Origin: Candidatus Rifleibacteriota bacterium
Lineage (GTDB): Bacteria; Muiribacteriota; Ozemobacteria; Ozemobacterales; Ozemobacteraceae
NCBI GenBank assembly: GCA_012517355.1
Contig: JAAYVD010000011.1
Location: 1 to 41,423, forward strand
Length of the DNA stretch: 41,423 nt
Direction of reading: 5' to 3'
Position numbers and translations under genes: made by a program. The notes under the pieces are model-generated. The model saw nothing but the letters and a program-made list of their open reading frames with translations. It ran no database searches and had not been told where the DNA came from. Of the stretch, positions 1 to 41,423 are shown piece after piece (position 1 is the first letter of the stretch; the number at the start of each line of letters is the position of its first letter).

Positions 1-1
1 C

Positions 2-961
2 GGCCGCGCCGCTGCCGCCGCGAGCCCGGCTCCCGCCGCCACCCCTGCCACCAACGCTCCCGCCACCATGGAAGCCCCCGCTCCCGCCCCGGCCCCCGCC
101 GCCCGCCGGGTTCCCGCCGCGGCCGCCGCCCCCGCGGGGGTGCCCGAAGCCGTCCTGCCCGTCTTCTACCAGTGGACCGGCACGCACGGCCAGGCCCTGA
201 ACGACCGGCCCTTCTTCCTGATCCGCGACCTCGACACCCTGACCAAGTTCTATGCCAGGGTCCGCTTCGAAAGCTCCCTTCCCCACGTCGATTTCGACAA
301 GAGAATGATCTTCGTCGGGTTTCCGGGGCCGACCCTGTTCGACTTCCAGCCCCTCCGGATCGCCGGCTTCTTCCGCCGGAGGCAGCGCTACACCGTCCTG
401 CTCGATTTCGATCGCCGCCGCACCGGCGGGTTCTGGCGGAACCCCTTCGTGGTTGGCCTGTTGCCGGCCATTCCCGCCGCCGACGTGGACGTGATGAAGG
501 TGGGAAACCCGCTGAAGGGCGAGCCCACCCGCGTTCCCCTCTACACGATCTGGGAAATGTCCCGCCAGCGCAGCCTCCCCCTGACCCCCGCCCAGCCCTG
601 GCAGGCTCCGCAGAACCGGCCACCGCTGCCCACCTACGGGTTCGACCTGACGCCCAAGCCGCCCACCTACGACATCATCCTGGAAGCGCCAAAAATCACC
701 GTGACCAGCATCAACCGCACGGCCCGGCCCATCCCCAGGCCCGTGACCATCCCGACCCGGACGGTCGCCCCCGAGCCCCCGCCGGTGAAGACCCCGCCCG
801 CTGGAACCACCCAGCCCCGGCCGCCCGACACCCAGCCCAAGACCCCCCTTGGCCAGCCCCCGGTGACCGTGACCACGGCCGCCACGGCGACGGCCCCTGC
901 CGGCGGCACAGCCAGTTCGGGCGCCGACCCCTTCGGCGACGCCTTCAACCTCGACTTCTGA
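2..961 (+). CDS. Ala/Pro-rich protein, 5' end outside window
   Basis: The reading frame is open from the first bases of the window, so the gene very probably starts upstream; the first in-window ATG is at 68. The visible part has three zones. An Ala/Pro-rich N-terminal stretch comes first. A globular section of about 120 residues follows, with the pattern VDFDKRMIFVGF and later RRRTGGF. A Pro/Thr-rich tail ends in ADPFGDAFNLDF. The central pattern (acidic VDF-K, then a GG turn, then a VxxPxA strand) faintly resembles PrcB-type beta domains, but this is weak. Low-complexity Pro/Ala linkers are typical of exported or periplasm-spanning proteins; no signal peptide can be seen because the start is missing. 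The stop is 3 bases before the cobO ATG, so the two are probably cotranscribed. Function unknown. Confidence 0.7.
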   Translation, partial: GRAAAAASPAPAATPATNAPATMEAPAPAPAPAARRVPAAAAAPAGVPEAVLPVFYQWTGTHGQALNDRPFFLIRDLDTLTKFYARVRFESSLPHVDFDKRMIFVGFPGPTLFDFQPLRIAGFFRRRQRYTVLLDFDRRRTGGFWRNPFVVGLLPAIPAADVDVMKVGNPLKGEPTRVPLYTIWEMSRQRSLPLTPAQPWQAPQNRPPLPTYGFDLTPKPPTYDIILEAPKITVTSINRTARPIPRPVTIPTRTVAPEPPPVKTPPAGTTQPRPPDTQPKTPLGQPPVTVTTAATATAPAGGTASSGADPFGDAFNLDF

Positions 962-964
962 ACC

Positions 965-1489
965 ATGCGCCACGCCTACATCGGAGACGGGAAGGGGAAA
1001 TCGACCGCCGCGCTCGGGTTGTTGATCCGGGCGGTGGGGGCGGGCCTGCGGGCGGCCGCGATCTACTTCGACAAGGGGTGTTCCACCTACCGGCACCACG
1101 AGGTGACGGTGCTCGAGCGCCTCGGCGTGCCCGTCCACATCAAGGGGTGCGAGCGCATGAAGCCCGACGGCACCTTCCGGTTCGGAGTGACCCCCGACGA
1201 CCGGCGCGAGGCGCGGGAAGCCCTCGACCTGGCCCGCCGGCTCGGCCAGGCGGGGGAGGTCGACCTGCTGGTGCTCGACGAGATCCTCACCTGCGTGTCA
1301 GGAGACCTGGTGTCTGTCGAAGACCTCCAGGGGCTGCTGCGCGACGTTCCGGCCAGTGTCGAACTCGTCTGTACCGGCCGGTGCCGCGACGAGGGCTGGC
1401 TCGACGGGTTCGACCTCGTCTCCCGGGTGACGAAGGTCAGGCACTACTTCGACCGCGGCGTCGCCGCGCGACCCGGCATCGAGTACTGA
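965..1489 (+). CDS. cobO: Cob(I)yrinic acid a,c-diamide adenosyltransferase (CobO/BtuR type)
   Basis: This enzyme transfers the adenosyl group of ATP to reduced corrinoid, forming the Co-C bond of coenzyme B12, in the cytoplasm. The 174-residue length is normal for the CobA/CobO/BtuR family. The N-terminal P-loop reads GDGKGKSTAALG (about residues 7-18). The segment DLLVLDEI (about residues 98-105) is the Walker-B-like strand. The C-terminus carries the family hallmark ARPGIEY. The start at 965 lies 3 bases after the preceding stop, with no clear Shine-Dalgarno, suggesting translational coupling. No other cobalamin genes are in the window, so it may serve salvage or a distant cob cluster. Confidence 0.95.
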   Translation: MRHAYIGDGKGKSTAALGLLIRAVGAGLRAAAIYFDKGCSTYRHHEVTVLERLGVPVHIKGCERMKPDGTFRFGVTPDDRREAREALDLARRLGQAGEVDLLVLDEILTCVSGDLVSVEDLQGLLRDVPASVELVCTGRCRDEGWLDGFDLVSRVTKVRHYFDRGVAARPGIEY

Positions 1490-1593
1490 GGCCCGCTTCC
1501 CGGCAGGGCGCGTGTCCGGCGGGCCTTTGCCCCCGGGCCCGGGCAGCTGTTTGCCGCATGGCCCGGATGGCGGGCAAGCCGCCCGAAGGAAAA

Positions 1594-1613
1594 CCGCCGC
1601 CCGGAGGCGGCGG
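1594..1613 (-). terminator. Rho-independent terminator of the beta-helix gene
   Basis: An 8-bp perfect GC stem (CCGCCGCC/GGCGGCGG, loop CGGA) lies 34 bases past the stop of the minus-strand gene 1648-2352. On the minus strand it is followed by TTTTCC, so it most likely ends that transcript. It could also weakly serve cobO from the other side. Confidence 0.65.
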
Positions 1614-1647
1614 GGGTTCCCTTCGGGGGATGACGGGGAGGCGGAGG

Positions 1648-2352
1648 TTACTCCACGCGGCCGGTTTTGATCTGCTGGATCAGCTTGATGATGGTGCTGG
1701 CGGTGTGGTAGCCGCTGACGGTGGCATTGGGATACACGCGGCAGTTGGGCCCCATCAGGGTTCCGGGGTTGGTGACGCTGTTGCAACCGAGCATGCAGTT
1801 GTCGCCGAGGATGGCCCCGAACTTCTTGATGCCCGTCTTGTAGGTGGTGCCGGCGGCGTGCACCTTGACCTCGCTGACGTCGTTCTTCAGGTTCGACAGC
1901 TTGGTGCCGGCGCCGAGGTTGACCTTGGTGCCGAGGATGGAATCACCGACGTAGTTGAAATGCGGGGCCTTGGCGCCCGGCAGCAGCACCGACCGGATGA
2001 CCTCGCTGGCGTGGCCGATGATCGCTCCGTCGCCGGCGATGACGTGGCCGCGGATGTAGGCCCCGTGGCGCACCTCGACGTTGCTCCCCAGGATGGTGGG
2101 GCCGATGATCATGGCCCCCGCCTGCACCTTGCTGTTGCGGCCGATGAAGATGTCCTCGCCCTTCAGGATGGCCCCTTCCTCGACGACACCCTGGATCTGC
2201 GGCTTGACCCGCTGGGCGACGAACCCGCCCTGGATGCGGCGGATGACGTCCCAGATGAAGACGAGGTCGTCGAACCCCTTGAGCTTCTTCTCGAACAGTT
2301 CGGGGAAGGGGAGCCCCTCGAGGGACTTGAAGAAATCGGCGAATTCGAACAT
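1648..2352 (-). CDS. Left-handed beta-helix acetyltransferase-like protein (GlmU C-terminal type)
   Basis: A 234-residue protein dominated by hexapeptide repeats of the left-handed beta-helix fold. The segment HASEVIRSVLLPGAKAPHFN, followed by YVGDSILG and VNLGAGTKLSN, closely parallels the acetyltransferase half of GlmU. The Lys, His, Tyr and Asn of that active-site region are present. The Tyr of GlmU's CNYDG motif is Leu here, and the entire N-terminal uridylyltransferase domain is absent. It probably acyl-transfers onto a nucleotide sugar or related substrate; the exact substrate cannot be read. The ATG at 2352 is chosen because GGGAGG lies 7 bases upstream and a promoter (2386-2414) starts transcription just before it. 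A longer in-frame ORF to 2682 would run through that promoter. Confidence 0.85.
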   Translation of the reverse strand: MFEFADFFKSLEGLPFPELFEKKLKGFDDLVFIWDVIRRIQGGFVAQRVKPQIQGVVEEGAILKGEDIFIGRNSKVQAGAMIIGPTILGSNVEVRHGAYIRGHVIAGDGAIIGHASEVIRSVLLPGAKAPHFNYVGDSILGTKVNLGAGTKLSNLKNDVSEVKVHAAGTTYKTGIKKFGAILGDNCMLGCNSVTNPGTLMGPNCRVYPNATVSGYHTASTIIKLIQQIKTGRVE

Positions 2353-2385
2353 CGGTCGGCCTCCCGGCACGGGGAATTTGCGCCC

Positions 2386-2414
2386 ATGATACCTCGGGGC
2401 GACAGGGCAGACAA
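2386..2414 (-). promoter_or_regulatory. Sigma-70-like promoter for the beta-helix gene
   Basis: On the minus strand TTGTCT (2414-2409), a 17-bp spacer and TATCAT (2391-2386). The expected start near 2379 gives a leader of about 27 bases before the GGGAGG site and ATG at 2352. The dispersed repeat at 2442-2559 lies just upstream of the -35. Confidence 0.65.
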
Positions 2415-2441
2415 GCCTCCCCACCACGGACCAGGAATTCC

Positions 2442-2559
2442 CACGCATCCTTCCGAAGCTTTTCTGATGAACAGGGATTTCCGCGGGTACCGGCCCCATC
2501 AACAAGTCAGACCGGAGTTGCCCGGAAAACGCCTCCAGAGCCCATCGTGAGAATGGCTG
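2442..2559. repeat. Dispersed intergenic repeat, copy 1
   Basis: About 118 bases align with 29101-29220 in the same orientation. Shared blocks include CACGCATC, GCTTTTCTGATGAACAGGGA, CCCCATC, AAGTCAGACCGGA and GTGAGA near the end. Both copies sit upstream of the -35 of a minus-strand promoter. No long ORF or obvious terminal inverted repeats are seen. This could be a regulatory element or the remnant of a small mobile repeat. Confidence 0.7.
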
Positions 2560-2618
2560 GCCCCGGACAGGCGGAAGGGCAAACGGACGGGCAAACGGAC
2601 GGCCCCGCGGCCAGCCCG

Positions 2619-3419
2619 TCAGCGGGATGGGGGTCCGGCGGAGGGGCGGCGGCCGGAGGGGCCGCGGTGGGGCAGGCCCCACTCGGTGACGCCCTGCATC
2701 GCCGCCTCGTCCAGGACCGGCCCCTCAACGCACAGGCGCAGGCCGGAGCCGTCGAGGCAGCATTGGCCGCACAGGCCGATGCCGCACTTCATGTAGCGCT
2801 CGAACGAGAGTTCGGCCCGCCAACCCGCCCGTCGGGCGGCTTCCCGCAACGCCAGCAGCATCGGCTCGGGACCGGCCCCGCAGACGACCGCGGCGGGGCC
2901 GGAGGCCAGAGCGGTGGCCAGCCCGACCGTGACCGGGCCGGCGGTTCCGGCCGACCCGTCGTCGGTGAAGATCCGCACCCGGGGATCCCGCTGGAGATAG
3001 GCCTCGAACGGCAGGTCTGCGGCCTGCCTGGCTCCAGCCAGCCAGGAGAACGGCAGCCCGGCTTCGTCGAGCCGTTGGGCCAGGAAGCGCAGCGGGGCGT
3101 TGCCGATTCCCCCTCCCACCAGCACTGCTCCGCCGGTCAGGGAAAAGCCGCGGCCGAAGGGGCCGCGCAGGCCGACCCGGTCGCCGGGTCGTGCCTCCAG
3201 CAGGCGGCGGGTGAACGGCCCGACCGCCTTGACCGTGATCTCGAGCGCGTGAGGCCGGCGGCCTGACAGGGCAAACGGCTTCTCGTCGACGCCGGGCAGC
3301 CAGACGGTGACGAACTGGCCGGGTTCCGCTTCGAGGACAGGGGGCAGCAGAAAACTCTTGAGGCCCGCGTGGTGCGCGATGACCTCGAGGATCGGCACGG
3401 TCTGCATGGTGTCAGCCAT
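2619..3419 (-). CDS. pyrK: Dihydroorotate dehydrogenase electron-transfer subunit PyrK
   Basis: PyrK carries FAD and a [2Fe-2S] cluster and passes electrons from the PyrD subunit (class 1B) to NAD+. The 266-residue protein has the ferredoxin-reductase layout. An FAD domain includes ALSGRRP and GPFGRGF. A nucleotide domain begins at VLVGGGIGNAPLRFLA. The C-terminal cluster motif is CGIGLCGQC followed by LRLCVEGPV, giving the four cysteine ligands. The start at 3419 has AGGAGA 6 bases upstream; a second in-frame Met at 3407 is possible. It is the last gene of the pyr operon and is separated from pyrD by about 158 bases, in contrast to the overlapping CDSs upstream. The tail after the cluster is a 25-residue Pro/Arg/Ser-rich extension. 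Confidence 0.95.
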   Translation of the reverse strand: MADTMQTVPILEVIAHHAGLKSFLLPPVLEAEPGQFVTVWLPGVDEKPFALSGRRPHALEITVKAVGPFTRRLLEARPGDRVGLRGPFGRGFSLTGGAVLVGGGIGNAPLRFLAQRLDEAGLPFSWLAGARQAADLPFEAYLQRDPRVRIFTDDGSAGTAGPVTVGLATALASGPAAVVCGAGPEPMLLALREAARRAGWRAELSFERYMKCGIGLCGQCCLDGSGLRLCVEGPVLDEAAMQGVTEWGLPHRGPSGRRPSAGPPSR

Positions 3420-3577
3420 GGAAAGTCTCCTGGGAAAGGCGAGGCCGGTGGGGGCGGGCGGGCCTTCGCCGGGAAGCGGGGCGCGGGTGGCCCGGCCGGC
3501 CCGGGCGGAATGGCCACTCATGGACAGGGGCCGCCCGCCGAAGGAGGAGGGCCTGCCAGGCGGGGACGGGGTGATGG

Positions 3578-4570
3578 TCAGCCATGGGCGGCCCCCCGCA
3601 GCGCGTCGAGCGAGGGCAGTCCCCCGTGGGCCAGCCGGTCGGCAAGGAAGGCGTTGGTGGCGGCGAACAGCTCGAGGCCCCCCGTGTAGATGCCGGTGCC
3701 GATGCCCACCGCCGTGGCTCCCGCCAGGATCAGCTGCAGGGCATCCTCGGGGCGGGTGACCCCGCCGGTGCCGATGATGGGGATGGTCACTGCCTGGAAG
3801 AGGTCCCAGACGGCACGCACCGCGAGCGGCAGGATGGCCGCCCCCGACAGGCCGCCCACCTGGTTGGCCAGGATGGGCCGCCGGACGTCGATGTCGATCA
3901 GCATGCCGGGGCCCACCGAGTTGATGGCGGTGAGCGCGTCGGCGCCGGCGTCCTGGCAGGCCCGCCCCACGTGGGCGAGCGAGGGGCACTGCAGCGAGAG
4001 CTTGACGGCGACGGGGATTCCCCGCGCCCGTGCCTTCACGGCGGCGGTGATGCGGCCGCAGGCGTCGGCATCGGCGGCGAAGGGCTGGCCGAACTCGGAG
4101 GCGACGTTGGGGCAGGACACGTTGACCTCGAGCAGGGCGGGCGTGACCCGCTCCAGCAGACGGCCGGCGGCTTCCGCGAAGCCGGCCTCATTCTTGGCGA
4201 AGATCGAGGCGATGAGGGGAACGGGCGTCCGGGCCTGGAAGGCGGCGATCTCGGCGGCCATCTCGTCCAGGCCGGGGTTGGCCAGGCCGACCGCGTTGAG
4301 CAGGCCGTGCGCGAACGGCAGGATGGCGGGGCAGGGGTGCCCCTGGCGCTCCTCGAGGCCGCAGGACTTGGTGGTGACGGCCCCCGCCCCGGCGGCGGCG
4401 ACGCGCTCGAGGCTCGAGGCCGACAGGCCCATCACGCCCGAGGCCAGCACCAGCGGCGAGGCCAACGTGACCCCGGCCAGCCGCACCGCCAGGGATGGGG
4501 GTGTGGGAGGTCCAGTGACACGGTCGCCCGCAGCGGCCCGGTGCCGGTCCGTCGACAGATGAGGGCTCAT
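3578..4570 (-). CDS. pyrD: Dihydroorotate dehydrogenase, class 1B catalytic subunit PyrD
   Basis: This enzyme oxidises dihydroorotate to orotate, the fourth step of UMP synthesis, with FMN in a TIM barrel. The family motifs are in order: SPLVLASGV near the N-terminus, TTKSCGLEERQGHP, LNAVGLANPGLD, the active-site loop VNVSCPN with the class 1 catalytic Cys, VKLSLQCPS, and the FMN phosphate site PIIGTGGVTRPEDALQLILAGATAVGIGTG. Pairing with pyrK downstream fixes the class as 1B. The ATG overlaps the pyrF stop as ATGA (4567-4570), so translation is coupled; the first ~25 residues are not conserved-looking. Membrane anchoring is not expected, unlike class 2. Confidence 0.96.
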   Translation of the reverse strand: MSPHLSTDRHRAAAGDRVTGPPTPPSLAVRLAGVTLASPLVLASGVMGLSASSLERVAAAGAGAVTTKSCGLEERQGHPCPAILPFAHGLLNAVGLANPGLDEMAAEIAAFQARTPVPLIASIFAKNEAGFAEAAGRLLERVTPALLEVNVSCPNVASEFGQPFAADADACGRITAAVKARARGIPVAVKLSLQCPSLAHVGRACQDAGADALTAINSVGPGMLIDIDVRRPILANQVGGLSGAAILPLAVRAVWDLFQAVTIPIIGTGGVTRPEDALQLILAGATAVGIGTGIYTGGLELFAATNAFLADRLAHGGLPSLDALRGAAHG

Positions 4571-5268
4571 GGCCCGGCCCGCACGCGGCGGTCGGCGTCG
4601 GCCAGCCAGGCGGCGGGGTCGGCCGCCTTCAGGAGGCTGCGGCCGACGATCAGGTAATGCCGGCGCACGAACGGGAAGGCCTGCGGGTCGCCGCCCTGGG
4701 CGCCGAAGCCGGGGGAGTAGAACTCGGCGTCGGGCCCGGCCGGGTGGCGTTCGAGCAGCTGCTGAACCAGCGCCGGCTTGGTGAGGGGGACGACAAAGGC
4801 CCCGACCCCCTGTGCCTGTGCCAACCGGAAGACCTGTTCGGGGAAGGCGTCTGCCAGGAAGCCCCCTTCCGCCTGCAGGAAGGCCGGGTGGGTCATCAGG
4901 GTGCCGACGATGACCTTGAGCCGTTCCTGGCGAAGGGCCGCGATCCAGGCTTCGAGGGTGGCCGGGCCCGCCTGGCCGAACAGGATGGCCTCGTCGATGC
5001 CGGCCAGCTTCAGGGTGCGGGCGAACAGCGCCCCGGTTTCGGGGATGTCGGTGCCGGCCTTCTGGTGGTCGTAGATGACCGGCCGGTCCGAATGCCGGCG
5101 GATCATCTCCACGACCGCGGGCAGGCCGTGGGCGAGGCCGAGACCGAAACCGACCTTGAACCCGTAGAGGCGCTCGTGGCCGGCGACGGCGGCGACCACG
5201 CGTTCCGCCTCCTGCAGGTCGAGGCAGTCGAGGGCGGGGATCCAGCGGAAATCCTTGGCGGGTGGCAT
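4567..5268 (-). CDS. pyrF: Orotidine 5'-phosphate decarboxylase
   Basis: PyrF decarboxylates OMP to UMP. The 233-residue TIM-barrel protein starts with the substrate strand IPALDC. It has GFKVGFGLGLAHGL, then the catalytic DxK-type loop written here as YDHQKAGTDIP, in which Asp, Lys and the second Asp of the catalytic tetrad are all present. VGTLMTHPA and YSPGFGAQGGDP form the phosphate-binding end, and IVGRSLLKAADP closes the barrel. The DHQKAGTDIP spelling differs from the common bacterial DxKxxDIP form. Its start overlaps the pyrE stop by one base (TGATG) and its stop overlaps the pyrD start, so it sits in a tightly coupled operon. Confidence 0.94.
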   Translation of the reverse strand: MPPAKDFRWIPALDCLDLQEAERVVAAVAGHERLYGFKVGFGLGLAHGLPAVVEMIRRHSDRPVIYDHQKAGTDIPETGALFARTLKLAGIDEAILFGQAGPATLEAWIAALRQERLKVIVGTLMTHPAFLQAEGGFLADAFPEQVFRLAQAQGVGAFVVPLTKPALVQQLLERHPAGPDAEFYSPGFGAQGGDPQAFPFVRRHYLIVGRSLLKAADPAAWLADADRRVRAGP

Positions 5269-5879
5269 CAGGCGTTCTCCCAGAAATCCTGGATGATGCG
5301 CCAGCGGGAATCGCCGGCGGCGCGGAGGTGGGCGGCCAGGTCGGGCACCGTGGTCAGGGCGGCGACCGGCAGCGGGCTGGCCGTGCGGCGGGTGGTGCGG
5401 TCGACGACGACGAGCACGTCGGCCCTCGTCACGCCGAAGGCGGCGCGCAGGCCGTCGATGGCGTCGAGCTTGGTGCGGCCCGAGGTCAGCACGTCGTCGA
5501 TGATGACGAGGTGGTCGTCGGGGGTCGGCCGGCGGCCGATGAAGTTTCCCGTCTCGCCGTGGGTCTTGGCCTCCTTGCGGTCGTAGAGCACGCCCAGGTC
5601 GCGGCCGGCGCGGTGCCAGGCGGCGACGGCGGCCGCCGTGGCAAGGGAGATGCCCTTGTAGGCAGGTCCGAACAACAGGGTGGCGGCGGGAAAGCGCTGC
5701 GCGAGAGCGTCGGCGAGATGGCCGCCGAGGAAGACCAGGTCGCGGCCGTGTTTGACCTCGCCCAGGTCGATGAAGAACGGCGAGGTCCCCCCCGACTTGA
5801 GGGTGAACTCGCCGAACTTCAGGGCGCCGGTCCGCACCAGGAAGGGAATGATCGGTTCGAGGTCAGGGGCGGTCGTCAT
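5268..5879 (-). CDS. pyrE: Orotate phosphoribosyltransferase
   Basis: PyrE joins orotate to PRPP to make OMP. The 203-residue protein begins ALKFGEFTLKSGGTSPFFID, typical of the family N-terminus. It has LLFGPAYKGISLA and the flexible-loop region RKEAKTHGE. The PRPP-binding motif is VIIDDVLTSGRTK. The ATG at 5879 lies inside the last codons of pyrC (pyrC stop at 5863-5865), giving a 17-base overlap. A longer frame extending to 6077 is just antisense-like sequence within pyrC and is not used. Confidence 0.95.
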   Translation of the reverse strand: MTTAPDLEPIIPFLVRTGALKFGEFTLKSGGTSPFFIDLGEVKHGRDLVFLGGHLADALAQRFPAATLLFGPAYKGISLATAAAVAAWHRAGRDLGVLYDRKEAKTHGETGNFIGRRPTPDDHLVIIDDVLTSGRTKLDAIDGLRAAFGVTRADVLVVVDRTTRRTASPLPVAALTTVPDLAAHLRAAGDSRWRIIQDFWENA

Positions 5880-7488
5880 ACAGGTCCTTTCCGGGCGGGG
5901 ATGCCTGCACCTCTCCGTGCAGGAGGGCGGGGTGGCCGCCGACGAAGACGGCATCGACCACCCAGGGGAAGGCGAGGCCGGCATAGGGGTTGTACCCGGC
6001 CCGCGTGACGATGGTGGGGTGGGGGAGTTTGCCGGGCCGGGCGCACCGGATGACGGTGAGGTCGGCGGGGACCCCATCGGTCAGCACGCCTCGGCCGGCC
6101 AGCCCGTAGGCTTCGGCCGCGCCCCCGGCGCCGAGGCGGGCCGCCTGCGCCCAGGTCACCACCCCGTCCTCGACCAGCCGGCCGAGCAGGGGCAGGAACC
6201 ACTCGACGCCCGGCATCCCCGAAGGAGCCGCTTCGCCCGCCTTGGCCGCGGGTGGGTGGGGCGCGTGGTCGGTGGCGAGGAAGTCGATGGTGCCGTCGCG
6301 CAGGGCCTCGCGCAGGGCGGCGCGGTCCGCTTCCTCGCGCAGCGGTGGGTTCACCTGGAGCCGGGGTCCGACCCGCCGCTGGTCGGCGGCGGTGAAGAAC
6401 AGGTAGTGGAAGCAGGCCTCCGCCCACAGGTCCCGGCCGGCGGCCTTCAGGCGCCGGATCCAGGCGAGTTCCTCGCGGGTCGAGACGTGCAGCAGGATCA
6501 CGCGCGGCTCCCGGCCGCTCTCCCGCCGGGCCGCATCCAGAGCGGCCTCGATCCTGGCGAGGGCGCTGACGATTCCCTCGCGCGGTCGGGCCAGGGCGTG
6601 GGGAAGAGGCTCGCCCGCCGGCCGCGCGGGAAACGCGGTCTCGTCCTCGGCATGGATGGCCACGCGCGGGAAGGTCGCGAACAGGCGCGCCAGCTGCTCG
6701 ACGTCGGTGACCGCGGGGCAGGCACCTGAACGGGCCAGGAAGATCTTCCCCGCGGCGATGCCACAAACCGGTCGGCCGGTCGGCCTTCCCGCCGGTCGGC
6801 CTCCCGGGCCTGCGGCTGGCGATGTTCCCGAGTGGGCCACCCGGATCTCCCCGGCGGCGATGCCACCAACCGGTTGGTCGGTTGGCGTTCTCGCGGGGAA
6901 GGCTTTTGAGCCCGCCAAAAAGATCTTGTTGGCCGCGACGTCGGAAGCCGGCCAGTGGGCCAGCGTTTCCGCGGAACCGCCTTCCGACCCGGCCAGGGAA
7001 CCTGTATCGGCCGGGATGCCCGCGCCCCGCGGGTCGGCCGGTTGGCCGGACAGGCCCATCCCGCACCCGTTCTCAGGCCCACCGGAAGATTCCCACCGGC
7101 CCGGGGTGGCCGCGAACAGGCCCCAGTTGGTGCGGCACAACCGCCGGAACAAGGCCTTCTTGGCCGCCAGCCGCGCCGGGGTCGAGGTGGGCGGCCGCGT
7201 GTTGGGCATTTCGAGGACGGCGGTCACCCCGCCGACGACCGCGGCCCGGCTGCCGTTGGCCACCCCTTCGACCCGGGCCCCGCCCGGCTGCCGGAAGTGC
7301 ACGTGCGGGTCGATCAGCCCGGGCAGGATCAGCCGGTCCCGCCCATCGATGACCAGGCCGTCGCCGGGCAACCGCGAGACCCCGCGATGAAGGTGGATCC
7401 TCCCTTCGGCAAGGAGGATGGCCCCTTCGCGGATCGCGCCTCTGGCGTCGATCCAGCGAGCATCGTGGATCCTGACCGGACCGCCCAT
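5863..7488 (-). CDS. pyrC: Dihydroorotase with an internal repeat-bearing insertion
   Basis: PyrC cyclises carbamoyl-aspartate to dihydroorotate using a metal centre. Amidohydrolase landmarks are clear: DPHVHFRQPG (metal ligands His62 and His64), VLEMPNTRPP, NWGLFA, AIHAEDE (His279), LLHVSTREE, VNPPLREEADR and FLATDHAPH. At 541 residues it is about 110 longer than usual. The extra length lies between NWGLFAAT (about 127) and TDVEQLARLF (about 261). This segment is low-complexity and holds three copies of a 16-residue unit like AAGKIFLARSGACPA (residues 184-199, 210-225, 244-259), each resembling the normal GIKIFLGSSTG strand. The ATG at 7488 is chosen because the promoter at 7515-7543 would initiate just upstream. 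It is the first gene of the pyr operon. Confidence 0.92.
   Translation of the reverse strand: MGGPVRIHDARWIDARGAIREGAILLAEGRIHLHRGVSRLPGDGLVIDGRDRLILPGLIDPHVHFRQPGGARVEGVANGSRAAVVGGVTAVLEMPNTRPPTSTPARLAAKKALFRRLCRTNWGLFAATPGRWESSGGPENGCGMGLSGQPADPRGAGIPADTGSLAGSEGGSAETLAHWPASDVAANKIFLAGSKAFPARTPTDQPVGGIAAGEIRVAHSGTSPAAGPGGRPAGRPTGRPVCGIAAGKIFLARSGACPAVTDVEQLARLFATFPRVAIHAEDETAFPARPAGEPLPHALARPREGIVSALARIEAALDAARRESGREPRVILLHVSTREELAWIRRLKAAGRDLWAEACFHYLFFTAADQRRVGPRLQVNPPLREEADRAALREALRDGTIDFLATDHAPHPPAAKAGEAAPSGMPGVEWFLPLLGRLVEDGVVTWAQAARLGAGGAAEAYGLAGRGVLTDGVPADLTVIRCARPGKLPHPTIVTRAGYNPYAGLAFPWVVDAVFVGGHPALLHGEVQASPPGKDLYDDRP
6712..6939 (-). repeat. Threefold internal repeat inside pyrC
   Basis: Three related in-frame units at 6892-6939, 6814-6861 and 6712-6759 encode variants of AA(N/G)(K/E)I(F/R)(L/V)A-S-A-PA. 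The intervals between them are rich in GGTCGGCCGGTCGG-type sequence coding for Pro/Gly/Arg/Thr. It looks like tandem duplication of the dihydroorotase KIFLGSS strand with low-complexity spacers. Confidence 0.75.
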
Positions 7489-7514
7489 GCCACCCCCCGC
7501 CGGAAGTCGCGCGG

Positions 7515-7543
7515 ATGGTAGCACGGGGCCCCCGGCGGGTCAA
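7515..7543 (-). promoter_or_regulatory. Promoter of the pyr operon
   Basis: On the minus strand TTGACC (7543-7538), a 17-bp spacer and TACCAT (7520-7515). The transcription start near 7508 leaves only about 20 bases before the pyrC ATG, containing a G-rich ribosome site. That leader is too short for a PyrR-type attenuator or a pyrimidine riboswitch, so any control would act at initiation. Confidence 0.7.
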
Positions 7544-7784
7544 GATCGGACGGTTGTCGGAAGGGCCCCCCCGCCCCGCCACCGAGGGCGGCGAGAAACG
7601 CCAGCTTCGCGGACAGCCGGATGGCCGCCGAGGCCGAACCTCCCGCCGTGTCGGGAACGGGCGCTCGTGCGGCCCGAAGGGGCTTTCCCTCTCGATCGGT
7701 GGGCAGGGGGGGGCCTCCGGCCATCCGGCCATGGTGCCGCCAACCCTTTCTTTGAGCGGGGCGCCTGTCAACCGGAGGTGCCTG
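7544..7784. other. Intergenic region without a supported gene
   Basis: Upstream of the pyr promoter and before the transposase remnant I see no credible gene. A weak stem GGCCC/GGGGC followed by CTTT lies at 7671-7686. Its context (GGCCCGA-GGGGCTTTCC) recurs at 33588-33603, which may only reflect GC-rich composition. Confidence 0.4.
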
Positions 7785-8111
7785 ATGACCACTGCTCAGA
7801 AAAAGCTTGGAAAGCTGAGAAAGCGGGTTGCCCGATTCAAGAAGTTGTCGCGATTGCTCAAAAAGCTCTTGGCTCCGACCGTCGAGCGGGCTCTGCTCTT
7901 CCTCGACGAAAAGCTCCTCCCATCGACCTCCAACGCGGTCGAGCGGACCAACCGGCGATTTCGGAAAATGCAACGGGAGATCTATCGTGCCCGGACAACG
8001 ACCAGTATTCGCCAACGTGTGGCTCTCGACCTCCTGAGGGAAGCTCATCTTGCCACGAGATGCGAGGTGCTGCGGCTCCTGAGCCGGCAGCGGCTCACTT
8101 TCCTTGGCTGA
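7785..8111 (+). pseudogene. C-terminal remnant of a DDE-type transposase
   Basis: A 108-residue frame matches the C-terminal end of a transposase family by pattern: a basic helix (KKLGKLRKRVARFKK), LLFLDEKLLPSTSNAVERTN and RRFRKMQREIYR, then RVALDLLREA. The catalytic core that should precede it is missing, and no transposase-like frame is found in 7489-7784, so the element is 5'-truncated. The fragment happens to have GGAGG 7 bases before its first ATG and could still be translated. Just downstream, 8126-8147 resembles one end of a small inverted-repeat element at 39 kb and may be the surviving terminal repeat. IS family not assigned. Confidence 0.75.
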
Positions 8112-8125
8112 AGCCATCTGTACCC

Positions 8126-8147
8126 ATGCTAGAGTGTCGTTTTCAGA
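8126..8147. repeat. Putative IS terminal repeat next to the transposase remnant
   Basis: ATGCTAGAGTGTCGTTTTCAGA lacks 2 bases and differs at 1 base from the minus-strand sequence at 39075-39098 (ATGCTGGAGTGTCG followed by TTTTTTCAGA). It begins 14 bases past the transposase stop, where an IS end is expected. Confidence 0.5.
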
Positions 8148-8203
8148 AGGCAAATACGGAATTCCCGTATGAGTGTTTTCTTTTTGTGGACAACTGCGAA
8201 CGA

Positions 8204-8220
8204 CCAGATAAAATATCTGG
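8204..8220 (+). terminator. AT-rich hairpin in the leader of the large exported protein
   Basis: CCAGATA, loop AAA, TATCTGG forms a 7-bp perfect stem, followed a few bases later by ATTTTT. It lies 25 bases before the ATG at 8245. It could end readthrough from the transposase remnant or act as an attenuator or ribosome-access hairpin for the next gene. A second small palindrome (ATACGG/CCGTAT) lies at 8154-8170. Confidence 0.4.
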
Positions 8221-8244
8221 CGAAATTTTTCCTGGGAGGAAACC

Positions 8245-11200
8245 ATGGCTTGTTCCCGGCGGTTTTTGATGCATCTTTTCATCCCGGTGGTCCTGATATT
8301 GGCATGCGGTATCGACGGCTCTCCAGTCTTTGGCGACGAACTCCAAGAAGCCCAGGCCAAACTGACGATCGCCGAGGCGGCCAAGGATTTTTTGCTGAGA
8401 AGGCTCAGCATGTTCAACAACACGATCGACCAGTATGAAACGGCCCTGCAAGCTCTAAAGACCAAGCTCGACATCGAGGAGAAGGAGTTCCAGCATCTGA
8501 AAAACCGGCTGCGGGACCTCGACCAGCTGATTGCGAAGGTCAGGGCTCCCTACGATCTGGCCGAGGCCTATGCCAAATACAAGAAGTCGGCCAAGACCGT
8601 CCAGGATTTCAAGGAATACTTCTTCACCGTGCGCGGGCGCAAACCTGATCAGACCCAGATCGAGCAACGCCACATCGAAGAGGTGATCATCGAGAAGGAG
8701 ATCCGCAACAAAGCCGTGGTGGCCATCGGTCCGGCCCTGATCGAAATCGGCAAGCTCATCAACACCTTCGTCGACTTCAGTCGCAACAATGCCCCCGGCT
8801 CCATCCGGCTGCGGGAGATGGTCGATCCTTCCGACCTGTTTACCGCGCTCGAGAATCTGAGCGCGACCAAGAGCCATTGGTTCCAGGCATACAAAGCCAT
8901 TCAAATCGGGAAGGACGTCCTCGACACCTACTCGGCCTGGGCCGACAAGTTTGTCGATCCCTGCATCGACGTGGCCAGCAAGGTGGCCAACGAAGCCAAG
9001 ATCATGTCCAGGGAGACCATGGACTATATCTGGTCAAAGGTCGAGCGGCCGCTCCAATTCGTGCCGCAGATCGGCATGATCCTCGTCCAGAAGCGAGTCG
9101 GCGCCATGGCCGAGGCCATGATCAATGAGGCCAACCAATGCCTGTATGGGACACCGGACCGGGAAAAGACCTTCCAATATGCCACCCAGGCCAAAGAAAA
9201 CCTGAGCGAGACGCTGCAGTCCGTCGAAAAGCGGTTCCTGGTGGTGCAGAACGAATACCAGAAGCTGAACCAGGTTCTCCAGAGCAGCAAGAACCGTCAG
9301 CAGGAAATCATCTCCGAATACCGGCAAATCCTGGCCGAAATCGAAAACCTCGAACAGCAGATCAGTGATCTCAAGGTCAAGGAACGGAAGAAGGCGGCCC
9401 AGCAAGAGAACAAGGACCAACCGGCCCCCACGGGCAAGATCACCGAGACGATCGCCAGACTGAACGCCGACTCCCTCAAGCTGGCCCTGGATGAACCGAC
9501 CATGGCCCTCCTCCCTGACACGAAGCGAAAGGCTGTTATCTCCTACGAGATCCGCCGCGAGGACGAGAAAGGAAACCGTCGCACCCTGGTCAACGAGGGG
9601 GGAAACCTATTCAGTGAAGGTGCGGTCACCTTGAGGGGACTCGAGGTCAAACCACGGGCGCCAGGTCAGGGGTCCGTCCACGTCCAATGCAACGACGACA
9701 TGCAGACCCTCCACTTTGAAGCGATCGCCCTGGAAGGAATCGAGGTCAAAGGTCTGCCCAAGGAAGTCGCTTTCATCCACACCAGTCAAAAAACCTACCG
9801 CGGTTGGGTCGAAGCCCGGTTCACCAACGGCAAGACCACCTTCACCCGCAAAGTGCCGACCACCCAACTGGAATTTTTTAAAGAAGATGTCAAGGGATCG
9901 GTGGGCGAAATCATTCTTAAAGGCGATGAGTTCATAGTGATGGGGGGATTGGGGTACGGGCCGGCCAAAGTCACCATCCGCCTGCGCTGGGCCGAGGACA
10001 TCAAAACGTCCTTCGAAGTCAAGACCAGCTCTTTCTGCACCCTCGAATGGAAAGAACCCGATGTGGTCGCGCCAGCCAACGTCCTTGGGCAGAACGAGTT
10101 CCCCGTCCTTGTCGGCACCCCCTTCAACATCAAGCTGGAGGCAATCGGCGCGGTCGATATGTCGAAGTATCGGGTCAAGATCGATGTCCGCGAGGGGAAA
10201 GGGGTCAAGGTTTCCTTCCCCGAGAGGATGAATCGAACCTCGGAGGGATGGGGTGGACAGGGGAGCATTCGGTTCGATCCAAACGGAGTTCCCCTGGTCT
10301 TCGATGGGCCCCGCCCCAACCTCCCCCGCTTTATCGCCACCCTCAACGTCATGGATGAGGAAAACAACACCGTCTATTCGGAGGCCCTTCCGCGGTTGAT
10401 CGGGTTCGCCCAGGTCACCGAGCTCGAATTCGGCCGCAAGCTCGGCGGCAGCGGTGGGGCCGAACTGCTGGCCGTCGACCTGTTCGCCCCGGCGAAGAAA
10501 GAGCACTGGGATTTCGGGGTCGGCATGATCCTCAAAACCGCCGATGGGCGGACGGTGGTGGCGCCGCCGACGGCCTGCTACATCGACCAGGGGAACTGTC
10601 CCTATCCGCTCGATGCCAAGGGCGCGTTCCTGCAACCCGAATACATGGATGCGCTTTCCCCGCACCAGAGCGGGCGGTTCCAGCTCACGGCCGGGCCGCT
10701 CCCGGCCGTCTGGGCCAAACGGGGTCTCCTGCTGGGTGCCACCGAATGCCTGCCTCCCGACACGCTTCCGGTCACCCTGAACGTCCTGCGGGCCTTCCAG
10801 ATGCAGACCGCCCAGGGCACCAAGACCATTCTGCGCAACCACGGCCCCGCGCCGATGGCCAGCTTCAAGGCCCAGTGGCGCCGGATCGGGGGACTGTCCG
10901 AGACCACCTCCTTCGCCCAGAACGGCGAGTTTTGGGAAAGCACCACCAGCTTCCAGAGCGGGCTCATGGAAGTGAAGGTGCTCAACGCCCAGGGGAAGGA
11001 GGTCGCCCTTCTCGACCTGAAGAACCTGCAGAAAGTCGATGTGCGGGAAGCCGATCGTGCCTCGCTTGCCGCCGAACCTTTCCCGCCGGTGGCGCCGGGC
11101 GGCAATGTGGCGATTCCGGTCGTGGTTTCGGCGGCCACGACCGGCCAGGATGCCCCCCATCGCCTCCAGCTGTCGACCACCCACCCGCATCTCACCATTC

Positions 11201-12240
11201 CCCGGGCGATCATCCCGCTCGGTCAGGATCCTCGCGGGCACCGCGTCTATCCCGTGGTCCAGGCCGGTCGGCAAGCCCGACCAGGATCGCAGCTGCCGGT
11301 CGAGATGGTCCTGGAAGCGGAGCCCCGGGTCGGTGAATGGGTGACCGCAGCCCGGCTGACGGTTCAGATTCCGGTGGCGGGCGAGCCGGGAGACGCCACC
11401 TCCCTGTCCGACGCCTTGGGCCAGGCCGGTGGAGTGCCGCCGATGATGCCGGCCGCCGCCGGTCAACCCGCCGCCCCGCCGCCAGCCGGGCCCGTCCCGC
11501 CGGGCGGGCCGGCCGACTGGGATTTCGAACTGGCCCAGGTGGTTCCCGGGCAGGGCAACAATCCCTTCGATGCGGTCGATCCAGTGGCCCCGACGGCTGT
11601 TTCGGTCCCGGGTGATGGAGTGACCTCTCCCCGCACACCTCAGTCCGATTCCACCGGCACCGGGACGGGAACGGGAACCGGTTCTGGCAGCGGAACTGGG
11701 ACCGGAACTGGGACCGGAACCGGGACGGGAACAGGAACAGGAACGGGAACCGGGACAGGAACCAGTACGGGAGGCGGTGGCACGGCGAAACCCGTGACCG
11801 GGTCGATCGCCTTCGGCGCCAACACCGGATTCAATTCGGCCATGCAGGTTCAGTATGGCTTGATCGCCGGCATCGAGATCGACCCCAACACTGCCCAGAA
11901 TGGGTATCTGCGGAATGACGGGGCAGGCAATGCCCTCATCCTGCAGACTCCACCCAACGGTCCCGGCAATCCCACCGACGACATCGAGCTGTTCCCCGAC
12001 TATGGCGGCATCAGTCAGGGCGGCAGTTGGGATTTCGACGGCAAGAGCTTCACCACCAGATTCACCGACGGTGGCAGCCCCATTATCACCCCCGGCCAGA
12101 GCTACACGATCAACATGGTCTCGGTAGCCGGTCGCAAGGTGCGCCTGCAACTGCGCGTCTCATCCACCGGCAAAGAGCCGACTGACCGGCGCCCGGGCGA
12201 CCTGACCCTGATCATCGAAGATTCGGAGAAGACGCAATGA
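8245..12240 (+). CDS. Giant exported coiled-coil protein with Gly-Thr tract, function unknown
   Basis: A 1331-residue protein I do not recognise. The ATG has GGGAGG 5 bases upstream. A hydrophobic N-terminal segment (LFIPVVLILACGI) is a signal peptide; the ILAC at 18-21 could be a lipobox, so lipoprotein anchoring is possible. Residues about 32-105 and 310-395 are charged, heptad-rich coiled coil. Between them is a helical section (SKVANEAKIMSRETMDYIW). Residues about 430-1080 look like successive beta-sandwich modules. A Pro/Ala linker leads to a (GT)n tract around residues 1137-1175 and a C-terminal beta domain of about 145 residues. The 5' third has a lower GC content than the surrounding genes, hinting at a different origin. 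The stop overlaps the next start as ATGA, so it is coupled to the small exported protein and barrel gene downstream. Confidence 0.85.
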   Translation: MACSRRFLMHLFIPVVLILACGIDGSPVFGDELQEAQAKLTIAEAAKDFLLRRLSMFNNTIDQYETALQALKTKLDIEEKEFQHLKNRLRDLDQLIAKVRAPYDLAEAYAKYKKSAKTVQDFKEYFFTVRGRKPDQTQIEQRHIEEVIIEKEIRNKAVVAIGPALIEIGKLINTFVDFSRNNAPGSIRLREMVDPSDLFTALENLSATKSHWFQAYKAIQIGKDVLDTYSAWADKFVDPCIDVASKVANEAKIMSRETMDYIWSKVERPLQFVPQIGMILVQKRVGAMAEAMINEANQCLYGTPDREKTFQYATQAKENLSETLQSVEKRFLVVQNEYQKLNQVLQSSKNRQQEIISEYRQILAEIENLEQQISDLKVKERKKAAQQENKDQPAPTGKITETIARLNADSLKLALDEPTMALLPDTKRKAVISYEIRREDEKGNRRTLVNEGGNLFSEGAVTLRGLEVKPRAPGQGSVHVQCNDDMQTLHFEAIALEGIEVKGLPKEVAFIHTSQKTYRGWVEARFTNGKTTFTRKVPTTQLEFFKEDVKGSVGEIILKGDEFIVMGGLGYGPAKVTIRLRWAEDIKTSFEVKTSSFCTLEWKEPDVVAPANVLGQNEFPVLVGTPFNIKLEAIGAVDMSKYRVKIDVREGKGVKVSFPERMNRTSEGWGGQGSIRFDPNGVPLVFDGPRPNLPRFIATLNVMDEENNTVYSEALPRLIGFAQVTELEFGRKLGGSGGAELLAVDLFAPAKKEHWDFGVGMILKTADGRTVVAPPTACYIDQGNCPYPLDAKGAFLQPEYMDALSPHQSGRFQLTAGPLPAVWAKRGLLLGATECLPPDTLPVTLNVLRAFQMQTAQGTKTILRNHGPAPMASFKAQWRRIGGLSETTSFAQNGEFWESTTSFQSGLMEVKVLNAQGKEVALLDLKNLQKVDVREADRASLAAEPFPPVAPGGNVAIPVVVSAATTGQDAPHRLQLSTTHPHLTIPRAIIPLGQDPRGHRVYPVVQAGRQARPGSQLPVEMVLEAEPRVGEWVTAARLTVQIPVAGEPGDATSLSDALGQAGGVPPMMPAAAGQPAAPPPAGPVPPGGPADWDFELAQVVPGQGNNPFDAVDPVAPTAVSVPGDGVTSPRTPQSDSTGTGTGTGTGSGSGTGTGTGTGTGTGTGTGTGTGTGTSTGGGGTAKPVTGSIAFGANTGFNSAMQVQYGLIAGIEIDPNTAQNGYLRNDGAGNALILQTPPNGPGNPTDDIELFPDYGGISQGGSWDFDGKSFTTRFTDGGSPIITPGQSYTINMVSVAGRKVRLQLRVSSTGKEPTDRRPGDLTLIIEDSEKTQ
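11656..11783 (+). repeat. Degenerate hexanucleotide repeat coding for (Gly-Thr)n
   Basis: About twenty GGNACN-type units (GGAACN, GGGACN, a few TCTGGC) encode an almost uninterrupted Gly-Thr/Gly-Ser tract. The array is in frame in every copy, so length change by slippage would vary the linker without breaking the gene. It separates the main body from the C-terminal domain. Confidence 0.9.
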
Positions 12241-12836
12241 ACCGCTCATCCGCCTCCCTCGTGCTCCTAGCCCTCCTCCTCATCCTCGTCATCACGGCCG
12301 GCGGCCTGTTGCCGGCGGCCTGGGCCGAGTTCCGGTCCATGCAGCCGATCGCCACCCCCCGTCAGACCTGGTCGCAAGAGGCGGCCGGCGATGCCGCCGC
12401 GGCAGGGGCACCCCCCACTGCCGTGCGCCCGACGCCCGAAGTCGAGAAACTGGCCCAGGAAGCCCGTTCGCGGGCACCGCAACTGGCCCGGGAGGCCATG
12501 CAACGCCTGGTTCTGTCCTGGAACCAGGGCGACGCCGCCCGCCATCTGAGCAGCGATTTCGTCGACCGCGAGCGGTTCCTCACCTCCTGGGACGGCCAGG
12601 TGCCACGCGATGCGCGCGTGCGCCTGCTCTCGGTCGAGGGGGTCCAACCCCTGGACCAGGATAACCGGCTCGAGGGGTCACCCCCGACCCTGCTGCACGT
12701 CAACACACGCATTTCGGTGCGGGCCACCACCCAGGTCGAGTACAACGACCCGCAGCGCGGTTTCCAGCGCCGCGAAGGCCGCAACGAGTATATCTTCCGC
12801 ATCCGGCAGCGGATTCCGCTGACCGCGGGAAAGTGA
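12237..12836 (+). CDS. Small exported protein, NTF2-like fold possible
   Basis: A 199-residue protein starting inside the stop of the giant gene (ATGA), hence translationally coupled. Residues 1-30 are a classic Sec signal (LVLLALLLILVITAGGLLPAAWA). A Pro/Ala-rich spacer follows. A compact domain from about residue 78 then reads AREAMQRLVLSWNQGDAARH and later VRLLSVEGV, RISVRATTQVEY and NEYIFRIRQRI. One long helix with WNQGD then several beta strands resembles NTF2/SnoaL-like or Tim44-like calcium-free domains, which is inference from pattern only. Its position between the giant exported protein and the barrel suggests that the three form an envelope-associated assembly. Confidence 0.8.
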   Translation: MNRSSASLVLLALLLILVITAGGLLPAAWAEFRSMQPIATPRQTWSQEAAGDAAAAGAPPTAVRPTPEVEKLAQEARSRAPQLAREAMQRLVLSWNQGDAARHLSSDFVDRERFLTSWDGQVPRDARVRLLSVEGVQPLDQDNRLEGSPPTLLHVNTRISVRATTQVEYNDPQRGFQRREGRNEYIFRIRQRIPLTAGK

Positions 12837-12848
12837 GGCCAGGCCATC

Positions 12849-15071
12849 ATGTCGTTCCCCACCCCCCGTTCTTCCTTCCCCCTTCCGCCCAGGCCTGACC
12901 ACCGTTCGCCCCGTTCGGCCCGGGTGCTCGGCCTGCTGCTCGGGCTCGCCATCCTGCTGGCGGCGGGCACCCCCCCGGGACGGGCCGCGCCTGGTGAGTG
13001 GCGCTTGTCAGGGGACACCCTGCTCCGCACCGAGGAGTATCGTTCCCTCGGCGATCCCACCAGCGTGCCATACGCCATCACGGGCCGACACACCTACCAG
13101 AACCTGAACTTCCAGTTGTCGCAGGAGAACTCACCCTACGACCGCTGGCTGATCGAATACGCCGGACTGTGGAACAATTCGCAGTACCGCAGCCGCTTCT
13201 GGGGCGGCGAGACCGAGCGGTTCCGGCTGCTGCGCGAGAAAGGCGACGCCGGCCTGCCCTACCGGTTCGAAGCCGGCGACATCTACGCCAACTTCAGCAC
13301 CCGCACCCTGCAACGGTCGCTCAAGGGGCTGGTCCTCGAGCTGCAACCCCGCGGCACCGGCCGCCGGTTGACGCATTCCGTACAGGTCGTCTACGGCCGG
13401 TCGCAACCCGACTGGAAATACCTGCATGAGAGCCACGACCGCACCGCCGGGGTGTCCTGGCTCTTCCAGGACGAGAAGCGCTTCCGCGCCGCCCTCAGCT
13501 CGGTCTGGAACGGCCGCGACGCCGCTGTCACCACCGGCGCCCTCGACCGGCGCCAGAACGTCACCAGCTTTGCCTTCGAGCGCCGCCTGCCCGCGTTTGG
13601 CCAGGGTGTGCTGGAAGGCGAACTGGCCCGGTTCCATGGGGACCACGACGGCAGCACCGGCCCCGCCTCGGGCCAGGACCGGGATGACTGGGCGCGGTTC
13701 CTGCAATTGATGGGAGGAGTGCGCGACTTCCAGTACCGGCTGCGCTATGAGTGCCAGGGGGCTGACTTCCGGCCGGTCGGGGGCAGCGTCTCGGCCGACC
13801 GCCGCTCGCTCGAAGGGTTCCTCACCTGGAACCTCCGGGAAGGCCGCAGCGCGGTGCTGCGCATGCAACGGTTCGAAGACGGCTGGACCACCGACAACAC
13901 CCGGCGCACCCACCTGTCGGGTCTGACCCTGCGCGGCCCGCTCGATGTGGCGCGGCGCCTGAATGCCGGCCTGAACCTCTTCTCGGAGCATCTGTCCGAC
14001 GAGAAAGACACCCTGCGGCAGACGACCAGGGGCTTCAACGCCGACCTGAACCGCACCATCAGCCCCCAAATGTCGGCCCGGGCTGGGCTGACCATGCGTC
14101 TCACCGACAATGCCCGCAACGACGCGGCCGACAACCGCCTGACCCAGGTGACGGCCGGGTTCGACCGGTCGGTCGACCTGTTCACCTGCCCCGGCCGTCT
14201 CGCCATCGACATCGGGCAGCGGCTCATCGACCAGGGCGGGGAGGACAGCCGCGAGTGGTTCCCGGCCCTCGGCCTGTCGCTGAGCAAGAAGGAGCACGAC
14301 CTCGGCTTCTACTACCGGTTCCAGCGCCAGGATCGCCCCAACCCGCTGCGGGTCGACGTCGACACCGCCGACCTGTCCGCCCGCTACGCCTGGCGCAAGG
14401 GCGACCATCAGGCCGGCATCGACTACCTGCAGGTGCGGCGGCGCGACTCGAACGGGGTCTGGAGCCGCGGCCACCAGACCTCGTTCTGGTATCAATACGC
14501 GTTCGACACCATCTTCGGCCGCCGCCCGGTGATGGTGGCCGCCGCCCCCGGCACGCCGGTGGCCGGCGCCGGCCGCCCGGTCGATCTGTGGGCCGGTCTG
14601 GCGCTGGGTGAATCGTTCGCCGTGGCGCTCGACCAGGCCCGCGGCAAACTGGGCCAGGAGTCCCGCACCTGGAACCGGAACGTCATCTTCGAAACCACCC
14701 GGCTCGACGAGGTGGCCCAGCGGCAACGCCTGGTGCTGACCAACGAAGGCGACCGGCTGGCCCGGCTGACCTTGCTGATCGACGCCGACGACGCCACCGG
14801 GTTCGACGTCTTCGAGCGGGTGCGGCGCATCCTGCTCGAGCGGTTCGGCGCCCCCGCCGAGACCTACGAGGTCGGCCGGCCCGGGCCCGATCTGGCCGCC
14901 GAGGTCCAGCTCGGCCAGGTGATTCGGGCCATGGAATGGCGCCTGCCCGAGGGCGTGCTGCGCCTGACCATGCCGCGCCGGCTCGACGGTCGCCTGAAGA
15001 TCGAGGTGGCGCTGGCCGATTCCTTCCCGCCGTTGCGCGCCAACGACTGGGGGCTCGATCTGATCGACTGA
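12849..15071 (+). CDS. Probable outer-membrane beta-barrel protein
   Basis: A 740-residue exported protein. The N-terminus has a long Ser/Pro/Arg-rich n-region and the hydrophobic core LGLLLGLAILLAAGTPP, with cleavage likely after GRAA. Residues about 50-540 consist of alternating 8-12 residue amphipathic strands with aromatic ends (e.g. YRLRYECQGADFRP, DLGFYYRFQRQDRP, QTSFWYQYAFDTIF), the usual look of a large outer-membrane barrel. From about residue 575 a soluble C-terminal domain of about 165 residues follows (DLWAGLALGESFAVALDQAR; VRRILLERFGAPAETYEV). That tail is not barrel-like and could be a periplasmic or surface module. The gene is 12 bases after the small exported protein and is followed by a strong terminator, so it ends the three-gene unit. 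No family name can be given. Confidence 0.8.
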   Translation: MSFPTPRSSFPLPPRPDHRSPRSARVLGLLLGLAILLAAGTPPGRAAPGEWRLSGDTLLRTEEYRSLGDPTSVPYAITGRHTYQNLNFQLSQENSPYDRWLIEYAGLWNNSQYRSRFWGGETERFRLLREKGDAGLPYRFEAGDIYANFSTRTLQRSLKGLVLELQPRGTGRRLTHSVQVVYGRSQPDWKYLHESHDRTAGVSWLFQDEKRFRAALSSVWNGRDAAVTTGALDRRQNVTSFAFERRLPAFGQGVLEGELARFHGDHDGSTGPASGQDRDDWARFLQLMGGVRDFQYRLRYECQGADFRPVGGSVSADRRSLEGFLTWNLREGRSAVLRMQRFEDGWTTDNTRRTHLSGLTLRGPLDVARRLNAGLNLFSEHLSDEKDTLRQTTRGFNADLNRTISPQMSARAGLTMRLTDNARNDAADNRLTQVTAGFDRSVDLFTCPGRLAIDIGQRLIDQGGEDSREWFPALGLSLSKKEHDLGFYYRFQRQDRPNPLRVDVDTADLSARYAWRKGDHQAGIDYLQVRRRDSNGVWSRGHQTSFWYQYAFDTIFGRRPVMVAAAPGTPVAGAGRPVDLWAGLALGESFAVALDQARGKLGQESRTWNRNVIFETTRLDEVAQRQRLVLTNEGDRLARLTLLIDADDATGFDVFERVRRILLERFGAPAETYEVGRPGPDLAAEVQLGQVIRAMEWRLPEGVLRLTMPRRLDGRLKIEVALADSFPPLRANDWGLDLID

Positions 15072-15090
15072 TCAGCCTCCCCGTTCATCG

Positions 15091-15120
15091 CAACGGCCCC
15101 CACGTTCGTGGGGGCCGTTG
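15091..15120 (+). terminator. Strong rho-independent terminator of the envelope cluster
   Basis: A 13-bp perfect stem CAACGGCCCCCAC/GTGGGGGCCGTTG with loop GTTC, followed by GCTTTA, 19 bases past the stop at 15071. A second hairpin (GGCCCG/CGGGCC) lies at about 15132-15150, just before the insertion sequence. Confidence 0.85.
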
Positions 15121-15218
15121 GCTTTATGACGTGGGCCCGGAGATCGGGCCAATGCTCAAACAGGAGTGTACGAACAACGCGACCACGGGTTGGCCAAAAG
15201 CCTCTAGAGAAGCCTATC

Positions 15219-16931
15219 TCAGTGTCCCAGAGCGCGTAGGACCCCACTGCCGTCGATCTCACGATTGAACGCGCGTAGGACTTCAGCTTGGGTCTTCGAG
15301 GGAGTCTCGAGGGATCGACGCGGGTTGCGCGCGCCAGCCGGGATCGCCAAGATGGAGTGGAGGTGTTGCATGTCCGCCATCACGTCGGCTGCAGTGCGCT
15401 GGATCCCAGTTCGGCGGAGGCGCAGTTCCAGGCGTCGCAGATAGGTCATGGCTGCGACGCAGGTGAACAGGTGACACTGGATCTTGCTGTCAGTCCAGTG
15501 ACGGATGGGTTGGACCCCGACGAGGTCATCGTCCTTGGTCTGTCGAAAGCACTGCTCGATTTCGAATCGGTCGAGACTGGCACTGACGATCTCGGTCGTG
15601 GTCCAGTCATGGTTGTCGGTGACGATGAGGTTCTTGCCGAACATCCGTTCGCGCTGTTGCGTGCGATGCGCTGACTTCGCAAAGGTCATGGCCATCTGGC
15701 CGTCCTCGGTCGAGAATGTCAGTTCATACAGATCGGTTGGCAGGTGCAGACCTTCACAGCGAGCGACATACCGGTCGCGGATGGCCTCGGCATCCCTCCA
15801 CTGAGGTGCGTTCTCGCGCACCTTGGCCCGCATGGCCAGCAGATCCTCCCGGAGGGTGTCGAGCTTGCGCTCGAATTCGTGCTGCTGCTTTCTCTGTGTT
15901 CGCGGGTTGAACGTCATGACCACCGTGCGCTTCTTGCCCCACAGATCCATTTGAGTGCGATAGACCTTCAGGTGGTCGTCGTCATCGCGCTGTTTCTGAG
16001 ACAGCGCCTCGGTCAATGGTTCGTATTGCTCGAGAGGGACGGCTGCCAGGGTCTCGGCGAAGTGCAGCGAATAGGTGGTCACAAAGCGAATATCCCGCGT
16101 TGCATCAATGATCGCGTAGTTGTCGGCCGAGTTCATGCCCTTATCGACGACGACAGTCAGCCTTTCCTTCTCGGTGGTTCCGCGCAGGAACGACTTCGCC
16201 TGGTCCAGGATGCCTTGAAAGACCCGGCTGTCATGCAAGTTGCCGGGGTAGACCACATAGTGTCGCGGCAACCGCGTCCCACGACCGATGAGGAGGCCAA
16301 GCCCCACTTGTCGCAGATTGTCGCGGCCCTCCTTGTTTTTGCCCCGCCGCGCCAGATTTGATGGCGTCTTTGACGCCATGAAGATGAAGTAGTTGGTCGT
16401 GTCAAACAACAGGCAGTCGGCCTCTGCCTTCTCAGCGCCCCATACCCGATCGAAGAACCGGCGCGCGATCTCACCCAGTTGCTCTTCCGTGACCCGGTGC
16501 CACTTGTCCCAGTAGTGCTGACTGGTCAACTGCCCGACATCCACGGGTCGGATTTCCTGGACCGCGGTTCGTGAATACCACTGTGGCAGTTGGTTCTTGC
16601 TGACGGCCTCGACCATGCGATTGAGAACGGCATAGCGAAAGTACTCGCCGACCGACGGCCCTGTTTCGCGCTTGGAGGTGGGCACGACCTCGTCGACGAT
16701 GCCGGCGATATCCACATCCTGATCGATTTGGTCTGCAAGCCAGAGCGCCCCCCACTTGTTGACGATGAGCCGGCGGTCACCGTCGTCGCCGCCCTTGGCC
16801 AGTTGAGCAACCTTCTCCGGCGAACCCAGGTAGACCTGTGAAACCACCTTCGGCTTGCCGTTAACCCGGGCAATCTCACGGACGTAGAGATAGGGTCTTC
16901 CCTTCTTGGTCTTGATATGGAAATGAGCCAT
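15219..16931 (-). CDS. IS1634-like (IS4 superfamily) transposase
   Basis: A 570-residue DDE transposase that looks full length. The N-terminus HFHIKTKKGRPYLYVRE and VVSQVYLG is typical of the IS1634 group. The catalytic acidic residues fall in LLFDTTNYFIF (first Asp), LTVVVDKGMNS (second Asp) and DRFEIEQCFRQTKDDDLV (Glu, with the YREK-like region). The insertion-domain pattern is consistent with DDE_Tnp_1. The ATG at 16931 (MAHFHIK) is preferred to the upstream Met at 16967, because a promoter-like TTGACA/TACGCT pair at 16938-16967 occupies that stretch. No Shine-Dalgarno precedes it, so the mRNA may be leaderless. Base and codon use are less GC-extreme than neighbouring genes, as expected of a recent arrival. 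Confidence 0.9.
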   Translation of the reverse strand: MAHFHIKTKKGRPYLYVREIARVNGKPKVVSQVYLGSPEKVAQLAKGGDDGDRRLIVNKWGALWLADQIDQDVDIAGIVDEVVPTSKRETGPSVGEYFRYAVLNRMVEAVSKNQLPQWYSRTAVQEIRPVDVGQLTSQHYWDKWHRVTEEQLGEIARRFFDRVWGAEKAEADCLLFDTTNYFIFMASKTPSNLARRGKNKEGRDNLRQVGLGLLIGRGTRLPRHYVVYPGNLHDSRVFQGILDQAKSFLRGTTEKERLTVVVDKGMNSADNYAIIDATRDIRFVTTYSLHFAETLAAVPLEQYEPLTEALSQKQRDDDDHLKVYRTQMDLWGKKRTVVMTFNPRTQRKQQHEFERKLDTLREDLLAMRAKVRENAPQWRDAEAIRDRYVARCEGLHLPTDLYELTFSTEDGQMAMTFAKSAHRTQQRERMFGKNLIVTDNHDWTTTEIVSASLDRFEIEQCFRQTKDDDLVGVQPIRHWTDSKIQCHLFTCVAAMTYLRRLELRLRRTGIQRTAADVMADMQHLHSILAIPAGARNPRRSLETPSKTQAEVLRAFNREIDGSGVLRALGH

Positions 16932-17043
16932 AGCGACAGCGTACCATAGTAGGGCCTTACATGTCAAGCGTTGATTGCAAAAATTTCCTCCAATAGACAG
17001 ATTTGCCAGGGATCCGACGGGCGGGGAAAGAAGGGTCCTACGC
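15234..17043. mobile_element. IS1634-like insertion sequence
   Basis: A perfect 11-bp inverted repeat, GCGTAGGACCC at 15234-15244 and GGGTCCTACGC at 17033-17043, brackets the transposase and gives an element of about 1.8 kb. The left repeat lies inside the last codons of the transposase gene (the V-L-R near the C-terminus), so the stop would be just outside the repeat. The true ends may extend a little further outward. No convincing target duplication was recognised. Confidence 0.6.
16938..16967 (-). promoter_or_regulatory. Promoter-like pair before the transposase
   Basis: On the minus strand TTGACA (16967-16962), an 18-bp spacer and TACGCT (16943-16938). The predicted start falls on or next to the ATG at 16931. 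Confidence 0.45.
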
Positions 17044-17113
17044 TTCAGGCCAGTCGTCAGGCCCGATCAACAGCGCGTTCGCACGCGGTTGGTGGTTGCT
17101 TTCTCGTAAAGTC

Positions 17114-17287
17114 ATGTCGAACTGGAAGACCAACGCGCCGACCATCGAGGTCGGGTTCGACGATGCCGTCATGGTCACCGGCTGGGTAACCGCCTCCAGC
17201 GATCCCAATCACGATCACATCAGCCTCTGGCCTGCTTCTTCGACCGTTCTGACCGGGTGGCAGTATGTCGTTTCAGCGTCACCTTGA
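17114..17287 (+). CDS. Short hypothetical ORF beside the insertion sequence
   Basis: A 57-residue frame starting MSNWKTNAPTIEVGFDDAV and ending TGWQYVVSASP. It has protein-like composition (balanced Thr, Val, Asp, Trp) rather than the Arg/Pro bias of antisense frames, but no clear ribosome site is seen. It may be the 3' remnant of a gene disrupted when the neighbouring element inserted, or a small gene. Function unknown. Confidence 0.35.
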   Translation: MSNWKTNAPTIEVGFDDAVMVTGWVTASSDPNHDHISLWPASSTVLTGWQYVVSASP

Positions 17288-17436
17288 TGCTGACCGCTCG
17301 TGGCCGGGGGGGGCGGCCCGGAGGCTCAAAGGCTTGCTGGAAGGGTTGCTTGACGGCTGATGCCTCGCGGGCTCCTGCGTTTCGGACGGGTTCCTGGGAT
17401 CCTGGTTGCCTGGCTGGCTGTTGGTGACTGGCGAAA

Positions 17437-17451
17437 AGGTCCTCAGGACCT
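17437..17451 (-). terminator. Terminator hairpin overlapping a stop codon
   Basis: On the minus strand AGGTCC, loop TGA, GGACCT followed by TTT. The three-base loop is the stop codon of the gene 17443-18294, so translation and transcription end at the same structure. Confidence 0.6.
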
Positions 17452-18294
17452 CTTCGTTCGCGTCGGAAAGCAGAAGCCCGACAGGGCGCAGGCGGCGCAT
17501 TGGGACGGGTCGCGGCCGTGGGTGCAGTCGCCGGCGATGGCGAGGTGGCAGAGGGAGAAGTCGTAACGGACGGGGTCGGCCGGGTCGAGGCGGCGCAGGG
17601 CGGCGGTGACTTCCTCGGCCGTCTTCCAGTCGTCGGTGGCGCGGCGCGTGAAGCCGAGGTGGCGAGCGAGGCGGCTGATGTGGCGGTCGAGCGGCATCAG
17701 CAGTGCGCCGGGGGGAACGGCCGGCCACTGGCCGAGGTCGACCCCGTCGTCGGGCCGCACCATCCAGCGCAGGAACATCTGCCAGCGCTTGCAGCACCCG
17801 CCGCCGGCCGGGTCGGGCAGCAGGTGCCGCAGACCGCCCGCCGCCGCCGCCGGCTCGACCCCGAGAGCCTGCCAGAGGGCCCCGTGCAGGGCGACGAGAC
17901 CGGCCCGCACCGTCCCTTCCCGCCGCCACCCCGGCGCGAAGGCCTCCCACAACCCGCCATGCTGGCTGATGACCGCCCCGATCGCCCCGCAGAATCTCGA
18001 GATCTCCGCGGCCGTGCTCAGACGGTACCCCACCGAAAACCGGGGACCTGCCGGCCGGGTGATGGCCGCCAGGAAACCGCCGGCTTCGTCCAGGATCTGC
18101 CGCGTCACCCGCATGAACAGCGGCACCGCCCCGTAGGCCAGCATCGCCGCCAGCAGGGCCACCGCCTCGACCTCCTGGCGCGACCCGCCCGCCGCCAGCA
18201 CCGCCCGCGGAAACGAGACGGGGTCGCCCGGCACCCGCTCCGTGGGCGGGTGGCGCCGGAGGAGTTCCTCGAGGCGTTCCCGCAGAGCCGCCAC
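17443..18294 (-). CDS. TIGR02757/DUF2400 family protein
   Basis: About 283 residues. Landmarks of the family: FPRAVLAAGGSRQEVEAVAL near the start, then AAMLAYGAVPLFM, MFLRWMVRPDDGVDLGQW, LLMPLDRHISRLARHLGFT and DWKTAEEVTAALRRLDP. The C-terminus has CTHGRDPSQCAACALSGFC, a C-x8-C-x2-C-x5-C arrangement very like the [4Fe-4S] motif of endonuclease III relatives. The family is related to HhH DNA glycosylases, but its reaction is not established. The start is uncertain: the frame stays open far upstream through the kinase gene, and a GTG at 18294 immediately before AALRERLEELL is the best candidate, with only a weak ribosome site. It lies 92 bases downstream of the kinase gene and is probably cotranscribed. 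Confidence 0.82.
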   Translation of the reverse strand: MAALRERLEELLRRHPPTERVPGDPVSFPRAVLAAGGSRQEVEAVALLAAMLAYGAVPLFMRVTRQILDEAGGFLAAITRPAGPRFSVGYRLSTAAEISRFCGAIGAVISQHGGLWEAFAPGWRREGTVRAGLVALHGALWQALGVEPAAAAGGLRHLLPDPAGGGCCKRWQMFLRWMVRPDDGVDLGQWPAVPPGALLMPLDRHISRLARHLGFTRRATDDWKTAEEVTAALRRLDPADPVRYDFSLCHLAIAGDCTHGRDPSQCAACALSGFCFPTRTKRS

Positions 18295-18386
18295 CTTCGC
18301 GGTTCCAGGGGCGGGTGGGGACGACCGGCCCCCGGCGCGGGGGTGCGCCGGCGAGCGTGGGGTGGAGGGGATGCCGTGGCCTGGTT

Positions 18387-20042
18387 TCAGTAGTGGAACG
18401 AACTCCCGCCGATGAACTCGCGCAGGATCGAGGTGGGGGGCACCTCGCGCGGGTCGAGCGGCTTGAACAGCGACAGCAACCGCAGGAGGCGCCGGGCGTC
18501 GCTGTACGCCCGCTTGTCGGGCTGGATGTCGAGCAGCAGCGGTTCGATGAACGTCTTCAACACCGCCCACTCGTACGGCACGGCCGAGTTGAACACCGCG
18601 TCGGCGCACTCCTGGAACGGGAAGATGTTGCGCTCCTCGCCCCGCCGCACCGACGGCCAGCGGTCGATCGTCTCCTGCGCCGAGTAGCTGCGGAACTTCT
18701 TGTCGCGCACCGTCCGGCGGATCAACCGCGTATCGGTGGTGGGGATGCGGTTGTAGTCGTCGATGACCAGTTGCGTGAGGGCCGAGATGTAGATCTTGAA
18801 CTTGGCCGAAGCCGGCACCGAAGCGGTCAATTCGTCGTTCAACCCGTGGATGCCTTCGATGATCAGGATCTGGTCCTCGTTGATGCGCAGCCGGTCGGTT
18901 TCCTTGCGGCGCGAGCCGGTGGCGAAATCGAAGCGGGGGATGCCGACCTCGCGGCCCTGCAGCAGTTCCGACAGGTGCTGGTTGAACAGCTTCAGGTCGA
19001 GGGCGTGGATGTCCTCGAAATCGAAGTGCCCTTCCTCGTCCCGCGGGGTCTGCTCGCGATTGAGGAAGTAGTTGTCGAGCGACAGGGCGATCGGGCGCCG
19101 GCCGTTGACCCGCAACTGGATGCACAACCGCTTGCTGAACGTGGTCTTGCCCGAACTCGACGGCCCGGCGATCAGCACGATCCGGCAGTCCTTGCGCCGG
19201 GTGATCTCGTCGGCGATGCCCGCGATCTTCTTCTCGTGGAAGGCCTCGGCCGTCTTGATGAAATCGCTGATGTCGCCGTTCTGGACCAGCTGGTTGAGGC
19301 GGCCGACGTTGTTGACCTCGAGGATCTTGCCCCAGGCCTTGCTCTCCCGGTAGACCGAGAAGATCTTCGGCTGGTTGCGGATGTCGGAGATCACCGTCGG
19401 GTCGCTCTGCTTGGGGAAGAGAAGCACGAACCCGGTGGAATACTGTTTCAGCTCGAAGACCTTGAGATACCCGGTCGAGGGAACCATCGGCCCCAGGTCG
19501 ATGTCGAAATATTTCCAGGAATTCACCACCCCCACCTGGTCGGTGTTGAAGTTCTGCAGCAGGCGCGCCTTCTCGGGATACCCTTCCTTCTTGAACATGG
19601 CGACCGCCTCGGCCCGGGTCAGCATGCGCTTCTCGAACGGCTCGTCCTTGGCGATGATGTGGCGCATCTTCTCGGTGATGTAGCCGAGAATGGTCTCGGA
19701 CACCGGCACGTCGGTGTAGAGGTCGTAGTAGAACCCGTCGCCGATCGAATGGTCGATGGCCAGCCGCGCGTTGCGGTAGAGTTCGAGGACGGCGCGGGCC
19801 AGCACGAAGGTGCACGAGCGGCGGTAGCATTCCCGGCCCTCGGGGCTCTTGAAGGTCAGGAACTCGATCTGGCAGTCCATGCCGGGAACGAAATCGAGGC
19901 TGCGCACGTCGTTGTCGACGCGGGCGCACAAATACGGCACCGCCGGGTCGGTGGGCAGCGTCTTGACAACGTCGAGCAGGGACTTCCCCTTTTCGATCTG
20001 CAGCTTCTGTCCGTCTTTCAGGGTCAGGGTCATCATTTCCAT
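18387..20042 (-). CDS. TGS-domain nucleoside (uridine) kinase-like protein
   Basis: A 551-residue three-part protein. Residues 1-65 form a TGS domain (LTLKDGQKLQIEKGKSLLDV). Residues about 70-260 resemble the threonyl/alanyl-tRNA synthetase second additional domain, including HSIGDGFYYDLY. Residues about 285-500 are a phosphoribulokinase/uridine kinase domain with P-loop GPSSSGKTTF (293-302), the strand PIALSLDNYF and the acidic ILIIEGIHGLN. This architecture is known from Thermotoga and clostridial nucleoside kinases. It probably phosphorylates uridine or a related nucleoside, i.e. salvage. The ATG at 20042 has GAGG 8 bases upstream. The promoter is at 20262-20290, leaving a leader of about 210 bases. 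Confidence 0.92.
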   Translation of the reverse strand: MEMMTLTLKDGQKLQIEKGKSLLDVVKTLPTDPAVPYLCARVDNDVRSLDFVPGMDCQIEFLTFKSPEGRECYRRSCTFVLARAVLELYRNARLAIDHSIGDGFYYDLYTDVPVSETILGYITEKMRHIIAKDEPFEKRMLTRAEAVAMFKKEGYPEKARLLQNFNTDQVGVVNSWKYFDIDLGPMVPSTGYLKVFELKQYSTGFVLLFPKQSDPTVISDIRNQPKIFSVYRESKAWGKILEVNNVGRLNQLVQNGDISDFIKTAEAFHEKKIAGIADEITRRKDCRIVLIAGPSSSGKTTFSKRLCIQLRVNGRRPIALSLDNYFLNREQTPRDEEGHFDFEDIHALDLKLFNQHLSELLQGREVGIPRFDFATGSRRKETDRLRINEDQILIIEGIHGLNDELTASVPASAKFKIYISALTQLVIDDYNRIPTTDTRLIRRTVRDKKFRSYSAQETIDRWPSVRRGEERNIFPFQECADAVFNSAVPYEWAVLKTFIEPLLLDIQPDKRAYSDARRLLRLLSLFKPLDPREVPPTSILREFIGGSSFHY

Positions 20043-20261
20043 GGCAATTCCTCTGTCGGTGGTTTGGTCAGGTGGGGGGGGCCGGCCGCTGCCGCCCGGT
20101 CGGTTCCGACCGGGGCCACGGGGGCCGAGGGGTCGAGCCGGTTATCCGGGAAGCCTGCCGGCCTGTCGTTGGCGGCCGGTTGCGCTCGGGGTGGCGAAAA
20201 ACAGAAAAAAGTTCTCCCTCATGCACCAATCTCTGGGTGATTCCCGGGTGGGCCCGGGTTC

Positions 20262-20290
20262 ACAGTACCATCCCGCCGCCCCTGTGTCAA
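20262..20290 (-). promoter_or_regulatory. Promoter for the TGS-kinase operon
   Basis: On the minus strand TTGACA (20290-20285), a 17-bp spacer and TACTGT (20267-20262): a consensus -35. The remaining 20043-20255 leader contains a CCCGGG-bracketed hairpin and an oligo-T stretch (about 20199-20213 read on the minus strand) but no riboswitch I recognise. Nothing else is seen in 20291-20430. Confidence 0.7.
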
Positions 20291-20430
20291 CATTTTCCAG
20301 GATGTCCCAGGAGGCGGTTCCATGCATGCCCGAAACCCCCCTGGTCGATTTCCGGCCGCCCCTCAACCCGGGTCGCGTGGCCTGGCTGGCCGCCCTGGTC
20401 GCCCGGTCGACCGGCGGGCGATCCGGGCTC

Positions 20431-20459
20431 TTGCATTCCGGCCGGCCGGAAGGTATCCT
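20431..20459 (+). promoter_or_regulatory. Promoter for the four-cysteine small protein
   Basis: TTGCAT (20431-20436), a 17-bp spacer and TATCCT (20454-20459), about 50 bases before the ATG at 20513. Confidence 0.6.
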
Positions 20460-20512
20460 TCTGCCTCATTCGCGCCCGAGGCGCAGATCTTTCCGACAGG
20501 AGACCATTCACG

Positions 20513-20716
20513 ATGATGCCCGCCAAGAAGCTCACCGACGAGGAAATCGCCAAGCTCCGCGAGGAGAAGGTCGAACTGAACCGCCATTCCCGCCGGCAGA
20601 CCAAGATGAAGCTCGTCTGCAAAGGGAAATCCGAAGGCACGCTGGAATGCGAAACCAACGAAGGTCGCTGCCCCGAATACGGGACCTGCCACACCGACGA
20701 CGGGGCCAAAGGCTGA
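20513..20716 (+). CDS. Small four-cysteine protein, function unknown
   Basis: A 67-residue protein with its own promoter and AGGAGA 9 bases before the ATG; a second ATG follows immediately. The N-terminal half is a charged helix (LTDEEIAKLREEKVELN) ending in a basic patch (RHSRRQTKMK). The C-terminal half has four cysteines in LVCKGKSEGTLECETNEGRC and CPEYGTC spacing (C-x9-C-x6-C-x5-C), able to bind a metal or form disulfides. No hydrophobic segment or signal is present, so it is probably cytoplasmic. Third-position GC usage fits real local genes. Not recognised. Confidence 0.75.
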   Translation: MMPAKKLTDEEIAKLREEKVELNRHSRRQTKMKLVCKGKSEGTLECETNEGRCPEYGTCHTDDGAKG

Positions 20717-20835
20717 TCCACAGCCACTGACCGACCTGGGGTGAGGGCGGCGCCGCTCCTCCGGGAGCGGACCACCCCGTTCCTTCGGGCAACCCAGGTC
20801 ATGATCCTGGGGCCGGCCCGTCCGGGGGTTGGGGA

Positions 20836-20864
20836 TTGCAATTCCCCGGACCTTGCCGTAGGCT
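20836..20864 (+). promoter_or_regulatory. Promoter for the GspE-like ATPase
   Basis: TTGCAA (20836-20841), a 17-bp spacer and TAGGCT (20859-20864), with the start codon at 20889. Confidence 0.5.
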
Positions 20865-20888
20865 CGATGGCGGTCCCCCCGAAGGGTC

Positions 20889-22418
20889 ATGAAGGATTTC
20901 ACCGAGCTTTCCCAGTTCGAACTCGATCCCGCCGCCATCCGGCTGCTGGACGAATCCTTCTGCCGGAAAAACGATGTGGTGGTGCTCGGGCCAGCCCCCG
21001 CCGCGGAAGGCACCGAACCCCTTCCGGTGGGCATGCTAGCCCCCGCCGACGGCACCCTGGTCGGCCAGGTGGAAGGCCTGCTGCAGCGGAAGGTGCGGCC
21101 CGTCCAGCTCACCGACCACGAGATCGACCAGGCGCTGGCCTTCGGGTTCGGCCAGGAAGGCGGGGAAGCCCGTTCCAAGGGGGTCTCGCCCGACCAGCTG
21201 GCGCGCAAGGTCGATCTGGCGTTTTCCCGCCGCATCTCCTTCGAACGCGGCCAGACCGCGGCCAAGATGGTGATCGACCTGCTGTCGGAGGCGATGCGGG
21301 TGCGGGCCACCGACGTCCATGTCGAGAGCTATGCCAATGACGTCGACGTCCGGTTCCGCATCGACGGCGTCCTCTACCAGGTCAACACCCCGATCACCCC
21401 GGCCAACGTCAGCCTCGTGGTGTCGCACGTCAAGGCCCTGTCCGACCTGAACATCGTCGAGCGCTTCCAGTCCCAGGACGGACATTTCCCTGCCCTCTTC
21501 ACCGCCGCCGACGGCATCCGCCAGAAGGTCAGCCTGCGCGTCTCCATCATTCCAGGGCCCTACGGGGAAGACCTCGTCTTCCGGTTCGTCTACTCCGGCA
21601 AGGTGATGCTCGGCCTGCATGAGCTCGGCATTGCCCCCGACCTGCTCGTCCGCTTCCAGGGCTTGATGCACACCCCGGGCGGGCTGTTCCTGGTCACCGG
21701 CCCGACCGCCAGCGGCAAGACCACCACCCTCTACGCCGCCCTCCGCGCCATCGCCAACCGGCGCATGAAGATCCTGACCGTCGAGGACCCCGTCGAACTC
21801 GAGATCCCCAAGGTCAACCAGAAGCAGGTCGATTCCCGCATGTCCTTCGCCAAATACGTGCGGGCCTTCCTGCGCCAGAACCCCGACGTCATCCTCGTCG
21901 GTGAGATCCGCGACGAGGAGACCGCCGGCGTCGCCCTGCGCGCCGCCCAGATCGGCCACCTGGTGCTGTCCACCCTGCACACCCGCGACGCCGTGTCGGC
22001 CCTCAACCGCATCAGCACCCTCGGCGTCGATTCCAACCTGCTCGCCATCACCCTGATCGGGGTGCTCGCCCAGCGCCTCGTGCGGCGCATCTGCCCGGAC
22101 TGCCGGGAGACCTACGAACCAGATCCCGCGCTGCTCAGCGCGTTGCCCCGCCTGCCGGCCGACCTGACCTTCGTGCGGGGGGCGGGGTGCCCGGCCTGCC
22201 GCGGCACCGGATACTACGGCCAGACGGGGGTCTTCGAACTCCTCGACTTCCACGACGCCCTGCGCCGGCTGTTCGCCCGTAGCCACGGCATCCCCTCCGA
22301 GCGCGAACTCGAACTGCTCCTGCCCGCCCACATGTTCGAGGACGCCCTCGACAAGGTGAGGCAGGGCCTGACCACCGTCGAAGAGGTGTTCCGCGCCGTT
22401 CCCCTGCCCGAACGCTGA
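20889..22418 (+). CDS. GspE/PilB-type secretion or pilus ATPase
   Basis: A 509-residue hexameric motor ATPase of type II secretion or type IV pilus assembly. The P-loop is GPTASGKTTTLYAAL (271-285), the Asp box ILTVEDPVE (295-303), Walker B NPDVILVGEIRDEETAG (331-347) and the His box HLVLSTLHTRDA (357-368). A four-cysteine zinc site is CPDC (402-405) and CPAC (434-437). The PAS-like N2 domain starts with DVHVESYANDVDVRFRIDG. The N-terminal 110 residues are shorter and more divergent than the N1 domain of typical PilB/GspE, so partner specificity cannot be told. No other pilus or secretion genes are adjacent, and it stands alone behind its own promoter. Confidence 0.92.
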   Translation: MKDFTELSQFELDPAAIRLLDESFCRKNDVVVLGPAPAAEGTEPLPVGMLAPADGTLVGQVEGLLQRKVRPVQLTDHEIDQALAFGFGQEGGEARSKGVSPDQLARKVDLAFSRRISFERGQTAAKMVIDLLSEAMRVRATDVHVESYANDVDVRFRIDGVLYQVNTPITPANVSLVVSHVKALSDLNIVERFQSQDGHFPALFTAADGIRQKVSLRVSIIPGPYGEDLVFRFVYSGKVMLGLHELGIAPDLLVRFQGLMHTPGGLFLVTGPTASGKTTTLYAALRAIANRRMKILTVEDPVELEIPKVNQKQVDSRMSFAKYVRAFLRQNPDVILVGEIRDEETAGVALRAAQIGHLVLSTLHTRDAVSALNRISTLGVDSNLLAITLIGVLAQRLVRRICPDCRETYEPDPALLSALPRLPADLTFVRGAGCPACRGTGYYGQTGVFELLDFHDALRRLFARSHGIPSERELELLLPAHMFEDALDKVRQGLTTVEEVFRAVPLPER

Positions 22419-22518
22419 CACGCCCGTCGGCCGGTGCCCCAGGCAACTCCGTAGCCGTGGGCCAGGCGACCGCTTTTGGGAAAACGCCTGCCGGGCTTTC
22501 CCGGCGCGCAGTCCTGGA

Positions 22519-22543
22519 CCCCTGCTCGGCCGGGATGCAGGGG
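22519..22543. terminator. Probable bidirectional terminator between convergent genes
   Basis: CCCCTGC/GCAGGGG stem (22519-22525 and 22537-22543) with an 11-base loop, in the 182-base gap between the stops of the ATPase (+) and the spermidine-synthase-like gene (-). No T-run is evident, so this is tentative. Confidence 0.35.
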
Positions 22544-22600
22544 CGGAAATTCGGGAAGGGAAGGGGCCCGGTCCGTGCGGAGAAGCCTGCCGGGCCGGTT

Positions 22601-25186
22601 TCAGGGAGCCGCCGGGGTTGCGGTTCCGGTGGGAACGAGCCCGCTCCCACCGAGGGTGCCAGAGGCGGGCACCTCCTGGCTTGGTTCTCCTCCCTTCGAC
22701 GCCGGAGGGAACGGCCGATCGCGGCCCGGCCGGGTGGGAATCCGGAATTCCTGCACCGACGCCCAGATCGACCACAAGCTGGAAAACCGGTCGGTCCAGG
22801 GTTCGAGACCCGGCGTGCCGGTGGCGGGGGCGGTCCAGCCCGGCAGGTCGGCCAGGTGCCGGGCCAGGCCGGCCGGGGTGCCCATGGCCACCCAGCGGGT
22901 CGGGTAGACGAGCGGGTCCTCGGGGTCGGGGTTTTCGGCCTGCCGCACCTCCAGGCCCAGTCGCCCCCCGGCCGCCGCCAGCAGGGGCCGCAGATCGAAA
23001 TGCCGGTTGGACACGTGGAACAGCAGCAGCCCGTCGGGGCGCAGGGCCTGCCGGTATTCGGCGATCGCCTCGAGGGTCAGCAGGTGGATGGGGATGGCAT
23101 CGCTGCTGAACGCATCGAGCAGCAGCAGGTCGTAGGTGCCCGGCGCGGCCCGGCGCAGCGACAGGCGGCCGTCGCCGATCGTCACCGTCACCGAGGCCGG
23201 CGACGAGGCGAGGTAGCTGAACCAGCGTCGGGCCAGGTCCAGTCCGTCGGGGTCGAGTTCGAAGAAGTCGATGATCTGTCCCGGCTGCCCGTAGGCGGCG
23301 ATGATGCCCGCCCCCAGCCCCACCACCCCGGCGCGTTGCCAGCCCGGCGGCCGGCGGCCGAGGAAGGAACCGATCGGGGTGGCGGGGTGGTAGTAGTAGA
23401 GGGGTTGGCCCCGCCGCCCCGCCTCCAGCGACTCGTGGCCGTGGAAGGTCGAACCCATCTGGAGGAACCGGGTGTTGTCCGAATCATAGATCTTGTACAA
23501 CCCATAGAAATTGCGCACCACCTCCCGGACCGTGCCGCTGGTGCCGTAGGCGTCGAGGCCCAGCAGGCAGAGGGCGACGAGCCCCGCGGTGGCGGCCCGG
23601 TTGCGGCCGCGCCGGTGGGCCTCCCGCAGGCAGTGTCCGAGGTAGAACAGGGCGCCGACCGCGGCGGTGACCAGAAACGCCCCGGTGTCGGGCATCCCGC
23701 GGTTGAACAGGGCGGGCAGGCCGAACACCAGCAGGGCGAGCCCCGCGGCCCGGATGCCCAGGAAGGGGTCGGGCGACTCGAACCGCCAGGGGGGCGGGCC
23801 CGCGACCGCCCAGGCGGCCAGGAACAGGGCGACCGGGTATTCCCCGAGCCCGCCGAACAGCAGGGGGGCGCCGAAGGCGACGAACAGGCTGCCCGCCGCC
23901 CCCCCGACGGCCAGTGCCAGGTAGAACCTGGTCAGACCGGCGGGGTCTTCCGGCCGCCGGAGCCGGGCGGTGGTGTGACAGATCAGACCGGCATAGTACA
24001 AGATGATCAGATACCCGGCGAACTTCACCGTGGCCTCGAGGGTGAAGCCCAGCTGGCCGATCAGGGCGAGGGCGAAGCCCGCCGTCAACAGATCGGGGAA
24101 CCGGGTGTCCCAGAAGGACAGGTCGGGCGGGGTCTCGGCGAACGCCCGGATCCAGGTCACCAGGTAGACGGCCAGCGGCAGCACCCACAACAGCGGGAAA
24201 GCCGCCACGTCCATCGTCATCAGGTTGGTCGTGGCCCCCAGGAGGGCCGCCCCGGCCAGGGCGGGCAGGGCGTGATCGGCGAAGGTCGGGGCCGCAGGCC
24301 CGGCGGAGCCAGGCCCGCCTTCAGGGTGGCCGATCGCCAGGTCGCCCAACCCCTCGAACCCGGCCGGCAAGCCGGGGACAACCGGTCGGAGTGTTCCCTC
24401 GGCTGCCTGGCAGGAAGACGGCGTGAGCCCGGTGGCCGCGACGAGACCGGCCGGCTGGACGTCGTCGGCCATGCCGGCTGGGGACGGGACATCGGCGGTC
24501 TTGCCGCCGGAGGACGGGCCATCGCCGCCTCCGGTTTCCGGGAGGGGGACCTCCGGCCCACGGCGGGGGCTCCGGGGCCAGGCCAGGCAGAGCACCAGGC
24601 CGGCCGCCCAGGTGGCCGTTCCCGCGTGCCAACCCGTCCAGATGGCCGGTGCCGCCCAGCGCGGCTCGACCAGCAGGGGGAAGGCCAGCAGGCCGGCCAG
24701 CGACCCCGCGTTCGAGGCGGCGAAGATGAACCCCGGCGGGGCGTCGGACCCCGCCTGCCACCAGCGTTGCAGGGCCAGTTGCCCGGTGCCCAGCGCCAGG
24801 AAGGGGAGGCCGACCAGGCGGGCCAGCGCCCACCATTCCCACCAGGCGAAGGAGCGGCCGGGGGAACCGAGCCCTTCGAGAGGGACCCAGACCAGCAGGC
24901 CCGCCCCCACCGCCACCAGGTAGGCGGCGGCGCGGAACCCGGTCACGCGCGTCCCGAACACCGCGTGGACGGCCAGGTAGGAAGCCAGCAGGGCGGTCTG
25001 GAAGAAGGCCAGCGCCACCGCCCAGACCATGAAACTGCCCCCGGCCAGCGGCAGCAGTTCCTTGCCGGCCAGCGGTTCGGCGAAGAACAGCAGGAACGAC
25101 CCCAAAAACGCCGTCGCCCCGAAGATCGCCCGCCGGCCCGGCCCCACACCCGGGCCTTCCTCGCGCGGAACCGCTGCCTGATTCAC
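22601..25186 (-). CDS. Membrane-fused spermidine synthase-like protein
   Basis: An 861-residue protein. The N-terminal half has about ten hydrophobic segments (for example AIFGATAFLGSFLLFFAEPL and MVWAVALAFFQTALLASYLA). A Pro/Gly-rich cytoplasmic or periplasmic loop of about 90 residues splits them near residues 215-310. The C-terminal part from about residue 600 is a SpeE-like SAM-type Rossmann domain with GVVGLGAGIIAAYG, FFELDPDGLDLARRWF, and DLLLLDAFSSDAIPIHLLT. Such fused proteins are usually annotated as spermidine synthase, but the true substrate is unproven. The last 60 residues are Pro/Gly-rich. Its ATG overlaps the preceding stop (ATGA at 25183-25186), so it is the last gene of the operon starting at 28916. 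Confidence 0.85.
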   Translation of the reverse strand: MNQAAVPREEGPGVGPGRRAIFGATAFLGSFLLFFAEPLAGKELLPLAGGSFMVWAVALAFFQTALLASYLAVHAVFGTRVTGFRAAAYLVAVGAGLLVWVPLEGLGSPGRSFAWWEWWALARLVGLPFLALGTGQLALQRWWQAGSDAPPGFIFAASNAGSLAGLLAFPLLVEPRWAAPAIWTGWHAGTATWAAGLVLCLAWPRSPRRGPEVPLPETGGGDGPSSGGKTADVPSPAGMADDVQPAGLVAATGLTPSSCQAAEGTLRPVVPGLPAGFEGLGDLAIGHPEGGPGSAGPAAPTFADHALPALAGAALLGATTNLMTMDVAAFPLLWVLPLAVYLVTWIRAFAETPPDLSFWDTRFPDLLTAGFALALIGQLGFTLEATVKFAGYLIILYYAGLICHTTARLRRPEDPAGLTRFYLALAVGGAAGSLFVAFGAPLLFGGLGEYPVALFLAAWAVAGPPPWRFESPDPFLGIRAAGLALLVFGLPALFNRGMPDTGAFLVTAAVGALFYLGHCLREAHRRGRNRAATAGLVALCLLGLDAYGTSGTVREVVRNFYGLYKIYDSDNTRFLQMGSTFHGHESLEAGRRGQPLYYYHPATPIGSFLGRRPPGWQRAGVVGLGAGIIAAYGQPGQIIDFFELDPDGLDLARRWFSYLASSPASVTVTIGDGRLSLRRAAPGTYDLLLLDAFSSDAIPIHLLTLEAIAEYRQALRPDGLLLFHVSNRHFDLRPLLAAAGGRLGLEVRQAENPDPEDPLVYPTRWVAMGTPAGLARHLADLPGWTAPATGTPGLEPWTDRFSSLWSIWASVQEFRIPTRPGRDRPFPPASKGGEPSQEVPASGTLGGSGLVPTGTATPAAP

Positions 25187-25560
25187 GACCCGGCGGGCAG
25201 CAGCAGCAGAAGCTCGGCGGCCGCCAGGTGGACTTCCGCTTGCCGGTCGTCGGGCGTGGGGTCGGCGGCCAGCCTGCGGATCTCGCCAGCCAGGGCGCGG
25301 ACCAGTTCAGAGCCAGCCTCGGGAACGAGATGGGCCAGCAGCCAATACTTCCACATCCCGTCGGCCCCCTGCAGGATCGGCCGCAGGGGCTCCGCCAGCT
25401 GCACCCCCAGGCGGCCCAGCCGCCGGACGATGGGCAGGGCCACCGGCCAGTTGATGTCCTGCAGCCATTCCAGCAGCGCGGGAAGGCATCGTACCACCTG
25501 GGCATCCGTCGCCGCCTCGAGCCGGGCACAGGCGTCCAGGTCGTGCTTGTCGGCGGGCAC
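25183..25560 (-). CDS. DUF5071 family protein
   Basis: The frame encodes the DUF5071 pattern: PADKHDLDACARLE, LPALLEWLQDINWPVALPIV, then RPILQGADGMWKYWLLAHLV. The family is a small helical domain of unknown role. The start is uncertain. A GTG at 25560 gives a 125-residue protein that is just the domain. A GTG at 25830 overlaps the GH13 stop as GTGA and would add a 90-residue Gly/Pro/Arg/Asp-rich stretch; the overlap favours it, while its looser codon use argues against. The stop overlaps the next gene's ATG, so the domain is embedded in a coupled operon either way. Confidence 0.78.
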   Translation of the reverse strand: MPADKHDLDACARLEAATDAQVVRCLPALLEWLQDINWPVALPIVRRLGRLGVQLAEPLRPILQGADGMWKYWLLAHLVPEAGSELVRALAGEIRRLAADPTPDDRQAEVHLAAAELLLLLPAGS

Positions 25561-25826
25561 CAGACAGCGGGAAGGAACGGCCCCGCCCCTGCTCCGGGGG
25601 CCGCGGTGCCCGCGCCGGTCCTCCGGTCCGGAGTCCTGGTCGGACCCCCTGCCCCCGCCATCCGGCCCGGCCGGCTTGTCCCGGCCAGACGACCCGCGGG
25701 GAGGCCGGTCGGAAGGTCGTTCAGGGCCGCCAGCCCGGGGTTTCCCCGCGGTGCCGGAACCGTGGCCGTCCTTCCTGCTACGGTCCCCCCCGCCCGGCCC
25801 ACGGGCGGGACCGCCCCGGGGCCGGT

Positions 25827-28262
25827 TCACAGCGAGGCGCGCGGGCGCGGGCCGGGCATCCAGACCTCGACGCCGAGGGCGGGCAGGTCGAAGCTGACCC
25901 CGTCCTCGTCGGCGGCGGTGACCAGCATCTCCCGCCGCGAGAAATCCTGCGGCCCGAACCGCCGGTGGTCGCCGATGGCCCGCAACCACAGCCCGGGGGG
26001 CAGCTTCACGTGGAAGGTGGCGTGGGCGTGGGACTCGGCGTTGAAGAGCACCAGCAGCGGGGAAGGCGCGTCCCCCCCGGCTTCCGGCGACCCCGTCGGC
26101 TTCCAGTACAGGCCGACCGCCCCGGGCTTGGATCCGTCGATCCGTTCGGCGGTCCGGCAGGTGGCCGATCCGGCCTCCCGCAGGATCCGGCCGGCTTCCG
26201 ACCGGCGGAAGGCGATCAGGTCGGCGTAGAACCGGAAAGCCGCCGCGTTCTTCTCCCGCAGCCCGTAATCGACCGTGTTGACCTCGTCGCCGGCGTTGTA
26301 GCTGTTGTGGTTCCCCCGCTTGCTGCGCAGCATCTCCTGCCCCTGCGCCAGCATCGGGATGCCCGGGCTCAGCAGCACCGCCGCCGCGCAAAACAGGTTC
26401 CGCTTCACGTCGGTCTCGGAATGCCGGCTGCCGTCCCGGTCGGCCCGCCGCGAGAGATGGTCGGTCAGGGTGTAGTCGTCGTGCGACTCGACGTAGTTGA
26501 CCGACTCGAGCGGGTGGTCGGTCCACAGTTCGAGCGAGCCGCGCAGCACCGGCAACAGGTCGGCGGCGGTGCCCTTGCCCAGGGCCACCTCCTTGACCCG
26601 CGTGCGGAAATCGTCGTTCCAGCTGGCCCACGAGGTGCCCCGCAGCCGCCCCTTGATCGTGCCGCGGAAGCTCCACGGCTCGGCGATCAGCAGGATGTCG
26701 GGCTTGACCTGGCGGAGCCGCTCCTCGATCGCCTGCAGGGTCTCCATGTCGAGCAGTTCGGCGAGGTCGAACCGGAACCCGTCGACGTGGTACTCCCGCA
26801 CCCAGTATTCGAGGCTGTCGAGGATCAGCCGGCGCGCCATCGGGTTCTCGCTCTTGAAGTCGTTGCCACATCCGCTGAAATTGTACAAGGTGAAATTGCC
26901 GTCGTGCCGGTAGAAGTACTTCTTGTCGAACCCCATCAACACCTGCGGGGCGCCGGTGTGGTTGTAGACGACGTCGAGCACCACGGCGAGCCCTTCGGCG
27001 TGGAGGGTGTTGACCAGCGCCTTGAACTCGTTGACCTGCCCACCCAGCGTGTGCAGGGCCAGCGAGGCTTCAGGGCAGAAGAACAGCGCCGGCATGTACC
27101 CCCAGTGGTAGGTGCTGGGCGGGTCGTCGTCGAACTCGAAGACGGGCAGGAACTCCACGACGTTGGCCCCCAGCCGCTTGATGTGGTCGATCCCCGCCCC
27201 CGTCCCCACCGTGGCCGCCAGCCCGAGATACTTGCCACGCCGGTCAGGAACCACCTTCGCACTCGGGTGGGTGGTGAGGTCGCGCACCGACGCCTCGTAG
27301 ATCACCAGGTCGCTTTTCGGTGGCAGGTGGAACCCCTGGTCGGTCCAGCCCTGGAACCCGTGCCCGGGGGCCGCCGGGTCGACCAGGATCGACGGCCCGT
27401 TGTGGAAGACGGCGGCCCGCCCCCACGGGTCGGGCCACAGCCGCCCGGGCTGGAACCCCTCGCCCTCGCCGGCGGGGCCTTCCACCGTGAACCCGTAGTA
27501 GGTGCCCCAGGGAAGGCCCGGCAGGCGCATCTCCCAGACCCCGTCGGCATCCCGCTTCCCCTCGACGGTGCCCAGCGGTCGCTCGCGCAGGGGGTCGGCG
27601 AAATGGTGCAGCACCACCTTCCAGGCCCGTGGGGCGAACACGCGGAACACCAGCGAGGGGGGATTCCCCTCCACCCGCGGCCCGAGCGGCTTGTCCGACT
27701 GGAACCCGCGCCGGAACAGCCCGTCGGGGTGGACCGGCCGGACCACCGGCTTGTCGCCCAGGCCCCGCACTTCCAGGCGAAGGTTGGCGGTGGGATCGAG
27801 ATCACGGCAGTGAAGGTCGATCTCCTCCCCGCGGCCGTGCAGGCCCTCCCGGCGGGTGAGCCCGAGGACGGTCCCGTGCGGCAGGAGGCGGAAGGTCTCC
27901 TTCTCCAGGAACTGGGGAAGCGCGGCCAGGGGGCTGAACTGCACCCGTACCGTGACCGCGTCCTCCAGCATCACCATGACGATGCCGCCGGTCGGGTCGG
28001 TGAGCCCGCCCTTCTCGTCGAGGAAGAAGGTGCGGTTCGGCCCTGGCTCCCAGTCGCCGTCGACGATGAACTTGAACTCGTGCCGCCCGGGGCCCACCCC
28101 GGCCAGCGAGAGGACCCACCGGCCCTCGCCCTTGTGGGTCATCCGTCCCGCCGCTGGGTCGAACCGGCCCTTGGCGGAGCCCGCCCAGTCGTTGAAATCC
28201 CCTCCGACCGACACCGTCTTGGCCGCCGGGGACCGGTACTCCAGCTGGGCGGGCCTGGTCAT
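25827..28262 (-). CDS. GH13 glycogen-debranching/pullulanase-type hydrolase with CBM48 modules
   Basis: An 811-residue alpha-glucan hydrolase. Residues 5-100 are an AMPK/CBM48-like glycogen-binding module (VGGDFNDWAG, HEFKFIVDGDWEP). Residues about 200-290 form a second CBM48 (LVFRVFAPRAWKVVLH). The (beta/alpha)8 domain starts around residue 318 (SDLVIYEASVRDLT). GH13 catalytic motifs are DVVYNHT (430-436), DGFRFDLAEL with nucleophile Asp499, LLIAEPW with acid/base Glu528, and NYVESHDDYT with His594/Asp595. No signal peptide is seen, so it acts on internal glycogen or imported malto-oligosaccharides. The layout resembles pullulanase/GlgX more than alpha-amylase, with YHWGYMP where pullulanases have YDWGYDP. 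It begins 3 bases after the cyclic-nucleotide-binding gene, hence coexpression. Confidence 0.92.
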   Translation of the reverse strand: MTRPAQLEYRSPAAKTVSVGGDFNDWAGSAKGRFDPAAGRMTHKGEGRWVLSLAGVGPGRHEFKFIVDGDWEPGPNRTFFLDEKGGLTDPTGGIVMVMLEDAVTVRVQFSPLAALPQFLEKETFRLLPHGTVLGLTRREGLHGRGEEIDLHCRDLDPTANLRLEVRGLGDKPVVRPVHPDGLFRRGFQSDKPLGPRVEGNPPSLVFRVFAPRAWKVVLHHFADPLRERPLGTVEGKRDADGVWEMRLPGLPWGTYYGFTVEGPAGEGEGFQPGRLWPDPWGRAAVFHNGPSILVDPAAPGHGFQGWTDQGFHLPPKSDLVIYEASVRDLTTHPSAKVVPDRRGKYLGLAATVGTGAGIDHIKRLGANVVEFLPVFEFDDDPPSTYHWGYMPALFFCPEASLALHTLGGQVNEFKALVNTLHAEGLAVVLDVVYNHTGAPQVLMGFDKKYFYRHDGNFTLYNFSGCGNDFKSENPMARRLILDSLEYWVREYHVDGFRFDLAELLDMETLQAIEERLRQVKPDILLIAEPWSFRGTIKGRLRGTSWASWNDDFRTRVKEVALGKGTAADLLPVLRGSLELWTDHPLESVNYVESHDDYTLTDHLSRRADRDGSRHSETDVKRNLFCAAAVLLSPGIPMLAQGQEMLRSKRGNHNSYNAGDEVNTVDYGLREKNAAAFRFYADLIAFRRSEAGRILREAGSATCRTAERIDGSKPGAVGLYWKPTGSPEAGGDAPSPLLVLFNAESHAHATFHVKLPPGLWLRAIGDHRRFGPQDFSRREMLVTAADEDGVSFDLPALGVEVWMPGPRPRASL

Positions 28263-28265
28263 GGC

Positions 28266-28916
28266 TCAGAAATGCCCGTAGCGGTCGGCCAGGTGGATGG
28301 CCTTGATCTGGTGGAAGGGGACGAGGATGAGCTTGCCCTTCACGTCGATCTTCATCAGCGGGAAGTTCTGGGTCTTGTCGGCATACTTGATGGTGCAGAT
28401 GTAGTCGATGTCGCTGGTCGTGGCGAGCCGCACCTGCTGCCCCGCCAGGATCAGCTCGTTGATCGTGTGCTCGGAAGACTTCATGTCGAGGCCTTCGTTG
28501 ACCGCCCGGAATTTCCGGCTCAGCTCGCGGGTCAGCTGCATCAGCAGGTCGACGGCCAGGGTGGGGTTCTGCTTCCGGATGATCTGGAAGTGCTCGGCGG
28601 TGAACTTGGCGATCTTCACCTGGCCCACTGCCGTGGCGCTGGCCGAGCGGACCATGCTGTCGACGAACGCCACCTCGCCGAACAGGTCGTGCTTGTCGAG
28701 GACGGTGAGGATCTTGACCGCCCCGGCCAGCACCTTGTGGATCTTGACCCGCCCGCTGATGACGAAGAACAGGGAGGTCGACTGGGCGTTCTCGTCGATG
28801 ATCACCTGGTTGTCCTCGAACGTGATCTCTTCCATCAGGTCCGCCAGCTGACCCAGGTCGTCCATGGAAAACGCGCCCAGGACCTCGAACTCTTTCAGCT
28901 TCTCTGCCAACGACAT
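28266..28916 (-). CDS. Cyclic-nucleotide-binding protein with a beta-rich C-terminal domain
   Basis: A 216-residue protein. Residues about 10-130 form a CRP/FNR-type ligand-binding barrel: ITFEDNQVIIDENAQSTSLF, FFVISGRVKIHK, and the phosphate-binding cassette FGEVAFVDSMVRSASATA, which retains the Glu and Arg that hold cyclic nucleotide. A helix follows (LAVDLLMQLTRELSRKF), but there is no helix-turn-helix. Instead, residues about 165-214 form a predicted beta-strand domain (VRLATTSDIDYICTIKY; GKLILVPFHQIKAIHL). It is therefore not an ordinary CRP-like transcription factor; the tail could bind RNA, protein or glucan. It heads the GH13/DUF5071/SpeE-like operon behind a clear promoter, with AGGAGG upstream of the ATG. 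Confidence 0.88.
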   Translation of the reverse strand: MSLAEKLKEFEVLGAFSMDDLGQLADLMEEITFEDNQVIIDENAQSTSLFFVISGRVKIHKVLAGAVKILTVLDKHDLFGEVAFVDSMVRSASATAVGQVKIAKFTAEHFQIIRKQNPTLAVDLLMQLTRELSRKFRAVNEGLDMKSSEHTINELILAGQQVRLATTSDIDYICTIKYADKTQNFPLMKIDVKGKLILVPFHQIKAIHLADRYGHF

Positions 28917-28998
28917 GCATGTTCCTCCTGCTCACGATTGTCCGGTTCCCGGGGCGGGGGCCACCACGCACGCGGCGGCCCCGGGGCGGCACCGCCCG

Positions 28999-29027
28999 AT
29001 TGTAACAGGCTCCCGTTGTTGAGGCAA
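28999..29027 (-). promoter_or_regulatory. Promoter of the cyclic-nucleotide/GH13 operon
   Basis: On the minus strand TTGCCT (29027-29022), a 17-bp spacer and TACAAT (29004-28999), about 80 bases before the ATG at 28916. The dispersed repeat copy 2 begins about 75 bases upstream. Confidence 0.7.
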
Positions 29028-29100
29028 ATCCCGGCCAGGGATTCCAGGGACCAGGGATTCCCCTGCAAGACAGGGTGCGGGGAAGCCAAACAGCCATTTT

Positions 29101-29220
29101 CACGCATCGATCCGACGCTTTTCTGATGAACAGGGATGTCCGCAAGCCTCGACCCCATCGGCAAGTCAGACCGGAACCGCCCCGGAAACCGTTTCAGGGA
29201 TCCGTGTGAGATTGCCTGGA
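29101..29220. repeat. Dispersed intergenic repeat, copy 2
   Basis: Aligns with 2442-2559 across about 118 bases in the same orientation, with the block GCTTTTCTGATGAACAGGGA identical. It lies in the divergent region between the minus-strand promoter at 28999-29027 and the plus-strand gene at 29296. Confidence 0.7.
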
Positions 29221-29295
29221 AACAAACGCCCCCGGTCGGGCTTCCCGGCCGGCTGTGGTATCCTGGGGAAGATCCATTCCCGCCGGAGGACGACC

Positions 29296-30129
29296 ATGGC
29301 TGAGGTCCCCGTCAGCCCCGAACGCCTGCGCAGCCTGACCCGCCACCTCGAGCAGGTCTTCCTCCCCACCCCCAAGCCTCCTTCCGAAGCCGAGCGACGG
29401 TACCTGGCCCTGTCGGCCGCCGGCTTCCTGGTGGGTTTCCTCGCCGCCGTCGCGTTCGCCGCCGGCCTCGCCTACCTGGTGCCCACCTTTCTCATCCAGA
29501 TGGGGTATTTCACCGGGATCTTCCGGCGCCCCGTCTGGTACGGCCGGGGTGACGTCGAGGAGTTCTCCCTGGCCGCCCTTCGCTCCTGTAGCCAGTTCCT
29601 GGTGGTCCTGGTCGTCCTGGCCGGGGTAGCCCTGCTGGTGACCAGCTGGCGGGAGTTCCGGGACCGCCGCACCGCCCTCCTGGACGACCCGGACCTGCAC
29701 CGGAACCCGCCGCGGTCCCGTCCCTGGCTCCATGCCATCTTCCGCCTGGCCCGGTTCCTGCCCGACCTGTTCTGGCAGAATGCGCTGGCCGCGTGGTTTC
29801 CCGACCGGGCCGTGGCCGGTTCCCCCTACGCCCGGCCGGCGGCCGCCCTGCTGGTCCTGCTCGCCCGGGGAGCCTTCCCCCCCGATGGCGGCCTTCCCTT
29901 CGCGCCTCTTGAGGAGCTCGTCGGGCCCGTCGACCGGCCCGTCGGGCAGGAGGCCTTCCGGCTGCTGGTGCGGTCCAACCTGGTCGCCGAAAAGATGCAG
30001 CTGGACCGCCAGGGCCGTGAGTATCCCGTGACCGTCCTCACCGAGACCGGGAGGGCGGTGGCCAGGAAGTTCGAATTGATCGCGGAGGCCGGGCCCGCCC
30101 CGACCCCTGCCAGGAGGGAACCATCATGA
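29296..30129 (+). CDS. Two-pass membrane protein, function unknown
   Basis: A 277-residue protein with GGAGG 6 bases before the ATG. Residues about 40-65 (LALSAAGFLVGFLAAVAFAAG) and 98-116 (FLVVLVVLAGVALLVTSW) are membrane segments with a short loop between them. The remainder, residues 118-277, is a cytoplasmic or periplasmic soluble domain with ARPAAALLVLLARGAFPPDG, EELVGPVDRPVGQEAFRLL and VTVLTETGRAVARKFELI. The last part has a winged-helix-like feel (a repeated LLVRSNLVAEK helix then strand), but no family is recognised. The stop overlaps the ankyrin gene start (ATGA), so the two are coupled. Confidence 0.8.
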   Translation: MAEVPVSPERLRSLTRHLEQVFLPTPKPPSEAERRYLALSAAGFLVGFLAAVAFAAGLAYLVPTFLIQMGYFTGIFRRPVWYGRGDVEEFSLAALRSCSQFLVVLVVLAGVALLVTSWREFRDRRTALLDDPDLHRNPPRSRPWLHAIFRLARFLPDLFWQNALAAWFPDRAVAGSPYARPAAALLVLLARGAFPPDGGLPFAPLEELVGPVDRPVGQEAFRLLVRSNLVAEKMQLDRQGREYPVTVLTETGRAVARKFELIAEAGPAPTPARREPS

Positions 30130-30890
30130 AAAACCGGCCAGCCGGGGACCTCAGCTGGTGGGTCTACTTCCTCTTCATCATGGTCGGGGTGATGGTTGAA
30201 CTCACCTCGCACAAAACGCCCCCTGCCGCGCCCGCCCGGCCCGCGACCGGCAAGGGGACGGTCATCCCCGATTTCGGCTGGCTCGACCGGCACCCGGAGT
30301 ATCGCGACCCCGGTGGCCTGTCCCGGTTGCACCTGGCGGCCGCCGCCGGCCGCCTCGACAAGGTCAGGGAATACCTGGGCGCCGACGGCACCCGCGACCT
30401 GCGCGACAAGGCCGGCCGCACCCCGCTGATGGTGGCCCTCCAGGAGAAAAAGGAGGATGTCGCGGTGCTCCTGTTCCGCCGCGATGCCGATCTGAAGATC
30501 CCCGACGCGAAAGGCAAGAGCCCGCTGATGGCCGCGATCCACGGCGGGATGCCGCAGCTCGCCCAGGCCATGATCGAGGCCGGCAGCGACATCCACCAGG
30601 TCAACGGGAAGGGGCTGACCGCCCTCCACTGCGCCGCCGAGGTGGGTGACGTCTCGACCGCCGAGGTCCTGCTGCGCCGGGGCGCCGACGTCAACGCCGT
30701 CTACATCAACGGTTGGACCCCCCTGCATTTCGCGGCGCAGAACGGCCACCGCGAGATCACCGAGTTCCTCCTCGCCAAGGGGGCCGATTCCACCCGCCGG
30801 CTGACCTTCGGATGGCTCGCCATCGACCTGGCCCGGGCCCATGGGCACGCGGGCATCGCCGACCTCCTGGCCCGCCGGGTCGAGAAGTAG
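30126..30890 (+). CDS. Membrane-anchored ankyrin-repeat protein
   Basis: A 254-residue protein with an N-terminal transmembrane helix (WWVYFLFIMVGVMVELT, residues 11-27) acting as signal anchor, then a Pro/Ala linker. From about residue 64 it is built of roughly five ankyrin repeats: GLSRLHLAAAAGRLDKV, GRTPLMVALQEKKEDVAVLL, GKSPLMAAIHGGMPQLAQAM, GLTALHCAAEVGDVSTAEVL and GWTPLHFAAQNGHREITEFL, followed by a degenerate last repeat. Ankyrin arrays bind proteins; here the domain would lie on the outer side of the inner membrane. It is coupled to the two-pass membrane protein upstream and is probably its partner. Confidence 0.9.
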   Translation: MKNRPAGDLSWWVYFLFIMVGVMVELTSHKTPPAAPARPATGKGTVIPDFGWLDRHPEYRDPGGLSRLHLAAAAGRLDKVREYLGADGTRDLRDKAGRTPLMVALQEKKEDVAVLLFRRDADLKIPDAKGKSPLMAAIHGGMPQLAQAMIEAGSDIHQVNGKGLTALHCAAEVGDVSTAEVLLRRGADVNAVYINGWTPLHFAAQNGHREITEFLLAKGADSTRRLTFGWLAIDLARAHGHAGIADLLARRVEK

Positions 30891-30945
30891 GAAGGGCCGG
30901 GGGGGCGTCGGGTCCTGACCGGGAAGCCGGGCGCGGTCCGCCCGA

Positions 30946-31758
30946 TCAGCGTTTCCCCACCGACAGGTGGAAGAGGGGCTCGCCGTCGATCGTGAAACTG
31001 GCGATGATCTGCTGCCCCTCGGGGCCGGTGACCCATGCCACCAGCCGGTTGGCCAGCCCGGTCTTGGCGGTGGGGACCTTCTCCTGCGACACGGCCATGA
31101 TGGCGTAGGAGTTCTTCAGTTCGGCCGGGTTCTCGTAGATGACCGCGAGGGGAAGCTTCTGCCGCATGAACAGCCAGGTGGCGCGGTCGCACAGCGTGTA
31201 GCCCTTCTTTTCGAAGGCCAGTTGCAGCGTTTCGGCCATGCCCTGGCCCGTCTCCAGGTAGGCCGCGCCGGCCGGCCGGGTGCCGGCCGCCTGCCACAGG
31301 TCGAGCTCGCGCTGGTGGGTGCCCGACTGGTCGCCCCGCGAAGCGAACGGCTGGCCCGACGAGGCGATGGCCTGGAAGGCCTCCCCCGCGCTCCTGGCCG
31401 TGGCGGCTCCGGCCGGGTCCCCCGCCGGGCCGAGAAGCAGAAAGTCGTTGTACATCAGGTCCCAGGCGTTGGTGCCGAAGCCGTCGGCGATGAACCGGTC
31501 TTCCAGCGCGCGGGAATGGGCCAGCACCGCATCGGCATCCCCGTTGCGGGCCAGCTCGAACGCCTTTCCCGTCCCCACCGCGATCGGCCTGACCTGGATT
31601 CCGGTGGCTTCCTGGAAGGCGGGCAGCAGGACGTCGAGCAGCCCGGTGATCTGGACCGAGGTCGTCGTCGACAGGACCAGGCTGCCCGAGGCGGTCTGGG
31701 CCGCCAGGGGAAAGGCGAGGCTGGCGGTCAGCAACAGGACGGACAGGAATCGTCGCAT
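30946..31758 (-). CDS. tupA: Tungstate-binding periplasmic protein TupA-like
   Basis: A 270-residue ABC-transporter binding protein for tungstate-like oxyanions. The signal peptide is MRRFLSVLLLTASLAFPLAA. The mature protein opens with LVLSTTTSVQITGLLDVLLP, whose TTTS contacts the oxyanion in TupA/PstS-like proteins. Further family patterns are AVGTGKAFELARNGDADAVL, DRFIADGFG and FASRGDQSGTHQRELDLW, then LETGQGMAETLQ. GGAGG lies 10 bases before the ATG at 31758. No TupB permease or TupC ATPase genes are adjacent, so its transporter must lie elsewhere or be missing. A longer frame to 31911 is not supported because the signal peptide fixes the start. Confidence 0.88.
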   Translation of the reverse strand: MRRFLSVLLLTASLAFPLAAQTASGSLVLSTTTSVQITGLLDVLLPAFQEATGIQVRPIAVGTGKAFELARNGDADAVLAHSRALEDRFIADGFGTNAWDLMYNDFLLLGPAGDPAGAATARSAGEAFQAIASSGQPFASRGDQSGTHQRELDLWQAAGTRPAGAAYLETGQGMAETLQLAFEKKGYTLCDRATWLFMRQKLPLAVIYENPAELKNSYAIMAVSQEKVPTAKTGLANRLVAWVTGPEGQQIIASFTIDGEPLFHLSVGKR

Positions 31759-32161
31759 GGGGTCCGAGCCTCCAGTCTGGCGGATTGGCGTCAGGGCTTG
31801 ATCACCCGGATTTGCTGCCCGGCGTGGACCGGGCGGTCGATGAGGAAATCGTCCGGCGGCCAGACCTGGCCTCCCGGGTTGGTGGGGGAACCGATCGGTG
31901 ACGGGAGCCATGGTAACATCTGACTCGCCCCGATTCCAGGAGCTCTCCTGGCTCTCTGGCCTCCTTCAACACCAAAAACCGACGCGCCCGGTCCGAAGAC
32001 CGGGCGGCCGGAGAGGGAAACCGGATCGGGGCCGGGAGGCCCCCCCGGTGTTGGGTGAAACCTCTGTTGCGCGCCGCCAACCGTGGCGGCAAATGGGCAC
32101 TTCCGACATCGTGCCGGTCGGGTTCCCGAAGCACTCGCCCCGGGGCCCTGGTGGGGAGGGG
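31759..32161. other. Intergenic region upstream of tupA
   Basis: Mostly no gene. On the minus strand an open 42-residue frame starting near 31919 ends at 31791 with WPPDDFLIDRPVHAGQQIRV, which looks like the tail of a LysM-type domain and could be a gene remnant. The hairpin at 31985-32006 lies between this and the micro-ORFs. Confidence 0.35.
31985..32006 (-). terminator. Terminator downstream of the tandem micro-ORFs
   Basis: CGCCCGGTC/GACCGGGCG, 9-bp perfect stem; on the minus strand the loop is TTCG and it is followed by CGTCGGTTTTTGG. A UUCG tetraloop plus T-run is a good intrinsic terminator for the transcript carrying the two micro-ORFs. Confidence 0.65.
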
Positions 32162-32266
32162 TCACCGGCCTTCTCTGGCCGGGGGGAACGGGAGTTCCCA
32201 ATCGGGCTCCCGTTGGATGGCGATCAACCAGCGCTGGAACCAGACCAGGATGCTGATATCGAACAT
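32162..32266 (-). CDS. Tandem micro-protein gene A (34 residues)
   Basis: A 34-residue frame, too short for usual gene calling. AAAGGAGG lies 6 bases before the ATG at 32266. The protein starts MFDISILVWFQRWLIAIQRE, an amphipathic or membrane-active-looking helix with three aromatic residues and alternating basic positions, then a Pro-rich tail. Residues 1-20 align with the neighbouring micro-protein B (W9, F10, Q11, W13, I15, Q18-R19-E20 identical). The leader is also shared (GTTCC-NNCGAAAGGAGGAACA). The last codons can fold into a CCGGCC/GGCCGG hairpin (32165-32182). No family is recognised. Small leader peptides, toxin-like peptides or membrane-protein modulators are possible; function unknown. 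Confidence 0.65.
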   Translation of the reverse strand: MFDISILVWFQRWLIAIQREPDWELPFPPAREGR

Positions 32267-32356
32267 GGTGTTCCTCCTTTCGTTGGAACCGGACCCCGGA
32301 CCCCTCCCCGATGGACTTTCCATTGAACGAGGGGCCCGGATGACGATGGACGTTCC

Positions 32357-32443
32357 TCATGACGAGGGATGCGTGGTCCGCACTTCACGCTGAAGCCGGA
32401 TCATCCAGTTTTGGAACCAGATCAACAGAGCTGTGTCCAACAT
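32357..32443 (-). CDS. Tandem micro-protein gene B (28 residues)
   Basis: A 28-residue frame upstream of gene A in the same orientation. AAAGGAGG lies 8 bases before the ATG at 32443. It begins MLDTALLIWFQNWMIRLQRE and ends in a short polar tail (VRTTHPSS). It shares the WFQ-W-I--QRE core and the D at position 3 with gene A, while synonymous positions differ widely, as expected for two genes kept under protein-level selection. The 90-base spacing between them contains a repeat of the leader. Gene order on the minus strand is B then A then the terminator at 31985-32006. No similar frame was found elsewhere in the window. Confidence 0.65.
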   Translation of the reverse strand: MLDTALLIWFQNWMIRLQREVRTTHPSS

Positions 32444-32656
32444 GACCTGTTCCTCCTTTCGACGGAACTGGCCAGACATACGCATTATCCATGCCAATGG
32501 GTGGATGAGGCCTCATTCAGAGCCGAAGTCGCCGGGCGTGCTCCTGGTGACCTTTGTTGGGAGCTGATCTGCGTTCAGGCGATGCGTCCGAACCCTCACT
32601 GCCAGAGCCAACCAAACCCTTCTGCTACATTTGATGTGTGCAAAAAATGAGCAAAA
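32444..32656. other. Divergent leader between micro-ORFs and nucleoside phosphorylase
   Basis: About 210 bases of lower GC content than the rest of the window, with no supported gene. It should hold the promoter for the minus-strand micro-ORFs; TAATGC near 32486 (minus strand) is a possible -10, but no matching -35 is convincing. Confidence 0.4.
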
Positions 32657-32685
32657 TTGACCGTCCAGCCGCCATCCGGTATAGT
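32657..32685 (+). promoter_or_regulatory. Promoter for the nucleoside phosphorylase
   Basis: TTGACC (32657-32662), a 17-bp spacer and TATAGT (32680-32685), about 45 bases before the ATG at 32730; AGGAG precedes the ATG. Confidence 0.75.
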
Positions 32686-32729
32686 CCCTTCTGTCTAGTC
32701 TGGGAAATCATCCCGTCAGGAGCTGAACG

Positions 32730-33458
32730 ATGCAACCACATGTGAAATTGAACGAAGGTCAGATTCCCCCCTACGTCCTGGTCTGCGGAGATCCCGCCCG
32801 GGCCGAGCAGATCGCGAAACTCTGCCAGGACCCCAAGGAACTGGCCTACAACCGCGAGTATCGCACCTTCGTCGGCACCTACGAGGGGGAGCGCGTCGCC
32901 ATCACCTCGCACGGGGTCGGTTCGGCTGGCGCCGCCATCTGCTTCGAGGAACTGATCAAGGTGGGGGCCCGCGTTCTCATCCGCGTGGGAACCTGCGGCA
33001 GCCTGACCGACCGGCTCGGCCAGGGCGACCACATCGTGGCCTCGGCGGCCGTCCGCGAGGACGGCGTCAGCAGCCTGCTGATTCCCCTCGGGTATCCGGC
33101 CGTCGCCGACCTGCAGGTCATCCAGGCCCTGGAAAAAGCCTGCCAGGCGGTGCAGGCGCCCTTCCAGCGCGGCATCATCCTGGCGTCCGACTGCTTCTAC
33201 CCGGGCCTGTTGCCCACTTCCCTCGAACTCTACAGCAAGGCCAACGTGCCCGGGGTCGAGATGGAATGTGCCACCCTGTTCGTCATCGCCTCCCTGCGCG
33301 GAGTCAAGGCGGGCGGCATCGCCACCATCGACGGCAACCCTCTCAAATGGCAGGAGGGGAACTATGACCCCCACGGCGACAAGGTGGCCAAGGGCAAGGA
33401 ACGCATGCTGAAGATCGGCCTCGCCGCCGTCGCCGACCTCAGCCGCGCCAAGGCGTGA
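32730..33458 (+). CDS. Nucleoside phosphorylase (uridine/purine, NP-I family)
   Basis: A 242-residue cytoplasmic enzyme that cleaves nucleosides with phosphate to ribose-1-phosphate and free base. Family motifs: CGDPARAEQIAKL (phosphate site, residues 19-31), THGVGSAGAAICFEELIKVG, RVGTCGSLTD (phosphate-binding Arg and Gly-rich loop), and PGVEMECATLFVIA, in which Glu-Met-Glu binds the ribose hydroxyls. The usual catalytic Asp region reads ATIDGNP. The sequence cannot by itself decide uridine versus purine preference; the VxxME pattern and overall length fit the uridine phosphorylase/DeoD group. With the TGS-kinase it suggests nucleoside salvage. It has its own good promoter and ribosome site. 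Confidence 0.88.
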   Translation: MQPHVKLNEGQIPPYVLVCGDPARAEQIAKLCQDPKELAYNREYRTFVGTYEGERVAITSHGVGSAGAAICFEELIKVGARVLIRVGTCGSLTDRLGQGDHIVASAAVREDGVSSLLIPLGYPAVADLQVIQALEKACQAVQAPFQRGIILASDCFYPGLLPTSLELYSKANVPGVEMECATLFVIASLRGVKAGGIATIDGNPLKWQEGNYDPHGDKVAKGKERMLKIGLAAVADLSRAKA

Positions 33459-33570
33459 CCCCTGACGTGCGGCTCGCGAAGCCCGCGCTCCGCGCCCCAC
33501 GCGTCGGGAATTCCCTGGTGAACCTCCCGCCGCGAGGGGCCCCCTCGCCTGGATCAACCCGGGCGTTTCG

Positions 33571-33602
33571 CGCCGCCCTCCGCGGCGGCCCGAGGGGCTT
33601 TC
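33571..33602 (+). terminator. Possible terminator after the phosphorylase
   Basis: CGCCGC/GCGGCG stem (33571-33576, 33582-33587) followed directly by a GCCC/GGGC stem and CTTT. It lies about 110 bases past the phosphorylase stop. The rest of 33459-33657 shows no gene. Confidence 0.4.
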
Positions 33603-33657
33603 CGACCTGCGGCCGGCCGGGCCCCCTCGGCCAGCCGGGGCGCGGCTGCCGCCTGCC

Positions 33658-34833
33658 GTGAACGACCCCCAACCTGCCTTGGCGGGGCGGCCGTTCCTTT
33701 TCCTGCTGCCCTACCCGAGCCTGTCTGGGCTGGAGCTGTTCGGCCTCCGCTTCGCCCGCGACCTGCTCGACCGCCGCCTGCCGGCCGCCGTGGCCTCCCC
33801 GCCTGGCGGCCTGATCGCGGCGCAGTGCGCGGCCCGCGGCATCCCGTGGGTGCCGCTGCCCGTCCTCTGGCGCTGGGATCCGCGGGCGGTGGCCCGCCTC
33901 GCCGGCTTCCTGCGCGACGGAAACCCCCGCGCCGTCGTGGGGTTCCGCAGCCAGGCCGTCTACCCGCTGCACGCCGCGCGCCTGTTGACCCGCTCGCACA
34001 CCCCCTTCCTGCTCTTCTACCGGCTGGGGGCCGGCAACCAGCCCCGGCGCGACCCCCTCCACCGCGTCCTGTTCCGCCACCTGGCCGCCGTGGTCCCCAA
34101 TGCCGACCACGTCAAGAACAAGATCCTGCTCAAATGGGCCATCGACCCCGCCAAGGTCGTCTGCATCAAGAGCGGCATCGACACCCGCCGCTACCGCCCC
34201 GATCCGGAGCGCCGGGCCGCCTTCCGCCGCGACCTGGGCCTGCCCGCCGACGCCTGCGTGGTGGGCAACACCGGCCGCATCCACCCGGAGAAAGGGTCGG
34301 AAGTCCTGCTGGAGGCCCTGTTCGGGCCCGGCGGCCCCGGCCGTGACCGCTCCGACCTGCACCTGGTCTACGTCGGCCGGGAACACTTCGCCGGGTACGG
34401 CGACCGGTTGCGCGCCCGCGCCGCCGAACTGGGGGCCGCCGGCCGGTTCCACCTGGCCCCCTTCCGCGACGACGTCGAGGCGGTCTATCCCGGCTTCGAC
34501 CTGTTCGCCATGGCCGTCACCGCGGTCGAGACCTACGCCTACGTCGCCCTCGAATCGATGGCCTGCGGCGTGGTCCCCGTGGTGCCCCTGACCGGCGGCA
34601 TGAAGGAGATGTTCACCCACGCCCGGGAAGGCTTCTTCTTCCGGCACCGCGATCCCGACGACCTGCGCCGGGTGCTGGCCGAGGCGCTCGCCCTGCCCGC
34701 CCCCGCCCGGCAGGCGATGGCGGCCGCCGCCCGCGCCCGCATCGAGGCGACCGCCGCCTGGCCCGCCATGATGGACCAGTATCTCGCCCTCTTCCGCCGG
34801 TTGGCCATCCCCCTGGATCAGGCCGGGGACTGA
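33658..34833 (+). CDS. GT4-family glycosyltransferase
   Basis: A 391-residue GT-B glycosyltransferase. The N-terminal half begins FLFLLPYPSLSGLELFGLRF and reaches LFYRLGAGNQ. The linker then enters the nucleotide-sugar domain at VVGNTGRIHPEKGSEVLLEAL, followed by LVYVGREHFAGYG and FHLAPFRDDVEAVYPGFDLF. The E-x7-E motif is ETYAYVALE, followed by SMACGVVPVVPLTGG, as in GT4 retaining enzymes. The donor and acceptor cannot be deduced. It starts with GTG at 33658 and has no strong ribosome site. No other polysaccharide genes flank it. Confidence 0.85.
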   Translation: MNDPQPALAGRPFLFLLPYPSLSGLELFGLRFARDLLDRRLPAAVASPPGGLIAAQCAARGIPWVPLPVLWRWDPRAVARLAGFLRDGNPRAVVGFRSQAVYPLHAARLLTRSHTPFLLFYRLGAGNQPRRDPLHRVLFRHLAAVVPNADHVKNKILLKWAIDPAKVVCIKSGIDTRRYRPDPERRAAFRRDLGLPADACVVGNTGRIHPEKGSEVLLEALFGPGGPGRDRSDLHLVYVGREHFAGYGDRLRARAAELGAAGRFHLAPFRDDVEAVYPGFDLFAMAVTAVETYAYVALESMACGVVPVVPLTGGMKEMFTHAREGFFFRHRDPDDLRRVLAEALALPAPARQAMAAAARARIEATAAWPAMMDQYLALFRRLAIPLDQAGD

Positions 34834-34875
34834 CCCTTTCCCCAGGCCTCCGGCCGGTTGATCCGCCCATGGCGA

Positions 34876-34904
34876 TTGTCACCGGCCCGCGGTTCTGCTA
34901 AAAC
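34876..34904 (+). promoter_or_regulatory. Promoter giving a predicted leaderless mRNA
   Basis: TTGTCA (34876-34881), a 17-bp spacer and TAAAAC (34899-34904). The usual start distance of 6-7 bases puts +1 at the ATG at 34911, and no Shine-Dalgarno exists there. Confidence 0.6.
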
Positions 34905-34910
34905 GGTCGC

Positions 34911-37130
34911 ATGCCTGGACGCCGCTGGTGTGTACCGTTCCTGCTGCTGGCGATCCTGGTCCTCGGCTCCGGCCCGGTCGCCGGAGAAGACGTCCAGGAG
35001 CTGGTCTTCTGGAATTTCTGGGATGCGCGGCTCGTCCAGCCGGCCATCGACCGTTTCCAGGCCCTGCATCCCCACGTTCGCATCCGCAACGAACAGCTGC
35101 CCTGGAACAGCGGCCTCGACAAGGTGGTGGCCGCCCTCGCCACCGGCCGGCCCCCCGACATCTGCGAGCTGGGCTCCACCTGGACCGGCCGCTTCATGTC
35201 GCAGGGCGTCCTCATCGACCTCACCAGCGAGGTGCAGGATCTCCTGCCCCAGTATCGCCTCTGGGAGGCGGCCCGCTGGCATGGGAAATGTTTCGGCATC
35301 CCCTGGCTGGTCAGCACCCGCACCCTCTTCTACAACCGGGCCCTGTTCCGCCAGGCCGGGCTCGACCCCGACCACCCCCCCACCACCTGGGACGAGCTGC
35401 TGGCCGCCGCCCGCGCCATCCACCGGCCGGCCGAGGGCCTGTACGGCTTCGGCATGAACGCCGGCGAAGCCAACGTGCTCTACAAGAAGTTCCTGCCCTT
35501 CGTCTGGGGGGCGGGCGGGGAGATCCTCGACGGGCAGGACGGGTTCGCCTTCGACGGCCCCGCCACCCGCGAGGCGTTGGCCTTCTGGACCCGCCTGCGG
35601 GAGTTCAGTTACCGCGAAAAGCAGGACCTGCTGGATGAGGCGTTCATGAAGGGCCGGCTCGGCCTCGAGATCTCCGGCTCCTGGAATTTCGCCCGCTTCC
35701 CCAGGGAAGCGCCCGGCCTCGATTTCGGCGTCACCCTGCTGCCCCGGCCGGCGGCCGGCCGCGGCCGCTCCGCCTCCTTCACCGGGGGACAGGTTCTGGT
35801 GCTGTTCAAGACCTGCCGCCACCCCGCCGCCGCGCTGCAGTTCCTCCGGTTCCTGACCCGCCCCGAAAACACCCTTCCCATCACCCGGGAAGCCATGGTC
35901 AGTTTCCCTGCCCACCGCGATGCCTTCGCCGATCCGCTCTTCACCGCCGATCCGCGCCTGCAGGTCTTCGTCCGGCAACTGGAGACGGCCGTCCATCCTC
36001 CCGTGCATCCGCTGTGGGTCGAGCTCGAGGCGATCGTCAACCGGTCCATCGAACAGGTGCTCGAGGGCGCTTCCGCCTCGACTTCCCTGGCCGAGGCCGG
36101 CGCCGCCTGGCGGCAGGTGGTGGCCCGGGCCGATGAACGGCGGTCGCGGGTCGGGGTCGGGGGCGGCGGTGGGCGAGGGGCCTGGCAGACCGGCCTTTTG
36201 CTGCTCGCCGTGGTCGGTCTGCTGATCGGCGTCATCTTCCTGGCGATCCTGGGGGGGGGCCGCGGCGAGACTCCCGATCCCGCGCCCACGCTGGTTTTCC
36301 TGCTGCCCTGGCTGGCCACCTTCGTCCTGTTCTGGGTCTACCCCCTGCTGTTCTCCTTCGCGACCAGCTTCACCGATTACGACATCTTTCAGCCGGGGGC
36401 GGTCCGGATCGTCGGGGCAGGGAACTTCCTGCGCCTGGCCCGGGATGCCGAGTTCCGGGGCGCCTTCCGCAACACCCTGCTGTTCGCGGCCGGCACCGTG
36501 CCGCTGACCACCCTGCTGGCCCTGGCCATCGCCATGCTCATCCAGGGGGTGCGCACCGGGCAGCAGGTGCTGCGGTCGGCCTTCTTCCTGCCGTCGATCA
36601 TCTCCCTGGTGGTCGTGGCCACCATCTTCAAGTCGTTCTACGCCCCCGACGGCGCCCTCAACGCCCTGCTCGGGGCGGCCGGCCTGACCGGCCGGGCCTG
36701 GCTCGTCGAGCCGGCCTGGGCCCTGCCCGCCATCATGGCCCTGGAGGTGTGGGCCACCCTGGGCTTCTCGATGATCCTGTTCCTGGCCGCCCTGCAGGCC
36801 ATCCCCCGGCAGTTCTACGAGTCGGCCAAGGTCGACGGGGCCGATGCCTGGCAGCGCTTCCGGTTCATCACCCTGCCGCTTCTGCGGCCGATGACCCTGT
36901 TCGTCCTGGTCATCAACACCATCCGGTGCTGGCAGGTCTTTCCCGAGGTCTACACGCTGACCCGTGGCGGGCCGCTGGGGACGACTGACACCATGGTGCA
37001 CCGCCTCTACGAGACGGCCTTCCGCTTCCACGAGATGGGCTACGCCTCGGCCATGGCCTGGATCCTGTTCGCCATCATCCTGGCCCTGTCGGCCCTGCAG
37101 ATGCGCGTTCTCGAGGAGCGGGCCCCATGA
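34911..37130 (+). CDS. Fused sugar-binding protein and ABC permease (MalE-MalF-like)
   Basis: A 739-residue protein combining two normally separate importer parts. Residues 1-25 are a signal-like segment (FLLLAILVLGSGPVAGED). Residues about 28-405 form a family 1 solute-binding protein (ELVFWNFWDARLVQPAIDRF; LPWNSGLDKVVAALATGRPP; FYNRALFRQAGLDPDHPPTT). A linker GVGGGGGRGAWQTG follows, then a membrane helix (LLLLAVVGLLIGVIFLAIL). The MalF-type permease runs from about residue 460 and has the EAA loop YESAKVDGADAWQRFRFITL. The binding domain would be tethered outside the membrane. The stop overlaps the MalG-like permease start (ATGA). No ATPase subunit is present in the window; a shared MsmK-type ATPase is likely. 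The substrate is probably an oligosaccharide, by family. Confidence 0.92.
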   Translation: MPGRRWCVPFLLLAILVLGSGPVAGEDVQELVFWNFWDARLVQPAIDRFQALHPHVRIRNEQLPWNSGLDKVVAALATGRPPDICELGSTWTGRFMSQGVLIDLTSEVQDLLPQYRLWEAARWHGKCFGIPWLVSTRTLFYNRALFRQAGLDPDHPPTTWDELLAAARAIHRPAEGLYGFGMNAGEANVLYKKFLPFVWGAGGEILDGQDGFAFDGPATREALAFWTRLREFSYREKQDLLDEAFMKGRLGLEISGSWNFARFPREAPGLDFGVTLLPRPAAGRGRSASFTGGQVLVLFKTCRHPAAALQFLRFLTRPENTLPITREAMVSFPAHRDAFADPLFTADPRLQVFVRQLETAVHPPVHPLWVELEAIVNRSIEQVLEGASASTSLAEAGAAWRQVVARADERRSRVGVGGGGGRGAWQTGLLLLAVVGLLIGVIFLAILGGGRGETPDPAPTLVFLLPWLATFVLFWVYPLLFSFATSFTDYDIFQPGAVRIVGAGNFLRLARDAEFRGAFRNTLLFAAGTVPLTTLLALAIAMLIQGVRTGQQVLRSAFFLPSIISLVVVATIFKSFYAPDGALNALLGAAGLTGRAWLVEPAWALPAIMALEVWATLGFSMILFLAALQAIPRQFYESAKVDGADAWQRFRFITLPLLRPMTLFVLVINTIRCWQVFPEVYTLTRGGPLGTTDTMVHRLYETAFRFHEMGYASAMAWILFAIILALSALQMRVLEERAP

Positions 37131-37945
37131 GCGTCCACGACGGCCGCTGGGTCCGCGGACGGCAGATCCTGGTCTGGAGCCTGCTGGCTGTCTTCCTGCT
37201 GCCGCTGGCCTACATGCTCGGACGGTCGGTGCTGCGGGTGGCGCCGGCCACGGGAACGGTCGGGACCGCTCTCACCCTCGATCACTACCGGGCGGTGCTG
37301 GGCGGCGCGGGGTTTCTCGGGTTCGCCTGGAACAGCCTGCTGGTGCTGGTGGGGGTCGTGGGGGCCAACGTGGTCTTTTCCCTGATGGCGGGCTATGCCT
37401 TCGCCCGCTACCGCTTCCCCGGCCGCCGGGTGCTGTTCACCGCCATCCTCGCCACGTTGATGATGCCCAAGCAGATCCTGATGATCCCCATCCTCGACCT
37501 GATGATCCGGTTCGGCCTTCAGGACACCCTGTGGGCCCTGATCCTGCCCTTCGCCGTCGACGGGTTCAACGTCTTTTTGCTGCGACAGTTCATCGTCAAC
37601 CTGCCGCCCGACCTGGAGGAGGCGGCCCGGGCCGACGGCGCCTCGGAATACCAGGTCCTGACCGGGGTCGTCCTGCCGCTCTGCCGCCCGGCCCTGGCCG
37701 TCGTCGCCATCAACACCGCCGTGGTCACCTGGAACGGCTTCCTGTTCCCCTTGATCCTGACCGATTCGGCGGCCTCCCGCACGCTGCCCGTCGGCCTGGC
37801 CCTCCTGACGCAAGGCCCCTTCGCGACCGACTGGGGGGCCCTGATGGCGGGCTCGGCCGTCAGTTCCCTGCCCATGATCCTCCTGTTCTGGGCCTTCCAG
37901 AAACAGATCATCGAAGGCCTCACCGCCGGCGCCCTGCGCGAGTGA
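37127..37945 (+). CDS. Sugar ABC transporter permease (MalG-like)
   Basis: The second permease of the importer, 272 residues, coupled to the fused gene by an ATGA overlap. Six hydrophobic segments are visible, the first being WSLLAVFLLPLAYMLGRSVL. The cytoplasmic EAA loop is LEEAARADGASEYQVLTGVV followed by LPLCRPAL, which docks the ATPase. The pattern YAFARYRFPGRRVLFTAILA and the C-terminal KQIIEGLTAGALRE are typical of the MalG/carbohydrate CUT1 family. It pairs with the fused permease to form the heterodimeric channel. No signal for regulation is visible besides the upstream promoter. Confidence 0.95.
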   Translation: MSVHDGRWVRGRQILVWSLLAVFLLPLAYMLGRSVLRVAPATGTVGTALTLDHYRAVLGGAGFLGFAWNSLLVLVGVVGANVVFSLMAGYAFARYRFPGRRVLFTAILATLMMPKQILMIPILDLMIRFGLQDTLWALILPFAVDGFNVFLLRQFIVNLPPDLEEAARADGASEYQVLTGVVLPLCRPALAVVAINTAVVTWNGFLFPLILTDSAASRTLPVGLALLTQGPFATDWGALMAGSAVSSLPMILLFWAFQKQIIEGLTAGALRE

Positions 37946-38148
37946 CCGGGAAACCCCGCCTTCGTTTCTCCTGATGCTTTGCCGCTCCCGTCTGTTCAAC
38001 CCAGCCCCGCTCGCCCCTTCACCCATTTCCCCCTTTCCCCTTTCCGTTCCCAAAGTCCCAACCTCTCACCTTGTTGCGGGTACCCCACCTTCGTCTGCTA
38101 AGATGAAGAAACTTGGCCTCCCGATCGCCATGGGAAAGGACGAACCCC
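37946..38148. other. Pyrimidine-rich spacer before the glycine-rich protein
   Basis: A polypyrimidine tract at about 38019-38044 recurs in similar form at 39175-39203. A weak promoter (TTGCGG 38074-38079, 19-bp spacer, TAAGAT 38099-38104) may drive the next gene. No gene seen. Confidence 0.4.
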
Positions 38149-38991
38149 GTGCGCACCCGTCGCCTCAACCTCCTGGTCTGCCTTCTGCTGATCGCCTCGT
38201 TGCTCGCCAGCGGAACGGTCTTCGCCGCCGAACCAGGATTGTTCTCCCGGGTGAAAGCCAAGGTCCAGGCCAAATTCGAAGAGGCCAAAACCAAGGATTT
38301 CTGGGTCAAGACCATCTATTCGCGTTCCCTCAGCCTCGTCGCCGGCAAAGCCGCCGGTCTGCTCGGTTTCGGGCTGGCGGGAGTCATCGGCTTCGCCATC
38401 GGTGGGCCGGTGGGGGGAGGCATCGGCGCCCTCCTCGGCTACCGCATCGCTTCGGCCGTGGCCAAGGCCTTCGCCCGCCCCCTCGGTGAGGAACTCGCCC
38501 GCCAGAAGCTGAGTGGCCAGAAACTGAGCCTGAAAAAAGCCTGGGAACCGCTTTCGGGAAAGGTGCTGACCGCCGAAGGCCTGGGAACCGCCGCCGGCAA
38601 CATCGTCGGAGAGGTCGTCGGCGTGACCGCGGGCGTCGCCCTGCTGGGCGGCCTCGGCCCGATGGCCCTTCCCTTCCTCGGAGTGGTGTCCGGCGGCTGG
38701 CTCGGACAGAAGGTCGGCGAGAAGGTCGGCCGCTGGCTCGGCGGAAAAGTGGGGAAGAAGGCCGGTCTGGCCTTGGTGGCGAAGGAACCAACCGCCGCCG
38801 TCGCGACCGGTCCGGCCCTTCCGGGTTCCGCATCGGGCGCGGATCCGACCGCCGCCCGGGCCGCCTACGAGAAGGCCTACCAGGCCTACGTGTCCGCCCT
38901 GGGCAAGGATTCCGTCGACCCGGCCACCCGCGACCGGCTGTTCCGCGAATACCAGACCGCCCGCGAAGCCTGGCAACCGGCCTCACGCTGA
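38149..38991 (+). CDS. Exported glycine-zipper-rich protein, function unknown
   Basis: A 280-residue protein. The start is taken as GTG at 38149, because it directly precedes a clean signal peptide (RTRRLNLLVCLLLIASLLAS, cleavage near VFAAE) and AAAGGA lies about 10 bases upstream; the ATG at 38113 would add an unlikely N-terminus. The mature protein has a charged helix (FSRVKAKVQAKFEEAKTKDF) and two glycine-zipper hydrophobic hairpins (LLGFGLAGVIGFAIGGPVGG and VVGVTAGVALLGGLGPMALP). A helical charged tail follows (ARAAYEKAYQAYVSALG). Glycine zippers insert in or associate with membranes. Not recognised. Confidence 0.75.
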   Translation: MRTRRLNLLVCLLLIASLLASGTVFAAEPGLFSRVKAKVQAKFEEAKTKDFWVKTIYSRSLSLVAGKAAGLLGFGLAGVIGFAIGGPVGGGIGALLGYRIASAVAKAFARPLGEELARQKLSGQKLSLKKAWEPLSGKVLTAEGLGTAAGNIVGEVVGVTAGVALLGGLGPMALPFLGVVSGGWLGQKVGEKVGRWLGGKVGKKAGLALVAKEPTAAVATGPALPGSASGADPTAARAAYEKAYQAYVSALGKDSVDPATRDRLFREYQTAREAWQPASR

Positions 38992-39074
38992 TCCCCCACC
39001 GGTCATCGCCCCCCGCCGGGGCACCTCCGGTCGCGAAACACCCGGTTTTCACACCCCGGCCTGCCAAGTTCCGG

Positions 39075-39252
39075 TCTGAAAAAACGACACTCCAGCATTT
39101 CGACTGACGCATCACTATACGTTCTTCATCCACCCATCGATGCTGATTGCGCCGATCGTGCTGGCGACCCCCTTCGCCATTTCCCCCCTTTCTCCCTTTC
39201 CCCTGCCGCCCTCGTGGTTTCTGTCGAAATGCTGAAGTCTCCTTCTCCCGCT
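39075..39252. repeat. MITE-like element with imperfect terminal inverted repeats
   Basis: The left end 39075-39106 and right end 39221-39252 are inverted copies. The core CAGCATTTCGAC (39093-39104) matches GTCGAAATGCTG (39223-39234) perfectly, and similarity extends over 19 bases with 2 mismatches, then more loosely. The left end also matches 8126-8147, next to a decayed transposase. About 178 bases in total, non-coding except for one possible micro-ORF, as expected of a non-autonomous derivative. Confidence 0.6.
39115..39180 (-). CDS. Possible 21-residue micro-ORF inside the inverted-repeat element
   Basis: MAKGVASTIGAISIDGWMKN plus Val, preceded by an AAAGGGGGG run close to the ATG at 39180. 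Amphipathic composition resembles short membrane-active peptides, but there is no second copy in the window to support translation. Tentative. Confidence 0.25.
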   Translation of the reverse strand: MAKGVASTIGAISIDGWMKNV

Positions 39253-39476
39253 CCCCCCCCGCGTGAGGGGGTTTCCCTTCGTCAGCCGGCGCAACCTGCC
39301 GATAGAGAAGGGGGCTTTTGCCCCCCTCGAGGAACATGCGACCAGAAACCCATCGCGCGCCCGGCATCCCGGCCCCGGCCGGAGGCCGCCTGTCGCTGGC
39401 CCGCCCCCTGCCGGGCAGGAAGAACCGGGAACCAGGCACCGCCCCTTCCCGGGCGGGACCAGGGGAGGGCTGACCG

Positions 39477-40532
39477 ATGGAAATGGGCGGCCCCGTCGGG
39501 GCCATCATGTTCCACCCCGCCCTCCTCGAGCACGACCCGCTGACCGGGGGCCCGGGCGGGACGCGCCTGCAGACCATCATCGACGAACTCGTCCTGGCCG
39601 GCCTCTGGAACGAGCTGGTCCACGAAGCCGGCATCGCCCCCATGAAGCGTCTGCGCGACGTCCATGACCCCGAGTTCCTGAACGAGCTGCACCGCCGGTG
39701 CCTGTCAGGCCTGGAGCGGCTCGACCCCACGACCCCGATCGGGGAGAAGTCCTTCGAGGCAGCCCGCTACGGGGCGGGCGGGGTCATCGACGCCATCGAC
39801 CTCGTCATGGACGGCCAGATCGAGCGGGCCACCTGCCTGACCGCGATGCCCGGCCACCATGCGGGAACCGCCCGGTTCGGCTTCGGCAGCCTGATCAACC
39901 CAGCCGCCGTCGGGGCCCATTTCCTCACCAAGAAGCACCGGCTGAAGCGGGTGGCCATCATCGACGTGGATTCCAACCACGGCATGGGCACCCAGGAGAT
40001 CTTCTGGAAGCGGCGCGACGTCCTCTACATCTCTCTGCACGAATACCCCGGGATCACCGGGACCGGTCACTACACGGAAATGGGGGAGCGTGCCTCCCTC
40101 GGCTACAACCTCAATTTCCCCCTGCCTTCCGGGTATGGTGACCGCGAATACCAGACCTGTCTGAAGGAACTCGTCTTCCCCATCCTGGCCCAGTTCGGCC
40201 CTGAGTTCATCCTGTTCTCCTATGGAACCAACGTCCTGGCCGAGGATCCGTCCTCGCACGTGATCATGAGCGAACACGGACTGGGCGAGGTGGCCCGCCT
40301 CATCCTGGCGCAGGCCCGGTCCCTGTGCGGTGGGCGGGTGATCTCCATCCTGGAGGGGGGCACCCCCGGCCCGGCCATGGCCCGGGCGGTAGCCCAGCAC
40401 GTCATGTTGTTCCTCAACGAACAGGTAGGAATTGTCGATAAGGGGAAGAAGGGAGAACTCATCTCTTACTCGGATTGGTATGCCTACGCGAAACATCTCA
40501 AGGCCCAACTCAAGAAATACTGGCGAATTTGA
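39477..40532 (+). CDS. Histone-deacetylase-fold protein with altered active site
   Basis: A 351-residue arginase/deacetylase-fold protein. Recognisable motifs: FHPALLEHDPLTG, HDPEFLNEL, AMPGHHAG with the His dyad (127-128), IIDVDSNHGMGTQEIF, FSYGTNVLAEDPSSH and ILEGGTPG. Compared with class I/II deacetylases the metal ligands are incomplete. The DxH ligand pair reads D165 with N167 in place of His, the third ligand Asp is N252, and the catalytic Tyr of EGGY is T296. It may be inactive as a zinc deacetylase, use another metal, or bind an acyl ligand. GGGAGGG lies 7 bases before the ATG. The LysM gene follows after 31 bases, probably as an operon. Confidence 0.88.
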   Translation: MEMGGPVGAIMFHPALLEHDPLTGGPGGTRLQTIIDELVLAGLWNELVHEAGIAPMKRLRDVHDPEFLNELHRRCLSGLERLDPTTPIGEKSFEAARYGAGGVIDAIDLVMDGQIERATCLTAMPGHHAGTARFGFGSLINPAAVGAHFLTKKHRLKRVAIIDVDSNHGMGTQEIFWKRRDVLYISLHEYPGITGTGHYTEMGERASLGYNLNFPLPSGYGDREYQTCLKELVFPILAQFGPEFILFSYGTNVLAEDPSSHVIMSEHGLGEVARLILAQARSLCGGRVISILEGGTPGPAMARAVAQHVMLFLNEQVGIVDKGKKGELISYSDWYAYAKHLKAQLKKYWRI

Positions 40533-40563
40533 ACCTTCCGCAAGGAATCACCTGGAGGTCAAG

Positions 40564-41391
40564 ATGGTATACATTCACATGCCTCGGGAGAGGCTTCTGC
40601 TCCTCGCCGGCCTGCTGGCGGTGGGGCTGATGACCCTCCCACTGTTGGCCCAGGCCCAGGAATATCCCGGGGAGGAATGGGAAGGCGAGGAGGGTCCGGC
40701 CGCGGTGGCCGGCGCCGCCTCGCTGAACCAGGCCCCGCCCAAGGTCGTGGCGTCGACTCTGGGAGTGGCCGACTACCGTCCCCCCGTCGAACCTCCCGGT
40801 GGATTCCCCGCGAAGCAGGCTGCCCGGGCCGCCCCCGTGGCGGTCAACAAGGTGGCTGCCCCCCAGGCGGCGACGGGCAACCCGGCCCCCGCGGCGGCCG
40901 GGTCTTTCTACGTCGTCCAGCCCGGCGACAATGCCCCGCGCATCGCGCAGAAGGTGCTCGGCAACGCCAATCGGTGGCAGGAACTGATGGCCTTCAATCA
41001 GATTCCCGATGCCAACCTCCTCCAGGTCGGTCTGCAGCTGCGCGTTCCCGCGGGTGCCCAGGCCGCCGCCGGAACGTCCCCCGCTGCGATGGCCGCCCGG
41101 CCCGCGCCGGTGGCCCAGATGCCAGCCGCCTCCGCCATGCCGGCGGCCACCCGGCAGTCCTGCGGGATGTACGACAACCCGATCTCGATGAGCCGGTCCC
41201 GGTCGCTCTCCACGAAGGCGGCACTCTCCACGGTGGCCGTGAACACCTCCGCCCAGGTCCCCTCCCCCGCGCCGTGGTCCACGCAGGCGTCCTCCCAGGC
41301 GTACTGCGCCGCCAGCCACCGGCAGCCGGGGGCGACGCACGCCCAGATCTCCGAGCGGATCCACGCACCATTGCTGTCCCGCCAACGCTGA
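40564..41391 (+). CDS. Exported LysM-domain protein, 3' end chimeric
   Basis: The ATG at 40564 has GGAGG 6 bases upstream and begins a signal peptide (RERLLLLAGLLAVGLMTLPL, cleavage near AQAQE). An acidic/Ala/Pro-rich linker leads to a LysM peptidoglycan-binding motif: FYVVQPGDNAPRIAQKVLG, then NRWQELMAFNQI and LLQVGLQLRVP (residues about 115-160). A Pro/Ala linker ends around 41145. From there the frame reads the antisense strand of an ADP-ribosylglycohydrolase, so the last ~80 residues are not natural LysM-protein sequence. The true C-terminus is therefore unknown. Confidence 0.7.
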   Translation: MVYIHMPRERLLLLAGLLAVGLMTLPLLAQAQEYPGEEWEGEEGPAAVAGAASLNQAPPKVVASTLGVADYRPPVEPPGGFPAKQAARAAPVAVNKVAAPQAATGNPAPAAAGSFYVVQPGDNAPRIAQKVLGNANRWQELMAFNQIPDANLLQVGLQLRVPAGAQAAAGTSPAAMAARPAPVAQMPAASAMPAATRQSCGMYDNPISMSRSRSLSTKAALSTVAVNTSAQVPSPAPWSTQASSQAYCAASHRQPGATHAQISERIHAPLLSRQR

Positions 41392-41423
41392 TTGCGAATC
41401 TGGCCCGACAGGGGCGGCATGAA
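41145..41423 (-). pseudogene. ADP-ribosylglycohydrolase fragment, truncated at both ends
   Basis: Reading leftward from the window edge the minus strand encodes MPPLSGQIRN, SNGAWIRSEIWACVAPG, LAAQYAWEDACVDHGAGEGT, AEVFTATVESAAFVESDRDR and LIEIGLSYIPQDCRVA. This matches the internal part of ADP-ribosylglycohydrolase family proteins, including the DHGAGEGT acidic/His region. It then stops abruptly at about 41145-41151, where the reverse complement of the LysM linker begins. The preceding part of the gene lies outside the window. It could be a recombination scar or an assembly chimera at a contig edge. Confidence 0.7.

Follow-up and report, generated by a model that had tools for sequence, protein, structure and literature searches.

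ZirTS of Salmonella pairs an outer-membrane barrel gene with a separate Sec-exported exoprotein, has a narrow distribution and lies on a horizontally acquired island (PMC2270342). The operon described here resembles it in pairing a predicted barrel gene with a separate exported protein, in its narrow range and in its apparent horizontal acquisition. It lies in a 41,423-nucleotide contig of a Candidatus Rifleibacteriota bacterium of the family Ozemobacteraceae (JAAYVD010000011.1, the window), and consists of three genes, A, B and C. An earlier note, made from the letters of this DNA, had proposed three coupled genes of no known family, and this was confirmed. A (8245-12240), B (12237-12836) and C (12849-15071) are + strand open reading frames of 1331, 199 and 740 aa. 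A and B share an ATGA at 12237-12240 and 12 bases (12837-12848) separate B from C, a close coupling that is retained across loci. None of the three proteins is matched in Pfam, NCBIfam, PHROGs, PADLOC or the PDB sequences. Searches of the first four returned coiled-coil or low-complexity noise only. With PDB sequence profiles, B, C and the C-terminal domain of A had no meaningful match, and the N-terminal domain of A drew only keratin-like coiled-coil noise. No relatives of A, B or C were found in the viral contigs and plasmids searched.

A is preceded by a ribosome-binding site (gggagg, 8234-8239, + strand). A promoter-like match at 8187-8214 was not above chance (two found versus 1.0 expected) and was discarded. 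On the same strand, 3' of C, lies a hairpin with a 12-bp GC-rich stem and a 4-nt loop (15092-15119; -36.9 kcal/mol, z=-5.2). The strong terminator previously placed here stands only in part: the hairpin is stable, but its U-tract (GGCUUUAU) is weak and it is absent from the terminator-scan list. A comparable hairpin lies 3' of C in Ca. Ozemobacter sibiricus, and no comparable simple hairpin is evident directly after C in the third genome. Each protein has one N-terminal hydrophobic segment that is signal-peptide-like, in agreement with the proposal that all three are exported, and no further strongly hydrophobic segment was seen in any of them.

Gene A encodes an exported protein with features of a coiled-coil/beta stalk, as judged from the reading frame, the structure model and its homologues. 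The signal peptide spans residues ~1-30 (8245-8334, + strand, as are all features that follow). A lipobox-like stretch, LILAC, is not conserved in relatives, so signal peptidase I probably processes A, and we ruled out a lipoprotein. The modelled N-terminal helical domain (residues 29-390; 8329-9414) has long helices at 29-99 and 306-390 (pLDDT ~70-83) around a helical insert. It is followed by a beta-rich region (residues ~437-1045; 9553-11379; model and Foldseek), for which the low-confidence model suggests Ig-like domains. The overall pLDDT is 44; the "coiled-coil/beta protein" of the earlier note thus agrees with the model, two long helices and then beta domains, but the prediction behind it is of low confidence. 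A tandem repeat at 11653-11763 encodes a (Gly-Thr)n linker, which in relatives is swapped for GGGGD repeats or three TQ ester-bond domains. Such a variable linker between conserved N- and C-terminal parts is a stalk-like feature. Many matches to A in other genomes proved to be the GT-repeat linker alone and were not accepted as homologues. The conserved C-terminal domain (residues 1182-1331; 11788-12237) is probably beta-rich, and its five members matched no Pfam family.

TQ ester-bond domains are stalk elements in surface adhesins (PMC12617251). In genome G004, a paralogue of A immediately upstream of B and C (contig C67) contains three of them (PF18202, E 1.1e-74; NF033903, E 6e-69). The cross-link motif H-x-D-L-x-D-A-A-Q is intact in all three, with spacing equal to that of H572/D577/Q580 in the adhesin Cpe0147 (PMC12679949). 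These repeats give independent support for a surface location of A. Contig C67 begins within the gene, and we infer that the N-terminal half, on contig C63, belongs to the same gene. Pfam found no TQ domain in the window's own A. The C-terminal domain of A also recurs at the end of a putative N-terminally lipid-anchored protein in another genome of the family, G012, which argues for a distal position. As that protein occurs without B and C, the domain alone does not amount to a sorting signal specific to C. For the lipoprotein, we considered a fusion between B and the C-terminal domain of A and rejected it, as B is unrelated to the lipoprotein (probability 0.4%).

B is a small exported protein with a conserved mature N-terminus, EFRSxxxIxxP. 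Its place in the NTF2-like superfamily (cone-shaped alpha+beta fold), as given in the earlier note, is putative: no family or PDB sequence match links B to it. C is predicted to be an outer-membrane beta-barrel (residues 57-550, ~24 modelled strands; 13017-14498) with a soluble alpha/beta C-terminal domain (residues 590-740; 14616-15068). Both parts had been claimed before and both appear in the model, but with low confidence: mean pLDDT is 55, with strand blocks up to 83, and the model resolves neither barrel closure nor a conserved block at 118-160, WGGExERFRL...GDxYANFSxRTLxRSLKG. In-out alternation over residues 50-555, scored on the profile, gave z=2.6; a per-strand test was uninformative. 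The modelled strands begin right behind the signal peptide, with no N-terminal domain.

B and C are confined to the same three of 40 genomes of the phylum (four loci, two genera), and all four loci carrying B or C have the order A-B-C. Lack of co-occurrence in relatives, which the earlier note had named as its refuting outcome, was thus not observed. Profile A5 detects the N-terminal domain of A in four of the 40. No relative was found outside Ozemobacteraceae. All three genes are under purifying selection (dN/dS 0.27 and 0.21 for the two halves of A, 0.19 for B, 0.16 for C). Divergence is most rapid in A (64-72% identity) and least rapid in C (87%), as would suit a surface protein and its fixed machinery. 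Homology of the operon DNA to a congener ends exactly behind the hairpin at 15092-15119, and the block in common is A, B and C only. The site that the operon occupies in the congener is vacant in the genome of the window, while the window's upstream flank is present in the congener without the operon. The end of homology at the hairpin and these reciprocal empty sites indicate that the operon moves as a single cassette. Insertion-sequence genes or remnants flank it; no target-site duplications were seen at the cassette borders. A-B-C behaves as a movable, lineage-restricted cassette, a point that the earlier note missed.

We rate as an even call the reading that A-B-C encodes a surface appendage on an operon that is complete in itself and moves horizontally. 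We assume that this phylum has an outer membrane of the Gram-negative type. The signal-peptide-like N-termini suggest that Sec would export A, B and C. On the low-confidence model, C would form a large outer-membrane barrel whose C-terminal domain lies in the periplasm. From gene linkage and anatomy we infer that C secretes or anchors A. A might pass through C or be held by it. Its coiled coil would then lie close to the barrel, and the beta stalk, the variable linker and the C-terminal domain would point outward, the last forming a distal tip that is probably ligand-binding. B could act in the periplasm as a helper, either keeping A competent or docking it to C, perhaps via its invariant EFRSxxxI. 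The appendage would probably serve to attach cells to surfaces, to particles or to their neighbours. The "dedicated cell-surface or secretion apparatus" of the earlier note is thus partly borne out, by the co-occurrence of A, B and C and by the TQ repeats that back A at the surface.

Other readings of the same anatomy have to be weighed. The two long helices at the start of A would also suit a periplasm-spanning tether, with the coiled coil on the cell wall and the beta part on barrel C, in an envelope-stabilising complex like SlpA/OmpM. SlpA of Deinococcus is a coiled-coil plus large barrel protein. It is among the better Foldseek matches of C (TM-score 0.27-0.33), and Pfam and NCBIfam searches with full-length A revealed no known surface-sorting signal. 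However, the TQ repeats of the paralogue indicate an extracellular position, Pfam found no SLH or peptidoglycan-binding domain in A, B or C, and an accessory, mobile operon in 3 of 40 genomes is unlike a housekeeping tether. We find this reading unlikely. An uptake module is equally hard to favor. There, C would be an ordinary nutrient/glycan transporter or receptor barrel, A would capture substrate and B would be an accessory. TonB-dependent receptors do occur among the Foldseek matches of C, all generic barrels at TM-scores below 0.35, and the C-terminal domain of A could bind glycans. C nevertheless lacks a plug or TonB-box domain where its strands directly follow the signal peptide, and no SusD, transporter or enzyme genes accompany the block.

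Improbable, too, is that A is a secreted weapon. Its helical N-terminus would then form pores or act as a toxin, C would deliver it, and B would serve as chaperone or immunity protein. The helical domain of A has moderately hydrophobic helices (~155-180 and ~270-300), a small gene sits between A and C, and the barrel ZirT has a partner, ZirS, that is released as an exoprotein (PMC2270342). Yet A, B and C match no toxin or defence family in Pfam, NCBIfam, PHROGs or PADLOC, Foldseek with A returns coiled-coil and Ig proteins and no pore-former, and B is one conserved copy per locus, with no immunity-type diversification seen. We put this at a small chance indeed.

If the surface-appendage reading is true, A-B-C is an unrecognised route by which large stalk proteins reach the surface of a diderm. 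Its three protein families have no known relatives, and experiments on the phylum are very scarce. The adjoining of TQ ester-bond stalk domains to a predicted outer-membrane barrel gene makes it a compact three-gene test case for outer-membrane crossing of a cross-linked protein. It is possible, though we lean against it, that this is a new class of outer-membrane export and display. Barrel C and docking helper B would export the coiled-coil/Ig stalk A from a three-gene cassette of a diderm candidate phylum. In one version the stalks would be stiffened by ester bonds, a feature otherwise typical of adhesins in Gram-positive bacteria.

Among known systems, B and C match neither the PapD-like chaperone nor the usher barrel of chaperone-usher pathways in Pfam or NCBIfam, and A is without a C-terminal sorting domain recognised by Pfam or NCBIfam, unlike type IX secretion or PEP-CTERM cargo. 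SlpA/OmpM tethers and LptD share large barrels, and SlpA the combination of coiled coil and barrel, in one protein there and one operon here. However, TM-scores do not exceed 0.33, identity is 7-10%, the polypeptides are separate and there are no SLH or LPS-transport domains. The G004 paralogue, with its three TQ domains and cross-link motif, recalls TQ ester-bond adhesins, but no LPXTG or sortase signal is seen, the partner is a predicted outer-membrane barrel and the window's A has the GT linker in place of TQ domains. Two-partner secretion (TpsA/TpsB, type Vb) likewise joins a large exported stalk-like protein to an outer-membrane barrel gene. TpsB has an Omp85 barrel and N-terminal POTRA, whereas C has no POTRA, its only Omp85 match falls below threshold (15.0 bits against a cut-off of 24, E 0.018), and its soluble domain follows the barrel instead of preceding it. 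TpsA has an N-terminal TPS domain and a beta-helix; in A, neither is matched in Pfam or NCBIfam and the N-terminus is helical. ZirT is of the intimin/invasin barrel family, of which Pfam and NCBIfam find no match in C and its homologues. C has a post-barrel domain, a third gene is present and A is far larger. Export is demonstrated for ZirS only, while C is a putative translocator of A. Taken together, our best reading is that A-B-C would act in the manner of ZirTS or of two-partner secretion and is a member of neither.

Three coupled genes, A, B, and C, occupy 8245-15071 on the forward strand of the window, which is contig C31 of a 7.1 Mb, metagenome-type genome. Gene A (8245-12240, 1331 aa) is preceded by gggagg (8234-8239), a good ribosome-binding site. 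Gene B (12237-12836, 199 aa) shares an ATGA overlap with the end of A, and gene C (12849-15071, 740 aa) lies 12 bases downstream of B, confirming the coupled ORFs described in an earlier note. Each product has a single N-terminal hydrophobic signal segment and no further strongly hydrophobic segment. The strong terminator assigned to the end of the operon holds as to its stem: the GC-rich hairpin at 15092-15119 has a 12-bp stem and a 4-nt loop (-36.9 kcal/mol, z -5.2), but its U-tract is poor.

Insertion-sequence genes or their remnants lie on both sides. A C-terminal remnant of an IS66/IS256-like transposase (7814-8138), 98% identical to contig C129:7346-7670, sits beside the operon start, and an IS1634 transposase (15219-16967, reverse strand) lies downstream. 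Farther upstream, 7555-7617 is a dispersed repeat of ~60 bases with ~40 copies across the genome (73-89% identity) and resembles an Ozemobacter family of REP-type elements. Within a dihydroorotase-like ORF (5863-7524), a ~90-residue insertion (6758-7113, reverse strand) with a repeated AA(N/G)KIFLA(G/R)S motif is absent from the orthologue in Candidatus Ozemobacter sibiricus BY5; it is probably an internal duplication, or the gene is damaged. Elsewhere in the window, 20889-29126 may be a divergent cluster for type II secretion or a pilus: a GspE/PilB-type ATPase (20889-22418) precedes two ORFs without matches (1146 and 1053 aa). An ankyrin-repeat protein at 30126-30890 matches several ankyrin models, all far under their cut-offs.

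Profiles of C, B, and the N-terminal domain of A were searched in 40 genomes of the phylum. C and B are confined to the same three: the window's genome, O. sibiricus, its nearest named operon-carrying relative and a member of the same genus, and G004, an Ozemobacteraceae bacterium from a different genus. Co-occurrence in relatives, on which the earlier note had made its envelope cluster depend, is thus observed, and every locus keeps the order A-B-C. Two sets of 3 of 40 would match by chance about 1 time in 9,880, a figure to be read with the genomes not being independent. G004 has two operon copies on separate contigs of a metagenome bin that is 79% complete with 4% contamination. A third congener lacks B and C. 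In G010, another genome of the phylum, A is broken at a contig end, and B and C were not detected in an assembly just 67% complete. Against 84,980 species genomes, the C profile matched solely contigs of Ozemobacteraceae, and plasmids and viral contigs contained no relatives. The operon thus has a narrow distribution and belongs to the accessory genome.

Comparison with O. sibiricus demonstrates that A-B-C has moved as one unit. DNA homology spans 8320-15119 and ends exactly past the hairpin. The genes flanking the operon in O. sibiricus, at the ends of its contigs C9 and C22, are adjacent on contig C168 of the window's genome, just 294 bp apart, which makes this an empty site. Conversely, the window's upstream flank (2629-7545) is found without the operon on O. 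sibiricus contig C18. Because its flanks stand side by side on C168, C9 and C22 are neighbors, and a contig break accounts for the split of A in O. sibiricus. The cassette borders showed no target-site duplication. Near the empty site, ~8 kb of the window's genome (8282-16274 of locus L084, on C168) is missing from O. sibiricus and is perhaps a hotspot for cassette exchange.

All three genes are under purifying selection. C has the lowest dN/dS between the window's species and O. sibiricus (0.16), followed by B (0.19), and the two halves of A have 0.27 and 0.21. Over the same comparison, dS declines from 1.0 in A to 0.65 in B and 0.46 in C, reaching 0.35 at the end of C. This steady drop suggests a mosaic history; it also suggests that A either recombined separately or diversifies faster.

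The structure model of A (1112 residues, mean pLDDT 44) has two long helices, 29-99 and 306-390 (pLDDT about 70-83), flanking a helical insert, then beta strands at ~437-1045. Its Foldseek hits, all low-scoring, are proteins with coiled coils or Ig domains, among them S-layer Sap domains and invasin. The beta region is followed by a (Gly-Thr)n linker (11653-11763) and a conserved 150-residue C-terminal domain. Between genera, conservation is 24-27% in the N-terminal domain and 32-46% in the C-terminal domain. The linker is exchanged among loci: GT repeats in the window, GGGGD repeats in G004 C150, and three T-Q ester-bond (TQ) domains in G004 C67 (PF18202, E 1.1e-74; NF033903, E 6e-69). All three TQ copies carry H-x-D-L-x-D-A-A-Q, with the spacing of His572, Asp577, and Gln580 in the adhesin Cpe0147 (PMC12679949), and in fibrillar adhesins TQ domains are stalk domains (PMC12617251). 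Contig C67 starts within the A gene, and contig C63 probably carries the N-terminal half. A putative lipoprotein in a further genome of the phylum (G012 C24:172261-172689, L013), unrelated in its other parts, also terminates in the C-terminal domain of A. Profile searches did not find B or C in that genome, which suggests that the domain is a module for distal binding and not an export signal specific to C.

The model of C (mean pLDDT 55) contains ~24 strands at 57-550 and an alpha/beta domain at 590-740, with a conserved stretch, 110-158, lacking resolved structure. Hydrophobic alternation exceeds local shuffles in residues 50-555 (z 2.6) and not clearly in the C-terminal domain (z 1.1). The Foldseek matches, to LptD, TonB-dependent receptors, and SlpA, are all of the generic barrel kind (TM-score ≤0.33), and profile searches detected no POTRA, plug, or usher domain. 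In B, a near-invariant mature start, EFRSxxxIxxP, follows the signal peptide at once, and the stretch behind it reads as helix, then strands; B is a plausible NTF2-like candidate. Comparison of B with the G012 lipoprotein shows no relation.

From these features, C would export or anchor A, with B as a periplasmic helper, and the distal tip would be A's C-terminal domain. We consider a surface stalk an evenly balanced proposition; that C represents a new class of translocator is rather doubtful. Among working systems, the nearest analogue is ZirTS, whose barrel exports a protein encoded by a separate gene, from an island that was horizontally acquired (PMC2270342); two-partner secretion is the closest idea at family level. 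Membership in either was rejected on the features tested. A-B-C is a mobile, lineage-restricted set of three genes for new protein families, a putative surface module that most probably works in the manner of two-component systems for export or display at the outer membrane.
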